DNA of 64,000 nt from Dryococelus australis (taxonomy: Eukaryota > Arthropoda > Insecta > Phasmatodea > Phasmatidae), in assembly GCA_029891345.1 (NCBI GenBank), contig CM057003.1, positions 5,684,709-5,748,708 of the forward strand. Reading direction: 5' to 3'. Each line of letters starts with the position of its first letter. Within the stretch, counting starts at the first letter, position 1. The translations under genes were made by a program, and so were the position numbers. Below the pieces are notes generated by a model. The model searched no databases. It was given only the letters and a program-made list of their open reading frames with translations, and was not told where the DNA came from. Of the stretch, positions 1 through 64,000 are shown one piece after another.

Positions 1-177
1 AGCTGCAGCTATAGGAATGTTTAGCAGTGCTACTATACAAAGTCGGGAACTTCCCTATGTGTTTGACTGTTTCCTGAGCAAATGTAGGAACGCTGCAATG
101 AATCTATATGGGATAAACACTACCATTTCTGCTTTCTCACTAAGCGAGTTCACTGGTATGGTAAATTTCTGAATAAT

Positions 178-559
178 TTCTTAAGAGTACTTGTATGCAC
201 ACTGTGTATTATTCCGCCTTATCTAAGATTTAACATTGTCATGGGCCTCATCACTTTATTCATGCGTCAGTCAAGTTAAAATGTGAAATTATTAGAAAAA
301 TAAATATTTTACAAATATGCTCATTTTTACACTTTGATGCATTAAAATAACATAATGCGGAAGAAATAATTTTAACTATCAGAAATGGTTGTTTAAAACT
401 TTTTATTCGACGTTTGATATGAAACTACTTCCCATCGATCGTTACCAACTTTACTGGGCACATTTCAGTCAGTGCGCCCGTTAAAATTATGCAGGTGGGG
501 GCAGTGACTTCTTTTAAAAGGTTTATTTAGAAAGTGCTCATTTTATCGTGAATAGCCTT
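178..559 (+). mobile_element. Family A MITE copy 1, 5' end missing
   Basis: This is a non-coding miniature DNA transposon of the family most common in this window. It lacks the left terminal repeat but keeps the inner sequence (CATGGGCCTCATCAC, TTTTTATTCGACG, CCAACTTTACTGGGC) and the right end GTGAATAGCCT. The family is about 410 bp with ends AGGCTGTTCACGGT and ACCGTGAACAGCCT next to TA. A TA target suggests a Tc1/mariner-like or related transposase, but none is encoded here. Confidence 0.8.
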
Positions 560-980
560 TCTACATCAGTTTCACGCACGTCATTAGATCTCCGCTTTCC
601 TAACACATCCTACAGAAATCACAACCAGTAATAAGCTTTCAGTTCTCCAGTCGCTTCATTCCATGTGGCTGGGGAAAACACGGGAAGTGCTGCCTGTTAG
701 GGTTGCCGTTGAACAAGTAACCTGTGCCCGAGTATGTAGGAGATTGTGAAATCTAGCTTGGTGCCAGCGTATAACGCGAAATGGTAGGATCTCTACATTT
801 CGGTCACAGATGAATAAAAATACCGGGAATGTTGGCAGATTAATTTGAGGGTTATCCAGACTTCAAACACATGCACGTCTGACTTACTTTTTCACTTGGA
901 TGGCAGTTTCTAAGCCACGTTTGGACGAGTTCAAGCCAATAACTAACCTGCAAAGAAACCAGGTTCGAATCCCTTGTTAT
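560..980. other. No gene; possible decayed hAT-like fragment
   Basis: No supportable ORF. Positions about 690-800 resemble the sequence after the next family A copy (1405-1505) and the right half of the element at 26999-27281 (shared GATTGTG and a GCGAAAT end), so this may be an old copy of that family. The match is weak and was judged by eye. Confidence 0.3.
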
Positions 981-1393
981 AAACTGTTCACGGTAAAATG
1001 ATCACTTTTCAAAATCTTGCTTAAGATCTACTTGTTTACATGTTGTGTACTCCTCCGCCTTATGTAAAATTAACATTGATATGGGCCTAATTACTTAATT
1101 CATGCGTCGATCAAATGAAACTGCGGAATCATTAAGAAAGCATATACTTCACAAATCTGCTCATTTTTACACCTCCATGAGTAAAAGAGTGAATGAATAA
1201 GTTTTAAGTTTTCACAAATGGTTATCTAACACTTTTTATTCGACGTTAAGATATAGAACTACTTTCCATCCTTCGTTACCAACTTGACTGGGTGGATGTC
1301 ACATACCGCATCTATTAAAATATATGCATGTAGGGAGGGTGGCTCTTTTCTAATGTTCATTTTTAAAGTGCTCACTTTATCGTGAACAGCCTG
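981..1393 (+). mobile_element. Family A MITE copy 2, near full length
   Basis: It begins AACTGTTCACGGTAAAATG and ends TTTATCGTGAACAGCCT, so both terminal inverted repeats can be recognised. The internal CCGCCTTATGTAAAATTAAC and TTTTTATTCGACGTTAAG blocks match the other copies. It is non-coding. Confidence 0.85.
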
Positions 1394-1404
1394 TACCTAT
1401 CTGT

Positions 1405-1505
1405 GGGAGAAGTGGAGCATCAGCCAACGAACAACTAACTGAGGTTCGAGAGCATAAAGGATTGTGGAGTCAGCTTGTTGCCGGATGACTGCACAAAATT
1501 CTCGG
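1405..1505 (+). mobile_element. Fragment resembling the 26999 hAT-like family
   Basis: The order CAGCCAACGAACAACTAACTGAGGTTCGAG then GGATTGTGGAGTC parallels the right half of the element at 26999-27281 (GCCAATGAACAAACATCTGAGGT then GATTGTGGATTC). No terminal repeat survives. Confidence 0.35.
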
Positions 1506-1929
1506 GTCTCTACAGATGAATATATAGTTTAATGCATTTTGTCCCGAATCCATTTATAAGCTCAATAATCGCATTTGGTGTGTTTTGTACTTTTATCGTG
1601 CGTACATCTCGCATCCGGTGAACGTCACAGAGTATACAAGTTTACAGAAGCTGAATAATGAGGCAGTTCTTTTGCTGTGAGCGTACCCATTCTCCTTTTG
1701 GCTGCGCCGTGAGGTTTGTATAATGAATCTTGTGTTTAGAACAATTAGAGGGACAAGATTTGGAACAGACAAATAGTTACATGTGTTTGTACACGTGATA
1801 AATTAGGTGCCAGTAGACCATTAGAGTTTTTCCTAACCGTAGTAGACATATTGTATATGTCTCAACGACACACTGATGCTGCAAGCTGACACTAAACACT
1901 ATGTCCTAAACCAAAGTTGAATAATCGTT
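1506..1929. other. Unannotated AT-rich DNA
   Basis: No ORF, repeat or motif that I can support. Confidence 0.5.
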
Positions 1930-2695
1930 TCATTTATTTTACATTCCCATTAGGAAACCATTCATTATCTGGCCTGGCTCACACGAACCCGTACGACATC
2001 CTCCTCAGACATTCGATGCACACTTCTGATCCGTCGAAGCGCCTCCGATTTTGGGCTCTAGGAAGACGTCAGACTCATTGGTTTAGCTTGTCGCATAAGT
2101 GCTTAATGGGAATGAGGCCAGGACTCATAGTGGGCAATCCATGTTTTGAATCTGGAGTTCCTGTAGGGGTCTCTGATGACGGCTGCTGTAAGCATCCTTG
2201 CATTGTCTTGCTGCAGCTCAAACTAGCGCATCATCCCGGTTGGAATGGGCATAACACGATCGCGTACTCTGTGTACTTTGCAGCAATAAGTCAGTATCGG
2301 ATCAGCGCACGGTCCATTTGGCCGTCGATAGTGATGCCAACCCTTACCATAACAGACCCAGTGCCAAACATTTCCCGTTCCTGGATTGCTGCGACTGTAT
2401 ACTGCCCTCCCCGGCAACAATACGCCCACGTACGCCCACCACACTGCGTTAGACGGAAGCGCGATTCATCTGTGAACAGCACATTGCGCCATTGTCGGCG
2501 TTTGCCAGTTCCAATGTGCCTATGCAAGTTTCAGTCGATCTGTCTTGTGACGAGGTGCTGATCGCGGTCCTTCGCGAGGCCTTCGTGACGTTAAACCTGC
2601 TTTTCTGTGAAATGTCTAGTCACTGGAATTTGCACCAGTTGCTGCCCTCGGGTCATCTTGGTCGCCTTGAGCAGTAGCACTGCGGCGCCGGAAGT
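1930..2695 (-). pseudogene. Tc1/mariner-superfamily transposase pseudogene
   Basis: Read on the minus strand, this is a decayed Tc1-type DDE transposase, the enzyme that cuts and pastes its own element at TA sites. In order come a degraded HTH segment (2530-2690, around KMTRGQ), the first catalytic block WRNVLFTDESRFRL near 2450-2495, GSVMVRVGITIDGQ near 2330-2350, the second block LQQDNAR near 2195-2217, and the third block PGLIPIKHLCDKL near 2091-2131. The family normally has NPIEHLW in the third block; here the catalytic Glu is Lys. Several frame changes and stops separate the blocks, so it cannot be functional. Residues after the third block still resemble the family C terminus (LRRMSYGFV). 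No clear terminal repeats were found. Confidence 0.8.
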
Positions 2696-3545
2696 GCAAC
2701 AGTTGATCACATATCGGTCTTCCCTGACCTACGGTTTCCCCTTTCAACCCTGGCCCTGGTCTCATAGTGTACATTACTGTTTCCCTGAATCTATTCCACG
2801 CCCTAACTAAATATGGCCCGTCCTTCCTGCAATAGTATGGTTGCGCGAACAGTTTCCACTACCAATAGGTGCTGCATTTGGGCTGACTGATCGTAAACAA
2901 GCTCGACGAACATGAGCTTGTCAAATACAGACATTAGAGGTCGGTGTAGGACTAGGTGCCTCAATTATCGGCCACTTTAATATTCGACATAACACAATAC
3001 ATCTCACAATTTCGTAGTTGTAATAGCTACAATGATTAATTTCATAGCATGCTTGTCTTTGGACAGCATGTTGGAACAAGACCAAATAACTGTCGTAGTT
3101 TAAATATAACCTGGTTAAATTCTATAGTCATCCAAAATCATGTCACTATGTTTTTTTTTTTTTTTTTTTTTTAACAGTGTGTATGGAGTATTGTTTACTT
3201 GCTTTTATTATAATTTTAGAAAATAAAATGAGCCTGGAGCTTCATGGCCTAACAAAAGAGAGAGCGAGAATGAGATAGAGTAGATATCAGATTCTTAAAA
3301 AAAAAAAAAACAAATATTTTCTTCACAAGCTCCGCAATTGTGAAAGGGTAGCTGGGGGTCGCTATTTAAGAACTAATTTTATAATGCAATATATTATTTT
3401 AAAATAACTTTACGTATAAAATAACTTGTTCTTTGCTGTTATTAGGTTACACAAATGTCTTGAAACCAATCGTTACCGTATTTAATTTCCACTGGTAAAA
3501 AAAAAAAAAAAAAATTGGAGGGTTGGTGTAGGAAGTTCTTACATT
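2696..3545. other. Non-coding AT-rich DNA with homopolymer runs
   Basis: Contains a T run at about 3150-3172 and A runs at about 3299-3310 and 3497-3514. Otherwise I see no gene or repeat. Confidence 0.5.
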
Positions 3546-3911
3546 TTTACAACCCCACTTCAACTAGCGACTTCTAATCATTCGAACACCCTGACGGCGG
3601 AATGCCTGCGTAATCTAAGTCAGGCCTGTAATCATAAGTCTCGGCGGAAGATCGGCAGCGACCTGCAATTTCGGGCAGTAACTTAGTGATGGCTCCGCAT
3701 CCAGCATCGCGGAGGGTGGGGGGATAGTCGTTTCCGCCACGACTTAATGCCGTCCCCTTAAAGTCGACACCCCACCCCGACCATTCCTTCCACGCGCTCG
3801 GCCTAGTCGTAATCGCGTTTCGCGCAGCGCTGGAACGTTTCTGAGGAGGCGTTTTAATACCGAGCCTGCGACTTCTGCTCTCGCCACACGGGTTTAGAGT
3901 GTGTGTGTGTG

Positions 3912-3942
<31 letters not shown>

Positions 3943-4230
3943 GACTCCCTCCCTCGCAGCGCGAATTTAATTCGCAGGAACTGCTCCCGATCCTCAACGC
4001 GGTTCGGAAAAGCCTCTCTCCCCGCCCGGGACGCCACGCCGGCGCCAGTTAAAACGTTTGACAGCCGGCGGCAAAATCTTCTTCGGCTCGGCTGCCTTGG
4101 TGTCCCGCGGGAGTCTGGGCCGACCCTTGAACTTTGTCGCGAGGATTTAAAGCAAACTCCGAGCCCGCGACGCAGCAAACTGTAATTAAACTGAACGTCG
4201 TTTGTAATGTCTTTTCGACTCGGAGATCTT
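3546..4230. other. CpG-rich island without a supportable ORF
   Basis: CpG density is clearly higher than in the flanks (for example the stretch around 3790-3830 with CGCGTTTCGCGCAGCGC). Open frames exist on both strands (3894-4262 minus, 3901-4185 plus), but they overlap each other, have simple-repeat ends and show no recognisable domain. This could be a promoter or enhancer island; that is inference. Confidence 0.4.
3898..3943. repeat. (GT)n then (CT)n microsatellite
   Basis: A GT run passes directly into a CT run inside the CpG-rich island. CT/GA tracts can bind GAGA-type factors in insects, which is only suggestive here. Confidence 0.9.
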
Positions 4231-4255
4231 GAGAAGGTGGGACGTGAAATTATGT

Positions 4256-4411
4256 AGTCCATTCACTGTTTCTTCGGCCTTTTTGAATCAAACCTTTGAA
4301 TACTCTCCTCGTGTATGACGTGTTTGTTTATTTCCTAGATACCCCCTGTATCACACGCGTTTTATACTTGTGTTCGTAAAAGTTACTTTTCATTTCTGTT
4401 AAATTGAAATG

Positions 4412-4460
<49 letters not shown>

Positions 4461-4716
4461 ATCTATAAATTATAATGCTTCATTGATAAATAATTTGAAT
4501 TTAAAGCAGGGAGAAAATAGGTATGTTGGTAATGTGTATTGAGAAACAGTTCTTACACAAAATGTCATTACAACTGAGTGCGCATGAATGTGGTGCGCTG
4601 TCCCTCTGGTGTAATTCTCCAGACTTGTTCAGCTTAGCTTGCACGAGGCGGAGGAATATCCTGGAAGTAGAACATTAACAGGGCTTCAGGAAAGGCTGAA
4701 GTAACCGCGAATGGAT
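4256..4716 (+). mobile_element. Family B MITE copy 1
   Basis: The left end AGTCCATTCACTGTTTCTTCGG and right end GAAGTAACCGCGAATGGATTATA are inverted repeats of each other. Inside are GTATGACGTGTTTG, CGTTTTATACTTGTG and GGCGGAGGAATATCCTGGAAG, shared with the copies at 10850, 23024, 55223 and 62745. The outer 80 bases align with family A ends (shared CCGCC, AGCAGGGCTT and TCACGGT blocks), so B and A are related. A TA microsatellite has expanded inside it. Confidence 0.85.
4413..4458. repeat. (TA)n microsatellite inside family B element
   Basis: About 22 uninterrupted TA units, absent from the other family B copies at this place. Confidence 0.95.
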
Positions 4717-4811
4717 TATAACAACGCAATTAAGACTCTGAGAAAAATACTGGAGATAATTTAAAATGACGAATGTAAATGCAATACTATTTCAAATTTT
4801 TACTTCTTCGC

Positions 4812-4985
4812 CTAGGGGTCGTGGTTGACGTAGTGGCTTGTATGCTCACTCGGGAATCTCCCTCCCCCCCACTTTCCCTCAGAATTCCGGTACTGATCTA
4901 TACGCACCTCGTTTTATCCTCATCGGCTCTTGAGACCTCGTTAATAGCCTAGGCAGTTAGTAACGAGGTCTCTACTTCAATACTT
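4812..4985 (+). mobile_element. Decayed tRNA-derived SINE
   Basis: The order GTGGTTGACGTAGTGGCTTG, then CTCATCGGCTCTTGAGACCTCGTTA follows the SINE consensus seen best at 28307-28565, with a large internal deletion and heavy divergence. The 3' part is the more reliable match. Confidence 0.6.
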
Positions 4986-5860
4986 CGTTGCTTTGTAAAG
5001 TTTTTACGTCTGATGCAATTTTAAGCAAATAAAAAATTAGATTCCAATTTCTTTAGTAAAATGTGCTAAAATTAATACTGTCTTTCAAACACGCAAGTAA
5101 AATAACTCAAAAAAAAAAAAAAGATCAATAGAATGTATAAATTATTATCTTCAATGCTGTTATATGACGTTATCAAGTTTTAATTTGTAATTAGATATTA
5201 ACTTAAATTGGAGAGATATTGGTCGGTGCTTAACCTTTTCACATCCACTGTATACGATTGTCTCTATGTTGCAAAAGAACGTTATATTTGACCGGTACTT
5301 TGCACCGTGAGTCTTAGTGGCCAATCATTTTCCCTGTAAGGTAAGTGATTCTTTAGCCATGCTGCAACGCTACGTTTTCACTTGTTCCTATCACTGACCA
5401 CCGAACTATATTCCTATATTCTTATATAAAGCAGCTGTCAATCACAAACACGTTCTCTTCGGGTCTGCCGTTTGAAACAGCTTTGTACAGTTCCGAACAA
5501 ATTTTGTTGCTAGGAACTTTTAAAATTGTATATTTTTATGCGACGAGGGTTGATAAGAGCAAGCGCAGTGGGGTCAATAACAAAATTGTATTTTATAAAC
5601 ATGGTGGTGTGTAATTTCTTAATTTTTTTCTAAAAAATGTATTATAAAAGTACATTTATATTTTTGTTATATTTTACGAGAAAAAAAAATGGCAGCTAGT
5701 TCCCCAAGATTGTTTTGCAACAAGGTAAAAGAAAAAAAAAATTTTTATGTTCAATAACACAAGGAAATATTTTTCATGCATGTTCTACGACCATTAAGCC
5801 TCTCCTTCAGCCTCTGTGGATTTCGCTCGCCGCAAAATCTCGCTTGGCCCGTTAGGGGCG
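4986..5860. other. No gene; possible piggyBac-type end at 5231
   Basis: AT-rich, with short A runs. At 5231 the sequence TTAACCTTTTCACATCCAC resembles the left end of the TTAA-flanked MITE at 6912 (TTAACCCTTTCAGATCCAC), but no right end was found. Nothing else stands out. Confidence 0.35.
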
Positions 5861-5861
5861 A

Positions 5862-6717
5862 GTGTCGCGTGTCATTCTTCCCACGTTGGCGTTTAATAAC
5901 CTGGTGACAAATTACACCTGCGGAGTTCTCTTTGTTTTCGGCCAATGCTTTGTGGCAGAGAATTTCATTAGGCTTTCCATCATGATTCGCGTTATGAATA
6001 TGGATAACGTGCTAGAAGTAAGTCTACGTGATAATGAATGCCGTTCTGTCAAAAAAGCTTCATTTCCACATTTGCTCGGCTTGGATCATCTGTACTGTTT
6101 CTCTCATTACGCGATAAGTAAGTAAATATCTGAAATATTTCACGTTGTTTGATAAACGACACTTCACAGATCTTTGCAAACTCTAACACATATTATTTGT
6201 TATTGGTTTCTATCTTTGTTTATGACGTTTACTTGTTAATTTGTTACATCAGATTTGAGCCTTAGTAATGTACGGCGTTTACACTGCTCTGCACTTTTTG
6301 AGTTTTACCGATCTCATTTTTTTATAAACTCTGTTTCTCGAATGCTAGTAATTTTTTCTGGCGTTGCTTTTCTGGGAAATCTACTGACATTAAGACTGTT
6401 CCCAAAAGAGAATTTTGTTATAAACGCTCACAACGACATATTTTTATCCAGTTACAAAAATGTTGATTTCAGTCAAGCCAAACTATCGCAAAACTTGATA
6501 TATCAACTAAGTACATTCGTTGAAAGGAGGTTTTGTTTTCACGCAAAATGTTCCTTACGAGTGCAACTCTGTAACTTGTTCACAGAACAAAGTTGTTTTG
6601 GTTGTAAATCAGATTTTGATCATTCAACACCAAAATTGATAACATCAATAACATCTAAATTGGTTCGCCTCTATTCAAATAAACTTCTTGTTGATCCAAG
6701 AAACTTTTACTTCTAAT
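5862..6717 (+). CDS. Candidate two-exon gene of unknown function
   Basis: I do not recognise the product. An open frame runs from 5862 to about 6118 and is followed by a consensus 5' splice site, AA then GTAAGTAAAT. After a 134-base interval with a 3' splice site TTGTTACATCAG at about 6252, a second frame stays open for about 154 codons to the stop at 6715-6717. Joining the two at these sites keeps one frame. The first in-frame ATG is at 5980, which would give about 200 residues including a hydrophobic stretch (MLVIFSGVAFLGNLL) early in exon 2. An AATAAA overlaps the stop codon. Against it: no domain match, AT-rich codons, and a weak pyrimidine tract. Chance open reading cannot be excluded, and the boundaries are a proposal. 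Confidence 0.25.
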
Positions 6718-6911
6718 AAATTAAGTTCGAATACCAAAACAACACATCTGTCTTGTCGAGAGGTGTTCGTCGAATATCAGTTTAGACGAATAAAATCTCC
6801 CCCCCCCTCCCCCCGCATCCACAGTTTGTCAGTTTCCTCTTGACAACGTAGGTTAAGTAGTTAAAGTGATAAAAATTTATATCTCTTAACTTAATTCCAT
6901 TAAGAGTTTAA

Positions 6912-7187
6912 CCCTTTCAGATCCACATTAATTCACGGTTTTAGATGACGCAAAGAAAAAACTCATGAAGGTGCTGCACTTAAGTGGACACAACACTCGT
7001 TTCGTTGTGACAGCAAATGAGCTGTAGGTTATATGAACCAATTGTGACCCAGACCTGTAAGACGGTATGCGAATAATTTACCCACAAATAAGATCATTGG
7101 TGACTGAGCTTCACAGTTTGCAGTACAGACTAAAAGTTGCACACACGTGCCTAATGTACACATTTGTGTACACTGGGTCTGAATGGG
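6912..7187. mobile_element. piggyBac-type MITE with TTAA target sites (family E)
   Basis: The element starts CCCTTTCAGATCCA right after TTAA (6908-6911) and ends TGGGTCTGAATGGG just before TTAA (7188-7191). TTAA duplication and ends beginning CCC are hallmarks of the piggyBac superfamily. It is 276 bp and non-coding. A related copy lies at 51113-51390 in the opposite orientation, and the same left end precedes a piggyBac-like coding relic at 32312. Confidence 0.8.
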
Positions 7188-7541
7188 TTAAAATGTTACC
7201 TCCACAGCCGCGTATGTAATGTACACATTTGTGTACACTGGGTCTGAATGGGTTAAAATGTTACCTCCACAGCCGCGTATGTAATGTACACATTTGTGTA
7301 CACTGGGTCTGAATGGGTTAAAATGTTACCTCCACAGCCGCGTATGTAATGTACACATTTGTGTACACTGGGTCTGAATGGGTTAAAATGTTACCTCCAC
7401 AGCCGCGTATGTAATGTACACATTTGTGTACACTGGGTCTGAATGGGTTAAAATGTTACCTCCACAGCCGCGTATGTAATGTACACATTTGTGTACACTG
7501 GGTCTGAATGGGTTAAAATGTTACCTCCACAGCCGCGTATG
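7152..7541. repeat. Perfect 65-bp tandem array, six copies
   Basis: Six units start at 7152, 7217, 7282, 7347, 7412 and 7477, and they look identical by eye. Each unit holds the right end of the family E element (GTGTACACTGGGTCTGAATGGG), its TTAA, and about 27 bases of neighbouring DNA (AAATGTTACCTCCACAGCC). The amplification therefore took in the transposon end plus flank after insertion, and the perfect identity says it is recent or homogenised. Confidence 0.95.
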
Positions 7542-8547
7542 CGCTTTACGACCACACACGGTTTAATTAGTTTAGTTTGATGAGTCATCTGTCTCCATAA
7601 AAAATAATTCCTAAATAAAAATCGAGGGAGTTTTAAAACTTACACGGGAAACAAAACTAGTAGTTTGAATAATTCCAAATTTTATTCATAGCTTGCAGGC
7701 AAGCAAATGAAAGTAATCTGAAACGAATGCGTCTTTGAGACATTGAGACAATTATTTTCGAATCAAATTAGGATTTATTGGTCCATCTTGTACTAGGAAG
7801 ACCCCCTCGTGCGTTACCTAAAATGAAATGACAAATTAATTTCTTATCGTGTCGATTGTGAACCAAGTATTTATTACTGATTCGTGGTTGTCGGAACAGT
7901 TTCGGAACAACCTTTGTAAAATAAAAATACTTTCTCGTAATTATTGTGTTTCAACAGACAAATGACTGGCATGCTTCCACGCTGTAAAAAGAGTTCGGTT
8001 TACGTTTTATAAATTGTATATATTTAACCTAGTATTTGTATGGAAAACGTACCATATATCAGGCTGAAAATATAGAAATACTGAGCGTCATTAATACAAT
8101 AATAATAACAAAACATGGCAGTCAGAAAGTGGGCATCTTGTACTCCTTGCCTAACAAGCCTGCAGATACAGTTTAAAACATTTTTAATTGGGAATCACTG
8201 TTACAGAAAATCCTCAATGCATCGATTTCAGATAATACTGGTTCAAACTAAAATTATTCTACATGGTATTCCTTAAGGAATTTTGGCACGATCAGAAATA
8301 TTGCCAATTATTCATGTTAAATGTTATTATGTTTAATTTACCATTAACATTAACATTCTACAAAAAGTAATAAAACTGATACATGAATTTTCTCGACAAA
8401 TTCTGAATGTAGTAGTATTATCTGAGAAAGTTGTATCATTTTTTATTTAACATAGTCATACTTGGTACTGTTGCTTTAAGAAGAATTTTTTTAAGAAGCT
8501 TAGAAAACAGTAATTTCCCCGACTTGCATATAGAGTATATTAATTGG
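7542..8547. other. AT-rich DNA without gene
   Basis: No ORF of note and no internal repeat that I can place. Confidence 0.5.
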
Positions 8548-8890
8548 TACTCCGAGTCACAACAGCTAAGTTGGTAACGATGGATGGAAATTAGTTCCAT
8601 ATCTTAACGTTTAGTAAAAAGTGTAAGGTAATAATTTGTGATAACTCAAATTATTATTATTATTATGATTATTATTATTATTATTTTTATCTCATCAAAG
8701 TGCAGAAATGAGAAGATTTACAAAATATTAACGTTCCTAATAAATTCACAGTTTCACATGACCGACGTATGAACAAAGTTATGAGGGCTTAGGCATTGTT
8801 AATTTTACATATGGCGGAGGAATACGCAACATGCCTATAAGTAGAACTTAAGCAGGGCTTTCGAAAGTGGCCATTTTACCGTGAACAGCA
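8548..8890 (-). mobile_element. Family A MITE copy 3, truncated
   Basis: Minus-strand copy. Its outer left end, seen at the right (TTTACCGTGAACAGCA), is kept, but its other end is missing before AGTTGGTAACGATGGATGG. An ATT microsatellite at 8649-8684 lies inside. Confidence 0.8.
8649..8684. repeat. (ATT)n microsatellite
   Basis: About 12 ATT units with one interruption, within a family A copy. Confidence 0.9.
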
Positions 8891-10637
8891 TGTAACATTG
8901 GTTCCCCATTTTAACTCCGTGGTGGCAAGCAGAGCCCTAAACGATGTAAGAAGACAGCTATAGAGCGTGTTGTTCTGCCTCTCTATCACTGATTCATAAT
9001 TCGTTCTCCTTCACAGAGAATGATCACAATTCCGCTGTAGCGGTTCCCGAAAAGTGTCCGAACGGACCAGATAGCTGAGTAAACTTTTGAAGTACATCGT
9101 AATGAACTTCGCCATCTTTGGCCAGCATCCGAATTCTCTTACGGAACGCTGAAGCACCTCTCCACGCGACACATCGAATCCTTTAGCTCTGGAAAGGAGG
9201 TCTTCTTTTGTCGCCATTCAACTGGTTCTGTATTTTTATTCCTTTTTTTCATAAGATGCCCGTGGCAATAGTGAATAATTGTCTTCAAGAAAAAATATGC
9301 ATATGATTTTTTACCTATGTATGTTAATATTTTACTGCATAATCAATAGTTATATTTAAAAAAATTGTTGCCAATTTTTTAGTTTTCAGTATATATAATT
9401 TTATAAACGTTCGTAATACTCCGAAGATTAACAAGATTCACGTGACGAAATAATTCGTATACAAACAGTTTCTGGAAAATGCATATTTGCAGCCGTGAGT
9501 GCACTGACTAGCGTGTGGGAACACTTAGAATTCGGAAAAAAGGAATGCGTCGAAGCTTCCCAGACCCGGTGCAGTGATTTCGGGTTCCCTTTACCCCCCC
9601 CCCCCCGAACGACGAAATTGGGAGATGGCCCCTTAAAACAATTATTTTATGAGTCACTGACTCTGTCAAAGAGTCGTCAATGACAATCAAGATTTTTCAA
9701 TTTTTTCCGTGTTTTAAAAATATTACAATTTTATTCCGCTGTGCGATGTGAAGAAATAGTTTGAAATAAGTATGACAATTGAATAAAATGTGTTTAAAAT
9801 AAGTCCAAGCGTGGTCGAAAACTACACAAGTAGAGTGAGTGCCCTTAAGTACTGGTATACAAACTAATAAGTAAAGGAACTAGTCATTTTTATATTTGAT
9901 ATCAGGTTATGAAATCATAAAATATTCTCATAATATACAAAAAAATGGCTTATCAACAGCCGTTAACTACAACCATTCATTCATAAAAGTCATACATCAT
10001 ATCGGTAATTCAGTAGCTTGTGCACTAAATAGTTCATCAGTAGAGCACAGTTTCTCCAACAATTAACCAACATTCTTTGGAGACAGAAGTCTTTTCGCGA
10101 GCTCATTGGCGATTGGGTAAGATTTCAGAGTTTCGCAATATACTCGAGGCATGGTATTTATTTATGGCCTGGTACTCTTTGGGAAATATATTTTTCCTTC
10201 TCTCTAGGTCCCGCACGATCGTCCGTCTATTGTTAAGTGTTAATTATTGATTCGGAGTTCTTCAGTGCGTACCAGAAAGAAGTCAGTAAATTAGTATTCT
10301 AGAACAAAGGAACTCGCCATTTTGCTTGTCTTTTGTCCTCCCCGTGACCTGTCGGTTTATTTTGAGTGTGTCCGATTTAAAAAAAATGTCGACGTCATTA
10401 TTTCTTTTCATGTTGTCTCTTCGCGAGACGTAATTCCGGGACAATGGAGAGGGCAAAACATCTAGACAGAACATTTATTTCATTTTCCTCAAGTAGTTTA
10501 TCCGGACAGCTTCGTGTCTAGCGCGTGTGTTTAAACTCTTTTACATCAACACTAATTTTCGTTCCAGGTTTTGTAAAGAAGAATTTCGTAGTCCAACTTT
10601 AGCTGACACCACACTTGTTTCGTTTCAACGAATATTA
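8891..10637. other. AT-rich DNA without a supportable gene
   Basis: A 68-codon minus-strand frame at 9011-9217 and short overlapping frames near 9500-9690 carry no recognisable motif. The latter are built on a C run at about 9594-9606. Confidence 0.4.
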
Positions 10638-10770
10638 AACCGATCAGCGACATCGTCCGGCATGATTCCCACGTGTGAAAGTTCAGCAGCGACCCCATTG
10701 GGAATCGAACCCGGTTCCCCTTAGTGGGAAATGAGCGCTCTATTCGCTGCTTCGACAGTAGTACGGTTTG
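10638..10770 (-). mobile_element. SINE fragment, tRNA-like 5' half
   Basis: On the minus strand the order GGGAATCATGCCGGACGATG and the box B region GGGTTCGATTCCC follow the SINE consensus. The 3' half is missing. Confidence 0.6.
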
Positions 10771-10849
10771 TGAATCAGTAGCCCGCAGGACCTTGCGGTA
10801 CCCGCCGAAACTAACCTTCCTCAAGGTTCATGTTCATGATTGTGTGTAT

Positions 10850-12083
10850 AGTGCATTCGCGGTTTGTTCATATTTTTTATTAACATCTTCGAAAAACCAC
10901 CCCAAATATGACGTGTTTAATTATTTCCTAACTATGTAATGTACCAGTAGTAGGGGTGGGCGTGTTCTATGCCACTTTTGATTAATCAGATTGTCAATTT
11001 AATATCAAAGGGTTGATAAAAAAAGGGCTAATCCTTAATCCGATAAAAAATTCTTAATCCGATTAAAAATGGAAATGGTTAAAATTATCGAAAGGGTTAA
11101 ATTTATATAAAGGGATAAATTTATTGAAAGGGTTAATTTTTGTTGTTGTACTTCTTTCTTTCTTTTTGGGTGGGGGAGGTACTACCAGGAGTTCTGGTAC
11201 GTCCTCACCCTTGGAGCTCTGGCACTCGATTGACCAGAGTGGTGGGTTGCAATGTCTTATATAGGCGTAGAGTTGAGTGCAAGAGTGGGCTTAGGCCATT
11301 CTTAGAAATCGTTTAAACACTCTGAATTTCTCCCGTGTGTTAAATACATTCGTCAAAATCGTCTGTCTACCACCAACATCCCTACAAACGCCTCAAAATG
11401 ACAAAAATTAGAAGAAAAAGTCTTAGCCCACTCTTGCACTCAACTCTAGACCTATATAAGACATTGCAACACACAACTCTGGTCTATCGACTGCCAGAGC
11501 TCCAAGGGCGAGGAAGTGCCAGAGCTCCTGCTACCCCCTCCCCCCACCTAAAATAAATAAAGAAAGAAGTACAGCAACAAAAAATTAACCCTTTCAAAAA
11601 TTTAACCCTTTACATAAATCTAGCTATTTTAATAAATTTAACCCTTTCCATTTTTCATCGGATTAAGAATTCTTATCGGATTAAAATAGAATTAAGGATC
11701 AACCCTTTTTTGATTAACCCTTTGATATAAAAATTGATAATCCGATTAATCAAAAGTGGCCTAAAACCCGCCCGCCCCTACTAATTGTCTCATAATTTAA
11801 TACTTCTGCTAACTCAAAAATGTCTTATTTTTGATTAAATGAAACATTTACCTATATGTTGCCTATAAATTATAACACTTCTTATATATTTAATATGAAT
11901 AGAAAAGGGATAATAATCGCAATGCCCAATAAGAAATAGTTCATATGTAAAATAATATTTGATTGCGCGAACGAACACGATGCGCTGCCCTTTGATGTAA
12001 TATTGTAGACTTGGCGGAGGCATATCCTGAAAGTAGAACTTGAGCAGGACTTTAGAAAATTTGGACGTAACCGTGAATGGACC
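10850..12083 (+). mobile_element. Family B MITE copy 2, split by a fold-back element
   Basis: The left part (10850-10946, AGTGCATTCGCGGTTT then CCCCAAATATGACGTGTTTAA) and the right part (11786-12083, ending GTAACCGTGAATGGACCATA) together make one family B element. The 839-bp fold-back element lies between them at the place where other B copies read straight through (CTAAATATG then TATCACAAACG). The insertion therefore came after family B was in place. Confidence 0.8.
10947..11785. mobile_element. Miniature fold-back element (small relative of the 36778 palindrome)
   Basis: The left half (10947 to about 11300) and right half (about 11410 to 11785) are inverted copies of about 350 bp, starting AGTAGTAGGGGTGGGCG and ending CGGGCGGGGGCCCCTA-like in reverse (CCCGCCCCTACTAAT). 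Each arm has repeated GGGTTAAATTTAT blocks, a paired GGAGCTCTGGCAC box and GAGTTGAGTGCAAGAGTGGGC. The loop is about 110 bp. The ends and subterminal blocks match the giant element at 36778-47501, including GTTTAAACACTCTGAATTTCTC near the loop. Flanks TGTACC and TGTCTC may be a decayed 6-bp target duplication. There is no coding capacity. Confidence 0.9.
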
Positions 12084-12567
12084 ATACTATATTTGTATGT
12101 GTCAATCCTCGGCCACAGAACTGAACAATTAAAATGGCCCCAGCACCCAGATGAAGGTTATAACTGGTCTTAGTTACTAAAATTTAAAATAAATTTGGAA
12201 AATAGTCGAAACATAAAATTTGCCGCGTTATAAAAATTAATTACCAGTTAAATTTTAAAATTACGGAGGCTTAAAATTACATCGTGTAAAAAAAAAACTG
12301 TCTGTGACTGCGTTCTGATGGTGTGAGTGTAATGTTGTTTGTGTAGGGTTATGCACAGTGTAGTTTATTTGTTTTTGTGTGTATCTGTAATATATGTCTT
12401 TGTGAGTCGGACGACATCAATATATGAGTTATTGTTTATAATATGAATTGTATTGTTAATGAGGGCTCAAGAGGAACACGGCCACAGAAAATCGTATCAT
12501 TTTAAGCGTTGCGACGAACTGTTTTTTTATTCGCAGCTGTCTGAAGTGCGTCATGTTGCAGGTAATA
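12084..12567. other. AT-rich DNA without gene
   Basis: Nothing supportable beyond a short A run near 12288. Confidence 0.5.
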
Positions 12568-12954
12568 CAGGCTGTTAACGGTAAAATGAGAACAAGATCT
12601 ACTTGTATGCACGTTGTGTATTCTTCCGCCTTATGTAACATTAACATTGCCATTGGCCTCATCGCTTAATTCATGCGTCGTTCAAGTGAAACTGTGATCT
12701 TATTAGAAAAGAAGGTATTTTACCAATCTGCTCATGTTTACATTAAATAAAACAAGAAACGAAGGAAATAATTTAATTTATTACAAATGGTTACCAAAAA
12801 CTTTTTATTCGACGTCAAGATGTGAAACTACTTTCCCTCCACGGTTACCAACTTTACTGTGAGCATGTCACTCAGTTAAAATATATGCAGGTAGGGGCAG
12901 TGACTTTTTCTAAGGTTGAATTAAAAAGTGCTGACTTTATCGTGAACAGCCTTT
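12568..12954 (+). mobile_element. Family A MITE copy 4
   Basis: Begins AGGCTGTTAACGGTAAAATGAG and ends TTTATCGTGAACAGCCTTTA. A short deletion follows the left repeat (the TTTTGAAAGCCCTGCTT block is lost). Confidence 0.85.
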
Positions 12955-13717
12955 AACTCTTTGTGAGAGTGTGGAGTACGGTATCACTATCCCACATGTA
13001 AAGAACTTTCTTAACAGAAAACTGTACTTTTTTCTGTGTACAGTTAAAGTTTGTTATGCACAAGTTGGGAAGCTTAATACGTTTAGTTTGGAAAACATAA
13101 ATTTTCGCCGCCAGTGTACGCTAACGTCGCATGTATACAGGATTTTTCCGATTCGCCTGTAGGCCCTAAGTAAATGCTGTAAGTGCAATTTTCGCAAAAA
13201 TAAATATAATTGTGTAAAATCTTTTTATTTGTATTGTGTTACAAGCTACGTGTATAAATAACTTTGTTCTTAGCACCAGAGTTGAAATATATAACGAAAT
13301 GTGCTCACATATTTTTTTAAATATTCTATTTAAAAAATGGCTTTTGCAAAATGTTGGCTCACGCAATTCACGATTCGGAATGACATTAAATCGAAGAAGA
13401 TAGTGAACTTTTTTAAAAAATATTATTTTCAGGGTTTGCCTGAGCAGTTTGGTTGGGGAAAAATTAATATACTAAGCTTTTTTTATGACAGCTCGCGCTT
13501 AAATTCGCAACGTTTTCCATATTGAAATAAGCTTGCTTATGAACGCCCGCTGCCAAACATATTCGTATTTGTGCTGTTTGCTCTTGTGAACACCATTGGC
13601 AGAAGTGAATAATAGTTATGAATTTTGGTTAATACAAAGTTTTGGCTGGGGAAAATACATACATGTCACAATTCCAGCTAAACACGAACTTTTACACGCA
13701 AATATAAGCTACTCGCG
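12955..13717. other. AT-rich DNA without gene
   Basis: Short frames (12971-13162, 13337-13525) look like chance. No motif is seen. Confidence 0.45.
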
Positions 13718-13912
13718 TTAAAGAGAGTACTTTTGAAAGCCCTCTCATTTGGAATAATAGTCAATAAGTGTATTTTATTTTAGCCTTAGCCGTTAACTTC
13801 CGAGTGCCGTGGAATATACACACTGCGTTTATTACTCAAATAGCAATATTTATTTGAAAAGGTGGTTAAAGAATAAAAAAATGGCTGAAAGAAAAAAAGT
13901 AACAAGGGCTTA
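13718..13912 (-). mobile_element. Family F MITE copy, partly truncated
   Basis: The minus strand shares AGCCCTTGTTACTTTTT, TATTGC, the CCACGGCACTCGGAAGTTAACG block and AAGTACTCTC with the copies at 31331, 35078 and 49170. The outer end at 13912 is lost. Confidence 0.65.
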
Positions 13913-16310
13913 AAACGAATGAACCTCAGTACTGACAAATTCATTTCCTGCGAAACTTCCTTGATATAGAACGCTCATTTTTACATTGAAGCATTTGCCA
14001 ACTTCTCATTGGCTTCTTGTTGCCTTAATGCAGAAGTTCCCCGTTCAAATCTTCGCACCATGTTAGCTCCCGACACACTATCGGGGTGATAATACGCGCG
14101 TAGAACTTGGGCCGCATAGATGAGCACACACAAATAAAACGGCAACGCACAGTATATCACCTAGAAACCAACTGCTCGCAGAATTCAAATGTGGCGTTCA
14201 TCCACATACAACCCCCCCCCCCCCGCCCCTCTTTAGTTCCATTACGTTTCGTATTCAATTCTACAGTCATTAACGCACGCCATGCGGAAATTTACACACG
14301 TCTGAAATCAACTTTGCATACAGCCTGCATTTACCTCCTGTTTTCATTTGTTCAGTGAATCGCTGAAAAATAAAGGCGTTCTGCAATTTTCGTGCGGAAT
14401 GCTTCTCGTTTAAGTGGATGAATACTGTGTGCTTGGAAAACGCGTCTTATGTAAGACCAAAACTACGTAATTCTATAATAATAACGCCGGTTCCAGGTAC
14501 TAAATTCTGACACTTCACTCATACGTCTCTATAGTTCACCGGGCTGGCGGAACCCCCAATCGTCTGTCGCCATCGGTAAAGCGTCCATTCGAACCAAAGT
14601 TTTAGCAGACTCTTTTAGGATTAAGTGTTACAAATGGCGCTATCCCAGATAACAATGCAGCGATCTGCCGCTCCATTTCCGCTATGGACAGCTGGCTCCA
14701 CCGTTGAAAAATTCCGTCCTCGTTTCATAGCGACATTTAAGTGAACCTCGCAGGAACATAATGGGCGAGCGTCATAGCGGGCTATTCATCAACTCTCTTT
14801 TTATTTTGTGTTTGGTGATAGTTCCAGCTGGAAATACGTCGCGAATATGGGGTCACTACGAATTTGATTTCTCTCATGGCAGCCGGCGGAATCCCTGTAA
14901 TTTAATATCTCGCTAAAAAAAAAAAAAATATACCGACTTTGACTTCGGCATTTGCGCCCTATAAATAAAAAGTGAGATTGAGACTGTTTCGCACCAAGTG
15001 TTAATGATGGAATTATCCGATGTATCTTGTAGTACTTTATAGGAAATCGAGTTTGGGACTGGTGAGATTATAAATTCCAAATAATCGCACATTTCTGAAA
15101 CAATTAGTGTTAAGCATTCTGAATGTGCTTAAGAGTATGCATATAAACCAAAATCACTAATGAGCATATGTTAAAAATATGAGAAAATACACATCCAGCA
15201 TCACGTTATTGGCATAAATTAATTTCTAGTGCGTAATACTCAAAAAGTTTTGAGATTTTCGAAGAAAAATTTAGATATTTCTACACCGTTTCATTGGCTG
15301 GTCATTTAGGGGTACCCCTCTAGGGGATAATGAGAAATGTTCGAATATAAGCTCTCAGGGCGGGCTCAGTCGGGTAGAACTACAGTCCTGGGAACATTAA
15401 ATCTCATATGATCATATACATATGTAATAACATATTGAATACATATTAAGGATTATAAACCAATTCTAAATAACCTAAAATTCTCATATTACCACAAATA
15501 CCTGTTAACTTTCTATACATTTGGAAATCCTGTTATGTACTCACGAAAGAAAATGAAAAAAGATGGTAGGCGCCATGCTGGAGCGCATAAGAGACATCGA
15601 AACTTGCCAATGTTTGGAAAACCCATTTAATCGGTTTAATTGTTTTTTCGAGCTATTTTGACTATTCCAGTTTAAGAGTGTCACTTGACTCTGGGTCGTT
15701 CTCATCAATCATGCCAACGTTTACATGTTCATTATACGCCGCGGACGAGCACACAAACTAATTCGTTGTTCACATTGCATCACTGCCGACACGTAATTAT
15801 CCTGTGCGTCATTACACTATTCTATTAGGTTTAGGAAGGTCAAAGGTGATGGGAACCCCTCGATTGCCGTGGCCTGTAAAATCCACTTGACATTCCGACT
15901 GAGTGCTTGGATTCTGAATCAGTCCATGGATGACATGTAGAACCTCTGAAGGTTCCGCTTCCATGCCCCGTCAGCATGACCCGGTGTTTCCGAAAATTTC
16001 AAGTACAATTCTCTTATCATACGTGTGTAATTATAGTCAGACAACGAAAGAAAACTTTTCTAAATTTAGTAAATTAAATTTTTTATCTTTATTTATAAAG
16101 AAATCACAAGAGCTGGGTAACTAAAAATCTTAATAATCATTGCGACTGATTTCACATAATACGGTTTTATGAGTTGACTTCTCTTTATTTCAAATGCTAG
16201 ACAAGGAGCGAACAAGGGAAAAGAGCACAGGGAAATATACGTGTCAATGTGGTATTGAGTCCTATGCACAAAAAAAATTTGAGTAGTTGAGCATTTCAGG
16301 CCCATTTTAA
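13913..16310. other. Gene-free stretch with one GC-richer block
   Basis: About 14520-14900 is richer in G+C and CpG than its surroundings and lacks similarity to any repeat here, so it may be a single-copy element. A TATAAATA occurs at about 14961, with no ORF downstream. The rest is AT-rich with a C run near 14211 and an A run near 14916. No supportable gene. Confidence 0.4.
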
Positions 16311-16426
16311 TTTATCGTTCCAAGTTTGGCTAATAATAATTTATCGTTCCACGTTTGGCTAATAATAATTTATCGTTCCACGTTTGGCTAATAATAATTT
16401 ATCGTTCCACGTTTGGCTAATAATAA
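16311..16426. repeat. 29-bp tandem repeat, four copies
   Basis: The unit TTTATCGTTCCACGTTTGGC plus TAATAATAA is repeated from 16311, 16340, 16369 and 16398. Only one base differs, in the first copy. Confidence 0.95.
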
Positions 16427-17022
16427 TATTTGTCGTCGTTTTCGTGTCATAATTTCAGTATCAAAGGTATTATTGAAAATGTTTGATCGTGGAAAATTCT
16501 TCAATTTAATAGTTTTTTAATTCGTTTGCATCTAATTTTCACTGTGTGTGTTATTTCCTGCTTCCAAAAAGGCGACAAACTTTTTACAACAAGCGGATAA
16601 CACACAATTATAATTACGTACATAAATATTAAACAAGTTGTGCATTGTCAATAATTACTATGAATCTGAAATTATGCCGAGCCTTAAGATGAGACAGTAA
16701 CCGCATGCTATATTACAACAAAAAATCAGTTGCAGGCTTCGAATTCAGCGATAGTAATATGGACCACTCATAGCGTAGAGCTGTAACAGTACGGCCATCC
16801 GACATTCGCGAGAAAAAGTCCTGTCTGCTTATATTTCATAACATTTTAGCTCGGATCTTCTTTGGCGATTAGATGGCCATACCTTCTATGGGACGTAGGT
16901 GCCTGACGGCTGATCACAGACGTTCGGTATTACAGTAACTTAATTCTGATTAGCTGAGTGAATTATCAAACTATCTTTTTGCAAAGCCACGCTGCAAGTA
17001 AGCAAAGGGATAATGCAAGTAA
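16427..17022. other. AT-rich DNA without gene
   Basis: No ORF or repeat that I can support. Confidence 0.5.
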
Positions 17023-17440
17023 AGGCTGTTCATGATAAAGTGAGCCCTTTTGAAATGAACCTTATAAAAATTCACTGCCCCTGAACGCATATATTTTAAT
17101 GGGCGCACTGAGTGATATATGCCCAGTAAAGTTGGTAATGATGGATGTGAAACAGTTCCATATCTTAACGTCGAATAAAAAGTGTTAGGTAACCATGTGT
17201 GATAACTTAAATAATTTATTTCGCTTTCGGTTATTTTAATGCACGGAAGTGTGAAAATGAGCATATTTTTTAAATATTTACTTTGGTAAAAATTTCACGG
17301 TGTTACTTGACCAACGCATACATAACGTGATCAGGCCCATGGAAATGTTAATTTTGCATAAGGCGGAAGAATTTATAACGTGATTACAAGTAGATCTAAA
17401 ACAGGACTTTCAAAAGTGCTCATTTTACCGTGAACAGCCT
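17023..17440 (-). mobile_element. Family A MITE copy 5, full length
   Basis: Both ends are present: AGGCTGTTCATGATAAAGTG on the left and TTTTACCGTGAACAGCCT on the right. At about 418 bp this is one of the best full-length copies. It includes the GGGCGCACTGAGTGA and TTAACGTCGAATAAAAAG blocks. Confidence 0.9.
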
Positions 17441-18243
17441 TGTTACGCCCCTGTAGAGGGTAGCAGGTCTAAAGGAAGGCAAAGAGAAGAACGCATAACA
17501 TAAAAAAAATCAAGAAAACGTGGACAGAAAAAAAAACCGCAATCAATACAATAGAGCACATCTATACAATAAAGCACATCTATACATTATGACCAACAAC
17601 AACAAGTTTGCAACTTGATTTGAAAAATATAAATTGCACATGAAAATTTGTCTTGCTTGCTACCAATCGATGAACAAGGGAAGGAGAGAACACACATGCA
17701 CTGGAACAAACAGAAAAACGACAGCGTTAATATATCCCGAGAAAGCACACAACCTGAATAAACACTTCTGAAATTCCATTAAAATTGGTAAAATGACTCC
17801 CTGTGTAATACAAGCATCATTAAAACTTTAAAAGTAAAGTACACTTGACAATTCACTAAAAAGGAGTATAGTAAAACATGGAATAATAATTTCAAAAATT
17901 AATAGTATTAGCAAGGAGCACAAACCCTCATTACACTTGACCATGTACAGGCATGCCAAAGAATATCAACAAAACTCCTTAACATTAAAATCCTTTTGGC
18001 AAATCGTAATCAAGGGAACCATTCCTATAGCACGCTGAAAAAGAAGAATCCTCGTCTTACAAACATTCCAATAAAATACCATCTTGAAAATCCACACAAT
18101 CAGGACAGTGAAGAAACACTACCGGCAATACAAGAACTAGGTTAATTCCAATAATTAACTTGGAAGTAAGAAGTGGTGTAGACATGATCTATCGCCGGCC
18201 GCTCCGCGCAACCCGAACAGGAACACTGCACACTTGCTTTTAA
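17441..18243. other. A-rich DNA without gene
   Basis: A strong A bias on the plus strand and a small direct repeat (ATAGAGCACATCTATACA near 17550-17590). It could be untranslated sequence of a retroelement, but I see no coding trace. Confidence 0.35.
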
Positions 18244-18770
18244 TTTTTCTAGCGAGCCCCCAAATCCCGCTACGCCAGCGTGAGCACCTTCACAGTTCTG
18301 TGTGCCCTCCGGCATGCATGTTAGTAGCTAAGTCTGTTGGAGAATGGGATAAGTCTCGGGGCAAGCCCTCTACGCCTTAGGTCACGGTTAATTAATAAAA
18401 TTGGGCGCACGCACCGTGGCTATAGCAGGGTTATCTGGTGCCATGGCCGCAATTGTAGCCATGGACACATCCGGAAAGAAAAAGGGTCTAGAAAGTGGCA
18501 TAGAAAACAAGACAAAGCGGAAAGGGCCTGGAGAAAACCATGCTACAATCGCGGAGGATAAATGTAATTCCTTTTATTGGATTAGGGCTGGAGAAAGTAG
18601 GGGTTTTGTTAGTTCGACTTTGTGAATTTGATGCAGGGTGAAATGAAATGAGGTCAGAGCTGATTGATAACCAGGGTCGCGCTATGCGGCCCTGGTGGTG
18701 GGGGACAGAACTGAGCCACCCACCCGACAGTTGCCAGCCATCTCTCTGTAACACAGGAAAAAGTTTTAGT
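18244..18770 (+). repeat. Dispersed 0.5-kb repeat, copy 1 of an inverted pair
   Basis: This block, from TTTCTAGCGAGCCCCCAAATC to CATCTCTCTGTAACACAGG, recurs in inverted orientation at 33005-33531. A frame of about 74 codons (18401-18625, containing VAIAGLSGAMAAIVAMD) stays open in both copies despite many base differences, but it lacks an ATG at its start. The AATAAA at about 18395 and the TGTT...AACA edges at 18328 and 18752 suggest an LTR, yet similarity runs about 85 bp past the TGTT. The class is undecided. Confidence 0.7.
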
Positions 18771-19451
18771 GTGTTACAGATTAATAAAGAAAACTTAAAA
18801 CTAGAGGTAATATTTCTATCACCTTGCCTGTGACCTCGCGTGCAGCTGAGTGTAGAGGTATGTGTGTGAGTGAGTGTGGATGTAGGGGCTAGTGAGTGTG
18901 GATGTAGGGGCTAGTGAGTGTGGATGTAGGGGCTAGTGAGTGTTAGTGTAGGTGTGCCACTCCACAACCCTCACCAGCTGCTACAGAGAGCACAGTACGC
19001 CACAGTCCCCCAGAGACCGCCTTGGAATCGGCAGTGGCGACGGACCATACATACAAACAGCTGTCGGATGAGAGAAGTCTTGTAGCACATATGTGTGTGC
19101 GTGTGTGTGTGTGTGTGTGGTGCAGTGTGGATGCAATGTGAATCACAGGGCTGACACCAGCCAAGGGCTATACGGCGTATGGTTGTCTTGTTTTGCGATC
19201 ACATAGTGCTTCGGTAATTTTGTCAATTAGTGTAATTTGTAGTTACGTGTATTGCAGTAATACGGGTTTCCGGAATAAATTTTCGATTGGGCGCATGGCT
19301 GAGGGCCTACATTATGGCTGCTGGGTGGTTTTATGGCCTCTCTTGTAGGGGATCTGTGCGAACCTGCTCGCCCAGTGGGCGAGGAGCTGCCCCTGATTGG
19401 CCGCGCAGGTAGGAGCGGTCTCTGGCTCGGCGGTGGCGGCTGGAGCTTGGC
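18771..19451. other. GC-richer flank of the LINE relic
   Basis: Contains a 22-bp tandem repeat and a GT run at about 19090-19119. No ORF2 reverse transcriptase follows the ORF1 relic on the minus strand. Confidence 0.5.
18871..18936. repeat. 22-bp tandem repeat, three copies
   Basis: TGAGTGTGGATGTAGGGGCT plus AG, three exact units, followed by a partial fourth. Confidence 0.95.
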
Positions 19452-20728
19452 TCGTCACGTTCCGGGGGGGGGGGGGGCGTGGAATTTTTTTGGTCCGTTG
19501 TTCCTCGTGTTTTTACGCGGTTTCTTCCCGCAGCGTCTGTTTAGATCGCGGAGGATGAAATCATTTGCGATGGGCGGGAATTCAGTCTCATTCATAAAAT
19601 ATCCGTACCTATTATAGGCCTGGATTGGCTGGGGTTGTGCTTGTTGTGCCCAGTGGGGCATAAATGTGTTTCTTGGAGGCTGGGGTGGCGCCTGCTGTTG
19701 CTCGGAGGGAGCCTGGGATTGAAGTGGCTGCTGCCATTCATTTGCTCTAGCATTTTCGTGAATAGCCAGCTTTGACTGCAGCTGGCGCGACTGTCTTTCA
19801 TCTTGTGTCAGTCTACTCCACTTTGCTGCCTTGTAGCTCCTATAACCGCGGTAGTTAGCACAGTGGTTGTCCCCGCACTGTGCGCACTTGACCTTTGTTC
19901 TGTCGTTGACAGTAGTGCAGGATGTAGTGAGGTGGTTTCCTCTGCAGTATCGGCATTTGGGTGTGGCATTACAGCCTCCGGCCACGTAGCATCGCGAGCA
20001 CTGAGCTGGCCCTGTTGGGTGGTGGAAGTTTTCTACCTTCACTGAAAGGTCAGCAAAGCTTGTTAGTGTTAAGTAGGGCGCTGTGTCGGTGCCATTGGGC
20101 ATCTCAACTACAAGTTTGTTGATCGCTCTGCGGTTTCTGTCGTGAATGAAATATAAACGCGTGACAGGCATTCTGGCAACTTGAAATTCTTCCGCCATGA
20201 ATTCGTGTGGAGTGTCGTCTCGTACCCTGCAGAATACAAGTTCCACCGGGATTTCAGTATCTTGGCGCAGAAGGCTGTGTTGATATCCCATCAGTTTTAA
20301 GAGGCGAACTGCATTTACATAGTCAGTGATTGAGGAGGTAAAAACACGAACACACTCTGTTCCTGTGCAGACAGCATTCCCTCATAAGGCCATGTTCGCG
20401 TCCATAGCCTTTTACAGGGCTGGATAAGTTTGTTCTGTAGTCGCGTAGACTGTAAAGGACTTTATTTGCAGCTCGTTTGGTTGTGGGTTCGCTGCGCTGA
20501 TGTTTTGCACTTGTTGGCTTTGCGAGGGCGCATTTATGCCCTGAGGGGGCGCTGATGTGGCCAGAGGGGCCTGAGGGGCTTGCACGCCTTGTAGCTGTTG
20601 CATGGCATTTTATCTCTTGTCATTCGTGTCTCTGAGCTCCTCTTCGCGGGCTGGGCGCTTCAGGGATTGTGATTCTGCATCCATGGCAGCCTCGAGGTCT
20701 GCTATAGCTTCGCTTATGTCCGGAACCT
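19452..20728 (-). pseudogene. Jockey-clade non-LTR retrotransposon ORF1 (gag-like), with stops
   Basis: The minus strand holds one frame of about 424 codons, broken by three in-frame stops (about 20608, 20410 and 20371) but without a frameshift. The long remaining part has a conserved middle (VRLLKLMGYQ, VELVFCRVRDD, RLYFIHDRNRRAINK, VKVENFHHPTGPAQC), then cysteine-histidine knuckles: CSRCYVAGGCNATPKC, CRYCRGNHLTTSC and CAQCGDNHCANYRGY. This layout is that of jockey-type ORF1 proteins, which bind their RNA. The first knuckle lacks the usual His. The C terminus is rich in Gln and Pro. ORF2 (endonuclease and reverse transcriptase) is absent downstream, so this is a dead fragment. Codon integrity suggests it was young when it was disabled. 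Confidence 0.85.
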
Positions 20729-22739
20729 ACAATTAAATGAAATTAATGGAAGGGAAAAATACAAACTAAACCTAAAACACAAAGGGACCAACGTGAAAGT
20801 GTTCCTACCTAGTACCTACACCTTCTTTGTTGTGGTGTGCGCCATCGCCCAAGCGGGCACCTCCTGACCTCTCCCCTCTACCGGAAACAAGGCTAGGTAG
20901 GCCCGGGTGACTAGCGCTTTAATGAACCTCAAGTAGAAAAAATTTATTTCAGTATTTAGTGGGGAACTAAATTCTTTTTTAACTTTCGAGAAATAAGGAG
21001 CCTGAAAAAAGGCACTTAACTGATATAGCCGCGAGGCTGAACTAGTTGCCAGTAGTGGCCACCAGACAGCGCTCGGCCGCGCGACGAGCGCCGCGCGCCT
21101 CTCTTCAGTATAGCTCAGCGCCTGGTAGCGTTCGGACGTGCGCTACTCCGTGATGAGGGGGTGGGGGGGGGGGGGTGAATATAAACATGATACCTTTTAC
21201 TGCAGCAGAATATTGCCTCTTCATATAATAACCCCTCTTCAAACAATAACAGTTTATTAAGCTGGGCTACAAAACACAGACATGGCTAATAACCATGCAA
21301 GTTCACTAACGTCATGTAGTTCTGTAAACACACCAATCACAGTATAGCAAATTCAATCGTACTCCAGTAAATTGTAAGCATCACACATTTCACCAGTTGG
21401 CGGGACGAAAAATAAATCGTCCAGGCAGGACAGTCTTTGGCAGGACAGGAATACTCACATAAAATTGCTTGAGTTTAATTTGACACGTGTGTCATACTTG
21501 AAGCAGGGCTTTAGCCCATAGGCGTAAACATGCAGGCTGTTGAAACCTAACCTGCGTGTAATTCCTTTCGTGTTCCTAAGAATCAGTTCCTCAATGGTAA
21601 GACCTCTTAGCATCGAGCCTTACAGTAGACAGAACTGGTCTAATATAACACATGATATGGTACGCACACCAGTAATACTCGTACACACACGATAATTGTC
21701 GTACAGACACGCCAACTATCGTACACGTCAACACTAAACACTAGTCTTGACGCTTCCACGACCACGGCTCTCATGGGGCCGTCAGTAATGTAGGACGGTT
21801 TCAAGGGAGGGTGTATAGGAGGGGGTGCTGACCAACGGCAGGTAAAAGGGCGGGCGAAATTTTTGTGTGTAATATTTTGTACTACAACTATTCCAACTCG
21901 GGGGAAAAAAATCCTAGAAAATTTTCGAGTTCTTGCAAACGTACACAAAGAAGTAAGATTTATTTTTCACGTGGCCCTGTCTTATTCTGTAGATATGTAG
22001 TAACTATTTTTGTACTTTGCTGACGAATTTAAAGGATTTGAGGTGCGAGTGAACAAACTGTTAACTATAATAAAAAATTAATATAAATGCACAATAGAAT
22101 TACCTATTCAAGACCATGTTCTTAATCAGTTCCTGCTGATGAACCACGGGCGGATCCAGAAAGGGAGGCTGTGGGTCACAAGGAACTAGAAACCCAAAAA
22201 TAAAACCTTCCCCGTGAATGTTTGAAAACGGAAATAAAATATGTGATAATTCTCTTTTTAAATACTGATTTTTCCACATTAATTTACGGTGATGCAAATA
22301 AGAACGTTTTTGATGCATGCTGTGCTTTACAGGCAAAGAACTGATTCCGTTATCATTACCAACTAGCTGTAGGTTTAGTGTTCGGTAATCAGTGATATGA
22401 ACCATATAATAAAGATGAGGTAGACCGATCTCGCTGGCTGCGCACAACCAATCTCCGTGTCCCAACATTGAACTGCTTTTCTGCCAACACGTCTAGCAAA
22501 AATGGCATGGTTTGGATTCTAGGTTAGAAAAATTATTTGTAAACAAATACGTCCTCTAACCAATTTGTAATGCAGTTTGATGAAATTTAAATTTAAAAAT
22601 TAAAATATAAACAAACACTTTGAACACTGTTGACCATGTGACTTTGACAGTTGTGTATGATTGGGGTAGGTCAATGTTGGGTACATACGCAGAAATCTAT
22701 GATATGAACCACTCGTAACGTATAGCTCACCTTGCAGAG
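20729..22739. other. No gene; CpG-rich piece and a possible hAT end
   Basis: 20729-21160 could hold the 5' region of the ORF1 relic. 21040-21160 is CpG-rich and ends in a G run. At 22145-22165 ACGGGCGGATCCAG resembles a hAT terminal repeat like that at 23520, but no partner end is seen. The frames at 21640-21948 and 22100-22468 have no domain. Confidence 0.4.
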
Positions 22740-23000
22740 TGTAGAGTGAGTGAAGAGTGAAGAGATTTGGGCGGCTTTTAACATTGAGGTCTTGAGAGCC
22801 GATGGGGTGATTGATGCGAGAATGGAGTAGCGCCGGAATGAAAGGGCAGGGAAACGGGAGTTCCCTGAGAAAACCCACCGACCAACGGCATCGTCCAGCA
22901 CGATTCCTACGTGCTAAAATCCGGAGTTACCCAGCCGGGGATTGAACCCGGATCGCCTTGGAGGGAGGCGAGCACGCTAACCGCGCAGCCACCGTGACCC
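22740..23000 (-). mobile_element. tRNA-derived SINE, near full length
   Basis: The minus strand reads GGGGTCACGGTGGCTGCGCGGTTAGCG (box A region), then GGTTCAATCCCCGGC (box B region), then GGTCGGTGGGTTTTCTCAGGG, and ends near CTCTTCACTCACTC. The tRNA-like head suggests descent from a tRNA of Ser or Leu type. It is transcribed, if at all, by Pol III and moved by a LINE partner. Confidence 0.85.
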
Positions 23001-23023
23001 CTGCAGAACATAGATAATTTTTC

Positions 23024-23499
23024 ATAGTCTATTTTCGGATTCTTCTTTTTTTTTTTTAATCAGACTTTTCAAACATCACTATATGTATGACATTTCGGTT
23101 GTAAATCAAAATTTTGGAAAATCATCCTATGTATGACATTTTGGTTGTTTCCTAAATATGCCAAGTATCACAAACGTTTTATGCTTGTGTTAACATAAAA
23201 GTATCTTATTTGTGGACAAATCAAAATTTTGTTTACATCTAATTCATGTCAATTATAATATTTAATTTATTATTACTATTAATAAAAACAGAGTCGAAAT
23301 ATGCGTGCTTGTATTGCCTAGTAAGAAGTACTTCTTAGGCAAAATGTAATTTCACTGAGTGCGCATGAATGTGGTGTGTCGTACCTCTGGTGTAATTTTC
23401 TTAGACTCGGTTAGGCTCTGTTTGCGCGAGGCGGAGGAATATCCTGGAAGTAGAACATTAACAGGGCTTCAGAAAAAATCGGAAGTACCCGTGAATGGT
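23024..23499 (+). mobile_element. Family B MITE copy 3
   Basis: The left end AGTCTATTTTCGGATTCTTC and right end GGAAGTACCCGTGAATGG are family B termini. Inside, a CTATGTATGACATTTCGGTT block is duplicated about 50 bp apart. Confidence 0.8.
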
Positions 23500-23519
23500 G
23501 TATTCATTGGGCATGGAAG

Positions 23520-24166
23520 CAGCGGCGGATCCAGGGGGGAGGGGCCATCAGGGGCCCTCCCCAAATGCCAGTCATCTGCCACATTGACATTGCTGATAAG
23601 TGATAATAACGGCGCTCCTTTGTGTCGGCAAGTCTGTGCCACATTCATGAATGTGGTCAATGTATTATCGTGCAGTGTATAACAGCCACAACTTGTAAAA
23701 TCATGGCTACGAACGCGAATGACAGAGGAAAGGTTGAATGGTCTGTGTATGTTATTTGTCCACCGTGATATAAATGTTGATGTTGGAAAAGTTATTGAAT
23801 GTTTCGCTAAAGGGGGTAAACGAAGAATTGCCCTGGAGTTTATTGTGTACGAAAACTTTTATCTTGCCTGGGATATTCACTAAACAGAATTTGAATCACT
23901 ACGTTTTTTTTTGTAAATACTAGGTTTTATTATGTGTGGGATAATGTGTACGTATTTTGTATCATTAAAAACTTTATTTTTCCATAACGAGTTGTAATTT
24001 TAAAACTAAGCCCACATTATTATACAGCAATTCAATTAGCATTATAAAAGCTGATTGCCTGGTTGTGTGAATCGAATAAAAATTAAGTACTTAAATAAAT
24101 ATTACTTGTACCCACATTGCAATCCTAAAGAGCCCCCTCCGAGGAAAACCCCTGGTTACACAACTC
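23520..24166. mobile_element. hAT-like non-autonomous element with perfect 8-bp TSD
   Basis: The element starts CAGCGGCGGATCCAGGGG and ends CCCCTGGTTACACAACTC, which is an imperfect inverted repeat (12 of 18). CATGGAAG flanks it on both sides (23512-23519 and 24167-24174), an exact 8-bp target duplication as hAT transposases make. It is 647 bp with no supportable transposase. It lies just outside the right end of a family B copy. Confidence 0.8.
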
Positions 24167-24250
24167 CATGGAAGCGTTGACATTGTTTTCTAAAAATCAT
24201 GATGTGGCGGCGCGCGTCTCCCAGGCCAAGAATCAAACCGAGAGTTTATA

Positions 24251-24660
24251 TAGGCAGTTCACAATAAAGTGAGCACTTTTGAAATGAACCTTAGAAAAAT
24301 GCCACTGCCGCCTGGCTGCACATATTTTAACGGGCGCACTGAGTGACACGCACCCGGTAAAGTTGGTGACAGTGGATGGAAAATAGTTACATATGTTAAC
24401 ATCGAATAAAAAGTGTTAGGTAACCATTCGTAATCATTTAAATTATTTCTTAGTCTTTCTATTTTTTAAAACACCTTATTGTGTAAAAATTTGCAGAGTT
24501 ATAAAATGTTTACTTTTCTAATAATTTCACGGTTTCGCTTGACCGACACTTGAATAAATTGATGAGGCCTATGGCAATGTTAATTTTACATAAGGTGGAA
24601 GAATACACAACGTGCATACAAGTAAGATCTAAAAGTGCTCATTTGATCGTGAACAGCGTA
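24251..24660 (-). mobile_element. Family A MITE copy 6, full length
   Basis: TATAGGCAGTTCACAATAAAG on the left and GATCGTGAACAGCGTATA on the right, with TA on both sides. Confidence 0.9.
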
Positions 24661-25009
24661 TAGTGCCGTGCTCCAGCTGGCGGGCGGGCTGTAATCTGGA
24701 CGATGGTCGCGTGTGCAGCGATCGACCGTCTGGCGTCATATTCTCGCCGTGGAAATGTCACGTGGCTCTAGCTGCAAATAACCCTCGGCCGGCGACATTG
24801 CAGGATCGCCTCCTGACCCCGCGACACGTCGGCGAGGGAGGTAGGTCACTCCCCGCACAAAGGACTTCCGACAACCTAGCGGCGTTCTGCCATCTCTCAC
24901 CCGGCGTGGAATTGCCGCGGCAAAGTGTGCCAATGACACTTGTAGTTTTGTTTCGAGGCGGATCTCCGGAATCATTTGCGAAAGATTCTTCCCAGCCCCT
25001 GAGAAAGAG
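24661..25009. other. CpG-rich single-copy-looking block
   Basis: High CpG (for example CGTCGGCGAGG, CTAGCGGCGTTC) and no match to the repeats in this window. Frames on both strands (24663-25190, 24736-25116) run into the SINE and are not credible. Confidence 0.4.
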
Positions 25010-25988
25010 GAACAGATGGGTGGGTGAGTGGAGAGATTTGGAGTTCTTGGAGGCCGATGTGGGTGTAGTGAGGTCGGTATGGAGCAGCGCCGGTACACTG
25101 TTAAAAAATCCTTCATTTTACGGAAAAGTGCTGGTAAAATTTTATCCAGAAGTGTCCCGTAAACTCTCCGTAAAATTGCGTATACATTAGTTTACAGAAA
25201 CGGACTTTCCGTATATTCAATAGAACCTCTCCGGTAATTTCCAAGTCAGTTTTCTATACTTTCCGTTTAAAATATAATAAGGGATAGTGAAAATATCTTT
25301 GATTTTCGTTATGGAGTGTTCTACCGTGTATAAAAATGATATTAACAAAGTTAAAATATTTTGTACTTAAGCGAGGTTTGAAACCGAGTCATAAAACTTC
25401 CAGTCTACGACTCTACCATTCACCTATAACTCTCACTTTAGAATAATGGTATTACTTTTGTATCTCTATTAAAAATACGAAAGAAAAAAATTAAGTTCAT
25501 ATTAAATTTAGTGTATTTTTAGTGTTGCCAAATGCTACAGACGCCTGATGATATTTTTTAATGTTTGAAAGAATAGGCCATAGTCGCGTGGATAACCTTA
25601 ACTGCCGTGGAAACGATAATTTTCTTGTTACAGTGGCTAAGAAAGCTTCGTGTAGAATCGGCATTGTTCGTCCCCGTAACTCGAAGGCAAAGTGAATACG
25701 GAGACTTTCCGTATTTTGTATTTACGGACTTAACTCCGTTTTTCGTCATTACGGATTGCCTTTCCGAATATACACTGTACATTTCCGTAAAACATTCCGT
25801 ATGTATACACACATTTTTAAGTGTATTAAACGGCGGGGGAAACGGGAGATCCCCGAGAAGACCTGCCGATCAGCAACATCTTTCAGCACGATTCCCACTT
25901 GCGAAAATCCGGAGTGAACCGGACGGGGATAGAGCCCGGTCTACCTTGTTGGGAGGCGAGCAGTCTAACCGCTCAGCCACCGCGGCCC
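25010..25988 (-). mobile_element. tRNA-derived SINE split by a later DNA transposon
   Basis: The 3' part lies at 25010-25093 (GGAGAGATTTGGAG to GAGCAGCGCCGG) and the 5' part at 25826-25988 (GGGAAACGGGAGATCCCC to CCACCGCGGCCC). The two join exactly at the GCGCCGG/AATGAAA position of other SINE copies. Box A (CGCTCAGCCACCGC on the plus strand) and box B are kept. Confidence 0.85.
25096..25823. mobile_element. DNA transposon nested in the SINE, TA target site
   Basis: It begins CACTGTTAAAAAATCC after TA (25094-25095) and ends TTTTTAAGTG before TA (25824-25825). Further in, both ends share TTTTACGGAAA. The interior is dotted with TTTCCGTA/TACGGA in both orientations. It is 728 bp, with no transposase detected. 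The superfamily is uncertain; a TA target is compatible with Tc1/mariner-like or related enzymes. Confidence 0.75.
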
Positions 25989-26129
25989 ACAACTCGCAAA
26001 TACTTTTGGGACCTCCACTTATCAGTGTTAGTGTTGCTACGTCCAACGAACACATTATTACCCAAAATAACACTGAATTTATTGGTCACCACAAAAGTAT
26101 TTTTGTGTTTTCTACCAAATACTAACTAT

Positions 26130-26549
26130 AGGCTATTCACGGTAAAATTACCACTTTTGAAAGCCCTGCTTAAGGTCTAGTTGAATGGACGTTGTGTATT
26201 ATTCCACCTTATGTAAAATTAACGTTTCCATGGGCCTCATCTCTTTATTCATGCGTCGGTCAAGTGAAACTATGAAATTATCAAGAAAGTAAATACTTTT
26301 AAAACCTGCTTATTTTTACACTTCTATGCATTAAAAAAAACAGAACGTGAAAGAAATAATATTAATTTATCACAAATGGTTACCTAACACTTTTTATTCG
26401 ACGTTAAAACATGAAACTACTTTCCAGATATCGTTACCAACTTTACTAAGCGAATGTCACTCAGTGCATCCGTTAAATTATATGCAGGCAGGAGCAGTGA
26501 CTTTTTTCCCCAAGGTTCTTCTTAAGTGGTCACTTTATTGTGAACATCA
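26130..26549 (+). mobile_element. Family A MITE copy 7
   Basis: CTATAGGCTATTCACGGTAAAAT at the left, GGTCACTTTATTGTGAACAT at the right. The TTTTTATTCGACGTTAAAAC core is conserved. Confidence 0.9.
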
Positions 26550-26998
26550 TTTACTTCGTTGGTGCCGTGAAATCTTTTGTGGGTTCAATATTGACAGAAT
26601 AATTTTGTAGTCGCACAAATTGTTTTATTAAGTGTTGTGTCATTAGTGAATGGTGCTCTTGATACATAGGCTCTTCCTTCACACTAGACGCGGTTTTCTG
26701 TTGTGTACAGGGCTGACTGTGGCACAATGCTGCGAGATGCAGGGAACTATGACTGGAAAGAGTGGAGTGTCTCTTCATCGCAGAGGCAGAGGCCGTGTTC
26801 CAATTCGTTTCGAGTTTCGTCATTTATATCTAGCATTTCGTAATGTTTAGTTGGTGCACCACCACACTGTATCGTTGAATATGCCAGCAACCATGATTTC
26901 GGTCTTATAATGATACGAAAATAAAAAGTACATCAACTAATATTATTCCAGAAAGTTGCAAGGGTACCGTATAAAATTAATGAATAAGAAAATATAAC
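26550..26998. other. Unannotated DNA without gene
   Basis: A minus frame at 26551-26823 has no recognisable motif, and part of it runs into the family A end. Confidence 0.4.
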
Positions 26999-27281
26999 TA
27001 GGGATAGGAAAATTTCGCGATTTCGTTTCAGGATAAGATATATTTCAAACGCGAGTACACTGAAGTCACCTTTGCAATTGGATCAGAGTTTATTAGACAC
27101 ATCCTGGACGACTCCGCGCCAATAACCGACTTGCAAGAGAACAAAAAGCGTATCCTGTACTGTCAATTGTGTGATAACAATGGGGCAACAGCCAATGAAC
27201 AAACATCTGAGGTACAACTATACAAATGATTGTGGATTCTAGCGTACAGTTAATTGAACTCGCGAAATTTTCCTATCCCTA
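26999..27281. mobile_element. hAT-like MITE (family G)
   Basis: TAGGGATAGGAAAATTTCGCGA at the left and TCGCGAAATTTTCCTATCCCTA at the right form a perfect inverted repeat of about 22 bp. Flanks AATATAAC and AATATAGG match at 6 of 8 positions, which fits an 8-bp hAT duplication that has partly decayed. It is 283 bp and non-coding. Confidence 0.8.
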
Positions 27282-27637
27282 AATATAGGAAACATGATGT
27301 GAAACTGCCACTTAACAAAAATTATGTCATAAGAAAATACCTGTTTCAAGAATATTTCACGAACTTGCTTTATGAGTACAATACACATTTGTTTATTACA
27401 ATAACTTCGCCTATACCAGTATTTAAAAGTTTTAAAAAGGAAATCCTAATATGGCGGTTATTGGGTAGTTTGCATTTTGGAAATTTGTCGGTTTCGAAGC
27501 TGACAAAACTCAGAACGAAAATCACAAAAATACGTAATCGATTTTGTGGACAGAACGGGTCACGTGATAATTTTGTTAATCAAGCGTGCCAATTGGAACA
27601 TTGCCAAAATTAGTCACTCGGGCAGTCAGGAATTTTC
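27282..27637. other. AT-rich DNA without gene
   Basis: An open frame at 27254-27613 starts inside the MITE end and has no domain, so I treat it as chance. Confidence 0.4.
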
Positions 27638-27892
27638 GAGTGAAGAGATTTGGGCGGGTCTTAACAGTGAGGTGTTGAGCGCCGATGAGGGTGATTGAGG
27701 TGAGCATGGAGCGGCGCCGGAATGAAAGGGCCGGGGAAACGGGAGATCCCCGAGAAAGCCCGCCGACCAGCGGCATCGTCCAGCACGATTCCCACTTGCG
27801 AAAATCCGGGAGTGTCCCGGCAGGGGAAGAAACCCGGTTCGCCTTGGTGAGAGGCGAGCAATCTAACCGCCCAGGCCGACCATGGCTAAATA
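27638..27892 (-). mobile_element. tRNA-derived SINE, near full length
   Basis: The minus strand order is: box A region near 27870-27890, box B region GGCGAACCGGGTTTC near 27833-27846, the GGTCGGCGGGCTTTCTCGGGG core, and the tail CCGCCCAAATCTCTTCACT. Confidence 0.85.
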
Positions 27893-28306
27893 CCGGGGAA
27901 CTTAACGAAATAACTTAGCAGTAAGCCGGACATAAAACACAATACGTAAACTTAACTGTTTTTCAATTCCATCGCAGTTTGTAATCCACAGACTTAACCA
28001 ACTAGGGCTAGTAGGCCTAACTAATCTGCCTGAAAATTAATTCGAATCCCGTGCTACTTGGACTCAGGTGAAAATTATCAGCCAGTGAACTACTGAAACT
28101 CGTATATACAAAGTGTTGGAATATAGCTAGTTGCCAAATAAATCCATACTTTTCCGGTTCTCTGATGATGACAGTAAATCAGCTTCACAGATTTACTTTT
28201 TAGTTTCACTGAGCAGCGAAGTATTCTCAACACATTCCCAGCACATCTCGTTGATTCGCCAGTAAATAGTCGCAGTAAATAAGTATTTTTCTCTCATTTA
28301 AAAGGT
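27893..28306. other. No gene seen
   Basis: Neither ORF nor repeat that I can support. Confidence 0.5.
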
Positions 28307-28565
28307 GGCCGCGGTGGCTGAGCGGTTAGCCTGCTCGCCTCCCAACAAGGTGTACCGAGTTCAATCCCCGACCGGGCCACTTGCGGATTTTCGCATGTGG
28401 CAATCGTGACGGACGATACCGCTGGTCGGGGGATGTTCTCGGGGATCTCTCATCCCCCCCCCCGCCCTGGCATTCCGGCGCTGCTCCATGCTCACCTCAA
28501 TCACCCTCATCGGCTCTCAAGACCTCGCTGTTAAGAGCCACCCAGATCTCTTCACTCACTCGCTA
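28307..28565 (+). mobile_element. tRNA-derived SINE, best copy
   Basis: The reference copy here. Its tRNA-like head GGCCGCGGTGGCTGAGCGG has box A at about 28315-28325 and box B GAGTTCAATCC at 28357-28367. The core GCTGGTCGGGGGATGTTCTC and a C run follow, then CATGCTCACCTCAATCACCC and CTCAAGACCTCGCTGTTAAG, ending near CTTCACTCACTCGC. It is about 259 bp. Confidence 0.9.
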
Positions 28566-28943
28566 ATTAAAAATACAATAATTAGTCGCACGAGTAGCCT
28601 GCACCGTCTGGTCGCTCCTGAAAGCCCAACACAAAGAGGATTTAAGCATTTATTTAAACATCTGCGAGGTGAGCAAGAATTGTAACGAGTCCGTGATAAA
28701 TGAGCGCCCCTCGTAAAATAGATTGCTCATAAAGCTAAGTGCTAAAACCCACGGCGTGTAGAACACGCTGATAGGTTGACAGGGCGCCACATCCTCGGAG
28801 GTAGCTAGGCGAAAGGCCTACTCGGCGGGGCTAATGTTTCTCGTGAGTACTCTGCGAAGTATTAACGAAAACATAATTTATACTAGAGCGTCTATGCTGT
28901 ATACATCAGGCTTTTACTCTGCTGAATTTATAATTTCGTATGT
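28566..28943. other. No gene seen
   Basis: Nothing supportable. Confidence 0.5.
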
Positions 28944-29358
28944 AGGCTGTTGACTGTAAACTGAGCACTTTTGAAAGCCCTGATTAAGATCTACTTGTAT
29001 ACACGTGTGTTCTTCTGCCACGTGTAAAATTAACACAGTCAAGGACCTCATCGCCATATTAATGCGTTGGTCAAGTGAAACTACGAAAGAATTAGAAAAG
29101 TAAATATTTTTCTAATATGCTCATTCATACACTTAGAACCATTAGAAAAACAGAAGGCGAAATATATATTTTAAGTTTACACAAAAGTTTACCTAACACT
29201 CTTAATTCGACGTTAAGACATGGAACTACCTCCCCTCCATCGTTGAAATGTACTCGGCATATGTCACTCAGTGAGCTTGTTTTAATTATATGCAAGTAGG
29301 AGCAGTAACGTTTCTCCAAGGTTGATTTCAAAAGTGCTCACGTTATCGCGAACAGTCT
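28944..29358 (+). mobile_element. Family A MITE copy 8
   Basis: AGGCTGTTGACTGTAAACTGAG at the left, GTTATCGCGAACAGTCT at the right. Full length with moderate divergence. Confidence 0.85.
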
Positions 29359-30060
29359 TTTCCGACGGCCTACGGGGATATTACGTATGCTTCTTTAGAA
29401 TGTCAACATTACGCGTCCCTTTGTTTTAGCTTAGTACAACAAATTACGAACTCACAAAACAAGGTAAACTACCGCAAGTTGTGACGCCATTAAATATTTC
29501 TACTTTGATGGAGATCGTACCCTCCAAGAACACTTTATTTGCTGCAACACATGATTAGTTGCCGCAAATAAAGCGATGAATAATTACGAACCTCTGTAAA
29601 GTAGGTTTCCTCCAAACATAATTTTTGTTTGGTCTGGAATTGAATGACTATGAATACCTTGCATTGTCGCTACAATAAGAGTTAGTTGGGCGTGAAGTCT
29701 TTGTGGTAATGTCAGTTGCGCTGTAAAGAAAATTTGTGCTCTGAAAAACATCCTTGGTTAGTAATGAAGAGAGAAAAAACGAAACTTTCACAATTATAGC
29801 CACTAAAATAATAATTATAATAGCTCCGAGCGTCCCCCTTGTTTATAGCCTAACTTCTGTTCGGAAGAATTGAGATTAGTGACTTGGAGAATCCCTACAA
29901 TTCAGTCAAATATTAAGTGTCTGTAGGAGAACTGCACATTTGCTCAGTTGCTGAATATGCTTATTGGTTTATGAATGTTTGTGCCGGAGCAGCAGTTATG
30001 TATGGAAAACTACGATGCACGACAGTGATGTTTATATCCCTCAGCCATTACCTTTGGTCA
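29359..30060. other. AT-rich DNA without gene
   Basis: Nothing supportable. Confidence 0.5.
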
Positions 30061-30330
30061 AGGCAGTTCACGATAAAGTGAACACTTTTGAAGTGAACCT
30101 TAGAAAAAAATCATTGCCCCTGAAAGCATATATTTTAATGAGCGCACTGAGTGACATTTGCCCAGTAAAGTTGGTAACGATGGATATTTAATGCATCGAA
30201 GTGTGAAAAGGAGCAGATTTATATATTTACTTTCCTAAAAATTTCGCAGTTTCACTTGACTGACGCATGAATAAAATGATGAGGTCCAGCGGAAAAATAC
30301 ATAACGTGCTCAGTTTACTGTGAATTGACT
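30061..30330 (-). mobile_element. Family A MITE copy 9, internally deleted
   Basis: Starts AGGCAGTTCACGATAAAGTG and ends GTTTACTGTGAATTGACT. About 140 bp are missing, including the TTCGACGTTAAG core (junction at TAACGATGGATATTTAATGC). Confidence 0.85.
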
Positions 30331-31330
30331 ATATGAAGTAATATTACTTTACTGTAAACAGAAGCAGCTCAAAGAAAGTATATTTATTTGCTATAGAGGA
30401 AAGTAAAAGCAGTGTAGAAAAGAAACTTACTATCACCAAACCTACACCGTAAAAAATTTCCTAGTAAACTTCCTAAACCGTAAAGGTAGTTTTTAACCTA
30501 CACATTGTATGGAAATACTACCATAAATCAGGCTGCAAATACAGGAAAAAAATTTAGCACCGTTACAATATTTAATTGATAAATTCCCTATTCGTTTGAC
30601 TGTTTCCTGAGCAAATGTACGAACGTTACCACCTATGTATGGGGAAAAAACAACTTTATGGTACGCTTTTTCTGACTATACGTATTCACTCGTGTGATAT
30701 ATTTGCGAACAGTTTCTAAGAGTGTATGTGTCTGTAACCTCGGCTTTGAATCAGAGCAAATTTGCTTTATTGTTAAGAAAACAACCTCAAAGAAGAGGTT
30801 TTCTTTGAGAATCTTATGCACCCACCAATTCACGGAAACCAGTTTGGCTGTTTCCTGTGTCACCGCGTACCACCTTCCTATTAATAAACAGTATACCGAA
30901 CATACCTTAACTTTTCCGTACACCGACAATCAATTATTTGCTCTCAGCCACATTTAGGAAAAGGTTTTAGCGAATAAAACAAATTTTTTCTTGCTTAAGC
31001 AAATTAACTGTTGGTACAAGGACAATAAAATATTAGGTTCTTGAAACAAACTTATTTTGTCTTTATTGGATTGCCCCAAACTGTAGGAATTAATTTTTTA
31101 ACTTTTATCCTGTTAATAAATATAAAGAGAAAAAAAAGTGGATATTATTAAAAATAGTATCACTGTGGCATTCCTGTGCAGGTACCTCAAGGAAAAAGAA
31201 AATATTTTGAAGTGGCATCTGTGGTTTAATCCATTGGTTCACATCATATGTAATAATACGTTACTGTTAAAGATCTAATTTGCGAGAAATGATGGCAAGA
31301 TGTTACCTTAAGGCGTTTCAAATTGTTTAT
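30331..31330. other. AT-rich DNA without gene
   Basis: Frames at 30633-30929 (minus) and 30694-30957 (plus) overlap antisense and have no domain. Confidence 0.45.
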
Positions 31331-31557
31331 AGGATCTTGACGGTAAAGTGGGCACGTTTGAGGCCCTAGTTAAGTTTTCCTTACAGTAATTTTGTTATCC
31401 TTTAACAACCTTTTTATTTAAATATTGCCATTAAACCGAGGGCGTATATTCCACTGCACTCGGAAGTTAACGTCGACGGCTAAAATAACGTATATTTATT
31501 GACTATTATTCCGAATAAGAGATCTTTGAAAAGTGCTCACTTCACCATGAATGGCCT
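31331..31557 (+). mobile_element. Family F MITE
   Basis: AGGATCTTGACGGTAAAGTG at the left, CTTCACCATGAATGGCCT at the right, TA on both sides. The inner blocks CCTAGTTAAG, AATATTGCCAT and CACTCGGAAGTTAACG are shared with 13718, 35078 and 49170. Confidence 0.8.
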
Positions 31558-31888
31558 ATACTAGGGATCCCCCCTTAAGAACTCCATGCTTGAGTTCTCC
31601 GGCTTAACCGTCGGGAAGGGGGGGGGGGGGGTAAGGCGACTTCCCTCGTGCGCTGATTGAACGCGCGGCCCGGGGGTCACGCTGTGATTGACTTCCCGCT
31701 GTGACTTCTAATTGGGCGGAAGGATCTGGGATTACAGCTCTGCGGGTAATTGACGTGGTCGGAGTGCGGCTTCGCCGTGGAATCGGCTGTCCGCTCCGCA
31801 GATGCATCCCCCCTCCCCCCCCCTCCCGGTTCAAACTCCACGGACAATAGGCCTACGTCGTTTTTTCCGGCCTTCGCAGGTTTCTTAT
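31558..31888. other. GC-rich block without repeat match
   Basis: Bounded by a G run at about 31620 and C runs near 31810. Between them are CpG-rich sequence and several TGATTGA/TAATTG motifs. The apparent minus ORF (31604-31834) is read through the homopolymers and is not credible. Confidence 0.4.
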
Positions 31889-32310
31889 AGGCGGTTCACG
31901 GTATAATCAGCACTTTTGAAAGCCCTGCTTATGATCTACTTGACCGCACATTGAGTATTCTTCGGCCTTATGTAAAATTAACACTGTCATGGGCCTCATC
32001 ACTTTATCCATGCGTCGATCCAGTGAAAATGCGAAATTATAAGAAAAGTGCACATTTTACAAACATGTTAATTTTTACACTTCGATGCATTAAAATAACA
32101 GAAAGCAAAATAAATAATTTAAATTATCACAAATTGTCACCTAACACTTTTTATTCGACGTCAAGATATGGAACTACTTTCCATCCACCGTTACCAACAT
32201 TACTGTGCGCATATCACTCAGAGCGCTCGTTGCAGTATATGCAGGTATAGGAGTAGTAACATTATTCTAAGGTTGAATTCAAAACTGCTCACTTTATCGC
32301 GAAGAGTCTT
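31889..32310 (+). mobile_element. Family A MITE copy 10, full length
   Basis: AGGCGGTTCACGGTATAATCAG at the left, CACTTTATCGCGAAGAGTCT at the right. It directly abuts the piggyBac-type end at 32312. Confidence 0.9.
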
Positions 32311-32311
32311 T

Positions 32312-32911
32312 AGACCCTTTCAGTCCCGAATTAATTTACGAACTCGAGTGTTGCAATCGTTTAGTTTTTGATGGGCGCTGTTATCGTGTCGACCTTGCTT
32401 CTTGCAACAATTGAACTAGGCACTGAGCGTTCGTTGAAGTTAGCGTTAACCAATCATCATGATGATAGGTGCAGAACCTTCAACCAGTCACGTTACTCGA
32501 AAGGAAGAGGCTTAAACAGCGACAACCGTAAGTATCCTTCAGTAAAAATATCCAGCCTTGGGGATTATGACCCCGAGGAAACACAAAAAAATATAAGCGG
32601 CCGAAAAGCATTTTTGCTTACAGGCCGCCATAACGTCCCTAAACTATCCCAGTATGTCGCGTGATAATTCCCACCAACACATACAATTATGCGAAGCACT
32701 ATGTGAACACAGAAAAAGGCAAAGCAGGCTCTGTACAGCTTCTGGCTCGGAAATGGCCCTGTGCTATACATTGCAAAATTTGTTTTCTATGCTACACTGC
32801 GTGCACACCCGAGTGTCAGCATCGCGGGATCCAACCTGGAGTTCGGTCTGGTGTAGGTCTGTGCGTTGACCCTATACACCTGCCAACACTACACACAACA
32901 CAACACTAGCT
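32312..32911 (+). pseudogene. piggyBac-type relic: left end plus C-terminal coding remnant
   Basis: At 32312 GACCCTTTCAGTCCCGAATTAATTTACG matches the left end of the TTAA-flanked MITE at 6912. Downstream, broken plus-strand frames carry pieces that resemble the C-terminal cysteine-rich domain of piggyBac transposases, which binds the element ends: LTGRHNVPKL near 32620, RLCTASG near 32725, and VGLCVDPIHLPTLHT near 32850-32895 (the family typically ends its domain with LCV-PCF--YHT). Two frame changes lie between them. I infer an internally deleted piggyBac copy whose catalytic DDD region is gone. The end match and the GLCVDP-type motif support each other, but each alone is modest. Confidence 0.45.
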
Positions 32912-33004
32912 GCAAGCCAACTACCACTGTAGGTAATGCCATTTCACTACATCGCACCACCTCCCCCTTCCACTTCCTTTTATGCCTGGAAACTAACTCT
33001 TTTT

Positions 33005-33531
33005 TCTGCTTCCAGAGAGATGACTGGCATCTGCGGGCGGGTGGCGCAGTTCTGTCCCCCGCCTCCAGGGCCGTGCTACTGCGGTACGACCCTGGATACA
33101 TTCCAGCAGCAGATCGACACATTTCATATCACCCTCATTAACCTCACAAAGTCTATCTTAGCGAACTAACAGTTACCCTACTTTCTCCAGCCCTAATCCA
33201 ATAAAAGGAATTACATTTATCCTCCGCGAGTGTAGCATAGTTTTCTCCAGGCCCTTTTCGCTTTGACTGGTTTTCTATGCCCCTTACTAGACCCTTTTTC
33301 TTTCGGGGTGTGTCCATGGCTACAATTGCGGCCATGGCACCAGATAACCCTGCTATAGCCACGGTGCGTGTACCCAATTTTATTAATTAACCGTGACCTA
33401 AGGCGTAGAGGGCTTGCCCCGAGACTTATCCCATTCTCCAACAGACTTAGCTACTAACATGCATGCCGGAGGGCACACAGAACTGTGAAGGCGCTCACGC
33501 TGGCGTAGCGGGATTTGGGGGCTCGCTAGAA
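33005..33531 (-). repeat. Dispersed 0.5-kb repeat, copy 2 (inverted)
   Basis: Inverted copy of 18244-18770, 14.2 kb away. The 74-codon frame (33153-33377, minus) is open here too and differs at about a dozen residues. The similarity starts at the CATCTCTCTGG end and stops at TTTTTTTCTAGCG. Confidence 0.75.
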
Positions 33532-33745
33532 AAAAAATCCTTCAGTAGCAATATGTCTTCGATCATGGACAAGGGGAATGAATTGGTTAAGACCTCCTCC
33601 TACCTGGCGTTTTTTTTCTTCTGTGTTTGAGTCCGATAAGTGAGGGAACGTTAAGGACGACATTGCCGCGCTCATCGAGCGCTCCATCGCCGTTGAGCGC
33701 AAGGCTCTGAACTGACGTGCAGTGTTGTAGTCGCACTGCGTGTAT

Positions 33746-34168
33746 AGGCTGTTCACGGTAAAGCGAGCTCTTTTGAAAACCCTGTTTAGTATTTACTTGT
33801 AGCACGTTGTGTGTTAACCTGCCTTATGTAAACTTAACATAGCCATGGGCCTCATCATTTTGTTCATGCGTCGGTCAAGACAAACTGTGAAATTATTAGA
33901 AAAGTAAATATATTACAAATCTGCTCATTTTTACACTTCCAATGCATTAAAAAAACAATAGAAGTCGAAATATATAATTTAAGTTATCACATTTAGTTAC
34001 CTAACACTTTTTATTCTACGCTAAGATATGGAACTACTTTCCATCCCGTGTTACCAACTTTACTGGACGCATGTGACCCAGTACACCCGTTAAAATACAT
34101 GCATGCAGTGACAGTGATTTCTTTTGTAAGGTTCATTTCAAAAGTGCTCACTTTTTCGTGAACAGCCT
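33746..34168 (+). mobile_element. Family A MITE copy 11, full length
   Basis: GTATAGGCTGTTCACGGTAAAG at the left, CACTTTTTCGTGAACAGCCT at the right. Confidence 0.9.
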
Positions 34169-34230
34169 TTACCTACAGAACTTTCAGCGGTGACTCTATT
34201 ATTTAATTGGGGGCAAATCTGTAGCAATAG

Positions 34231-34480
34231 GGGCCACGGTGGTGTAGTGGCTAATAATTCTCCAACCGTTTTCGATTCACGGCGGACTCCCTCCCGGACT
34301 TTCACATGTGGGAATAGTGCCGGACGATGCCGTTGGTCGGCGGATTTTCTCGGGGATATCCCGTTTCCCCCTGCCCTTGCATTCTGGCATTGCTCCATTC
34401 TCACCTCGCTTCACCCTCATCGGTTCTCAAGAGTTCGATGTTAAGAGCCGCCCAGATCTCTCCGCTCTACTTTCGAAATT
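34231..34480 (+). mobile_element. tRNA-derived SINE, diverged head
   Basis: Starts GGGCCACGGTGGTGTAGTGG; the Pol III boxes are degraded. The body GGACGATGCCGTTGGTCGGCG and tail CGCCCAGATCTCTCCGCTC match the consensus well. Confidence 0.85.
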
Positions 34481-35077
34481 AATGTTTACTTTATATTGTT
34501 AGAGATGGTGGTTTATCGCGAAAAAAAAAAAAGTGGACTGTTTGCTAGGATTCAACGTACTGTTCACATGTCCGACAGTTTTGTTTCTTCATTGGCTGTC
34601 GTGCATGTATGAAGCTACTATCTTATTTTACTGGACCAATCAGGATTCTGATACTATAAGGCAGATCGTTTGTACTTGGTCGCAGACAACTTATCTGAGT
34701 CAAAATCTTGTTCATTCAATCGTGAAAGAATAAATTAGTTGGAGTGTTGTTGAAAATATGTTGGCTCAAAAATTTTCACGATTTTCCATCATCTCTATAT
34801 ATTGTTCATCACAAAACATCACACCTACAGATATTTACTATTAATTAACGCAGTCTGTCGTAGCCCACTGTCAGTTGTAAAGTTAAATTGTAGAACTTTT
34901 ACGATACTCTTAAGCCTATTTATACATCTTAGAGATCTTTTAGTTGTTGGCATACACTTGGCATTGATTTGATGCAGATGAAGCCCATTGAATGATACTT
35001 AAAAAATTAACACATGTAAGGTAGCATTGCTGTTGGCCGAGGCGTGAGACATTTTCACTTAGGTTTTCGATTGGTAT
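34481..35077. other. AT-rich DNA without gene
   Basis: Nothing supportable. Confidence 0.5.
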
Positions 35078-35311
35078 AGGCTGTTCACGGTAAAGTGGGC
35101 ACTTTTGACGCCCTAGTTACTTTTTACTTTCAGCCATTTCTTACCATTTAACCACCTTTTAAAATAAATATTGCCATGCAAGTAAGAAACACAGTGTGTT
35201 TATTCCACCGCATTCGGAAGTTAACCTCTAAGAGTACAATAAAACATATATATGGACTACTATTCCAAATTGGAGGGCTCTCAAATCTCCTCACTTCACT
35301 GTAAATATCCT
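35078..35311 (+). mobile_element. Family F MITE
   Basis: TATAGGCTGTTCACGGTAAAG at the left, CACTTCACTGTAAATATCCTATA at the right. It shares ACCACCTTTT, AATATTGCCATGCA and CGCATTCGGAAGTTAAC with the other F copies. Confidence 0.85.
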
Positions 35312-36777
35312 ATAATCACTAAAGCTGCTGCCAAGAAAATTACCTATGTCAAGTACGGGCATTAAAAATACAGTGAATTTTTATTGTATAATGCACTGGA
35401 CAAAATAAGTGAAATGTTACTGAATTCGAAAGGATCTAAACGAATTTGTTTTGAAATTTAGACTAAATACATTTATGGTAGTTCGTTAGTGCACACTACA
35501 GCCTAGTAGACAAGAAGGAAAGGAGATAAGCAAAGCGTTCATAGCAGGAACTAGGTCGCCGGTTGTAAGTTAACATGGCGTTCTCCGATAAGGTTTAATC
35601 AATAAGTGGATAAAGCAAACTACTGATTACAGCTTACACCTAAACTTTATTAAACGCCACTTGAAGTACAAGACGCGAAAAATTCGTTTCAATAACGTTC
35701 ATATTATATTCATAGTTTGCTACTGATGTACTCAACTGTGCATACGTTGCAAAATCATTCAGTTTGAAAAAATCCCCAATAGACTCCCCAAATCACCACC
35801 AGATAATCCTGGAGCTTACTGTGGAGCAAGTGTAATTTGGATAACAGTTACTTATACCCAAGGTGTTCCCAAACGACTTTTAACTGGAACTTACAGTGTT
35901 AATGTAGCACCACAGAGGGTTTTTCCTTCACTACGGGGAAAAGAAAATAGAATTGTAGTATTACAAAATAAAGTCTTGCTGCTTATACAGTTGACCATTG
36001 TGCAACATCTATACCGTTTTGTCTCTGATATAAATAGGTCTATGGCTTATATTTCTAAGCTTGTAACCACATTTACACAAGCGTGAGAGTTAAATAACTA
36101 TATTTCAGTTGTACTTTTTCTTACTATCGACCATAGTAAATGAATTGTACTTTTAGTAAACTACTTAGACAAGCGTAGTTTATGATAAATTAGTAAATAT
36201 GGTTAAAATAATTAATTAATATGCGTTCTGTGATGACAGCAGAGTGATTACCGCAGACCTGTAGTCGAATTTAAGGTGATTTTGATAAAATATCACATTA
36301 ATATCATACTGTGATAAAGCTCGCAGACAAAATAACAAAAAGAGCAGAGGCCATGGAAACACTAACACTGAATGTTTTATTTTTCTGAATTAAAAAATGA
36401 TATATATGAAGCGTACTTTCAACACTTCAGTTAATTACGCCTCAATTCATTTACAAAAAAAAATTTGAACTTTTGATTTGCATACACGACGCATTCAACG
36501 ACTCACTTAAAAATACGAAGCATTAATTACAATATACCAGTTCGCGAATAAGAAAAAATCAAGACTTGTTTTTAAAGTAACATATATATTTTTCGGCGTA
36601 TTAGGTGGAATACTTTGAGTTACGCCTGAAATCGTGAAAACAAGACACAAAAGTGTAAAAGAAAGTGAAATTGGTTCTATTTGAAAACAGTTGCATCTTT
36701 CTGGTCATTGCGGTGGCTGAATAAAACTGATTTATATGTTCACTTTGTGGGGTTGTAAAATAGCTGACCTACTTGTG
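35312..36777. other. AT-rich DNA without gene
   Basis: No ORF, island or repeat that I can support. It ends at the left edge of the giant palindrome. Confidence 0.5.
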
Positions 36778-39117
36778 AATAGTAGAGGCGTGCGGATTAT
36801 GAAACAAAGGGGATGCCGCCTATTTTGATTGACATAATTAATTTAATATCAACTTGATTGAAAGTGTTAAGTAAATATATTTAAAGGGGCAATTAAAATG
36901 GAATGGGTTGATTAAACGAAACGGGTAAAATTTATTGAAAGGGTTAAATTTAATTTAATGGTTAAATGTATTGAAAGGGTTAATTTTCTTATGTTTGTGT
37001 TTGGTGCAAGAGAGTACGAAGTGTCAATTTTAATATTTTCTTTATTTTTTTTTTGTTGTGGGGACCAGGAGATCTGGTACAACTTCACCCTGTGAGCTCC
37101 AGCACATGACTGAGGTGTGGCATGTTGGAACAAGGTATAAATATGAAGAGTTTAGTGCAAGAGTGGTCTAAATGTATTTTTTTTTGTTTGGTAGTGATCT
37201 TGCTCATATATGGTGTTGCTACATAGGCGACTTTGAATGTAGGCACTATTCCAAATGAATAACAACATTGCACAGGAGAAATTCAGAGAGTTTAAATGAG
37301 TTATATATATGATTAAATAACACAAGCGAGAGAATTATAGCGAACGAACACAACTACATGAGTGTCAGTATGGAAATAACGATCTACAGCAAAATGTCCC
37401 TATAAAATAAACAAACACAATAACAAGATATATGACACTACCTGACGCCTCTCGCACATACCTTACACGTCTGTCTGCCTGTGATTTTGTGAGGAGGAAT
37501 TTTAGAAATGTAATACTTATGTAAAAATAAATTAATTGATTAACATGTGTAATGAAATTACACCTCTTTCAAAATGTGTCTGTCATTCATCTAGTCCAAG
37601 CTTCTATGAGCAACTGAAGATGGCAGCCACTGGATACAGGGGTGCAGAAGGCTCCTGACCTCCCTCACCCATCGCCAGAGCATGCTACTCTGTCATGAGG
37701 TTACTCATCCGTCTGCCCTAGATTGTCAATTTTTTGGCAATGTAACAAAATGGCAACGACTGCCTACATAAGGCCACATCGCTCCCGAACTCCCTGCACC
37801 CCTACCTAACACCATGCCTCCCAAGAGCGATGTACCATGAGGTCAAGAACCCAGACCATCCCTCCCACCCCACCAACACAGAGTTCGTTTTCGCCCAAAA
37901 AATCAGTATCTTCTCCAAGGCCAATCACACCCAGCCCTTGTCAATGACCGCATCTTCGGCAATCAGTACCCTCCCCTCCTAACCCCTCCAATGCAGATCT
38001 CATTTTTGTTGTTTCCAAAGCTCCGGGACATGCACCCTAGTATCGATCTAACAGTGCAAGAATCTGTTTAATGGCAAACACCCCTCTCCACCCACACTAC
38101 CCAAGAACTGTCTCTTCCAATGCAGCGCTTCAGAAAACTCATTCTCCTCATGGTCAGAAAGGGTTTTATCAGTTGACTGCCCTTGTCCACGGAGGGCACT
38201 ATCGATTCAAGGTCACATTCTACCCCCTCCCCTTACAGCACTCAAGTGACATGTCTTTCGAATATCTCGGGAACTGGCTCATCGTGGAGGTCTGGTCCTT
38301 CATCCCCAGAGTGCTACCTTGGCTATAAATGGAGGTTTGCTTCAAGGTCATAGTGATGGTTTCCCTAGGGAGGTTCAGTGGATTTTGAAATGACCTGGGC
38401 TATTCGCCTCCTCCCTACAAACTGTGACTTTGACTTGGAGACTGAAGCTTCCTTACATTACTCGAGGCACAAGAGGTTTACATATTCCCAGCTAAATAAA
38501 ATTTTGCTACCATACTCCTGCCAATAAAACTTTATTTTACCTCATCACTAAGAATTGCGTTCCAATTGTCAACACACAATAAATTCAATTCAAAAATATA
38601 TTAAGTTTTACAGCAAACTTTATTCCTGTTTATAGCAACTATTATTCCCGCTTTTCCAACAACTTTTAACTAATAAATGATTCATTTTTATACCGACACA
38701 GCTATAAGACAATTTTTTTGCAAGTAATATCAAACATGCATCTTTATTCAATTTTTTACTATTACAATGTAAGCAAATACCCTAGTTAAACTTTACTTTT
38801 CAAACATTAAAAACATATGTTAAACTTGTTCGATGAGTCTTATACTTCCAATCTCTTTTTCTAAAAATATGTTATGTGTAGTTTTCTCATGTTTGGATTT
38901 CTACCATAATATATATATAATATATATATAATTACATATTTTTGTCCCTAGAAAATATATATCGATGTGATATTACTGAAATAATATGATTCTAGCTTGA
39001 AATGACTGTTATTGGAGCTGAAATTCGTTAAATTTCACTATATTTCAACTTATTTACCTAAAAGGGCAAATTTAGCTTAAATTTAAAGGACAATGGCAGT
39101 CATTTTGTGTCCATATA

Positions 39118-39127
39118 TTATATAAGG
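39118..39127 (+). promoter_or_regulatory. TATA box, left arm
   Basis: TTATATAAGG lies 57 bases before the left-arm reading frame and is mirrored at 43421-43430 in the right arm. Conservation in both arms supports a real core promoter. Confidence 0.6.
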
Positions 39128-39174
39128 AGGGTAAATTTTTTCTCAGTGTTAACTCGGCATTTGCTAAGGTCACT

Positions 39175-40700
39175 TTGTGTGCACATGCGTGCATGTGCAT
39201 AGCATTAGGACTAGCAAACCTTATTGCATTTACTACAATGCCAGGCATCCACTACAACTCCAGGCAGCAATCACATTTACTACAGCTCCAGATGTCCAAT
39301 ACAATGGCAGGTGTCTACAACAACTTGAACATACATCATCTAGATCTACAAGAGATTTCATTTCTCCATCAGGTCGCAATAGGTACAATGCATCAAGGTT
39401 ACTGTTGTGGCAATTGTGACTCAGAATGTGTTGAAATGTTCAACGCTATTTTAGCTTACGAGAAGGAAACAACATTATTGAGTTTAAACTGCTCCCAACT
39501 GCGAGTGTTGTTGAAATAATTTATAATTAATTTTGTGTGCCATACATTAAAACTAGTGTATCCATTACTGTCTGAACATTTATAAGCTATTCACCATGTG
39601 ATGACTGTCCTTACAGCATGCTTGCCTTTTATAATGATGGAAACTTGCATCATATGTGAAGGGAATGTATGTCATCCAGGCTGGAACAGCTACTTGACAC
39701 TAGAATCATTCCAGATGTTGTAATGGACGATTCAGGCATTGATGAAGTTGATTCCGAGGCAAGGACTGTCAACTCTTAAAATTTATATGAGAGAGACTTT
39801 TTGTAAATAGTGTATAAAGAAATTTACGTTAAAAAAATGTGCTATGCTCAGGGTTTCGAAAACTACCAAGACAACTCCTTTGTAATAAAGGGGCTTGCAA
39901 TTTCTTATGCAACCAACACTAATGGCACTAAAGTATCATACTTTAAATCTCCCAGACCTTGGTATAGTTTAAAACCTGAAGTTAAAATAATGTTCCAGAA
40001 CAGACTTACGAGATACATAACCTGAAATGGGAGTCTGGTGACATAGCTTCCGAAAAACATTTTCAATGTGTAAATGATGCGCTACTTGAAGACTATCCCA
40101 TATATGTGCTTAGAAAAATCCTGAAGGAAACTAAAAAAAAGCTTTATCCAATGCAGAAGTAATAAATATCAGAAGATACCATGACTCTTCGAGTATTAAT
40201 TCAAATGTCAAATGCTATAATACTAATCACTGTGAACAAAAAAAACATGCTGCTCACAAAGTAAAAGCAAAGCTTTACGAGAATATCTGTACTATCATCC
40301 TACCTGTGTGTAGTGAGAGATATTAATTTTTCGAAAAAAAAAGGTTTGTTCCAGGTATTGTAAGATTTTGAAAAAATGGAGAAATTCGACCCAGACAAGA
40401 TGTATTCCAGTATTTTTTGAGGACACCAGAAAGTATAGTTCCAGTATGTAGGCAATATATACTTTTAAACACAGATGTGTAACAGAGATGAACATTGGAA
40501 TATCGCAGAAAGTTTTGGAGAAAGCATGTATACAGAACAAGTGTTGTGTGATGAAGAAGACTACTGTATTTTATATATGGCCTGACAGCAAGCTACCCTG
40601 TTCTTCTTGGGACCTATGTTTTAAAAATCGAAGTGTAGAAATAACCAAAGAACCAGGTTTTCAACTAATAAAATATAAATTGATTAGAGAATTTTAAAAC
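39175..40700 (+). pseudogene. Left-arm copy of the palindrome's protein gene, decayed
   Basis: Unrecognised protein. Blocks in order: CAHACMCIALGL (39180), HQGYCCGNCDSECVEMFNAIL (39390-39450), LEQLLDTRIIPDVV (39675-39720), NYQDNSFVIKGLAISYAT (39855-39910), EQTYEIHNLKWESGDIAS (about 40000-40060), VNDALLEDYP (40070-40100), and a CSSWDLCF segment (40600-40630). They fall in different frames with stops between, so the copy is dead as it stands; introns could explain some breaks. Every block has a counterpart in the right arm. The cysteines in CCGNCDSEC hint at a metal site. No domain that I know fits, and the copy stops at the loop. Confidence 0.55.
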
Positions 40701-40889
40701 ACATCCACCTTATGGACTGAAACATGAAATAATAAGGAACACATCATGCAAATACAAGGCAGTAGTGCACTTCTATGAGCTCCATGTTGAATGTGGGACT
40801 GTGAAGTTTGGAACAACATTGTTTGTGTCAGTAAATTTGATATAACAAAGGTGTTGTTTTACCATAAACTGGGAAAACTTGCTTCAATA

Positions 40890-41860
40890 TAAATTTGTTA
40901 TGTATTTTCTTAATATTTAATCCAGGTCCCCTTCTTGACCTCTCCTTTCAAGGAGGGAGCATTTCTTATGCCCTGGTTTTAACCTATCTGATGCACACAA
41001 ATGTATTTATGTGTAGGGGCATGCAAAACAATGCTTTCTACCTAACCATAATATGATTCAACATAATGAGAGTACACATATTCAATACTATATGGAAGAG
41101 GTGTGGTTGCAGTTATATAAAACACTGGCCATTTCTTGTTGTCACCACACTGTATGAGTTTGTGACTCTTTTCATCCCCAAGAGAAAAATATATTACTTT
41201 AAAGTGAAAAATATTATCTCAAGTCTCCATTAATTCTCGAAAAAGTCTGTTGCACCATAGGGCATAAGTTAAATTGGACTTTCCTTGTTTTACACTGGCA
41301 TAATGATTTGCACAAAAAAATACCTTATGTTGCTACTATGACATCCAACACTCAACTGAGAACAAAAACTGAGAAGAATTAGCAAGGAACAATGTATGTA
41401 TATTGATAAATTATTTCTCTCTAAATTTGCAAGAGAAGTTAATTCTTAGTCACAGATGTATGTATAATGTTGCTTGTAGTTGCATTGTTCTGTCCAAACA
41501 CTACTTTTAGAGTAATACTCCCTTCACAACTTATATTTAATTTTACTAAATTTTGGATGTTAGTGAATTCTTCACCTTCCATATACCATACTAATTTAGT
41601 TAAAACTAATCACCAGATCTGCATCAAGTCTTAAATTATAGACTACACACTTGTGTCCAATGCAATCTGCAACTTCTTTGTACTTACATTCAGGACTGAT
41701 TATTGAAAAACTTCAATGTTCATCTCCGTTGCACATCTGTATCTGTAGTGGACTATCTTCATCTTCAATTCTAAACCACACTTGCCCATATCCTGGAGTA
41801 ACACTAGCGTACTGAAGTGGAGTCAAGCCTCTCCATCATACCTGAAGCTGTGGTGTACAA
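40890..41860. other. Loop of the palindrome
   Basis: No inverted partner. The right-arm gene runs into it from the right (to about 41600, minus strand). The rest is AT-rich and non-coding. Confidence 0.7.
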
Positions 41861-43394
41861 TTTTCTCTTTATATAGTAGCATGTTCTTCCACCTCTTCAA
41901 AGACAACATTGTTATATCAAATTTGCTGACACAAACAATGCTGTTCCAAACATGACAGTCCCACATTCCACATGGTGTTCGCAGAAGTCTGCTACTGCTT
42001 TGTATCTGTATGATGTGTTGCTTATTATTAAATGTTTCAATCCATAAGGTGGAGGTGTCATAAAATTCTCTGAACAATTTATATTTTATTTGATGAAGAC
42101 CTGGTTCTTGGGTTATTTCTAAACTGTGATTATTAAAACATAGGTCCCAAGAAGAACAGGGTAGTTCGCTGTGAGGCCACATATTAAAAACAAGACAGTC
42201 TTCTTCTTCATCACACAATACTTGTTCTGTATGCATGCTTTCTTCGCAACTTTTGCGAAATTACATGTTCACCTCTGTTACACATCTGTGTTTGAAAGTA
42301 TACATTGCCTAGAGACTGGAACCATACTTTCTTGTGTCCTCCAAAAATACTGAAATACATCTTCTCTGGGTCGAATTTCTCAATTTTTTCGAAGACTTAC
42401 ATACCTGGATAGTCTTCGAGTAGCTCATCATTTACATATTGAACATGTTTTTGTAAGCTATGTCACCAGACTCCCATTTCAGTTTATATAACTCACAAGT
42501 CTGTTCCCGGAACATCATTTTAACTTCAGGTTTTAAACTGTACCAAGGTCTGGGAGATTAGAGTCATTACTGTCGGTTGCATAAGAAATAGCAAGCCCCT
42601 TTATTACAAAGGAGTTGACTTGGTAGTTTTCGAAACCCTGAGCATAGCACATCATTTCTTATGTAAATTTATTTATACACTATTTACAAAATGTCTCTCT
42701 AATATAAATTTTATAAGATGACAGTGCTTGCCTCGGAATCTACTTCATCGACTCCTGAATTGTCAATTACAACATCTGGAATGATTCTAGTTTCAATTAG
42801 CTGTTCCAGCCTGCGCGACATACAATCCTTCCGCATATGTTGCAAGTTCCCATTATTAGGAAAGACATGTATGCCATAAGGTCAGTCATTGCATGGCAAA
42901 TAGAATACATTATCCTTTTCAGCTTGTAAATGTTCATCAAGGAACGGATACACAAGATTTAATTTGTGACCTGCAAAAGAAATTATGAATTCTTTTGGCA
43001 GCACTCGCAGTTGGGAGCAGTCTAAACTAAATAATGTTTTCGCCTTCCCATAACCTAAAATCGCATTGAACTTTTCAACACATTCAGAGTCACAATTGTC
43101 ACAGCAGGTACCTTGATGCATTGTACCTGTTGGGAGCTTATACAGAGATGAAATAATTTGTATATTTTAGATGATGTATGTTCAAGTTGTTGTATGCACA
43201 TGTTGTATTGGATGTCTGGAGCTGTAGTAAATGTGATGGCTGCCTGGAGTTGTAGTGGATGCCTGTTTTAGTGGATACCTGATGTTGTAATACATGTATG
43301 GCATCAGAGTAAATGCCCTAAGTCTCACTAGTGCTAATGCTATGCACATGCATGCATATGCACACAAAGTGCCCTTAGCAGATGCCAAGTTCAC
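41600..43394 (-). pseudogene. Right-arm copy of the palindrome's protein gene, extends into loop
   Basis: The minus-strand gene mirrors the left arm: CAYACMCIALAL near 43350, HQGTCCDNCDSECVEKFNAIL with ECS QLRVLPKEF-like continuation (42882-43121), the ETRIIPDVV block near 42790, NYQVNSFVIKGLAISYAT near 42620, KLKWESGDIAYK near 42470, ELLEDYP near 42420. A 137-codon ATG frame follows (41823-42236, with LPCSSWDLCF). Past the arm boundary the coding trace goes on into the loop (VTPGYGQVWFRIEDEDS, then CVVYNLRLDADLVISF, ending about 41600). Inside it a motif repeats: KVWFQ...QTQMCNRGEH near 42310 and QVWFR...QIQMCNGDEH near 41740. Frame shifts remain, so it is probably inactive. This is the only copy with a 3' end. 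Function unknown; a transposase is the obvious guess, with no catalytic motif identified. Confidence 0.55.
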
Positions 43395-43420
43395 ACTGAG
43401 AAAGAATTTAATTTATCCCT

Positions 43421-43430
43421 CCTTATATAG
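43421..43430 (-). promoter_or_regulatory. TATA box, right arm
   Basis: CTATATAAGG on the minus strand, the mirror of 39118-39127, about 30 bases before the region that aligns with the left-arm gene start. Confidence 0.6.
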
Positions 43431-43968
43431 TAAATGGATACAAAATGGCTGCTATTTTCCTTCAAATTTAGGTTAAATTTGCCCGTTTAGATAAATCAGT
43501 TGAAATATCACGAAATCTAACAGATTTCAGCTCCAATAGCAGCCATTTCAAGCTGGAATCGTATTATTTTAGCAATATCATGTCGATATTTATTTTCTAG
43601 AGACAAGAATTTGAACATATGTATATGCATTATATGGCAGAAATTCAAAAGTGGAAAAACTACACATAACATATTTTTAGAAAACACATTGAAAGTATAA
43701 GACTTATCGAACAAGTCTGTTTAATGTACGATTTAAATGTTTGAAAAATAAAGCTTAACATGAGTATTTGCTTACATCATATTATTTAAAAATTGAATAA
43801 AGATGTGTGTTTGTAATACTTACATAAATATTTCTAATGGTTGTGGTGGTATGAAAATTAATCATTTATTAGTAATAAGTTGTTGAAAAAATGGCAGTAT
43901 TGTTTGCTGGAAATGGGAGTAAAGTTTGCTGTAAAAGGAATATATGTTTTAATTGAATTTATTGTGTG

Positions 43969-45165
43969 TCGAAGACAGTTACAGTGGACCTCTTGGTCAT
44001 GTATTTTGTATTTTAACGCAGCCTTCTTAGCCTTATGAGCTTACCCCGCTTCGGCCTCCCAATAGGCAGTGGAGAGGAATCACATCCTCTCAGTGCAAGA
44101 AGGCCTGGATTAATGCGACTGGTGGTCAGATCCGATGCCCAAACCTGGCATGTCCACACTTCCTCGCCCCCTATACCATAGAGGTTCTGAGATCCTCGCA
44201 CTCAGAAACAAAATGTGTCATCTGCCGGGGTTCTATCCATACCCCTAGGGCCTTTCCAGGGCACAACCAGACCATGACCTCATAGTGGGGCCGACTGATC
44301 ATCCTGTGCTACCACTCAATTTCCATGACACTTATGGGTTATTCATGGCCGACATTATCCCCCCGAATGGAGTGGCAAGAGGAATTCCCTTCCACACAGA
44401 GGTTGAGAGGACCTCTCTGGGCATTACCTTACACCCACTGAAGGGCTGGCCACACTCCTCTCCCTGGGAGCCACATCCTTAGTGGCAGGGAATTACTATG
44501 ACCCAGAATGGCCACCACCCCGGCGGCCGGACACAAGAGAGCAGTAAGGACCCCTCCTGGGTGTGCAGTTCACCGGGGAAAGTAGCCCTTGCTCTGAAAT
44601 GGAGAGTGTATATCGTATATAGTTGTGTATTCTTCACAGTTTCATCACTGCAGCTAAGCCATTGCTCCCTCGACCACCATGGTATTATGTGACCAATTCT
44701 CAGTTTGAGGAAGGGGGGCATTGACCACACTCCATTCCATGTCTTTGTACTTCTTATTTGAAGTACAGACTTTGGTCCCCAACAGGCTGAGTGCTAAGTG
44801 GTCCAACACCCCGCCAAGTGGTCGAACCTTGGTACCAGCTATTGGTCCAACCATCATGGCAGATACCCCTCGCCAGTCATGAGGAGTCTGGCAACCCACA
44901 GGGAATGGGCGGCATTGCCCGATCTGTTAAGCGACTACCAGGGGTGGCCCAGGAAGCCTTGGGTCACCTTGAATGGAGAGAGGCTATAAAAGATTGTGTG
45001 TGGTGTATACCTAGCTTGGCATACTAAAGCAAAGTACTGCTACACTGCCTATCATGCCCGTGACCTTCCTCCTGTCTACTAAACCCCAGGGATTTCAAAT
45101 CCTGAATAATGCTTCACCCAGGACATACACAACCCTACCCCCATGTGTTGGAGACAATTGGAACA
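43969..45165. mobile_element. 1.2-kb insertion present only in the right arm
   Basis: In the left arm the sequence reads straight across this point (about 38570, AATTGTCAACACACAATAAA). Here TTATTGTGTGTCGAAGACA is followed by 1.2 kb of GC-richer DNA, then GGAGACAATTGG. AGACA at both joints may be a 5-bp target duplication. Short frames in several phases have no recognisable domain, and no terminal inverted repeat was found. Confidence 0.6.
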
Positions 45166-45992
45166 TATTTCTTAGTGGTGAGGAAAAATAAAATTATATT
45201 GGCGGGAGTTTGGTAGCAAAATTTTATTTTGCTGGGATTATGCCAACCTCTTGCACTTCGAAATATGGGAGGAAGCTTCAATCTCCAAGTGGAAATAACA
45301 GTTTGCAGGAAGAGGGGAAATAGCCCAGGTCAGTTCAAAATCCGCTGCTAGGGAAACTGTCGCTTTGACCTTGAAGCAAGCCTCCATTCATAGCCGAGGC
45401 AGCACTCTGAGGGTGAAGGGCCAGACATCTGTGGATCAGCCAATTCTAAAAATATCCGAAAAATGCACCTCTTGAGTGCTGTAAAGGGAAAGTGTAGTGC
45501 ATTGCCTTGAATCGACAGGACAGGGGCAGCCAACAAAAAAAACACTTTCTGACCTGGAGGAGGGCAGGTTTTGCGAAGCGCCATGTTGGAAGGTCCAGTT
45601 CTTGGGTGGTGTAGGTAGAGGGGGTTTTTGCCACTAAACAGGTTCTTGCAGTGTTGGATTGACACCAGGGTGCGTGTCCCGGTGCTTTGGCAACAGCAAA
45701 AACGAACTCTGCATTGGAGAGGTGGAAGGGATTTCCTGGGTTCTTAACCTCTGAGGGGTGGAGGTGGTAGGTGGGGGTGCATGGAGGTCGGGAGCGATGT
45801 GGCTGTATCTAGCCAGTCGTCGATATCGTGGTACATTGCCGAAAAAAATGACAATAGAGGGCAGAGGGATGAGTAACCTCAAGGACAGAGTAGCATGTTC
45901 TGGCGAGGGTTGGGGGAGGTCAGGAGCCATCTACACCCCTGTATCCAGTCGCTGCCATCTTCAGTTGCTCATAGAAGCTTGGACTAGATGAA

Positions 45993-46707
45993 TGTGTACC
46001 TCAATAGCGCCTTTATATACACCGAACTTCGGAGTGTGATAGCTGCGATTCTTGTTAAGCGATATTATATGCTCCGGGGTTCAGGTCTCGTTCACAGTCT
46101 TTAATTTATCATGCGATAGTGCATTTATCGCGTAAACCCCATTTCTGTGTTCAGTAGACGAAACTTCGTAGCATTTTCAACTCGTGTTTTTTTACTACCA
46201 AATGCCGTGAATTTGACAGACTTAATGGGAAAAAAAAATAATTTGTCATACGTCCGTTATTTTTAAATAATTCACTTTTATACATTCACGTACTTGTAGG
46301 ACGAATCGAGTCGTTTATAGTAGCTTTGTAAGGAAATAGGTTGTGTCAGTAATACATTTAAACTCAGCCACGCTCAATTTAACAACTTATAAGCAGGCGC
46401 ACATCATACGACCCAGTCACTCATCGAATGACCTCCAAGGTGGATGGATGTGTTTTCGGTGAGCTGCTGGTGCCATTTCACTATGTGTATTTCTATTGTG
46501 TCTGTTTAAAATTCAACTAGTCTAATTTATATATTAGTATGTATGTCGTAAGTATAAATCTTATCCATTTGTCATGCTAATCGTATGCACATCTATTTCC
46601 GAGTAGCTATAACCTTAGTCACTTGTCAGTCTCCGAACGCACTCCACAAATATATAATCAGGCTCTCGATGTAAGATCGCTTCATTCCTTCACCAGCCTT
46701 CGAGCTA
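45993..46707. other. Second segment found only in the right arm
   Basis: The left arm joins CATTCATCTAG directly to GACAGACACATTTT (37585), while the right arm has about 715 bp between the matching points. Insertion here or deletion in the left arm are equally possible. There is no ORF and no clear duplication at the joints. Confidence 0.55.
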
Positions 46708-47507
46708 GACAGACGTGTTTTGTGAGAGGTGCGATTTCATTATGTGTGTTAATAAATAAATTTATTTTTACATGTGGATTATGTTTTTAAAGTTCCTTCT
46801 TACCAGTCACACAGGCAGGTACGGGCTAGAGGCGTCAAGACTTGTCATATATCTTGTAATTGTGTTTGTTTAATTTTTAGGGACATTTTGTTTTAGATCA
46901 CTATTTCCATACTGCGCACTCATGTAGTTGTGTTCATTCGACATCTTTCTCTCTCTCTCTTGTGTTATATAATCATACCTAGAACTCATTTAAACATTCT
47001 GAATTTCTCTCGTGCAACACTGTTATTCATTTGGAATAATACAGACATTCAAAGTCGCCAATGTAAAAAAAACTGTATATGAGCAAGGTCACTACCAAAC
47101 CCAAAAAAAATATTCTTAGACCACTCTTGTACAAAACTCTATACATATATATACCCTGTCCCAACATGCCACACCTCAACCGTGTGCTGGAGCTTACAGG
47201 GTGAGTATGTACCAGGGCTCCTGCTCCCCACAACAAAAAAAATGAAGACAATAATAAAATTGACACTTGGTACACTCTTGCATCAAACACAGACCTAAAA
47301 ATTAACCCTTTCAAGGCATTTAACCGTTTCATTAAATTTAACCCTTTTGGTAAATTTAACCAGTTCTATTTAATTAGCCATTTTAGATTAACTCTTTCAA
47401 TAAATTTAAGTAACCCTTTCAACAGATTTGATATTAAATTAATTGGGTCAATAAAAAACGAGGCATTCGCTTTGTTTCAGAACCGGCACGCCCCTACTAC
47501 TCTTGTG

Positions 47508-48797
47508 GAAAGGGATAATTCCGTGATTTTAAGCCTTTGTAATCAAATTATGTATCACGGGAGTTATTTGATTATGAAGCTCAGAAGCTGTTCTGTATGT
47601 ACATCATGTTAGCTTTTAAACTTCACAAAGCAGCGTAAATGAACAATGCGCATTATTTTCTGGAGCATATTTTTTTTTGTGATGAAAGGATTACTTTACG
47701 TTTGTTGTTGTAATCATTTTGCCGTAACATAACACGTGGTTCAAAGTATGCGCTGACATATCGTAAAGATTGATTTTTGCTGTTTGCAAACATTAACGTT
47801 GCCCTTATTTCCGGGTTTCTATTCCAACCACCGCCTCAACTTTTGTATGAATTATACAATTTATTAATATTGAATGGTGCATGTCAAACACGATTGAATG
47901 AAAACAAGTAAAAGTTGTTCTTATGTTGTGTCCCTAGCAGCGGAGAAACGACATATCTGATTTAGGAAGGGGTAAGTGTTTTGGCGACCCTGTACAAAAA
48001 TTGTTGGGGTGGGGAAATGGAGGGGGGGGGGCGAAGTGAATAAGCAAGGTTTTAGGCATCCCTAATATATTTTTTCTACCATTACAAATGTAATTTTGAT
48101 ACGATCGGTGCCTATATTTCATTATAAACGATAAAAATATATGTAGCTAATCTAGACTTGCAGATGTTACGGATCAGAAACATATTATAATTTTCCAACT
48201 ATAGTTATGACATAAACTTATTGTAAAATCACGATTCAAGTAATGTATTAAATTGGGAACATCTATGCAAGGTCAGGAATGGGAGCCTTTACACATCATT
48301 CTTGCGCATTTAAGCGAACAAAGCTGTTCGGGCGCCCATTTAACCTATTTCTGGCGCCCTTTATCAAGAGTTTGGAGGGTACAATGTACACCCTGCCCCT
48401 CTACCATTTGTTACACCACTGGTACACAAGCATTACAACGATTGGCTGGCCAGATTGCATATTGACAGACTTTCAGTGCTCAGAATTTCACTGCTTAATA
48501 ACATCGATTCGGGCTTAGAGTGTACGTTAGAACAAAATTTGCAACCAGAGAAAATTATTGTTTCGTGTTGGGGCCGATGTTCCTTTTAAACGGGCTTTGG
48601 AACGAAATCACACTTTACGGGCGAGTCAACTGCATCAGAAATTCATGGGGATAAGTAATAGGTTAGTATTGAATTGTTATTAATTTGGCCGATCAAGGCA
48701 TAACTTATACGGTTTGCTATATCTTATTAATTTTCGGGCAATAATAGTTTCACAGTTCAAGTGTATCACAAGATGTGAATTGAGCTACTCTTCGTAC
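47508..48797. other. No gene seen
   Basis: A G run at about 48021-48030. Frames at 48253-48518 overlap in two phases without a domain. Confidence 0.45.
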
Positions 48798-49165
48798 AGG
48801 CTGCTCACGATTATTCGATCACTTTTGAAATCAACCTTTGAAAAGTGTAAGTTAGAACGACGCGACGGAGCGAAAGTAGTTCCACTTCATAACGTTGAAT
48901 TAAAAGTTTTAGGTAAACATTTGTAAATACTGAAATTATTACTTTAGCCTTCTGTTTTTCTTACGCATATTAGAGCAAGAGCCAGAAAATGTGTAGTATA
49001 TATTATATATATATATATATATCGGTTTTTTTTTTTAAATTTAATTTCACAGTTTTCTTCACCGAAGCATGAATAAAGTGTCTAGGCTAACGGCGATGAT
49101 AATTTTCCACGTGGTGGAAGATTACACAATGCTCCACAAGTATATCTTAAGCAGGTATTTCATAA
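48798..49165 (-). mobile_element. Family A MITE copy 12, outer end missing
   Basis: Starts AGGCTGCTCACGATTATTCG and runs to CTTAAGCAGGTATTTCATAAG. It has lost its last 25 or so bases and is followed at once by a family F element. An AT microsatellite lies near 49003-49022. Confidence 0.85.
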
Positions 49166-49169
49166 GTAT

Positions 49170-49405
49170 AGGCCGTTCACGGTAAAGTGAGCACTTTTTA
49201 AGGCCCTTCCAAATTTTTCTTTCAAGCTATTTTTTTAATGTTGAAGCCACTTTTTATTATCAGTATTGTCATGCAGCTAATAAATACGGTGTATACTTTT
49301 ACCACTTTCCAAAGTTAATGTCTGAGACTGCTGTAAAACATATTTATTAATGGTTAATGCCTGTTGGGAGGGCCATAAAAGTGCTCACTTTATCGTGAAC
49401 AGCCT
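49170..49405 (+). mobile_element. Family F MITE next to family A copy
   Basis: TATAGGCCGTTCACGGTAAAG at the left, TTTATCGTGAACAGCCTATA at the right, both with TA. Its ends are nearly identical to family A ends, while the inside is family F. Confidence 0.85.
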
Positions 49406-51112
49406 ATACTCAGTTTCCAGATGTTTCCAGATAGCAAGTCTTGCCTTAGAATATGTACCAAAGGCTAATGAATTTATAGGCGCGTATGACGGACGACCCG
49501 TCAGACGTCTCGAAGGGTTACTAGTTGGCGTCGTGCAGAGTAAAGAAGCCAGTCGAGGTGTTACAGCGCCATGCATTGTCGGTAAACGGCGCAGCTGTGG
49601 TCTGATACTCTGTCTGAAGGAGAAGTATACCAACTGCTGCAAAATGCGGCCCGTTGGCTGGTTACAGACTTACGCGCGATCGTGGGCCTAGAAGTAATTC
49701 AGGAGTCTTGGGGTCCCCCCCCCCCCTACCTAGTTGGGTTACAAGGACCTCACAGGATTTACAGTCACAACCAAGGACCCCTGAATCATATTTATAGTGG
49801 CATTATTTGTTTACTGTAATTTTCGTATCTTATTTCAAAATCAAATTTGGGTTTAGTTAACGTATTTACTTCTACTTCATCAGAAGAGTGTGCAGGTCAG
49901 TAGTATAAATAAGTCGAATATTGGACAACTTTTCATACGATTAAAACTAAAATATAAAAATCAAATATATTATTAATTAACTATTTAAAATTGTTTTCCA
50001 AAACAACATAAACTTTTTGGACGCGGGGTAAAAAATATTAATTTGCGACATAAATATAAAAATAAGATTGAAAAAACTTAAGAATCATAGGCTACCCTTT
50101 GGGTTATTACAAAAATTAAGTTACAATTTGAATTGACTAATTAAATTCACTAATAAATTGTTACTAATAAAATTACTTCATACATTCAGCAATGTTAAAA
50201 TACGAAAATCAATTTTTTTTTAAATTTAATTTGCTAATTTTTATTTTTAAAATTATTTATTTAAAATTTTTTAACTTTTAATTTAATAGATAAATAATTA
50301 TAATTATATGAAAAGAGGTGCAAGCTTAGCCTCAAGTCAATCAAATTATATCGTATGTCGTAACAAAAAATAAATAATAAATGTGATATTAAAACACGGC
50401 TACTATTGGCCTCATTCGATTTATAATAGGCAAAAGCATAGATACCGAGGAGGTATGGTAAAAAAAAGGCCTCATATAAAGATGAACTCCTACTGGAAAA
50501 AATGTGATTTCTACACCCTTGCGTGTGACGGCGCGTTCAGGTATGCTTCCAAACTCAAGGGACGGCCGACGCCATCACAACAGTGTTTCCAATACCACCT
50601 TTGCAATTTGGTTCAAGCGGCATGGTTGCTGCTAAGACGTGCACTTGCGAATGACGAATGACTATTCATTTGTTTGTATGTGCTTCATTCACACTGCTGT
50701 ACAATTGAACAACTACGTGATGTTCTGAGTGAACCGAGAGCTCGGATGCTTTAACTCACGTGTAGTTTGGCCCAATTGTGTAGCGTTGTTAAGACTCCCT
50801 CTTCGTAACCATTAGAATATAAAAACTACGGCGATAGAGCTACAATTTTAATACTTCACTTATAAAAAGTTTTATGATTGTAAAATCACAAATAAATTTT
50901 AAAACACTGAAAAAATAAAGTTTTTTTTTTATACTGAAGGATGCTCAGTAAAATTAAACGTTTAGTTTTTAGACACCATAAGTATTTGCGAAGGAAACAC
51001 TGGGTTTCGTTTATGGTGTTATAGGCCAAAAAGAGGAATTTCTTTCAGCCCAGCTGCTACTAAATAATATAATAAACATACAACTTCATTTTGTTGGGCA
51101 TATAAATCTAAC
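49406..51112. other. No supportable gene; very AT-rich from 49900 to 50340
   Basis: 49410-49690 is GC-richer with short frames on both strands and no motif. A C run lies at about 49718. 49900-50340 is extremely AT-rich. Confidence 0.4.
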
Positions 51113-51390
51113 TCATTCAGACCCAGTGTACACAGCAGTGTACCTTAAACACTTTTAGGTAATTTTTGGTATGTACTGCACACTGCGAATGATCTGAACC
51201 GTAGGTAAACGATTCGCAAACCATCTTACTAGTCAATGTTATAATTGGTTCATATAACTGTAGCCGAGCATACAGCCCACAGCTCATTGGCTGTGACAAC
51301 GAAACAAGTGTTGTGTCGATTGAAGTACAGCACACGTCATAAAATCGTCTTCAACACGTAAACCCATAAATTAAAGTGGGTCTGAAAGTG
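51113..51390. mobile_element. piggyBac-type MITE (family E), inverted and decayed
   Basis: Ends CTCATTCAGACCCAGTGTAC and GTGGGTCTGAAAGTG, with CTAA where TTAA is expected on both sides. Inside, ACAACGAAACAAGTGTTGTG is the reverse of the 7000-region sequence of the 6912 copy. Confidence 0.75.
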
Positions 51391-52020
51391 CTAAGGCTTC
51401 TCGTGAATAATAAAGCTATCGCGTAAAGAGCAGAGAGTTGAAAATACATTACTCGTGCAAGTTTATATAAGCCTAAAGTAGGATGTGGACTCCGGAGTAA
51501 AGAGACACGAACACATAAAGAGAAATCCCTTGGAAATGAGAGGACTCTCTGGTCCGCGCTCTCTCGCGGTCGACTGTTTACGGTGCTGTGTCGGACCCGA
51601 GGAGAGGGAAGAAACCTCCCCTCGTGCGAGGGTCGAAAGCCGCTTCCACTGGGCTGACGAAGGCTTTCAGAGGTTCGCCTGAAGAGCTGCGGTCGGACCG
51701 AACGCCGCTGGGGCTGGAATACTTGTCGGGCCGCGTCGTCCTCTCTCGTCCTGGTCTGCAGGACTTGCGAGTCCTTTTGTGGAGAGCCCCTCCTCCTGCC
51801 ACGTCGGCGGCGATTCCTAATTTCCCCTGGCGCGGCATTGTCGCCACGGCCTACTTCGGCTCGCTGCCCTCTTCCCCCCCCCCCCCCCCCCACAAAGGGT
51901 CAGCGACGTCCCGGGATTACTCCGCCTTACCGACGGGCCGCGGCAAACTAGCCATCCACTGAGCAACCTTTGAAGAATTCCACTGCCCTTTACCTGCAGA
52001 TACATTACGTATCTATATTA
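51391..52020. other. CpG-rich island, no credible ORF
   Basis: 51530-51950 is strongly CpG-rich and holds long open frames on both strands (51351-51893 minus, 51588-51962 plus). These are Arg, Pro, Gly-rich shadows of the base composition and end in a C run at about 51876-51891. It may be a promoter or other regulatory island. Confidence 0.4.
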
Positions 52021-52245
52021 GAGTGGAGCATAGAGCTTCGGGCGGCTCGTAACATCAAGGTCTTGAGAGCCGATGAGGGTGAAACGAGGTGAGTGTCGAG
52101 CAACTCTGAAATGTAACTGCGGGAGAAACGGGAGATCCCGGAGAAAACCCGCTGACCAGCGACATCGTCCGGTACGATTCTTACAAGCGAAAATCCCGGG
52201 GGGTGATCGAACCGGAAATCGAACGCATTCTTGATTGGAGGCGAG
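52021..52245 (-). mobile_element. tRNA-derived SINE, 5' truncated
   Basis: The minus strand runs from box B region GGTTCGATCACCCCCC to the tail CCCGAAGCTCTATGC. It includes GGTCAGCGGGTTTTCTCCGGG. The box A region is lost at about 52245. Confidence 0.85.
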
Positions 52246-52928
52246 TACAGTATGCATTATATATATAAGATAGGAATATACTAATTATGTATAGAATACA
52301 TTTTGTACTTTCATGTGTTCTTCCGGGGCGAACGAGTATTTGGGTTTTCTCAGAGTGATCCCATATCACGAAGATGAATTGCGGATACGAAGGACTGCCT
52401 TTTGACCTCGACGATCATGGAGCCGCGACCTTCATCATCGCTAACTGTCTGACGCCAGTGCCGATTCTGCGATCGAATTTTCACCTATGTTGAAAATGCA
52501 CGTCGGCCTGAGAGGGCGGCCTGTAGGAAGAATCCTTTTCGCGCGACGAAGCATTACAACATTAGTCCCATGCAGTTTGTGCAAGACGATACATTGAAAT
52601 AACTTAACAATATCTGCATTCAGAAACATGCTGGGGCGTGCCGTGGTGCTGCATTGTTCAGTACAAAGTCCAAGATGTGCATCGACCAATGGCGAAGCGT
52701 GGTGGGAGTCTGCTGTAGTTCTAGGCACTTTTATTGCAAAATACAAATACAGTTAACGCAGAAAGCGACGAAATATACCGATGGACCTGGATATGTACTT
52801 TTTAAAGCGAGTTTATTAAATAAAATGTCCACCTTTCAACTTTTACTTTTGGAGGTAGGACTATAAAATTTTGTTTTCAAATAGGGGAAATTTATTTTAA
52901 CTTGCGATCCACACTCACCAGATTAAAC
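52246..52928. other. No supportable gene
   Basis: A 101-codon minus frame at 52441-52746 has no recognisable motif and no clear initiator context. Confidence 0.4.
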
Positions 52929-53182
52929 ACCACAATCACAATCAGCACAACAATCAATCAGTACCACAATCCCAATCAGCACCACAATCCCAATCAGCAC
53001 CACAATACCAATCAGTACCACAATCATAATCAGCACCACAATCCCAATCAGCACAACAATACCAATCAGTACCACAATCCTAATCAGCACTACAATCCCA
53101 ATCAGCACCACAATCGCAATCAGCACCACAATCTTAGTCAGCACCACAATCAGCACCACAATCCCAATCAGCACCACCACCA
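52929..53182. repeat. 18-bp minisatellite, about 14 copies
   Basis: The unit ACCACAATCCCAATCAGC recurs with small changes. Because 18 is a multiple of three it stays open in several frames, which gives false His-Asn-Gln or Ile-Val ORFs. Confidence 0.95.
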
Positions 53183-53227
53183 CCACATCGTGTGATTGAT
53201 CAGCTGCAATCACCTGGCAACTCGGTG

Positions 53228-53324
53228 ATTGGCTGGTCGGTGCCCGCACAATGTATTAATGGTACAGTAAAATTGGTTCAGAGTCAATATGACGTCATTT
53301 GGCTTGCATGCTGCATATTATAAG
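53228..53324 (+). promoter_or_regulatory. Compact promoter-like block
   Basis: ATTGG (inverted CCAAT) at 53228-53232, the full CRE palindrome TGACGTCA at 53290-53297, and TATTATAAG at 53316-53324, in the order and spacing of a Pol II promoter. The ATG of the next ORF lies about 145 bases after the TATA box. GAGGTAAGC just downstream could act as a 5' splice site. Confidence 0.5.
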
Positions 53325-53466
53325 CAGTAGGGAGGTAAGCTCGGAGGCTTAGTTTGACATAAGTTGTCGTGAAATGTAGATCGTCTCGGCCAGCTTCTGC
53401 CTCTTCGCATCTAAGTCATATTCTGCATCTGCGATGTCTTAAGGCATTCCAGAGCTAATTGTAACT

Positions 53467-53727
53467 ATGGCAGTGTCATCGACTTCTTCGGGAGTGGTAC
53501 CTAGAACATCATTGCTGACATTACCTGATTATTTTGCTCCAGCACCATCTCCAATAGGCCTGTCCGAGTCTTTGCCTGAACCACTGCGTCGTCATCTAAA
53601 TCACTTTTGTGATAAGGCATTTCCTTTCGACCATAATGCACAGCGACATGAGTGCTTTAATTGTGCTACGAATCCCTGTCGTATGTTATATTTGTGTGAC
53701 AGATGCAAGTATGAATTACAGCCATAG
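53467..53727 (+). CDS. Small cysteine-rich ORF, unknown function
   Basis: An 86-codon frame with a genuine ATG (ACTATGG) behind the promoter-like block at 53228-53324. The N-terminal half is rich in Ser, Pro and Leu. The C terminus holds paired cysteines, HECFNCATNPCRM then LCDRCKYEL (C-x2-C-x4-C-x5-C-x2-C), which looks like a small zinc-binding module. I know no family that fits. It could be a first exon or a gene of an unrecognised mobile element, since minisatellite and satellite-like arrays lie on both sides. No polyadenylation signal is obvious nearby. Confidence 0.45.
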   Translation: MAVSSTSSGVVPRTSLLTLPDYFAPAPSPIGLSESLPEPLRRHLNHFCDKAFPFDHNAQRHECFNCATNPCRMLYLCDRCKYELQP

Positions 53728-53789
53728 CGACAGTGTATTTAAAACATGCAAAGACCTTCAAAGGTGAAGTGAATTTCTCGTTCGTTACC

Positions 53790-54245
53790 TCGGTACCAGG
53801 TTTACTGCAAGCAGGTCTCATGTAACTTTTCTCGAGTTTTTGTTTTCAAGGTTATTCAAGGTCATGAGGTCAAGGTGAAGGTTACCTGCACTCACTATGG
53901 TTGTAGTCAGTAACACAATATACTTGACTTCTATACATTTTTCTCGAGTTTTTGTTGTCAATGTCATTCAAGGTCATGGGATAAAGGTCGACGTCACCTG
54001 CATCTAACTTGGGGGTATTAGTGTGTAACATCATATTCTTGCTGACTTTTATGTATTTTTCTCGAGTTTTGGTTTTTAAGGCCATCCAAGTTCATGGGGT
54101 CAAGGTTGAGGTCACTTACATCCAATATGGTGGTAGTAGTTTGTAACATCATATGCTTGCTGACTTTTATGGATTTTTATAGAGTTTTTGTTTTCAAGGT
54201 TATTCGAGGTCATGGGGTCAAGGTTGTCACTTGCGTTCAACATGG
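53790..54245. repeat. 118-bp tandem array with TCAAGGTCA half sites
   Basis: Four diverged units, anchored at the CTCGAGTTTTTGTTTTCAAGG block at about 53831, 53943, 54061 and 54179. Units carry TTCAAGGTCATGGGGTCAAGG followed by GTCACCTGCATCCAA and GTAACATCATATTCTTGCTG. TCAAGGTCA is the extended monomer site of FTZ-F1/ERR-type nuclear receptors; whether it is bound here is unknown. Confidence 0.85.
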
Positions 54246-55222
54246 CTGCTATGGTGGCTGACAGCACGAAGATGGCTGACTGGATGTGAGCTATGGGGAT
54301 GGAGGCTTGGCGACAAATTTATTATGTGAGGGTGGTGAGGAGACCCTCAGAAAATTAATGTTTTAAATAGATTTAAAATAGTGTTTTAATAATGCATTTG
54401 TTGGTTTTTTAAATTTAATTTAATTTTCTTATTTTTAGGGTTAAAGGTTAAGGGCCCTGACCCAAGGTCACCTGGGTCGCTAATCCCGGTCAACTACTCC
54501 GAAAAACTGTGAAATTTCTGGGAATTAATTTTTTGAAACTAGGAAAAAAAGAAGATTTTTAGGAAAATTATTAGGAAAATAAGGGACATTTTTAGAGAAA
54601 TTTAGTCGATTTTGAGGGGGAAAAAAGGGAAAGAAGAGAAAAATGATGGCGTAAAGGTGACTTCACAACATGGCGAACCCCCGGCTCCAGCTCTACGACG
54701 CCCCACGCCCTTATTTCTCAATGCCCTTTTGCTCACCACTACCCCACTTGTCTAACATTCTTGCTGATACTATAGTGTTTACATTTGTGGAAAAATGATT
54801 TACTTAATTTCGTTTCTGTTAGATTTGTGCGCATAAATGTATTAATTATAATATTAATATAATACGCATGTTTTTAATATTCACAGTTTCATTTAATGCG
54901 CGGTTGAATAGTTATCTATCAGGTGTGTGACGAATGTGAAATTTTCATTGGCGGATAGTTCAAAATGAAGAGGAAACAAACAGTTAATTAATAGTGCTTG
55001 AAGTGCTCATTTGAATGGGAACATTTTGCAGCACATCCTGGGATATTCTGATGCAGTAATAATCCTTGTCCGCAGGAAATAAAGCTAATCAATAAGGTAG
55101 CGGCCAGAGTAAAAAATAAGACCAGCTGCAATAATCATATTGTTTTTCAATGAGGTTTTATCAAACTACTTAGGTATTTAAGGCCGGAAGAGAAATATTT
55201 ATGTGTCTAATAAGTTAAACGT
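54246..55222. other. No gene; purine-rich stretch
   Basis: 54540-54650 is dominated by A and G on the plus strand. GGTCAAC/AAGGTCACC motifs continue near 54460. No ORF. Confidence 0.4.
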
Positions 55223-55643
55223 TAGTCTATTCGCAATTTATTCACACTTATTTAATGAAACCTTTGAAAAATTATCCCCAAGTATGACTTAACCTACTTA
55301 GTTGTTTCCGAAATATGCCATATATCGCAAGCGTTTTATACTTATGTTCCATAAAACTTCTTATTTATTGTCTAATTTAATTTTATTTAAAATTAACCTA
55401 TAGATTATTAAATTTAATTTCTGACAAATATTATTATAAACAGAGAGAAAACATGTGTGTTGGTAATGATTAGTGAAAAATAGTTCTCATGCGAAGCATT
55501 ATTACACTGAGGGCTCACGAATGCGGTATGTTGTCCCTTTGTACAGTACATCATTTTCTAGAGCCGGTCTAGCTTTGTTTTTTTTTTTTATATCCTGGTA
55601 ATAGAACAGGGCTTCAGAAAAGTTGTAAATTGCAATGAATGGA
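55223..55643 (+). mobile_element. Family B MITE copy 4
   Basis: AGTCTATTCGCAATTTATTC at the left, TTGCAATGAATGGACT at the right. Core blocks CAAGTATGACTTAACC and GCAAGCGTTTTATACTTATG are present. A T run replaces part of the GGCGGAGG region. Confidence 0.8.
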
Positions 55644-56520
55644 CTACAAACAATAACTTTCATATAAAAATGTGAAATACGTAGCCACATGATCCAAAAG
55701 AACTATGCCCTCGAGGTCGCTTGGAGTATTTAGAGCAACTTGGAAGTCTGGCGTTACCTTCAAATGAAATTCTGGAATTCCCACATCTCCAGTAATTACT
55801 TACCCTAGCCGCGCCAAGCGACGGTCAGTTCCAGTTCACGGACTGCACTGCTCAGGGAAAACCAATTTCCGACGTTAATCATGGTTTGTTTTATGTACAG
55901 CACGACGCATCGTGGTTTAAGTCCCGTTTGTAGAACTAGAGGTAACGTTTATTTCTTTTTTTCCGGCGTCTGCTGATCATCCGGTCTCCCGTTTCACCTC
56001 TTTTCAATTACCGCCTGTCCTGAGCAGTGCGCCGTTTCAACTCACATAATAAAATTGCAGAGCACAGTTTCATTAAAGGAAAAAAAAAAGTGAACCACGT
56101 TAACATAGGCGATCCATCGATTGGGTTGTTCTCTGTTCCGCATATATGAGAACATACGAGTCTGGTACCGTATGAAATATACACCAATTTATGGTGACGA
56201 TATCACAGCTCTTGTCGCCTGCCTAATGGAAAAAAATAACAAAGAAGCGACAAAGGGGTAGTTGAGTGAAGGGGTTTCAACGAAGAACCAATAAAACTTC
56301 TGTAGTATCACAGAACGTACGTTTCAAGTTTACTGGAGTGAAAAATCCAGATATTGTTGAAGTCCTTCCGTAGGAAAAAGTACATATTTGGTATTAAGAA
56401 CAACAGTGTTTTCTGCCGCAGAGTAGTTAAGTATACAGAGGATAATTGACGAAGCGGTTCCTTTGATGTGGGCATACCCACACTGTGGGAACGGGTCTTT
56501 ATTCTAATTGACGACTTTAA
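55644..56520. other. No supportable gene
   Basis: No repeat or motif placed. A minus frame at 56308-56553 has no domain. Confidence 0.45.
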
Positions 56521-57516
56521 GGCTGGTTTCACCACACAACGTTTACTTACCAAGCCTACTTTAAGAACGAATTAACTGGGATTACTGGTCGATTGCATTT
56601 CACCACTGTTAAAAAGCGATCAACTTAAACTTACCCGAGTTTTAGTTTAAACGCCCATGTTCGGCTGTTTAACTTCTTAAACTCCGCTTAAGAAAGAAAA
56701 ATGGCAGCCGAAACATAGGGCGATACTTTGAAGGCTATTATAAATTCGACAGACGCCTTCGTTGGTATCACAATATTAATTACAGTTCCTGCGATGTAGT
56801 TTTGATTGATATTTGTTATACGAATACATACCGAAACGAAAGTTAGATTGGTTATGCAAAAGATACATGTCATAGACATTTTTAATATAAAATTAATGAT
56901 GAATGATATGCATGTTACGTAAAACTGTTAGCCCACATTAAAATTATGTTTGTACTTTGTCTCTTTAAGCCAAGTAGGCTAAAGTGACATTGACAATGAA
57001 GTATAATTCTGTTGTTTGTTGCTGTGATTTGCTAGTTTCTCTACATATGGCAGCAATAATAAACATTTTAATGCCCGAGGACAGTGAAAATTTGATTCAC
57101 CAAAAATCATGTTATATGTTGCCTGAATTAAAATCCGCAGCGATTATTATTCAAACAAGCGATTTCCCATTCACAACATTATTTGTCCTGTTATATTTTA
57201 CAACGTGAAAGTTTCCGCACGCTGTATCCACACTGTTTAATATTTTATATGATTTATGTATTTCTTTCTGCCAGGATTTCAAAAACAACGCAACTCAGAT
57301 TCCATCGATTAGTGAGCAAAATCCTTGACACCGCCTTCTAAATGCACCATTTTCTTCAAATGTTGGACCCTAAACTTATATTTTCTACACTGGTTTAATT
57401 TTCTGCTAGATGTGCGTCGTGAAATGCTCCGACCTTAAACGCCGGTCAATGAAGAGTTTAAATGTTACCTTCGTTTAGTTAAGCCGAGTTGAATGAATAA
57501 TTAGTGAAACTGGCCC
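56521..57516. mobile_element. PIF/Harbinger-like element 1
   Basis: GGCTGGTTTCACCACACAACG at the left and TTAGTGAAACTGGCCC at the right form an inverted repeat, flanked by TAA and TTA (TWA-type 3-bp target). Subterminal blocks AACTTAAAC and GTTTAAG-like words recur at both ends. About 1 kb, AT-rich inside; a minus frame near 56688-56879 shows no transposase motif. The class is assigned from ends and target only. Confidence 0.6.
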
Positions 57517-57724
57517 TTACACTGAGAACTGTTCCGTATTGGTTGGGCTTCAGGTTGGCGAGATGGTTGTGAGGCGCTGACTCGCGAACGGCACGCTAAC
57601 ATGTTGCTAGCCGCAGACATCAGTTTGGGGAGGAACGGGTTAAATACTTGCCAAGGCGGAGACCCTACTCCTGCTTGAACTTGCATGAACTGGAGCCTGC
57701 ACGAAATGTGTCTCGCTTCCCTAA

Positions 57725-58295
57725 CGCCAGGTTTCACCATCATCTTCCCCGAATCGAGATCAAATGATCCTAGTTCCGAACCAGGATCCAGTTTGATCTT
57801 GATTCCAATGTAAAATTCCAATGCACCAACGAAATTTCATGATTCTGGATCTCCGATTCGTCGATCTCGGTTCCAAAGTGAGAGATCGAGATTAAGTATG
57901 AGACAAATTTTGCAATTGGTCCGTAACGTATTACGTCATGGAAGTAGGCGTATTTTCCACTACTGATAGAACTAGCTGTGCGATGTTTTATCTTTTTTAA
58001 GTGAGTTATTGTTGTACGAATTTTACTTGATATTAATCAAATGCGTATAATGTTGTTTTAATTTCTCAAGAAAACAATCTATCGTAGCTCTATCTGTTGG
58101 CGTATTGTCAAACTACATTTGTGGACGATGGCTGCTGATCTCGGATCGAGAATTGTAACCGCCAATTTCGGCGGTTCGAAATAACATCATATCGATCTCC
58201 GTTCTACCTCTGAACTCGAATGGTGCAACAATTTTCTGTGTCGATCTTAGATCCGATCTCCGATCAACTTTCGAACCACGATGGTGCAACCGGGC
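57725..58295. mobile_element. PIF/Harbinger-like element 2, GATC-rich
   Basis: CGCCAGGTTTCACCATCATC at the left and GATGGTGCAACCGGGC at the right are inverted repeats, flanked by TAA and TTA(A). It contains 14 GATC sites in 571 bp, clustered near the ends, many as GATCTCGGATC or GATCTCCGATC words. Non-coding. It begins 208 bp after the previous element. Confidence 0.6.
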
Positions 58296-59831
58296 TTAAG
58301 TGGGACTGGCCACCTCCCAAAGAAATGACATCTGTATTAATTCTTGTGTTACCAGCGCCAGAAATGTTTGACATCTTGCAAAGTGGTAGAGTGCGAGCAC
58401 ATGAAATTGTGCGGTTATTCTTCGTGATCGGGAACAGCTATAAATCATACTGGCTGTGACCAAAAAGAAAACTAGATCCTTACAAAATATTGCAGTTGGC
58501 ATTAACATAAAGTTGGTGATGCTAGTCACTCTAAGCTAATGAAGAGCGATCAGAGTGTTGCACAGAAAATGTGTAGTTTTGCAAGTGAACAACTGCCACA
58601 GAGTTTCATATAAGTTAATGACGTACCCATCTCAAGCGCCAAAATAATAATAAGACAATCTGAATTATGTTTGAAAATAGTTGACATTTTAGGAGGATTT
58701 TTACATGTCATTTGAATTGGACTGGGCATACGCTCCTTTAACAGAGGATTATTCATCTACACCTTTGTTCTGACCCTCAGAAACGGGAAGCAGAAACACA
58801 TAATATTGGTATACGTCTAGTATTGAATCAAAACTGCCAAGGATAATCGAAAGGTTTGGTGCATATGGCACTTAAAATTAGGTTAACCAGTAGCTGTATT
58901 GTAGAAAGTAATTGGCCATTCGGAAGGCTCAAAGTATTCACTGACAGAACAACTGTAGCGACTGTAAACCTGCTACTTTTCTTTAACTGTAAAAATGTAG
59001 TGTCCTGTCATGAAATAGGCCTAAAAGTATAATTAAGTGTAAATATGTGATTTGTTTTGTAATTATGAACAAAACCCCTTAGAATTTCTTTGCAAATTTG
59101 TTTAGCTGACTGAAGATGTTAATGTGGATTTCTTCGAAGGTCGTATTTCACCTTCAAAATGTAAATATTGTTTCGTTATCTCCTTTTAGAAAATAAATGA
59201 GTGACATAATCAACATATAAATAACAATTTTGTGGGTCAGTTGTTTTTCCATAAATAAGTTCATTTAAGTTAACTCGCGGCTTGTTTAAACATTATAAGC
59301 AACATTAATCACTGTAGTTTAACTACGCCACATCAGTAGCATAGTGCAAGGTGTTACGTTGGGAAGGCCCAATGTTGCAGTTCCTTGTCCAAATTAGTAA
59401 AACGGGATTCCGAAGTCCCCCCCCCCCCCAACCCAAAAAAAAAACACAAAGGAAAGTGAAGATGATGTGGAGTTTTTTTAGACTTTTGTCCATACGAAAG
59501 GCGTTTAAAAAAAAATAGACAGTACGCATTATGCGATACAGGAAAACGACTGAACATTTTAAGAGAGGGAATCCATTTACGAAAAAATGTGGTTTGGCCG
59601 CTGTGGGGCGACAAATTGAGTTCAAAATGTTTGCGGTTTTCTAAAAACGTGCAACCCATCAGCCATCGACGCGAGGCTGGTGGACTATCTGACAAGATGT
59701 CCACCCACAGGAAAAAAAACAAGGAAAAGTCAGAGAATTTCATGTGACAGGGAAAAGTCAGGGAAATGCCAGGGAATTTCCATCCGGGTCGGGGAAAATG
59801 TAAATAATTACTACTGTGTTAAAGTTGTTAT
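58296..59831. other. No gene; fragment with GTCAGGGAA repeats near 59694-59790
   Basis: A C run at about 59419 underlies spurious minus frames. From 59694, GATGTCCACCCACAGG is followed by GGAAAAGTCAGAGAA, GGAAAAGTCAGGGAAATG and CCAGGGAATTTCC, which looks like the end of a DNA transposon. Similar AAAGGTCAGGGAATTCC words occur at 60620-60645. Confidence 0.4.
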
Positions 59832-60261
59832 AGGCTATTCACTGTAAAATGAGCACTTTTGAAAGCCCTGCGTAACATCTACTTGTATGCACGTTGTGTA
59901 TTCTTCCGCCTTATGTAAAATAAACATTGCTAGTGCCTGATCACTTTTTTCATGCATCGGTCTTGTGGAACTGTGGAATTATTAGAAGAGTAAACTTTTT
60001 TTTTTTTTCTTTCAAATTTGCTCATGTTTACTCTTCGATGCATTAAAAAAAACTTAAAGCGAAACAAATAATATAAATTATCACAAATGGTTACCTAACA
60101 CTTCTTATTCGACGTTAAAATATGGAACTACTTTCCCTCCATCTTTACCAACTTTACTGGACGCGTGTCACTCAGTTCGCCTGTTAAAATATATGCAGGT
60201 AGGGGCAGTGACATTTTTCTAAGGATGATTTCAAAAGTGCTCACTTTATCATGAACAGCCT
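59832..60261 (+). mobile_element. Family A MITE copy 13, full length
   Basis: TATAGGCTATTCACTGTAAAATG at the left, CACTTTATCATGAACAGCCT at the right. All internal blocks are present, with a T run at about 60000. Confidence 0.9.
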
Positions 60262-61554
60262 TTGGCTGTGTGAGCACCGGATAATGTAATTATGATCATA
60301 TGCAATTTAAAACTACAATTTTTAAGTTCGTGAATTGGCAATAACACATTTTTGCCAAGTGATATAGGGGTTATGCGTACAAAGTTAAGTATTAGTGTGT
60401 GTTAGTAATGGGCACTCGTGCAATGTCAATATCGTTTATAGCGAGAAATATTAATGGGCTGAATAAAGTGTTCCCTCTGCTTACTTGGTCTATTTGCGGT
60501 ATAATTTAACTCAACTTCACTGTAAGCAAATTTGTTTTGTCAGCGGTGGGAAAAATATGGTATTGCAGGGTTTCGATCCTGAAAATGGTTCAGGGAAAAA
60601 GCGGGATTCTTTCTGGAAAAAAGGGAAAGGTCAGGGAATTCCAAAATGGAATGCCTGTGGACACCATGTCGGTGATTTATAGCGTTCCTGCACATGAGCG
60701 TCCTCGTGCGATGAGGTGCCATTATTTATTCATTTATTTATTCATGACTTATTTTATAAAAGTGTCGAAGTTATGGCAAAACCACTGAAAGAGTGGAAAA
60801 TACAGCATAGACAGACAGCAAATCACGAAGTTATGAAACTAAGGAAATCCCACGAATTACTATAAAACAAAAGACTAGTTGCAATAAATACGCGACTAAG
60901 TTAACGCTTAAATTTTCTTCCTTTATAATAGAACGATTTATGATACCTAAGGTTTACCAGCTATAAGATACATCAAAATACCGAATATTAATATAAAATA
61001 ATACAATGTAAGTTGGGCCGGGGGGGGGGTCCCAGATATAGCAGACTAAAACAAAGAAATAACAACGAATACATTAAAATAATATACATAACTAATTATC
61101 ACAGAAACTAATTCGCAAATTAATGCATGCAGGAATTATAAATTTCAGGTCTGACAGGCCCGCAGTACACTGAATGAAGCTGAAAAATTACTAATTTTAC
61201 TTATAATTTATATTATCCTGATTACGCTTACTTAACAGTGTGCGTCGAGCTCTACATTATCGATACACGCTTCGTAATGAAGTTGGAGGCCAACAATTGG
61301 AAGAGCTTTTGTAATACTTACATGACGTTATGCTCTTATTGGGTTGATGAAGGCATTTCACTGATTAAATTTCTACTCATCTACACATCCTATGTCCAAA
61401 TAGCTGTAATTCCTTGTATAAAACTGTTCCTTAATGATTGTGGTGTAAGAAATTCAGTTTATCATCACAAACAGATCACTACAAGCTAATGTTGGGCTAA
61501 CCGCAAAAAAAAAAAAACTGCGTAAAAAATCATAGGTACCCGCCACTTCGCCTA
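60262..61554. other. AT-rich DNA without gene
   Basis: Around 60590-60680 are GGTCAGGGAATTCC and CCTGTGGACACCATG, perhaps the other part of the element begun at 59694. A G run lies at about 61020. Frames at 60485-60788 and 61238-61489 have no domain. Confidence 0.4.
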
Positions 61555-61785
61555 GAACTTTGACTTCAGGCCAAATATACGATGTAGTTTAAGGCTGTGT
61601 GACAGTACGCCAAATATTTTACGCTAGGTTAGATTAGATTAAATATTTTCAAGTCTGTTGACTTAAGACCAAATAATTGTAGGCAAGTGACTTTATGTCC
61701 AATATTTTTAGGCCAAACGACTTTAGGTCAATAACTATATTGAAACGGTTGTAGGCCGAATATTTTAGGCCAAGTAACACGCATA
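61555..61785. repeat. Degenerate tandem repeat of GACTTTAGGCCAAATATTTT type
   Basis: Words such as GACTTCAGGCCAAATAT, GACTTAAGACCAAATAAT, GACTTTATGTCCAATATTTTT and GACTTTAGGTCAATAA follow one another at about 35-60 base spacing. It is an old or loosely kept array. Confidence 0.6.
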
Positions 61786-62744
61786 CGTGAATATCACAAT
61801 GTTTTTAGTAGCTCCAGAATAATTTTCCAGTGTTCAGTAGCAATGTTTTAATTAATTCAGGTTAATTTTCATAACACTTGACAACTTATATGGGTACTAT
61901 AACATTTCATACAATTTTGAAATGTGAAAATACAGTAAGTAAACGTATCGTAATGTTGGGGGGGGGGGGGGGGAATCGTGTGCTTGTAATCCCTACTGCA
62001 ATATTGCCTTCGTTCCGGATTTGAGAGTCGTTCTTTTCTACGTGAACGATTCATAGTATACGAAGTCTCTCTACCAAGAAATTCGTCTGGTGGTACCGAA
62101 GTAACGACCTGCTTACATGACAATTTCCTGGAAAACAGTCCTTATGCAGTATCACAACTGTGGTCGTGCAAGGCGACATTCTTTGCAGACGAGCGTGAAA
62201 ACTGGCAGATTTAGGGGAGAGATAATATCCGGAGAACCAGATACAACCGCCCTCGATTCTGCTTCACCAAACGTTGTAAATTGCAGTCGAAGATTCCCGA
62301 TGAGACGAGAAGAGAAGAAAGGCGATCGATCGCATTCCGCTGTTCATGCGAGAAACGAGAAACCCAGAGTGCTTAATTCAATTTTTTCATATCTTTTGAA
62401 ATAGTCAAAGTCAACTGAAGACGAACATAGGTTTGTTTGTACTCCAGTATTACCAAAAGAAAAGTATCATATCAGCTCATTCATGTACAGTAACGTAAAA
62501 TACAGTTCTTGAACGTGTCCAGACTTGGCTATTTGTATGTCAGGGGCTCGAATTCTAGTCGTGGCAAAGAGTAACTGTAGGTTTTATCTTCATGCGAAAT
62601 TTGCTTGTTGATATCTCCGTTATCAATGCCAAAATTGGGAACCTACTGCAGAGTGATATAATCAATCACTGCAAACGATCTTGTTCACACATCAGGCTCT
62701 GAATGGACATTCCTGTGTACAAAGAACCACCGAACGTATTTTTG
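61786..62744. other. No supportable gene
   Basis: A G run at about 61957-61972. A plus frame at 62117-62404 has no domain and codes no recognisable motif. Confidence 0.4.
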
Positions 62745-63091
62745 CTTTTCAGTGTGTTTCTTCTACAAGCGTTTTATACTTATGTTAACATAACAGTACC
62801 TAATTTTTGCTTAAATCGAGCTTTACTTGTATTTATCTATATATATTATAATATTTAATTTATAAATAATATGAATAAAAACCGTAAGATAATGTTGTGT
62901 TAATGTTGTCCAGTAAGAAATAGATCTTAGGAAAAATATTATTTCACTGAGTGCGCACGAATAAGGTGGGTTGTCCATTTTTGTGTTGATTCCTAGAATA
63001 GGTTAAGCTTTGTTTGCATGAGGCGGAGGAATATCCTGAAATTAGAACTTGAGCAGGGCTTCAGAAGTGTTCGAAGGAACCTTGAATGGAC
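62745..63091 (+). mobile_element. Family B MITE copy 5, left end decayed
   Basis: ACAAGCGTTTTATACTTATG, CACTGAGTGCGCACGAAT, GGCGGAGGAATATCCTGAAA and the right end GAACCTTGAATGGACT are family B. The left terminal repeat is hard to see. Confidence 0.8.
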
Positions 63092-64000
63092 TCGTAAGGT
63101 GGAAACTAGGACATATATATATATATATGTTGTAATCCCGAAACTCTGTACCTCCACACATTATTAGAGTGCCTCTAATCTCGGCCTTCGTTTTGGGGGT
63201 GGAATTCCATCGACCTTAACCCTCGTATGTTACGCACGCCTTACTGCGGACGTGTGACTTCAGGGCGACGGAACCCGATACAGGTCTCGCCTAAGACGTG
63301 CGAGATGGTGGGGGCGAAAAAAAAAAAGATATAGGTAACATGTAGCACCGGAAATGAGCAACCCCGCTGTCCTCTTCGACCCTTAACATCAGAAGCCACT
63401 TTAATTTCCATTTTATATCAGTGCCCGGCAGCAGGGGAGACGCACGGCTTTTCACTCTCTCTCTCTCCTTCTCTCTCTCTACCTCTCTCCCCTTCTCTCT
63501 CTCTACCTCTCTCCCCTTCTCTACATCCGGGGCGTAGCGTCAAAGGTTCGCGGTAATTACGAAAATTGGGGCATAAATTTCGCGCGGAGTTGAGGGACGC
63601 ATGGGGTGGTTGTGATGTTCGAACACCACCGCGCGTGTATTAAAACGGCCCCGGAGGGCTATTTGTATTTAAATGACTATATCGGGCGACGGAATACCAA
63701 AACGAGCATCGGGAGGAGACTGTGGAGAACGCCCAAGGGGACCTGGTGGGCGGTGAAATGCTTCAAGGTGTGATCCTGTCTGCTCGCATGGATTTACTGT
63801 GGCCGACTGAAAAATAAATAAATAAATAAATAAAATCCTGTTTGGAAATTACCTGGAGGGAAATTCTGCCAACGAAGGCGGCAGATCGAAAATCCCATCT
63901 GACCGAAATGTAATGTTATCGAAGATAAAAAATAAAAATAACAATGAAGCAGAAAAAACAGCTGATGGAAACTCTCTTGATAGAAATGCCAACTGCCCGA
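63092..64000. other. CpG-rich, CT-tract-bearing region without ORF
   Basis: An AT microsatellite lies at about 63113-63128, then CpG-rich sequence (63190-63780) with a long CT-rich tract at about 63456-63524. After it AGGTTCGCGGTAATTACG and CATAAATTTCGCGCGG do not match any repeat in the window. An AAAT microsatellite lies at 63810-63836. The window ends without a gene. Confidence 0.45.
63456..63524. repeat. CT-rich tract
   Basis: Nearly pure CT with TACCTCTCTCCCCTTCTC units repeated twice. Confidence 0.9.

Follow-up and report, generated by a model that had tools for sequence, protein, structure and literature searches.

A decayed 10.7-kb palindromic element in a stick insect whose ends resemble those of Mavericks, and its possible origin by inverted duplication of one end

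How does a palindrome of more than 10 kb, with gene-like sequence in both arms, come to lie in a stick-insect genome, and to what kind of element does it belong? We analysed a 64,000-nucleotide stretch of Dryococelus australis DNA (the window), in which an initial annotation had described a fold-back transposable element with arms of 4.1 and 5.6 kb around a loop of about 1 kb. Self-comparison of the window shows that an inverted repeat fills positions 36778–47501. When the window is set against its own reverse complement, the inverted matches form an ordered chain running from 36778–40893 to 47501–41868, and the annotated sizes hold, the arms measuring 4,116 and 5,634 bp and the loop 974 bp. 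The 10.7-kb inverted structure is confirmed, as first noted. The large element measures 10,724 bp, of which 9,750 bp lie inside the arm borders; about 1.9 kb of these are right-arm sequence without a partner, and the paired part amounts to 7,308 bases. The inverted repeat makes up most of the element, which is the architecture of foldback-type elements. The coordinates of all features are collected in Table 1.

Table 1. Features of the large element and of its miniature relative, in window positions
Feature	Position	Strand	Details
Target duplication, left copy	36772–36777		CTTGTG
Left arm	36778–40893	+	4,116 bp; terminus AATAGTAGAGGCGTGC; inverted alignment to 47501–41868
Left subterminal 18-bp tandem repeat	36918–36987	+	consensus GAAAGGGTTAAATTTATT, 3.8 copies; Tandem Repeats Finder
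G+C-richer arm block	37584–38568		48.2% G+C; right-arm partner 45994–45153, 48.8%
Left copy of arm gene(s), broken	39384–40757	+	
Loop	40894–41867		974 bp
Right arm	41868–47501	-	5,634 bp; terminus read inward AGTAGTAGGGGCGTGC
Right copy of arm gene(s), broken	41868–43125	-	
Right-arm-only stretch	43973–45154		~1,182 bp; borders alignment-dependent
Right-arm-only stretch	45995–46708		~714 bp
Right subterminal 18-bp tandem repeat	47298–47361	-	Tandem Repeats Finder
Target duplication, right copy	47502–47507		CTTGTG
Inverted block pair 1	36780–37584 / 47499–46708		
Inverted block pair 2	37584–37894 / 45994–45696		
Inverted block pair 3	37972–38576 / 45731–45144		
Inverted block pair 4	38543–40118 / 44001–42385		
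Inverted block pair 5	40350–40893 / 42409–41868		
Miniature relative	10946–11785		840-bp palindrome; termini AGTAGTAGGGGTGGGC and ATTAGTAGGGGCGGGC

Aligned from their extreme ends inward, the two arms are 83.0% identical across 3,654 columns. The similarity is carried by five inverted blocks with identities of 77–85% (E <= 1.5e-75), and the between-arm distance per block ranges from 0.105 to 0.243 substitutions per site. Besides the two long stretches present only in the right arm, the left arm has stretches of its own of 115 bp and 255 bp. The longer right-arm stretch represents either a later insertion or a deletion from the left arm. Outside the element, the flanks (~390 bases) are no more alike than chance would make them (z 1.2 inverted, -0.9 direct), indicating that the likeness of the arms ends at the element termini. 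The right arm also has an A+T-rich match at 55364–55491 (E 1e-7), which was set aside, as the left arm gave no such match.

Directly outside each end lies the hexamer CTTGTG, as the initial annotation had stated. The duplication is exactly 6 bp, since the adjoining bases differ both before and after it, and an exact flanking 6-mer is expected by chance with a probability of ~4e-4, given a fixed boundary and the local base composition. The inverted ends are alike, as had been claimed, although the first 40 bases agree at 33 positions and not at the 34 originally counted.

The window also contains a small relative with the same ends. Its existence had been proposed from the outset; we place it at 10946–11785 and find that it is itself palindromic, with arms identical at 311 of 385 positions. 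The transposon reading had been made to depend on a further copy with the same ends, and the miniature provides one within the window. The sequence AGTAGTAGGGG is found exactly at the right end of the large element and at the left end of the miniature, and the remaining two ends (large left, miniature right) carry one change each within their first six bases. The terminal pattern common to both elements, AGTAGTAGGGGYGNGC, fits the four ends with 0, 0, 1 and 2 differences. Allowing up to three mismatches, it occurs six times in the window, compared with 1.0 expected, and four of the six occurrences are the element ends; an IMG/VR scan with a 22-base end pattern returned no exact match. Just inside the ends of all four arms, the two of the miniature included, is an 18-bp tandem repeat, of which GAAAGGGTTAAATTTATT is one reading. 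A profile built from the four terminal arms recovers these arms at E <= 1e-97, a match by construction, and the next best profile match in the window has E 0.65. The flanks of the miniature, TGTACC and TGTCTC, agree weakly, at four of six positions. Arm identity is 82.7% and 80.8% within the elements and 62–64% between the large element and the miniature. Because the arms are closer within than between elements, each palindrome probably formed, or was evened out, separately, after the lineages of the two elements had parted.

The right arm of each element extends into the loop, filling it in the miniature and occupying part of it in the large element; of the two arms, the left is the shorter copy. 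The miniature loop, taken from the right end inward, matches both large arms just past the left-arm turning point, with z scores of 7.9 and 7.4 that none of 200 shuffles reached; in the opposite orientation the scores are 0.6 and 0.8. The right-hand part of the large loop (~41446–41867, minus strand) carries a second, diverged copy of an arm-gene domain, oriented like the right arm. Its best protein score is 91, compared with 34 in the opposite orientation and 48 for the best of 100 shuffles. The left-hand 552 bp (40894–41445) show no relation to the arms, their score of 39 being reached by 24 of 100 shuffles. With permissive gap scoring, a nucleotide test covering the whole large loop gave no excess (right-arm orientation, z -0.7 and -0.4). 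Under three stricter nucleotide scorings, z was 7.5–8.0 against the left arm and 3.9–5.3 against the right arm; for the right arm, a single shuffle out of 100 attained the observed score under one of these scorings. The excess seen with the stricter scorings and in the protein comparison is confined to the right-hand part of the loop.

A coding gene had been annotated in each arm. What we find is a decayed gene fragment per arm, both copies being interrupted by stops and frame breaks. The gene pieces hold a tandemly repeated domain, with a 37-nt direct repeat spaced 549 nt, or 183 codons, apart. In the right arm, the segment 42848–42714 (minus strand) shares 36 of 45 residues with the end of a predicted D. 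australis protein, P0002, and the left copy matches the end of the same protein at 39636–39767 with 68% identity over 44 residues. The P0002 match came from one search of a protein database; the others, run with the arm gene, returned no match. Other parts of P0002 match six further window loci at E <= 1e-7 and one more locus weakly, and therefore the window and P0002 appear to have dispersed repeats in common.

Pfam searches with nine single ORFs of the large element produced only matches below the cut-off (DUF7360, E 0.15; X25_BaPul_like, E 0.079), and so did its stop-masked frames (APOBEC1, E 0.54; STAS, E 0.014); all four were taken as chance. Both arms and the loop, read in six stop-masked frames, held no polymerase, integrase or any other Pfam family at the cut-off, in a scan without a positive control: the stretch intended as one, window positions 16000–25900 on the minus strand, returned nothing. 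PDB sequence searches with the arm gene gave best E-values of 0.11 and 0.55, and scans of IMG/VR with the 145-aa ORF, the 94-aa ORF and the domain alignment A1 recovered no relatives. AlphaFold2, run on single arm-gene sequences, reached a mean pLDDT of 37.2 and 33.7, and the models were left unused. Neither Rfam (gathering thresholds) nor ARAGORN (bacterial code) reported anything in the window.

To which group could such an element belong? Vertebrate Mavericks are described as ending in 5'-(AGT)2//(ACT)2-3' and making 6-bp duplications, the repetition at their ends being tied to the jumping-back step of protein-primed replication (PMC8097293). Target duplications of 6 bp are likewise given for Polintons (PMC10045372). 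The large element resembles both descriptions in its 6-bp duplication and its inverted terminal repeats. The end motif, which is documented in vertebrates and is here compared with that vertebrate form, is exact at two of the four ends and has one change at the other two. Elements labelled as Mavericks are also abundant in stick insects according to published annotation: they are the most abundant repeat type in Timema cristinae, with 145,675 copies covering 3.13% of the genome, and rank third in Clitarchus hookeri (PMC5691397).

Galileo, a fold-back-like Drosophila element of the P superfamily, resembles the large element in its long, internally repetitive inverted ends, and the first copies known consisted of long ends alone; its duplications, however, are 7 bp long (PMC3573991), whereas here 6 bp are exact and the next base differs on each side. 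Mutator-like elements also have long terminal inverted repeats, and some such members bear host gene fragments, but their duplications span 8–10 bp (PMC5225508). IS3EU/GingerRoot elements make 6-bp duplications, but their termini are given as TA..TA or TG..CA (PMC10045372), unlike the AGTAGT/ACTACT of the large element. For Ginger elements, duplications of 4–5 bp and ends in TGT are described (PMC2836005). The match in end motif and 6-bp duplication narrows the group to Maverick-type ends, which appear to be the best fit for these ends among the groups compared by their published descriptions. The initial annotation had proposed a transposable element of a group that it could not name; the transposable element stands, but the group can be narrowed to Maverick/Polinton-type ends and away from Galileo.

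The resemblance does not extend to the whole element. Intact vertebrate Mavericks measure 12.7–24.6 kb and have terminal inverted repeats of 46–1,447 bp (PMC8097293). Unlike these, the large element is 10.7 kb long, consists mostly of inverted repeat and lacks a polymerase and an integrase detectable by Pfam (without a positive control). Since Pfam gave no match to either enzyme, it looks at most like a non-autonomous derivative, and we do not class it as a Maverick proper. Among the literature listed (titles and abstract openings; open-licence PMC), no description of a palindromic or fold-back Maverick was found.

Based on these observations we favour, with somewhat better than even confidence, the view that the large element is an old, decayed, non-autonomous transposable element with Maverick/Polinton-type ends that was formed by inverted duplication of one end of its parent, most likely by snap-back copying. 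One end of the parent element, comprising the terminal repeat and the neighbouring gene, would have been duplicated inversely to give a linear palindrome, which would thereby possess an end for replication and integration on each side. The likeliest route would be snap-back copying during protein-primed, strand-displacement replication, in which a displaced strand folds back into a hairpin and is extended from its own 3' end as far as the terminus. The palindrome would then have been inserted once by an integrase from a full-length relative, producing the 6-bp CTTGTG duplication, and after insertion the arms would have decayed apart. We infer that Maverick enzymes acted in trans, that a snap-back step took place and that the arms were nearly identical at insertion; in the snap-back mechanism as the origin of the palindrome we have moderate confidence.

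Protein-primed viral genomes give snap-back products. Snap-back defective genomes of such viruses are similar to the large element in that one end is inversely duplicated and the loop continues one arm, but they are free genomes, whereas the large element is an integrated fossil. Fold-back copying would leave a shorter left arm and a right arm that carries on into the loop, as both elements show, and different turning points on the same end, as may be seen near ~0.5 kb in the miniature and near ~4.1 kb in the large element. Alternatively, a loop that continues one arm would also result if a perfect palindrome suffered a later one-sided deletion at its centre.

The palindrome might instead be a fold-back derivative of a cut-and-paste DNA transposon from an unrecognised superfamily that makes 6-bp duplications, its arms having arisen by abortive gap repair or recombination. 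Long inverted arms recur among unrelated transposon superfamilies, and growth of the arms by recombination has been proposed for Galileo (PMC3573991). The large element, in which we detect no Maverick gene, is compatible with such an origin. However, the combination of AGTAGT//ACTACT ends and a 6-bp duplication matches Mavericks specifically, while the ends of IS3EU/GingerRoot differ and the duplications described for Galileo (7 bp) and Mutator-like elements (8–10 bp) have other lengths. We consider a cut-and-paste ancestry possible but on the whole improbable. The single outer CTTGTG duplication further suggests that the whole palindrome was inserted as one unit. Two one-ended elements of ~5 kb that had been inserted independently, side by side and in opposite orientation, and had then lost their inner ends would not be expected to be bounded by one matching 6-bp duplication (chance ~4e-4), and the miniature follows the same palindromic plan. 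Such a double insertion therefore seems quite unlikely, even though the left arm leaves most of the loop unmatched and large insertions set the arms apart.

An inverted segmental duplication of the host would accommodate the gene-like sequence of the arms, one piece of which matches a predicted stick-insect protein. A defined terminal motif, subterminal repeats, a 6-bp duplication and a same-ended second element count against it, and we judge it very unlikely. The matching 6-bp flanks, the same-ended miniature and the common 18-bp subterminal repeat support the original contention that this is a transposable element and not a duplicated piece of the host. Long-read data are known to include fold-back chimeras, and a palindrome could in principle be an artefact of reads or of assembly. 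An artefact would have near-identical arms, whereas 17% divergence and separate insertions of ~714 and ~1,182 bp distinguish the arms here; the divergence and the one-arm insertions argue against it, to the point that we regard its probability as negligible.

Inverted duplication of one end by snap-back copying, if it is the correct account, bears on how Mavericks replicate. To our knowledge, protein-primed replication of Mavericks has been deduced from their genes and ends. Such replication would be expected to leave scars of this kind, nested palindromes of one end in which the loop carries on from one arm, and genome data allow these to be counted. Confirmation of the family would suggest that defective genomes able to integrate arise from the virus-like Mavericks, and the high Maverick copy numbers in stick insects would gain one explanation. 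More tentatively, and with doubt outweighing belief, the family may consist of palindromic Maverick satellites, defective genomes able to form hairpins that arose by snap-back at varied turning points along one end and were mobilised by helper Mavericks. Were this true, part of the stick-insect 'Maverick' repeat load could consist of palindromic satellites, and these would be genomic footprints of Maverick replication by protein-primed strand displacement.

The divergence of the arms is uneven along their length. Between the arms, the aligned coding pieces show 30, 25 and 49 differences at codon positions 1, 2 and 3, with a dN/dS of 0.47. The other two frames of these pieces give ratios of 0.93 and 1.33, and six noncoding control frames give 0.47–0.97, one of the six equalling the coding ratio. 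Between-arm distances are 0.140, 0.105 and 0.179 in the inner, partly coding blocks and 0.217, 0.158, 0.243, 0.210 and 0.191 in the outer blocks, so that most inner blocks lie below most outer ones. The third-position excess and the lower divergence of the inner blocks give a faint hint that the arms diverged partly under selection. Base composition also varies along the arms, the sequence beside the G+C-richer block having a G+C content of 33–35%.

Within the right arm of the 10.7-kb inverted-repeat transposable element, one of the stretches lacking a partner in the left arm has a G+C content of 51.6% (computed for 43970–45152), whereas the rest of the element is A+T-rich. No second copy of this stretch was found elsewhere in the window at E <= 1e-3.

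A repeat reading like AVRLLASHQGEPG... occurs at six places in the window. It is also found inside P0002, a protein predicted from D. australis, which suggests that repeat DNA makes up part of some predicted stick-insect proteins. Comparing the window with itself reveals at least 11 copies of another dispersed sequence across 188–60263, in both orientations and no longer than about 430 bp; among the matches listed, identity is about 75–81% between pairs. The self-comparison also shows an inverted pair of 89% identity, whose two members probably belong to a single dispersed repeat.

Positions of features in the window
Feature	Position (strand)
Right-arm-only stretch	43973–45154
AVRLLASHQGEPG... 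repeat	22.7–23.0k, 25.8–26.0k, 27.7–27.9k, 28.3–28.5k, 34.3–34.4k, 52.0–52.2k
Repeat of up to ~430 bp, example copies	188–560, 984–1396, 8568–8889, 12571–12960, 17019–17440, 24249–24634, 26127–26556, 28943–29360, 31886–32312, 33743–34172, 59829–60263
Inverted pair	18244–18770, 32992–33534
308-aa open frame	19455–20381 (-)
65-bp tandem array	7152–7541
118-bp tandem repeat	53827–54226

The 308-aa open frame, inspected by eye, contains cysteine-rich knuckles and resembles the first protein of a LINE; a Pfam search with it returned no match.

Tandem Repeats Finder detected two arrays. Six 65-bp units with 100% matches form a perfect array, an unusual contrast with the old repeats elsewhere in the window. 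The other consists of 3.4 copies of a 118-bp unit, in which AAGGTCA-like words are abundant.
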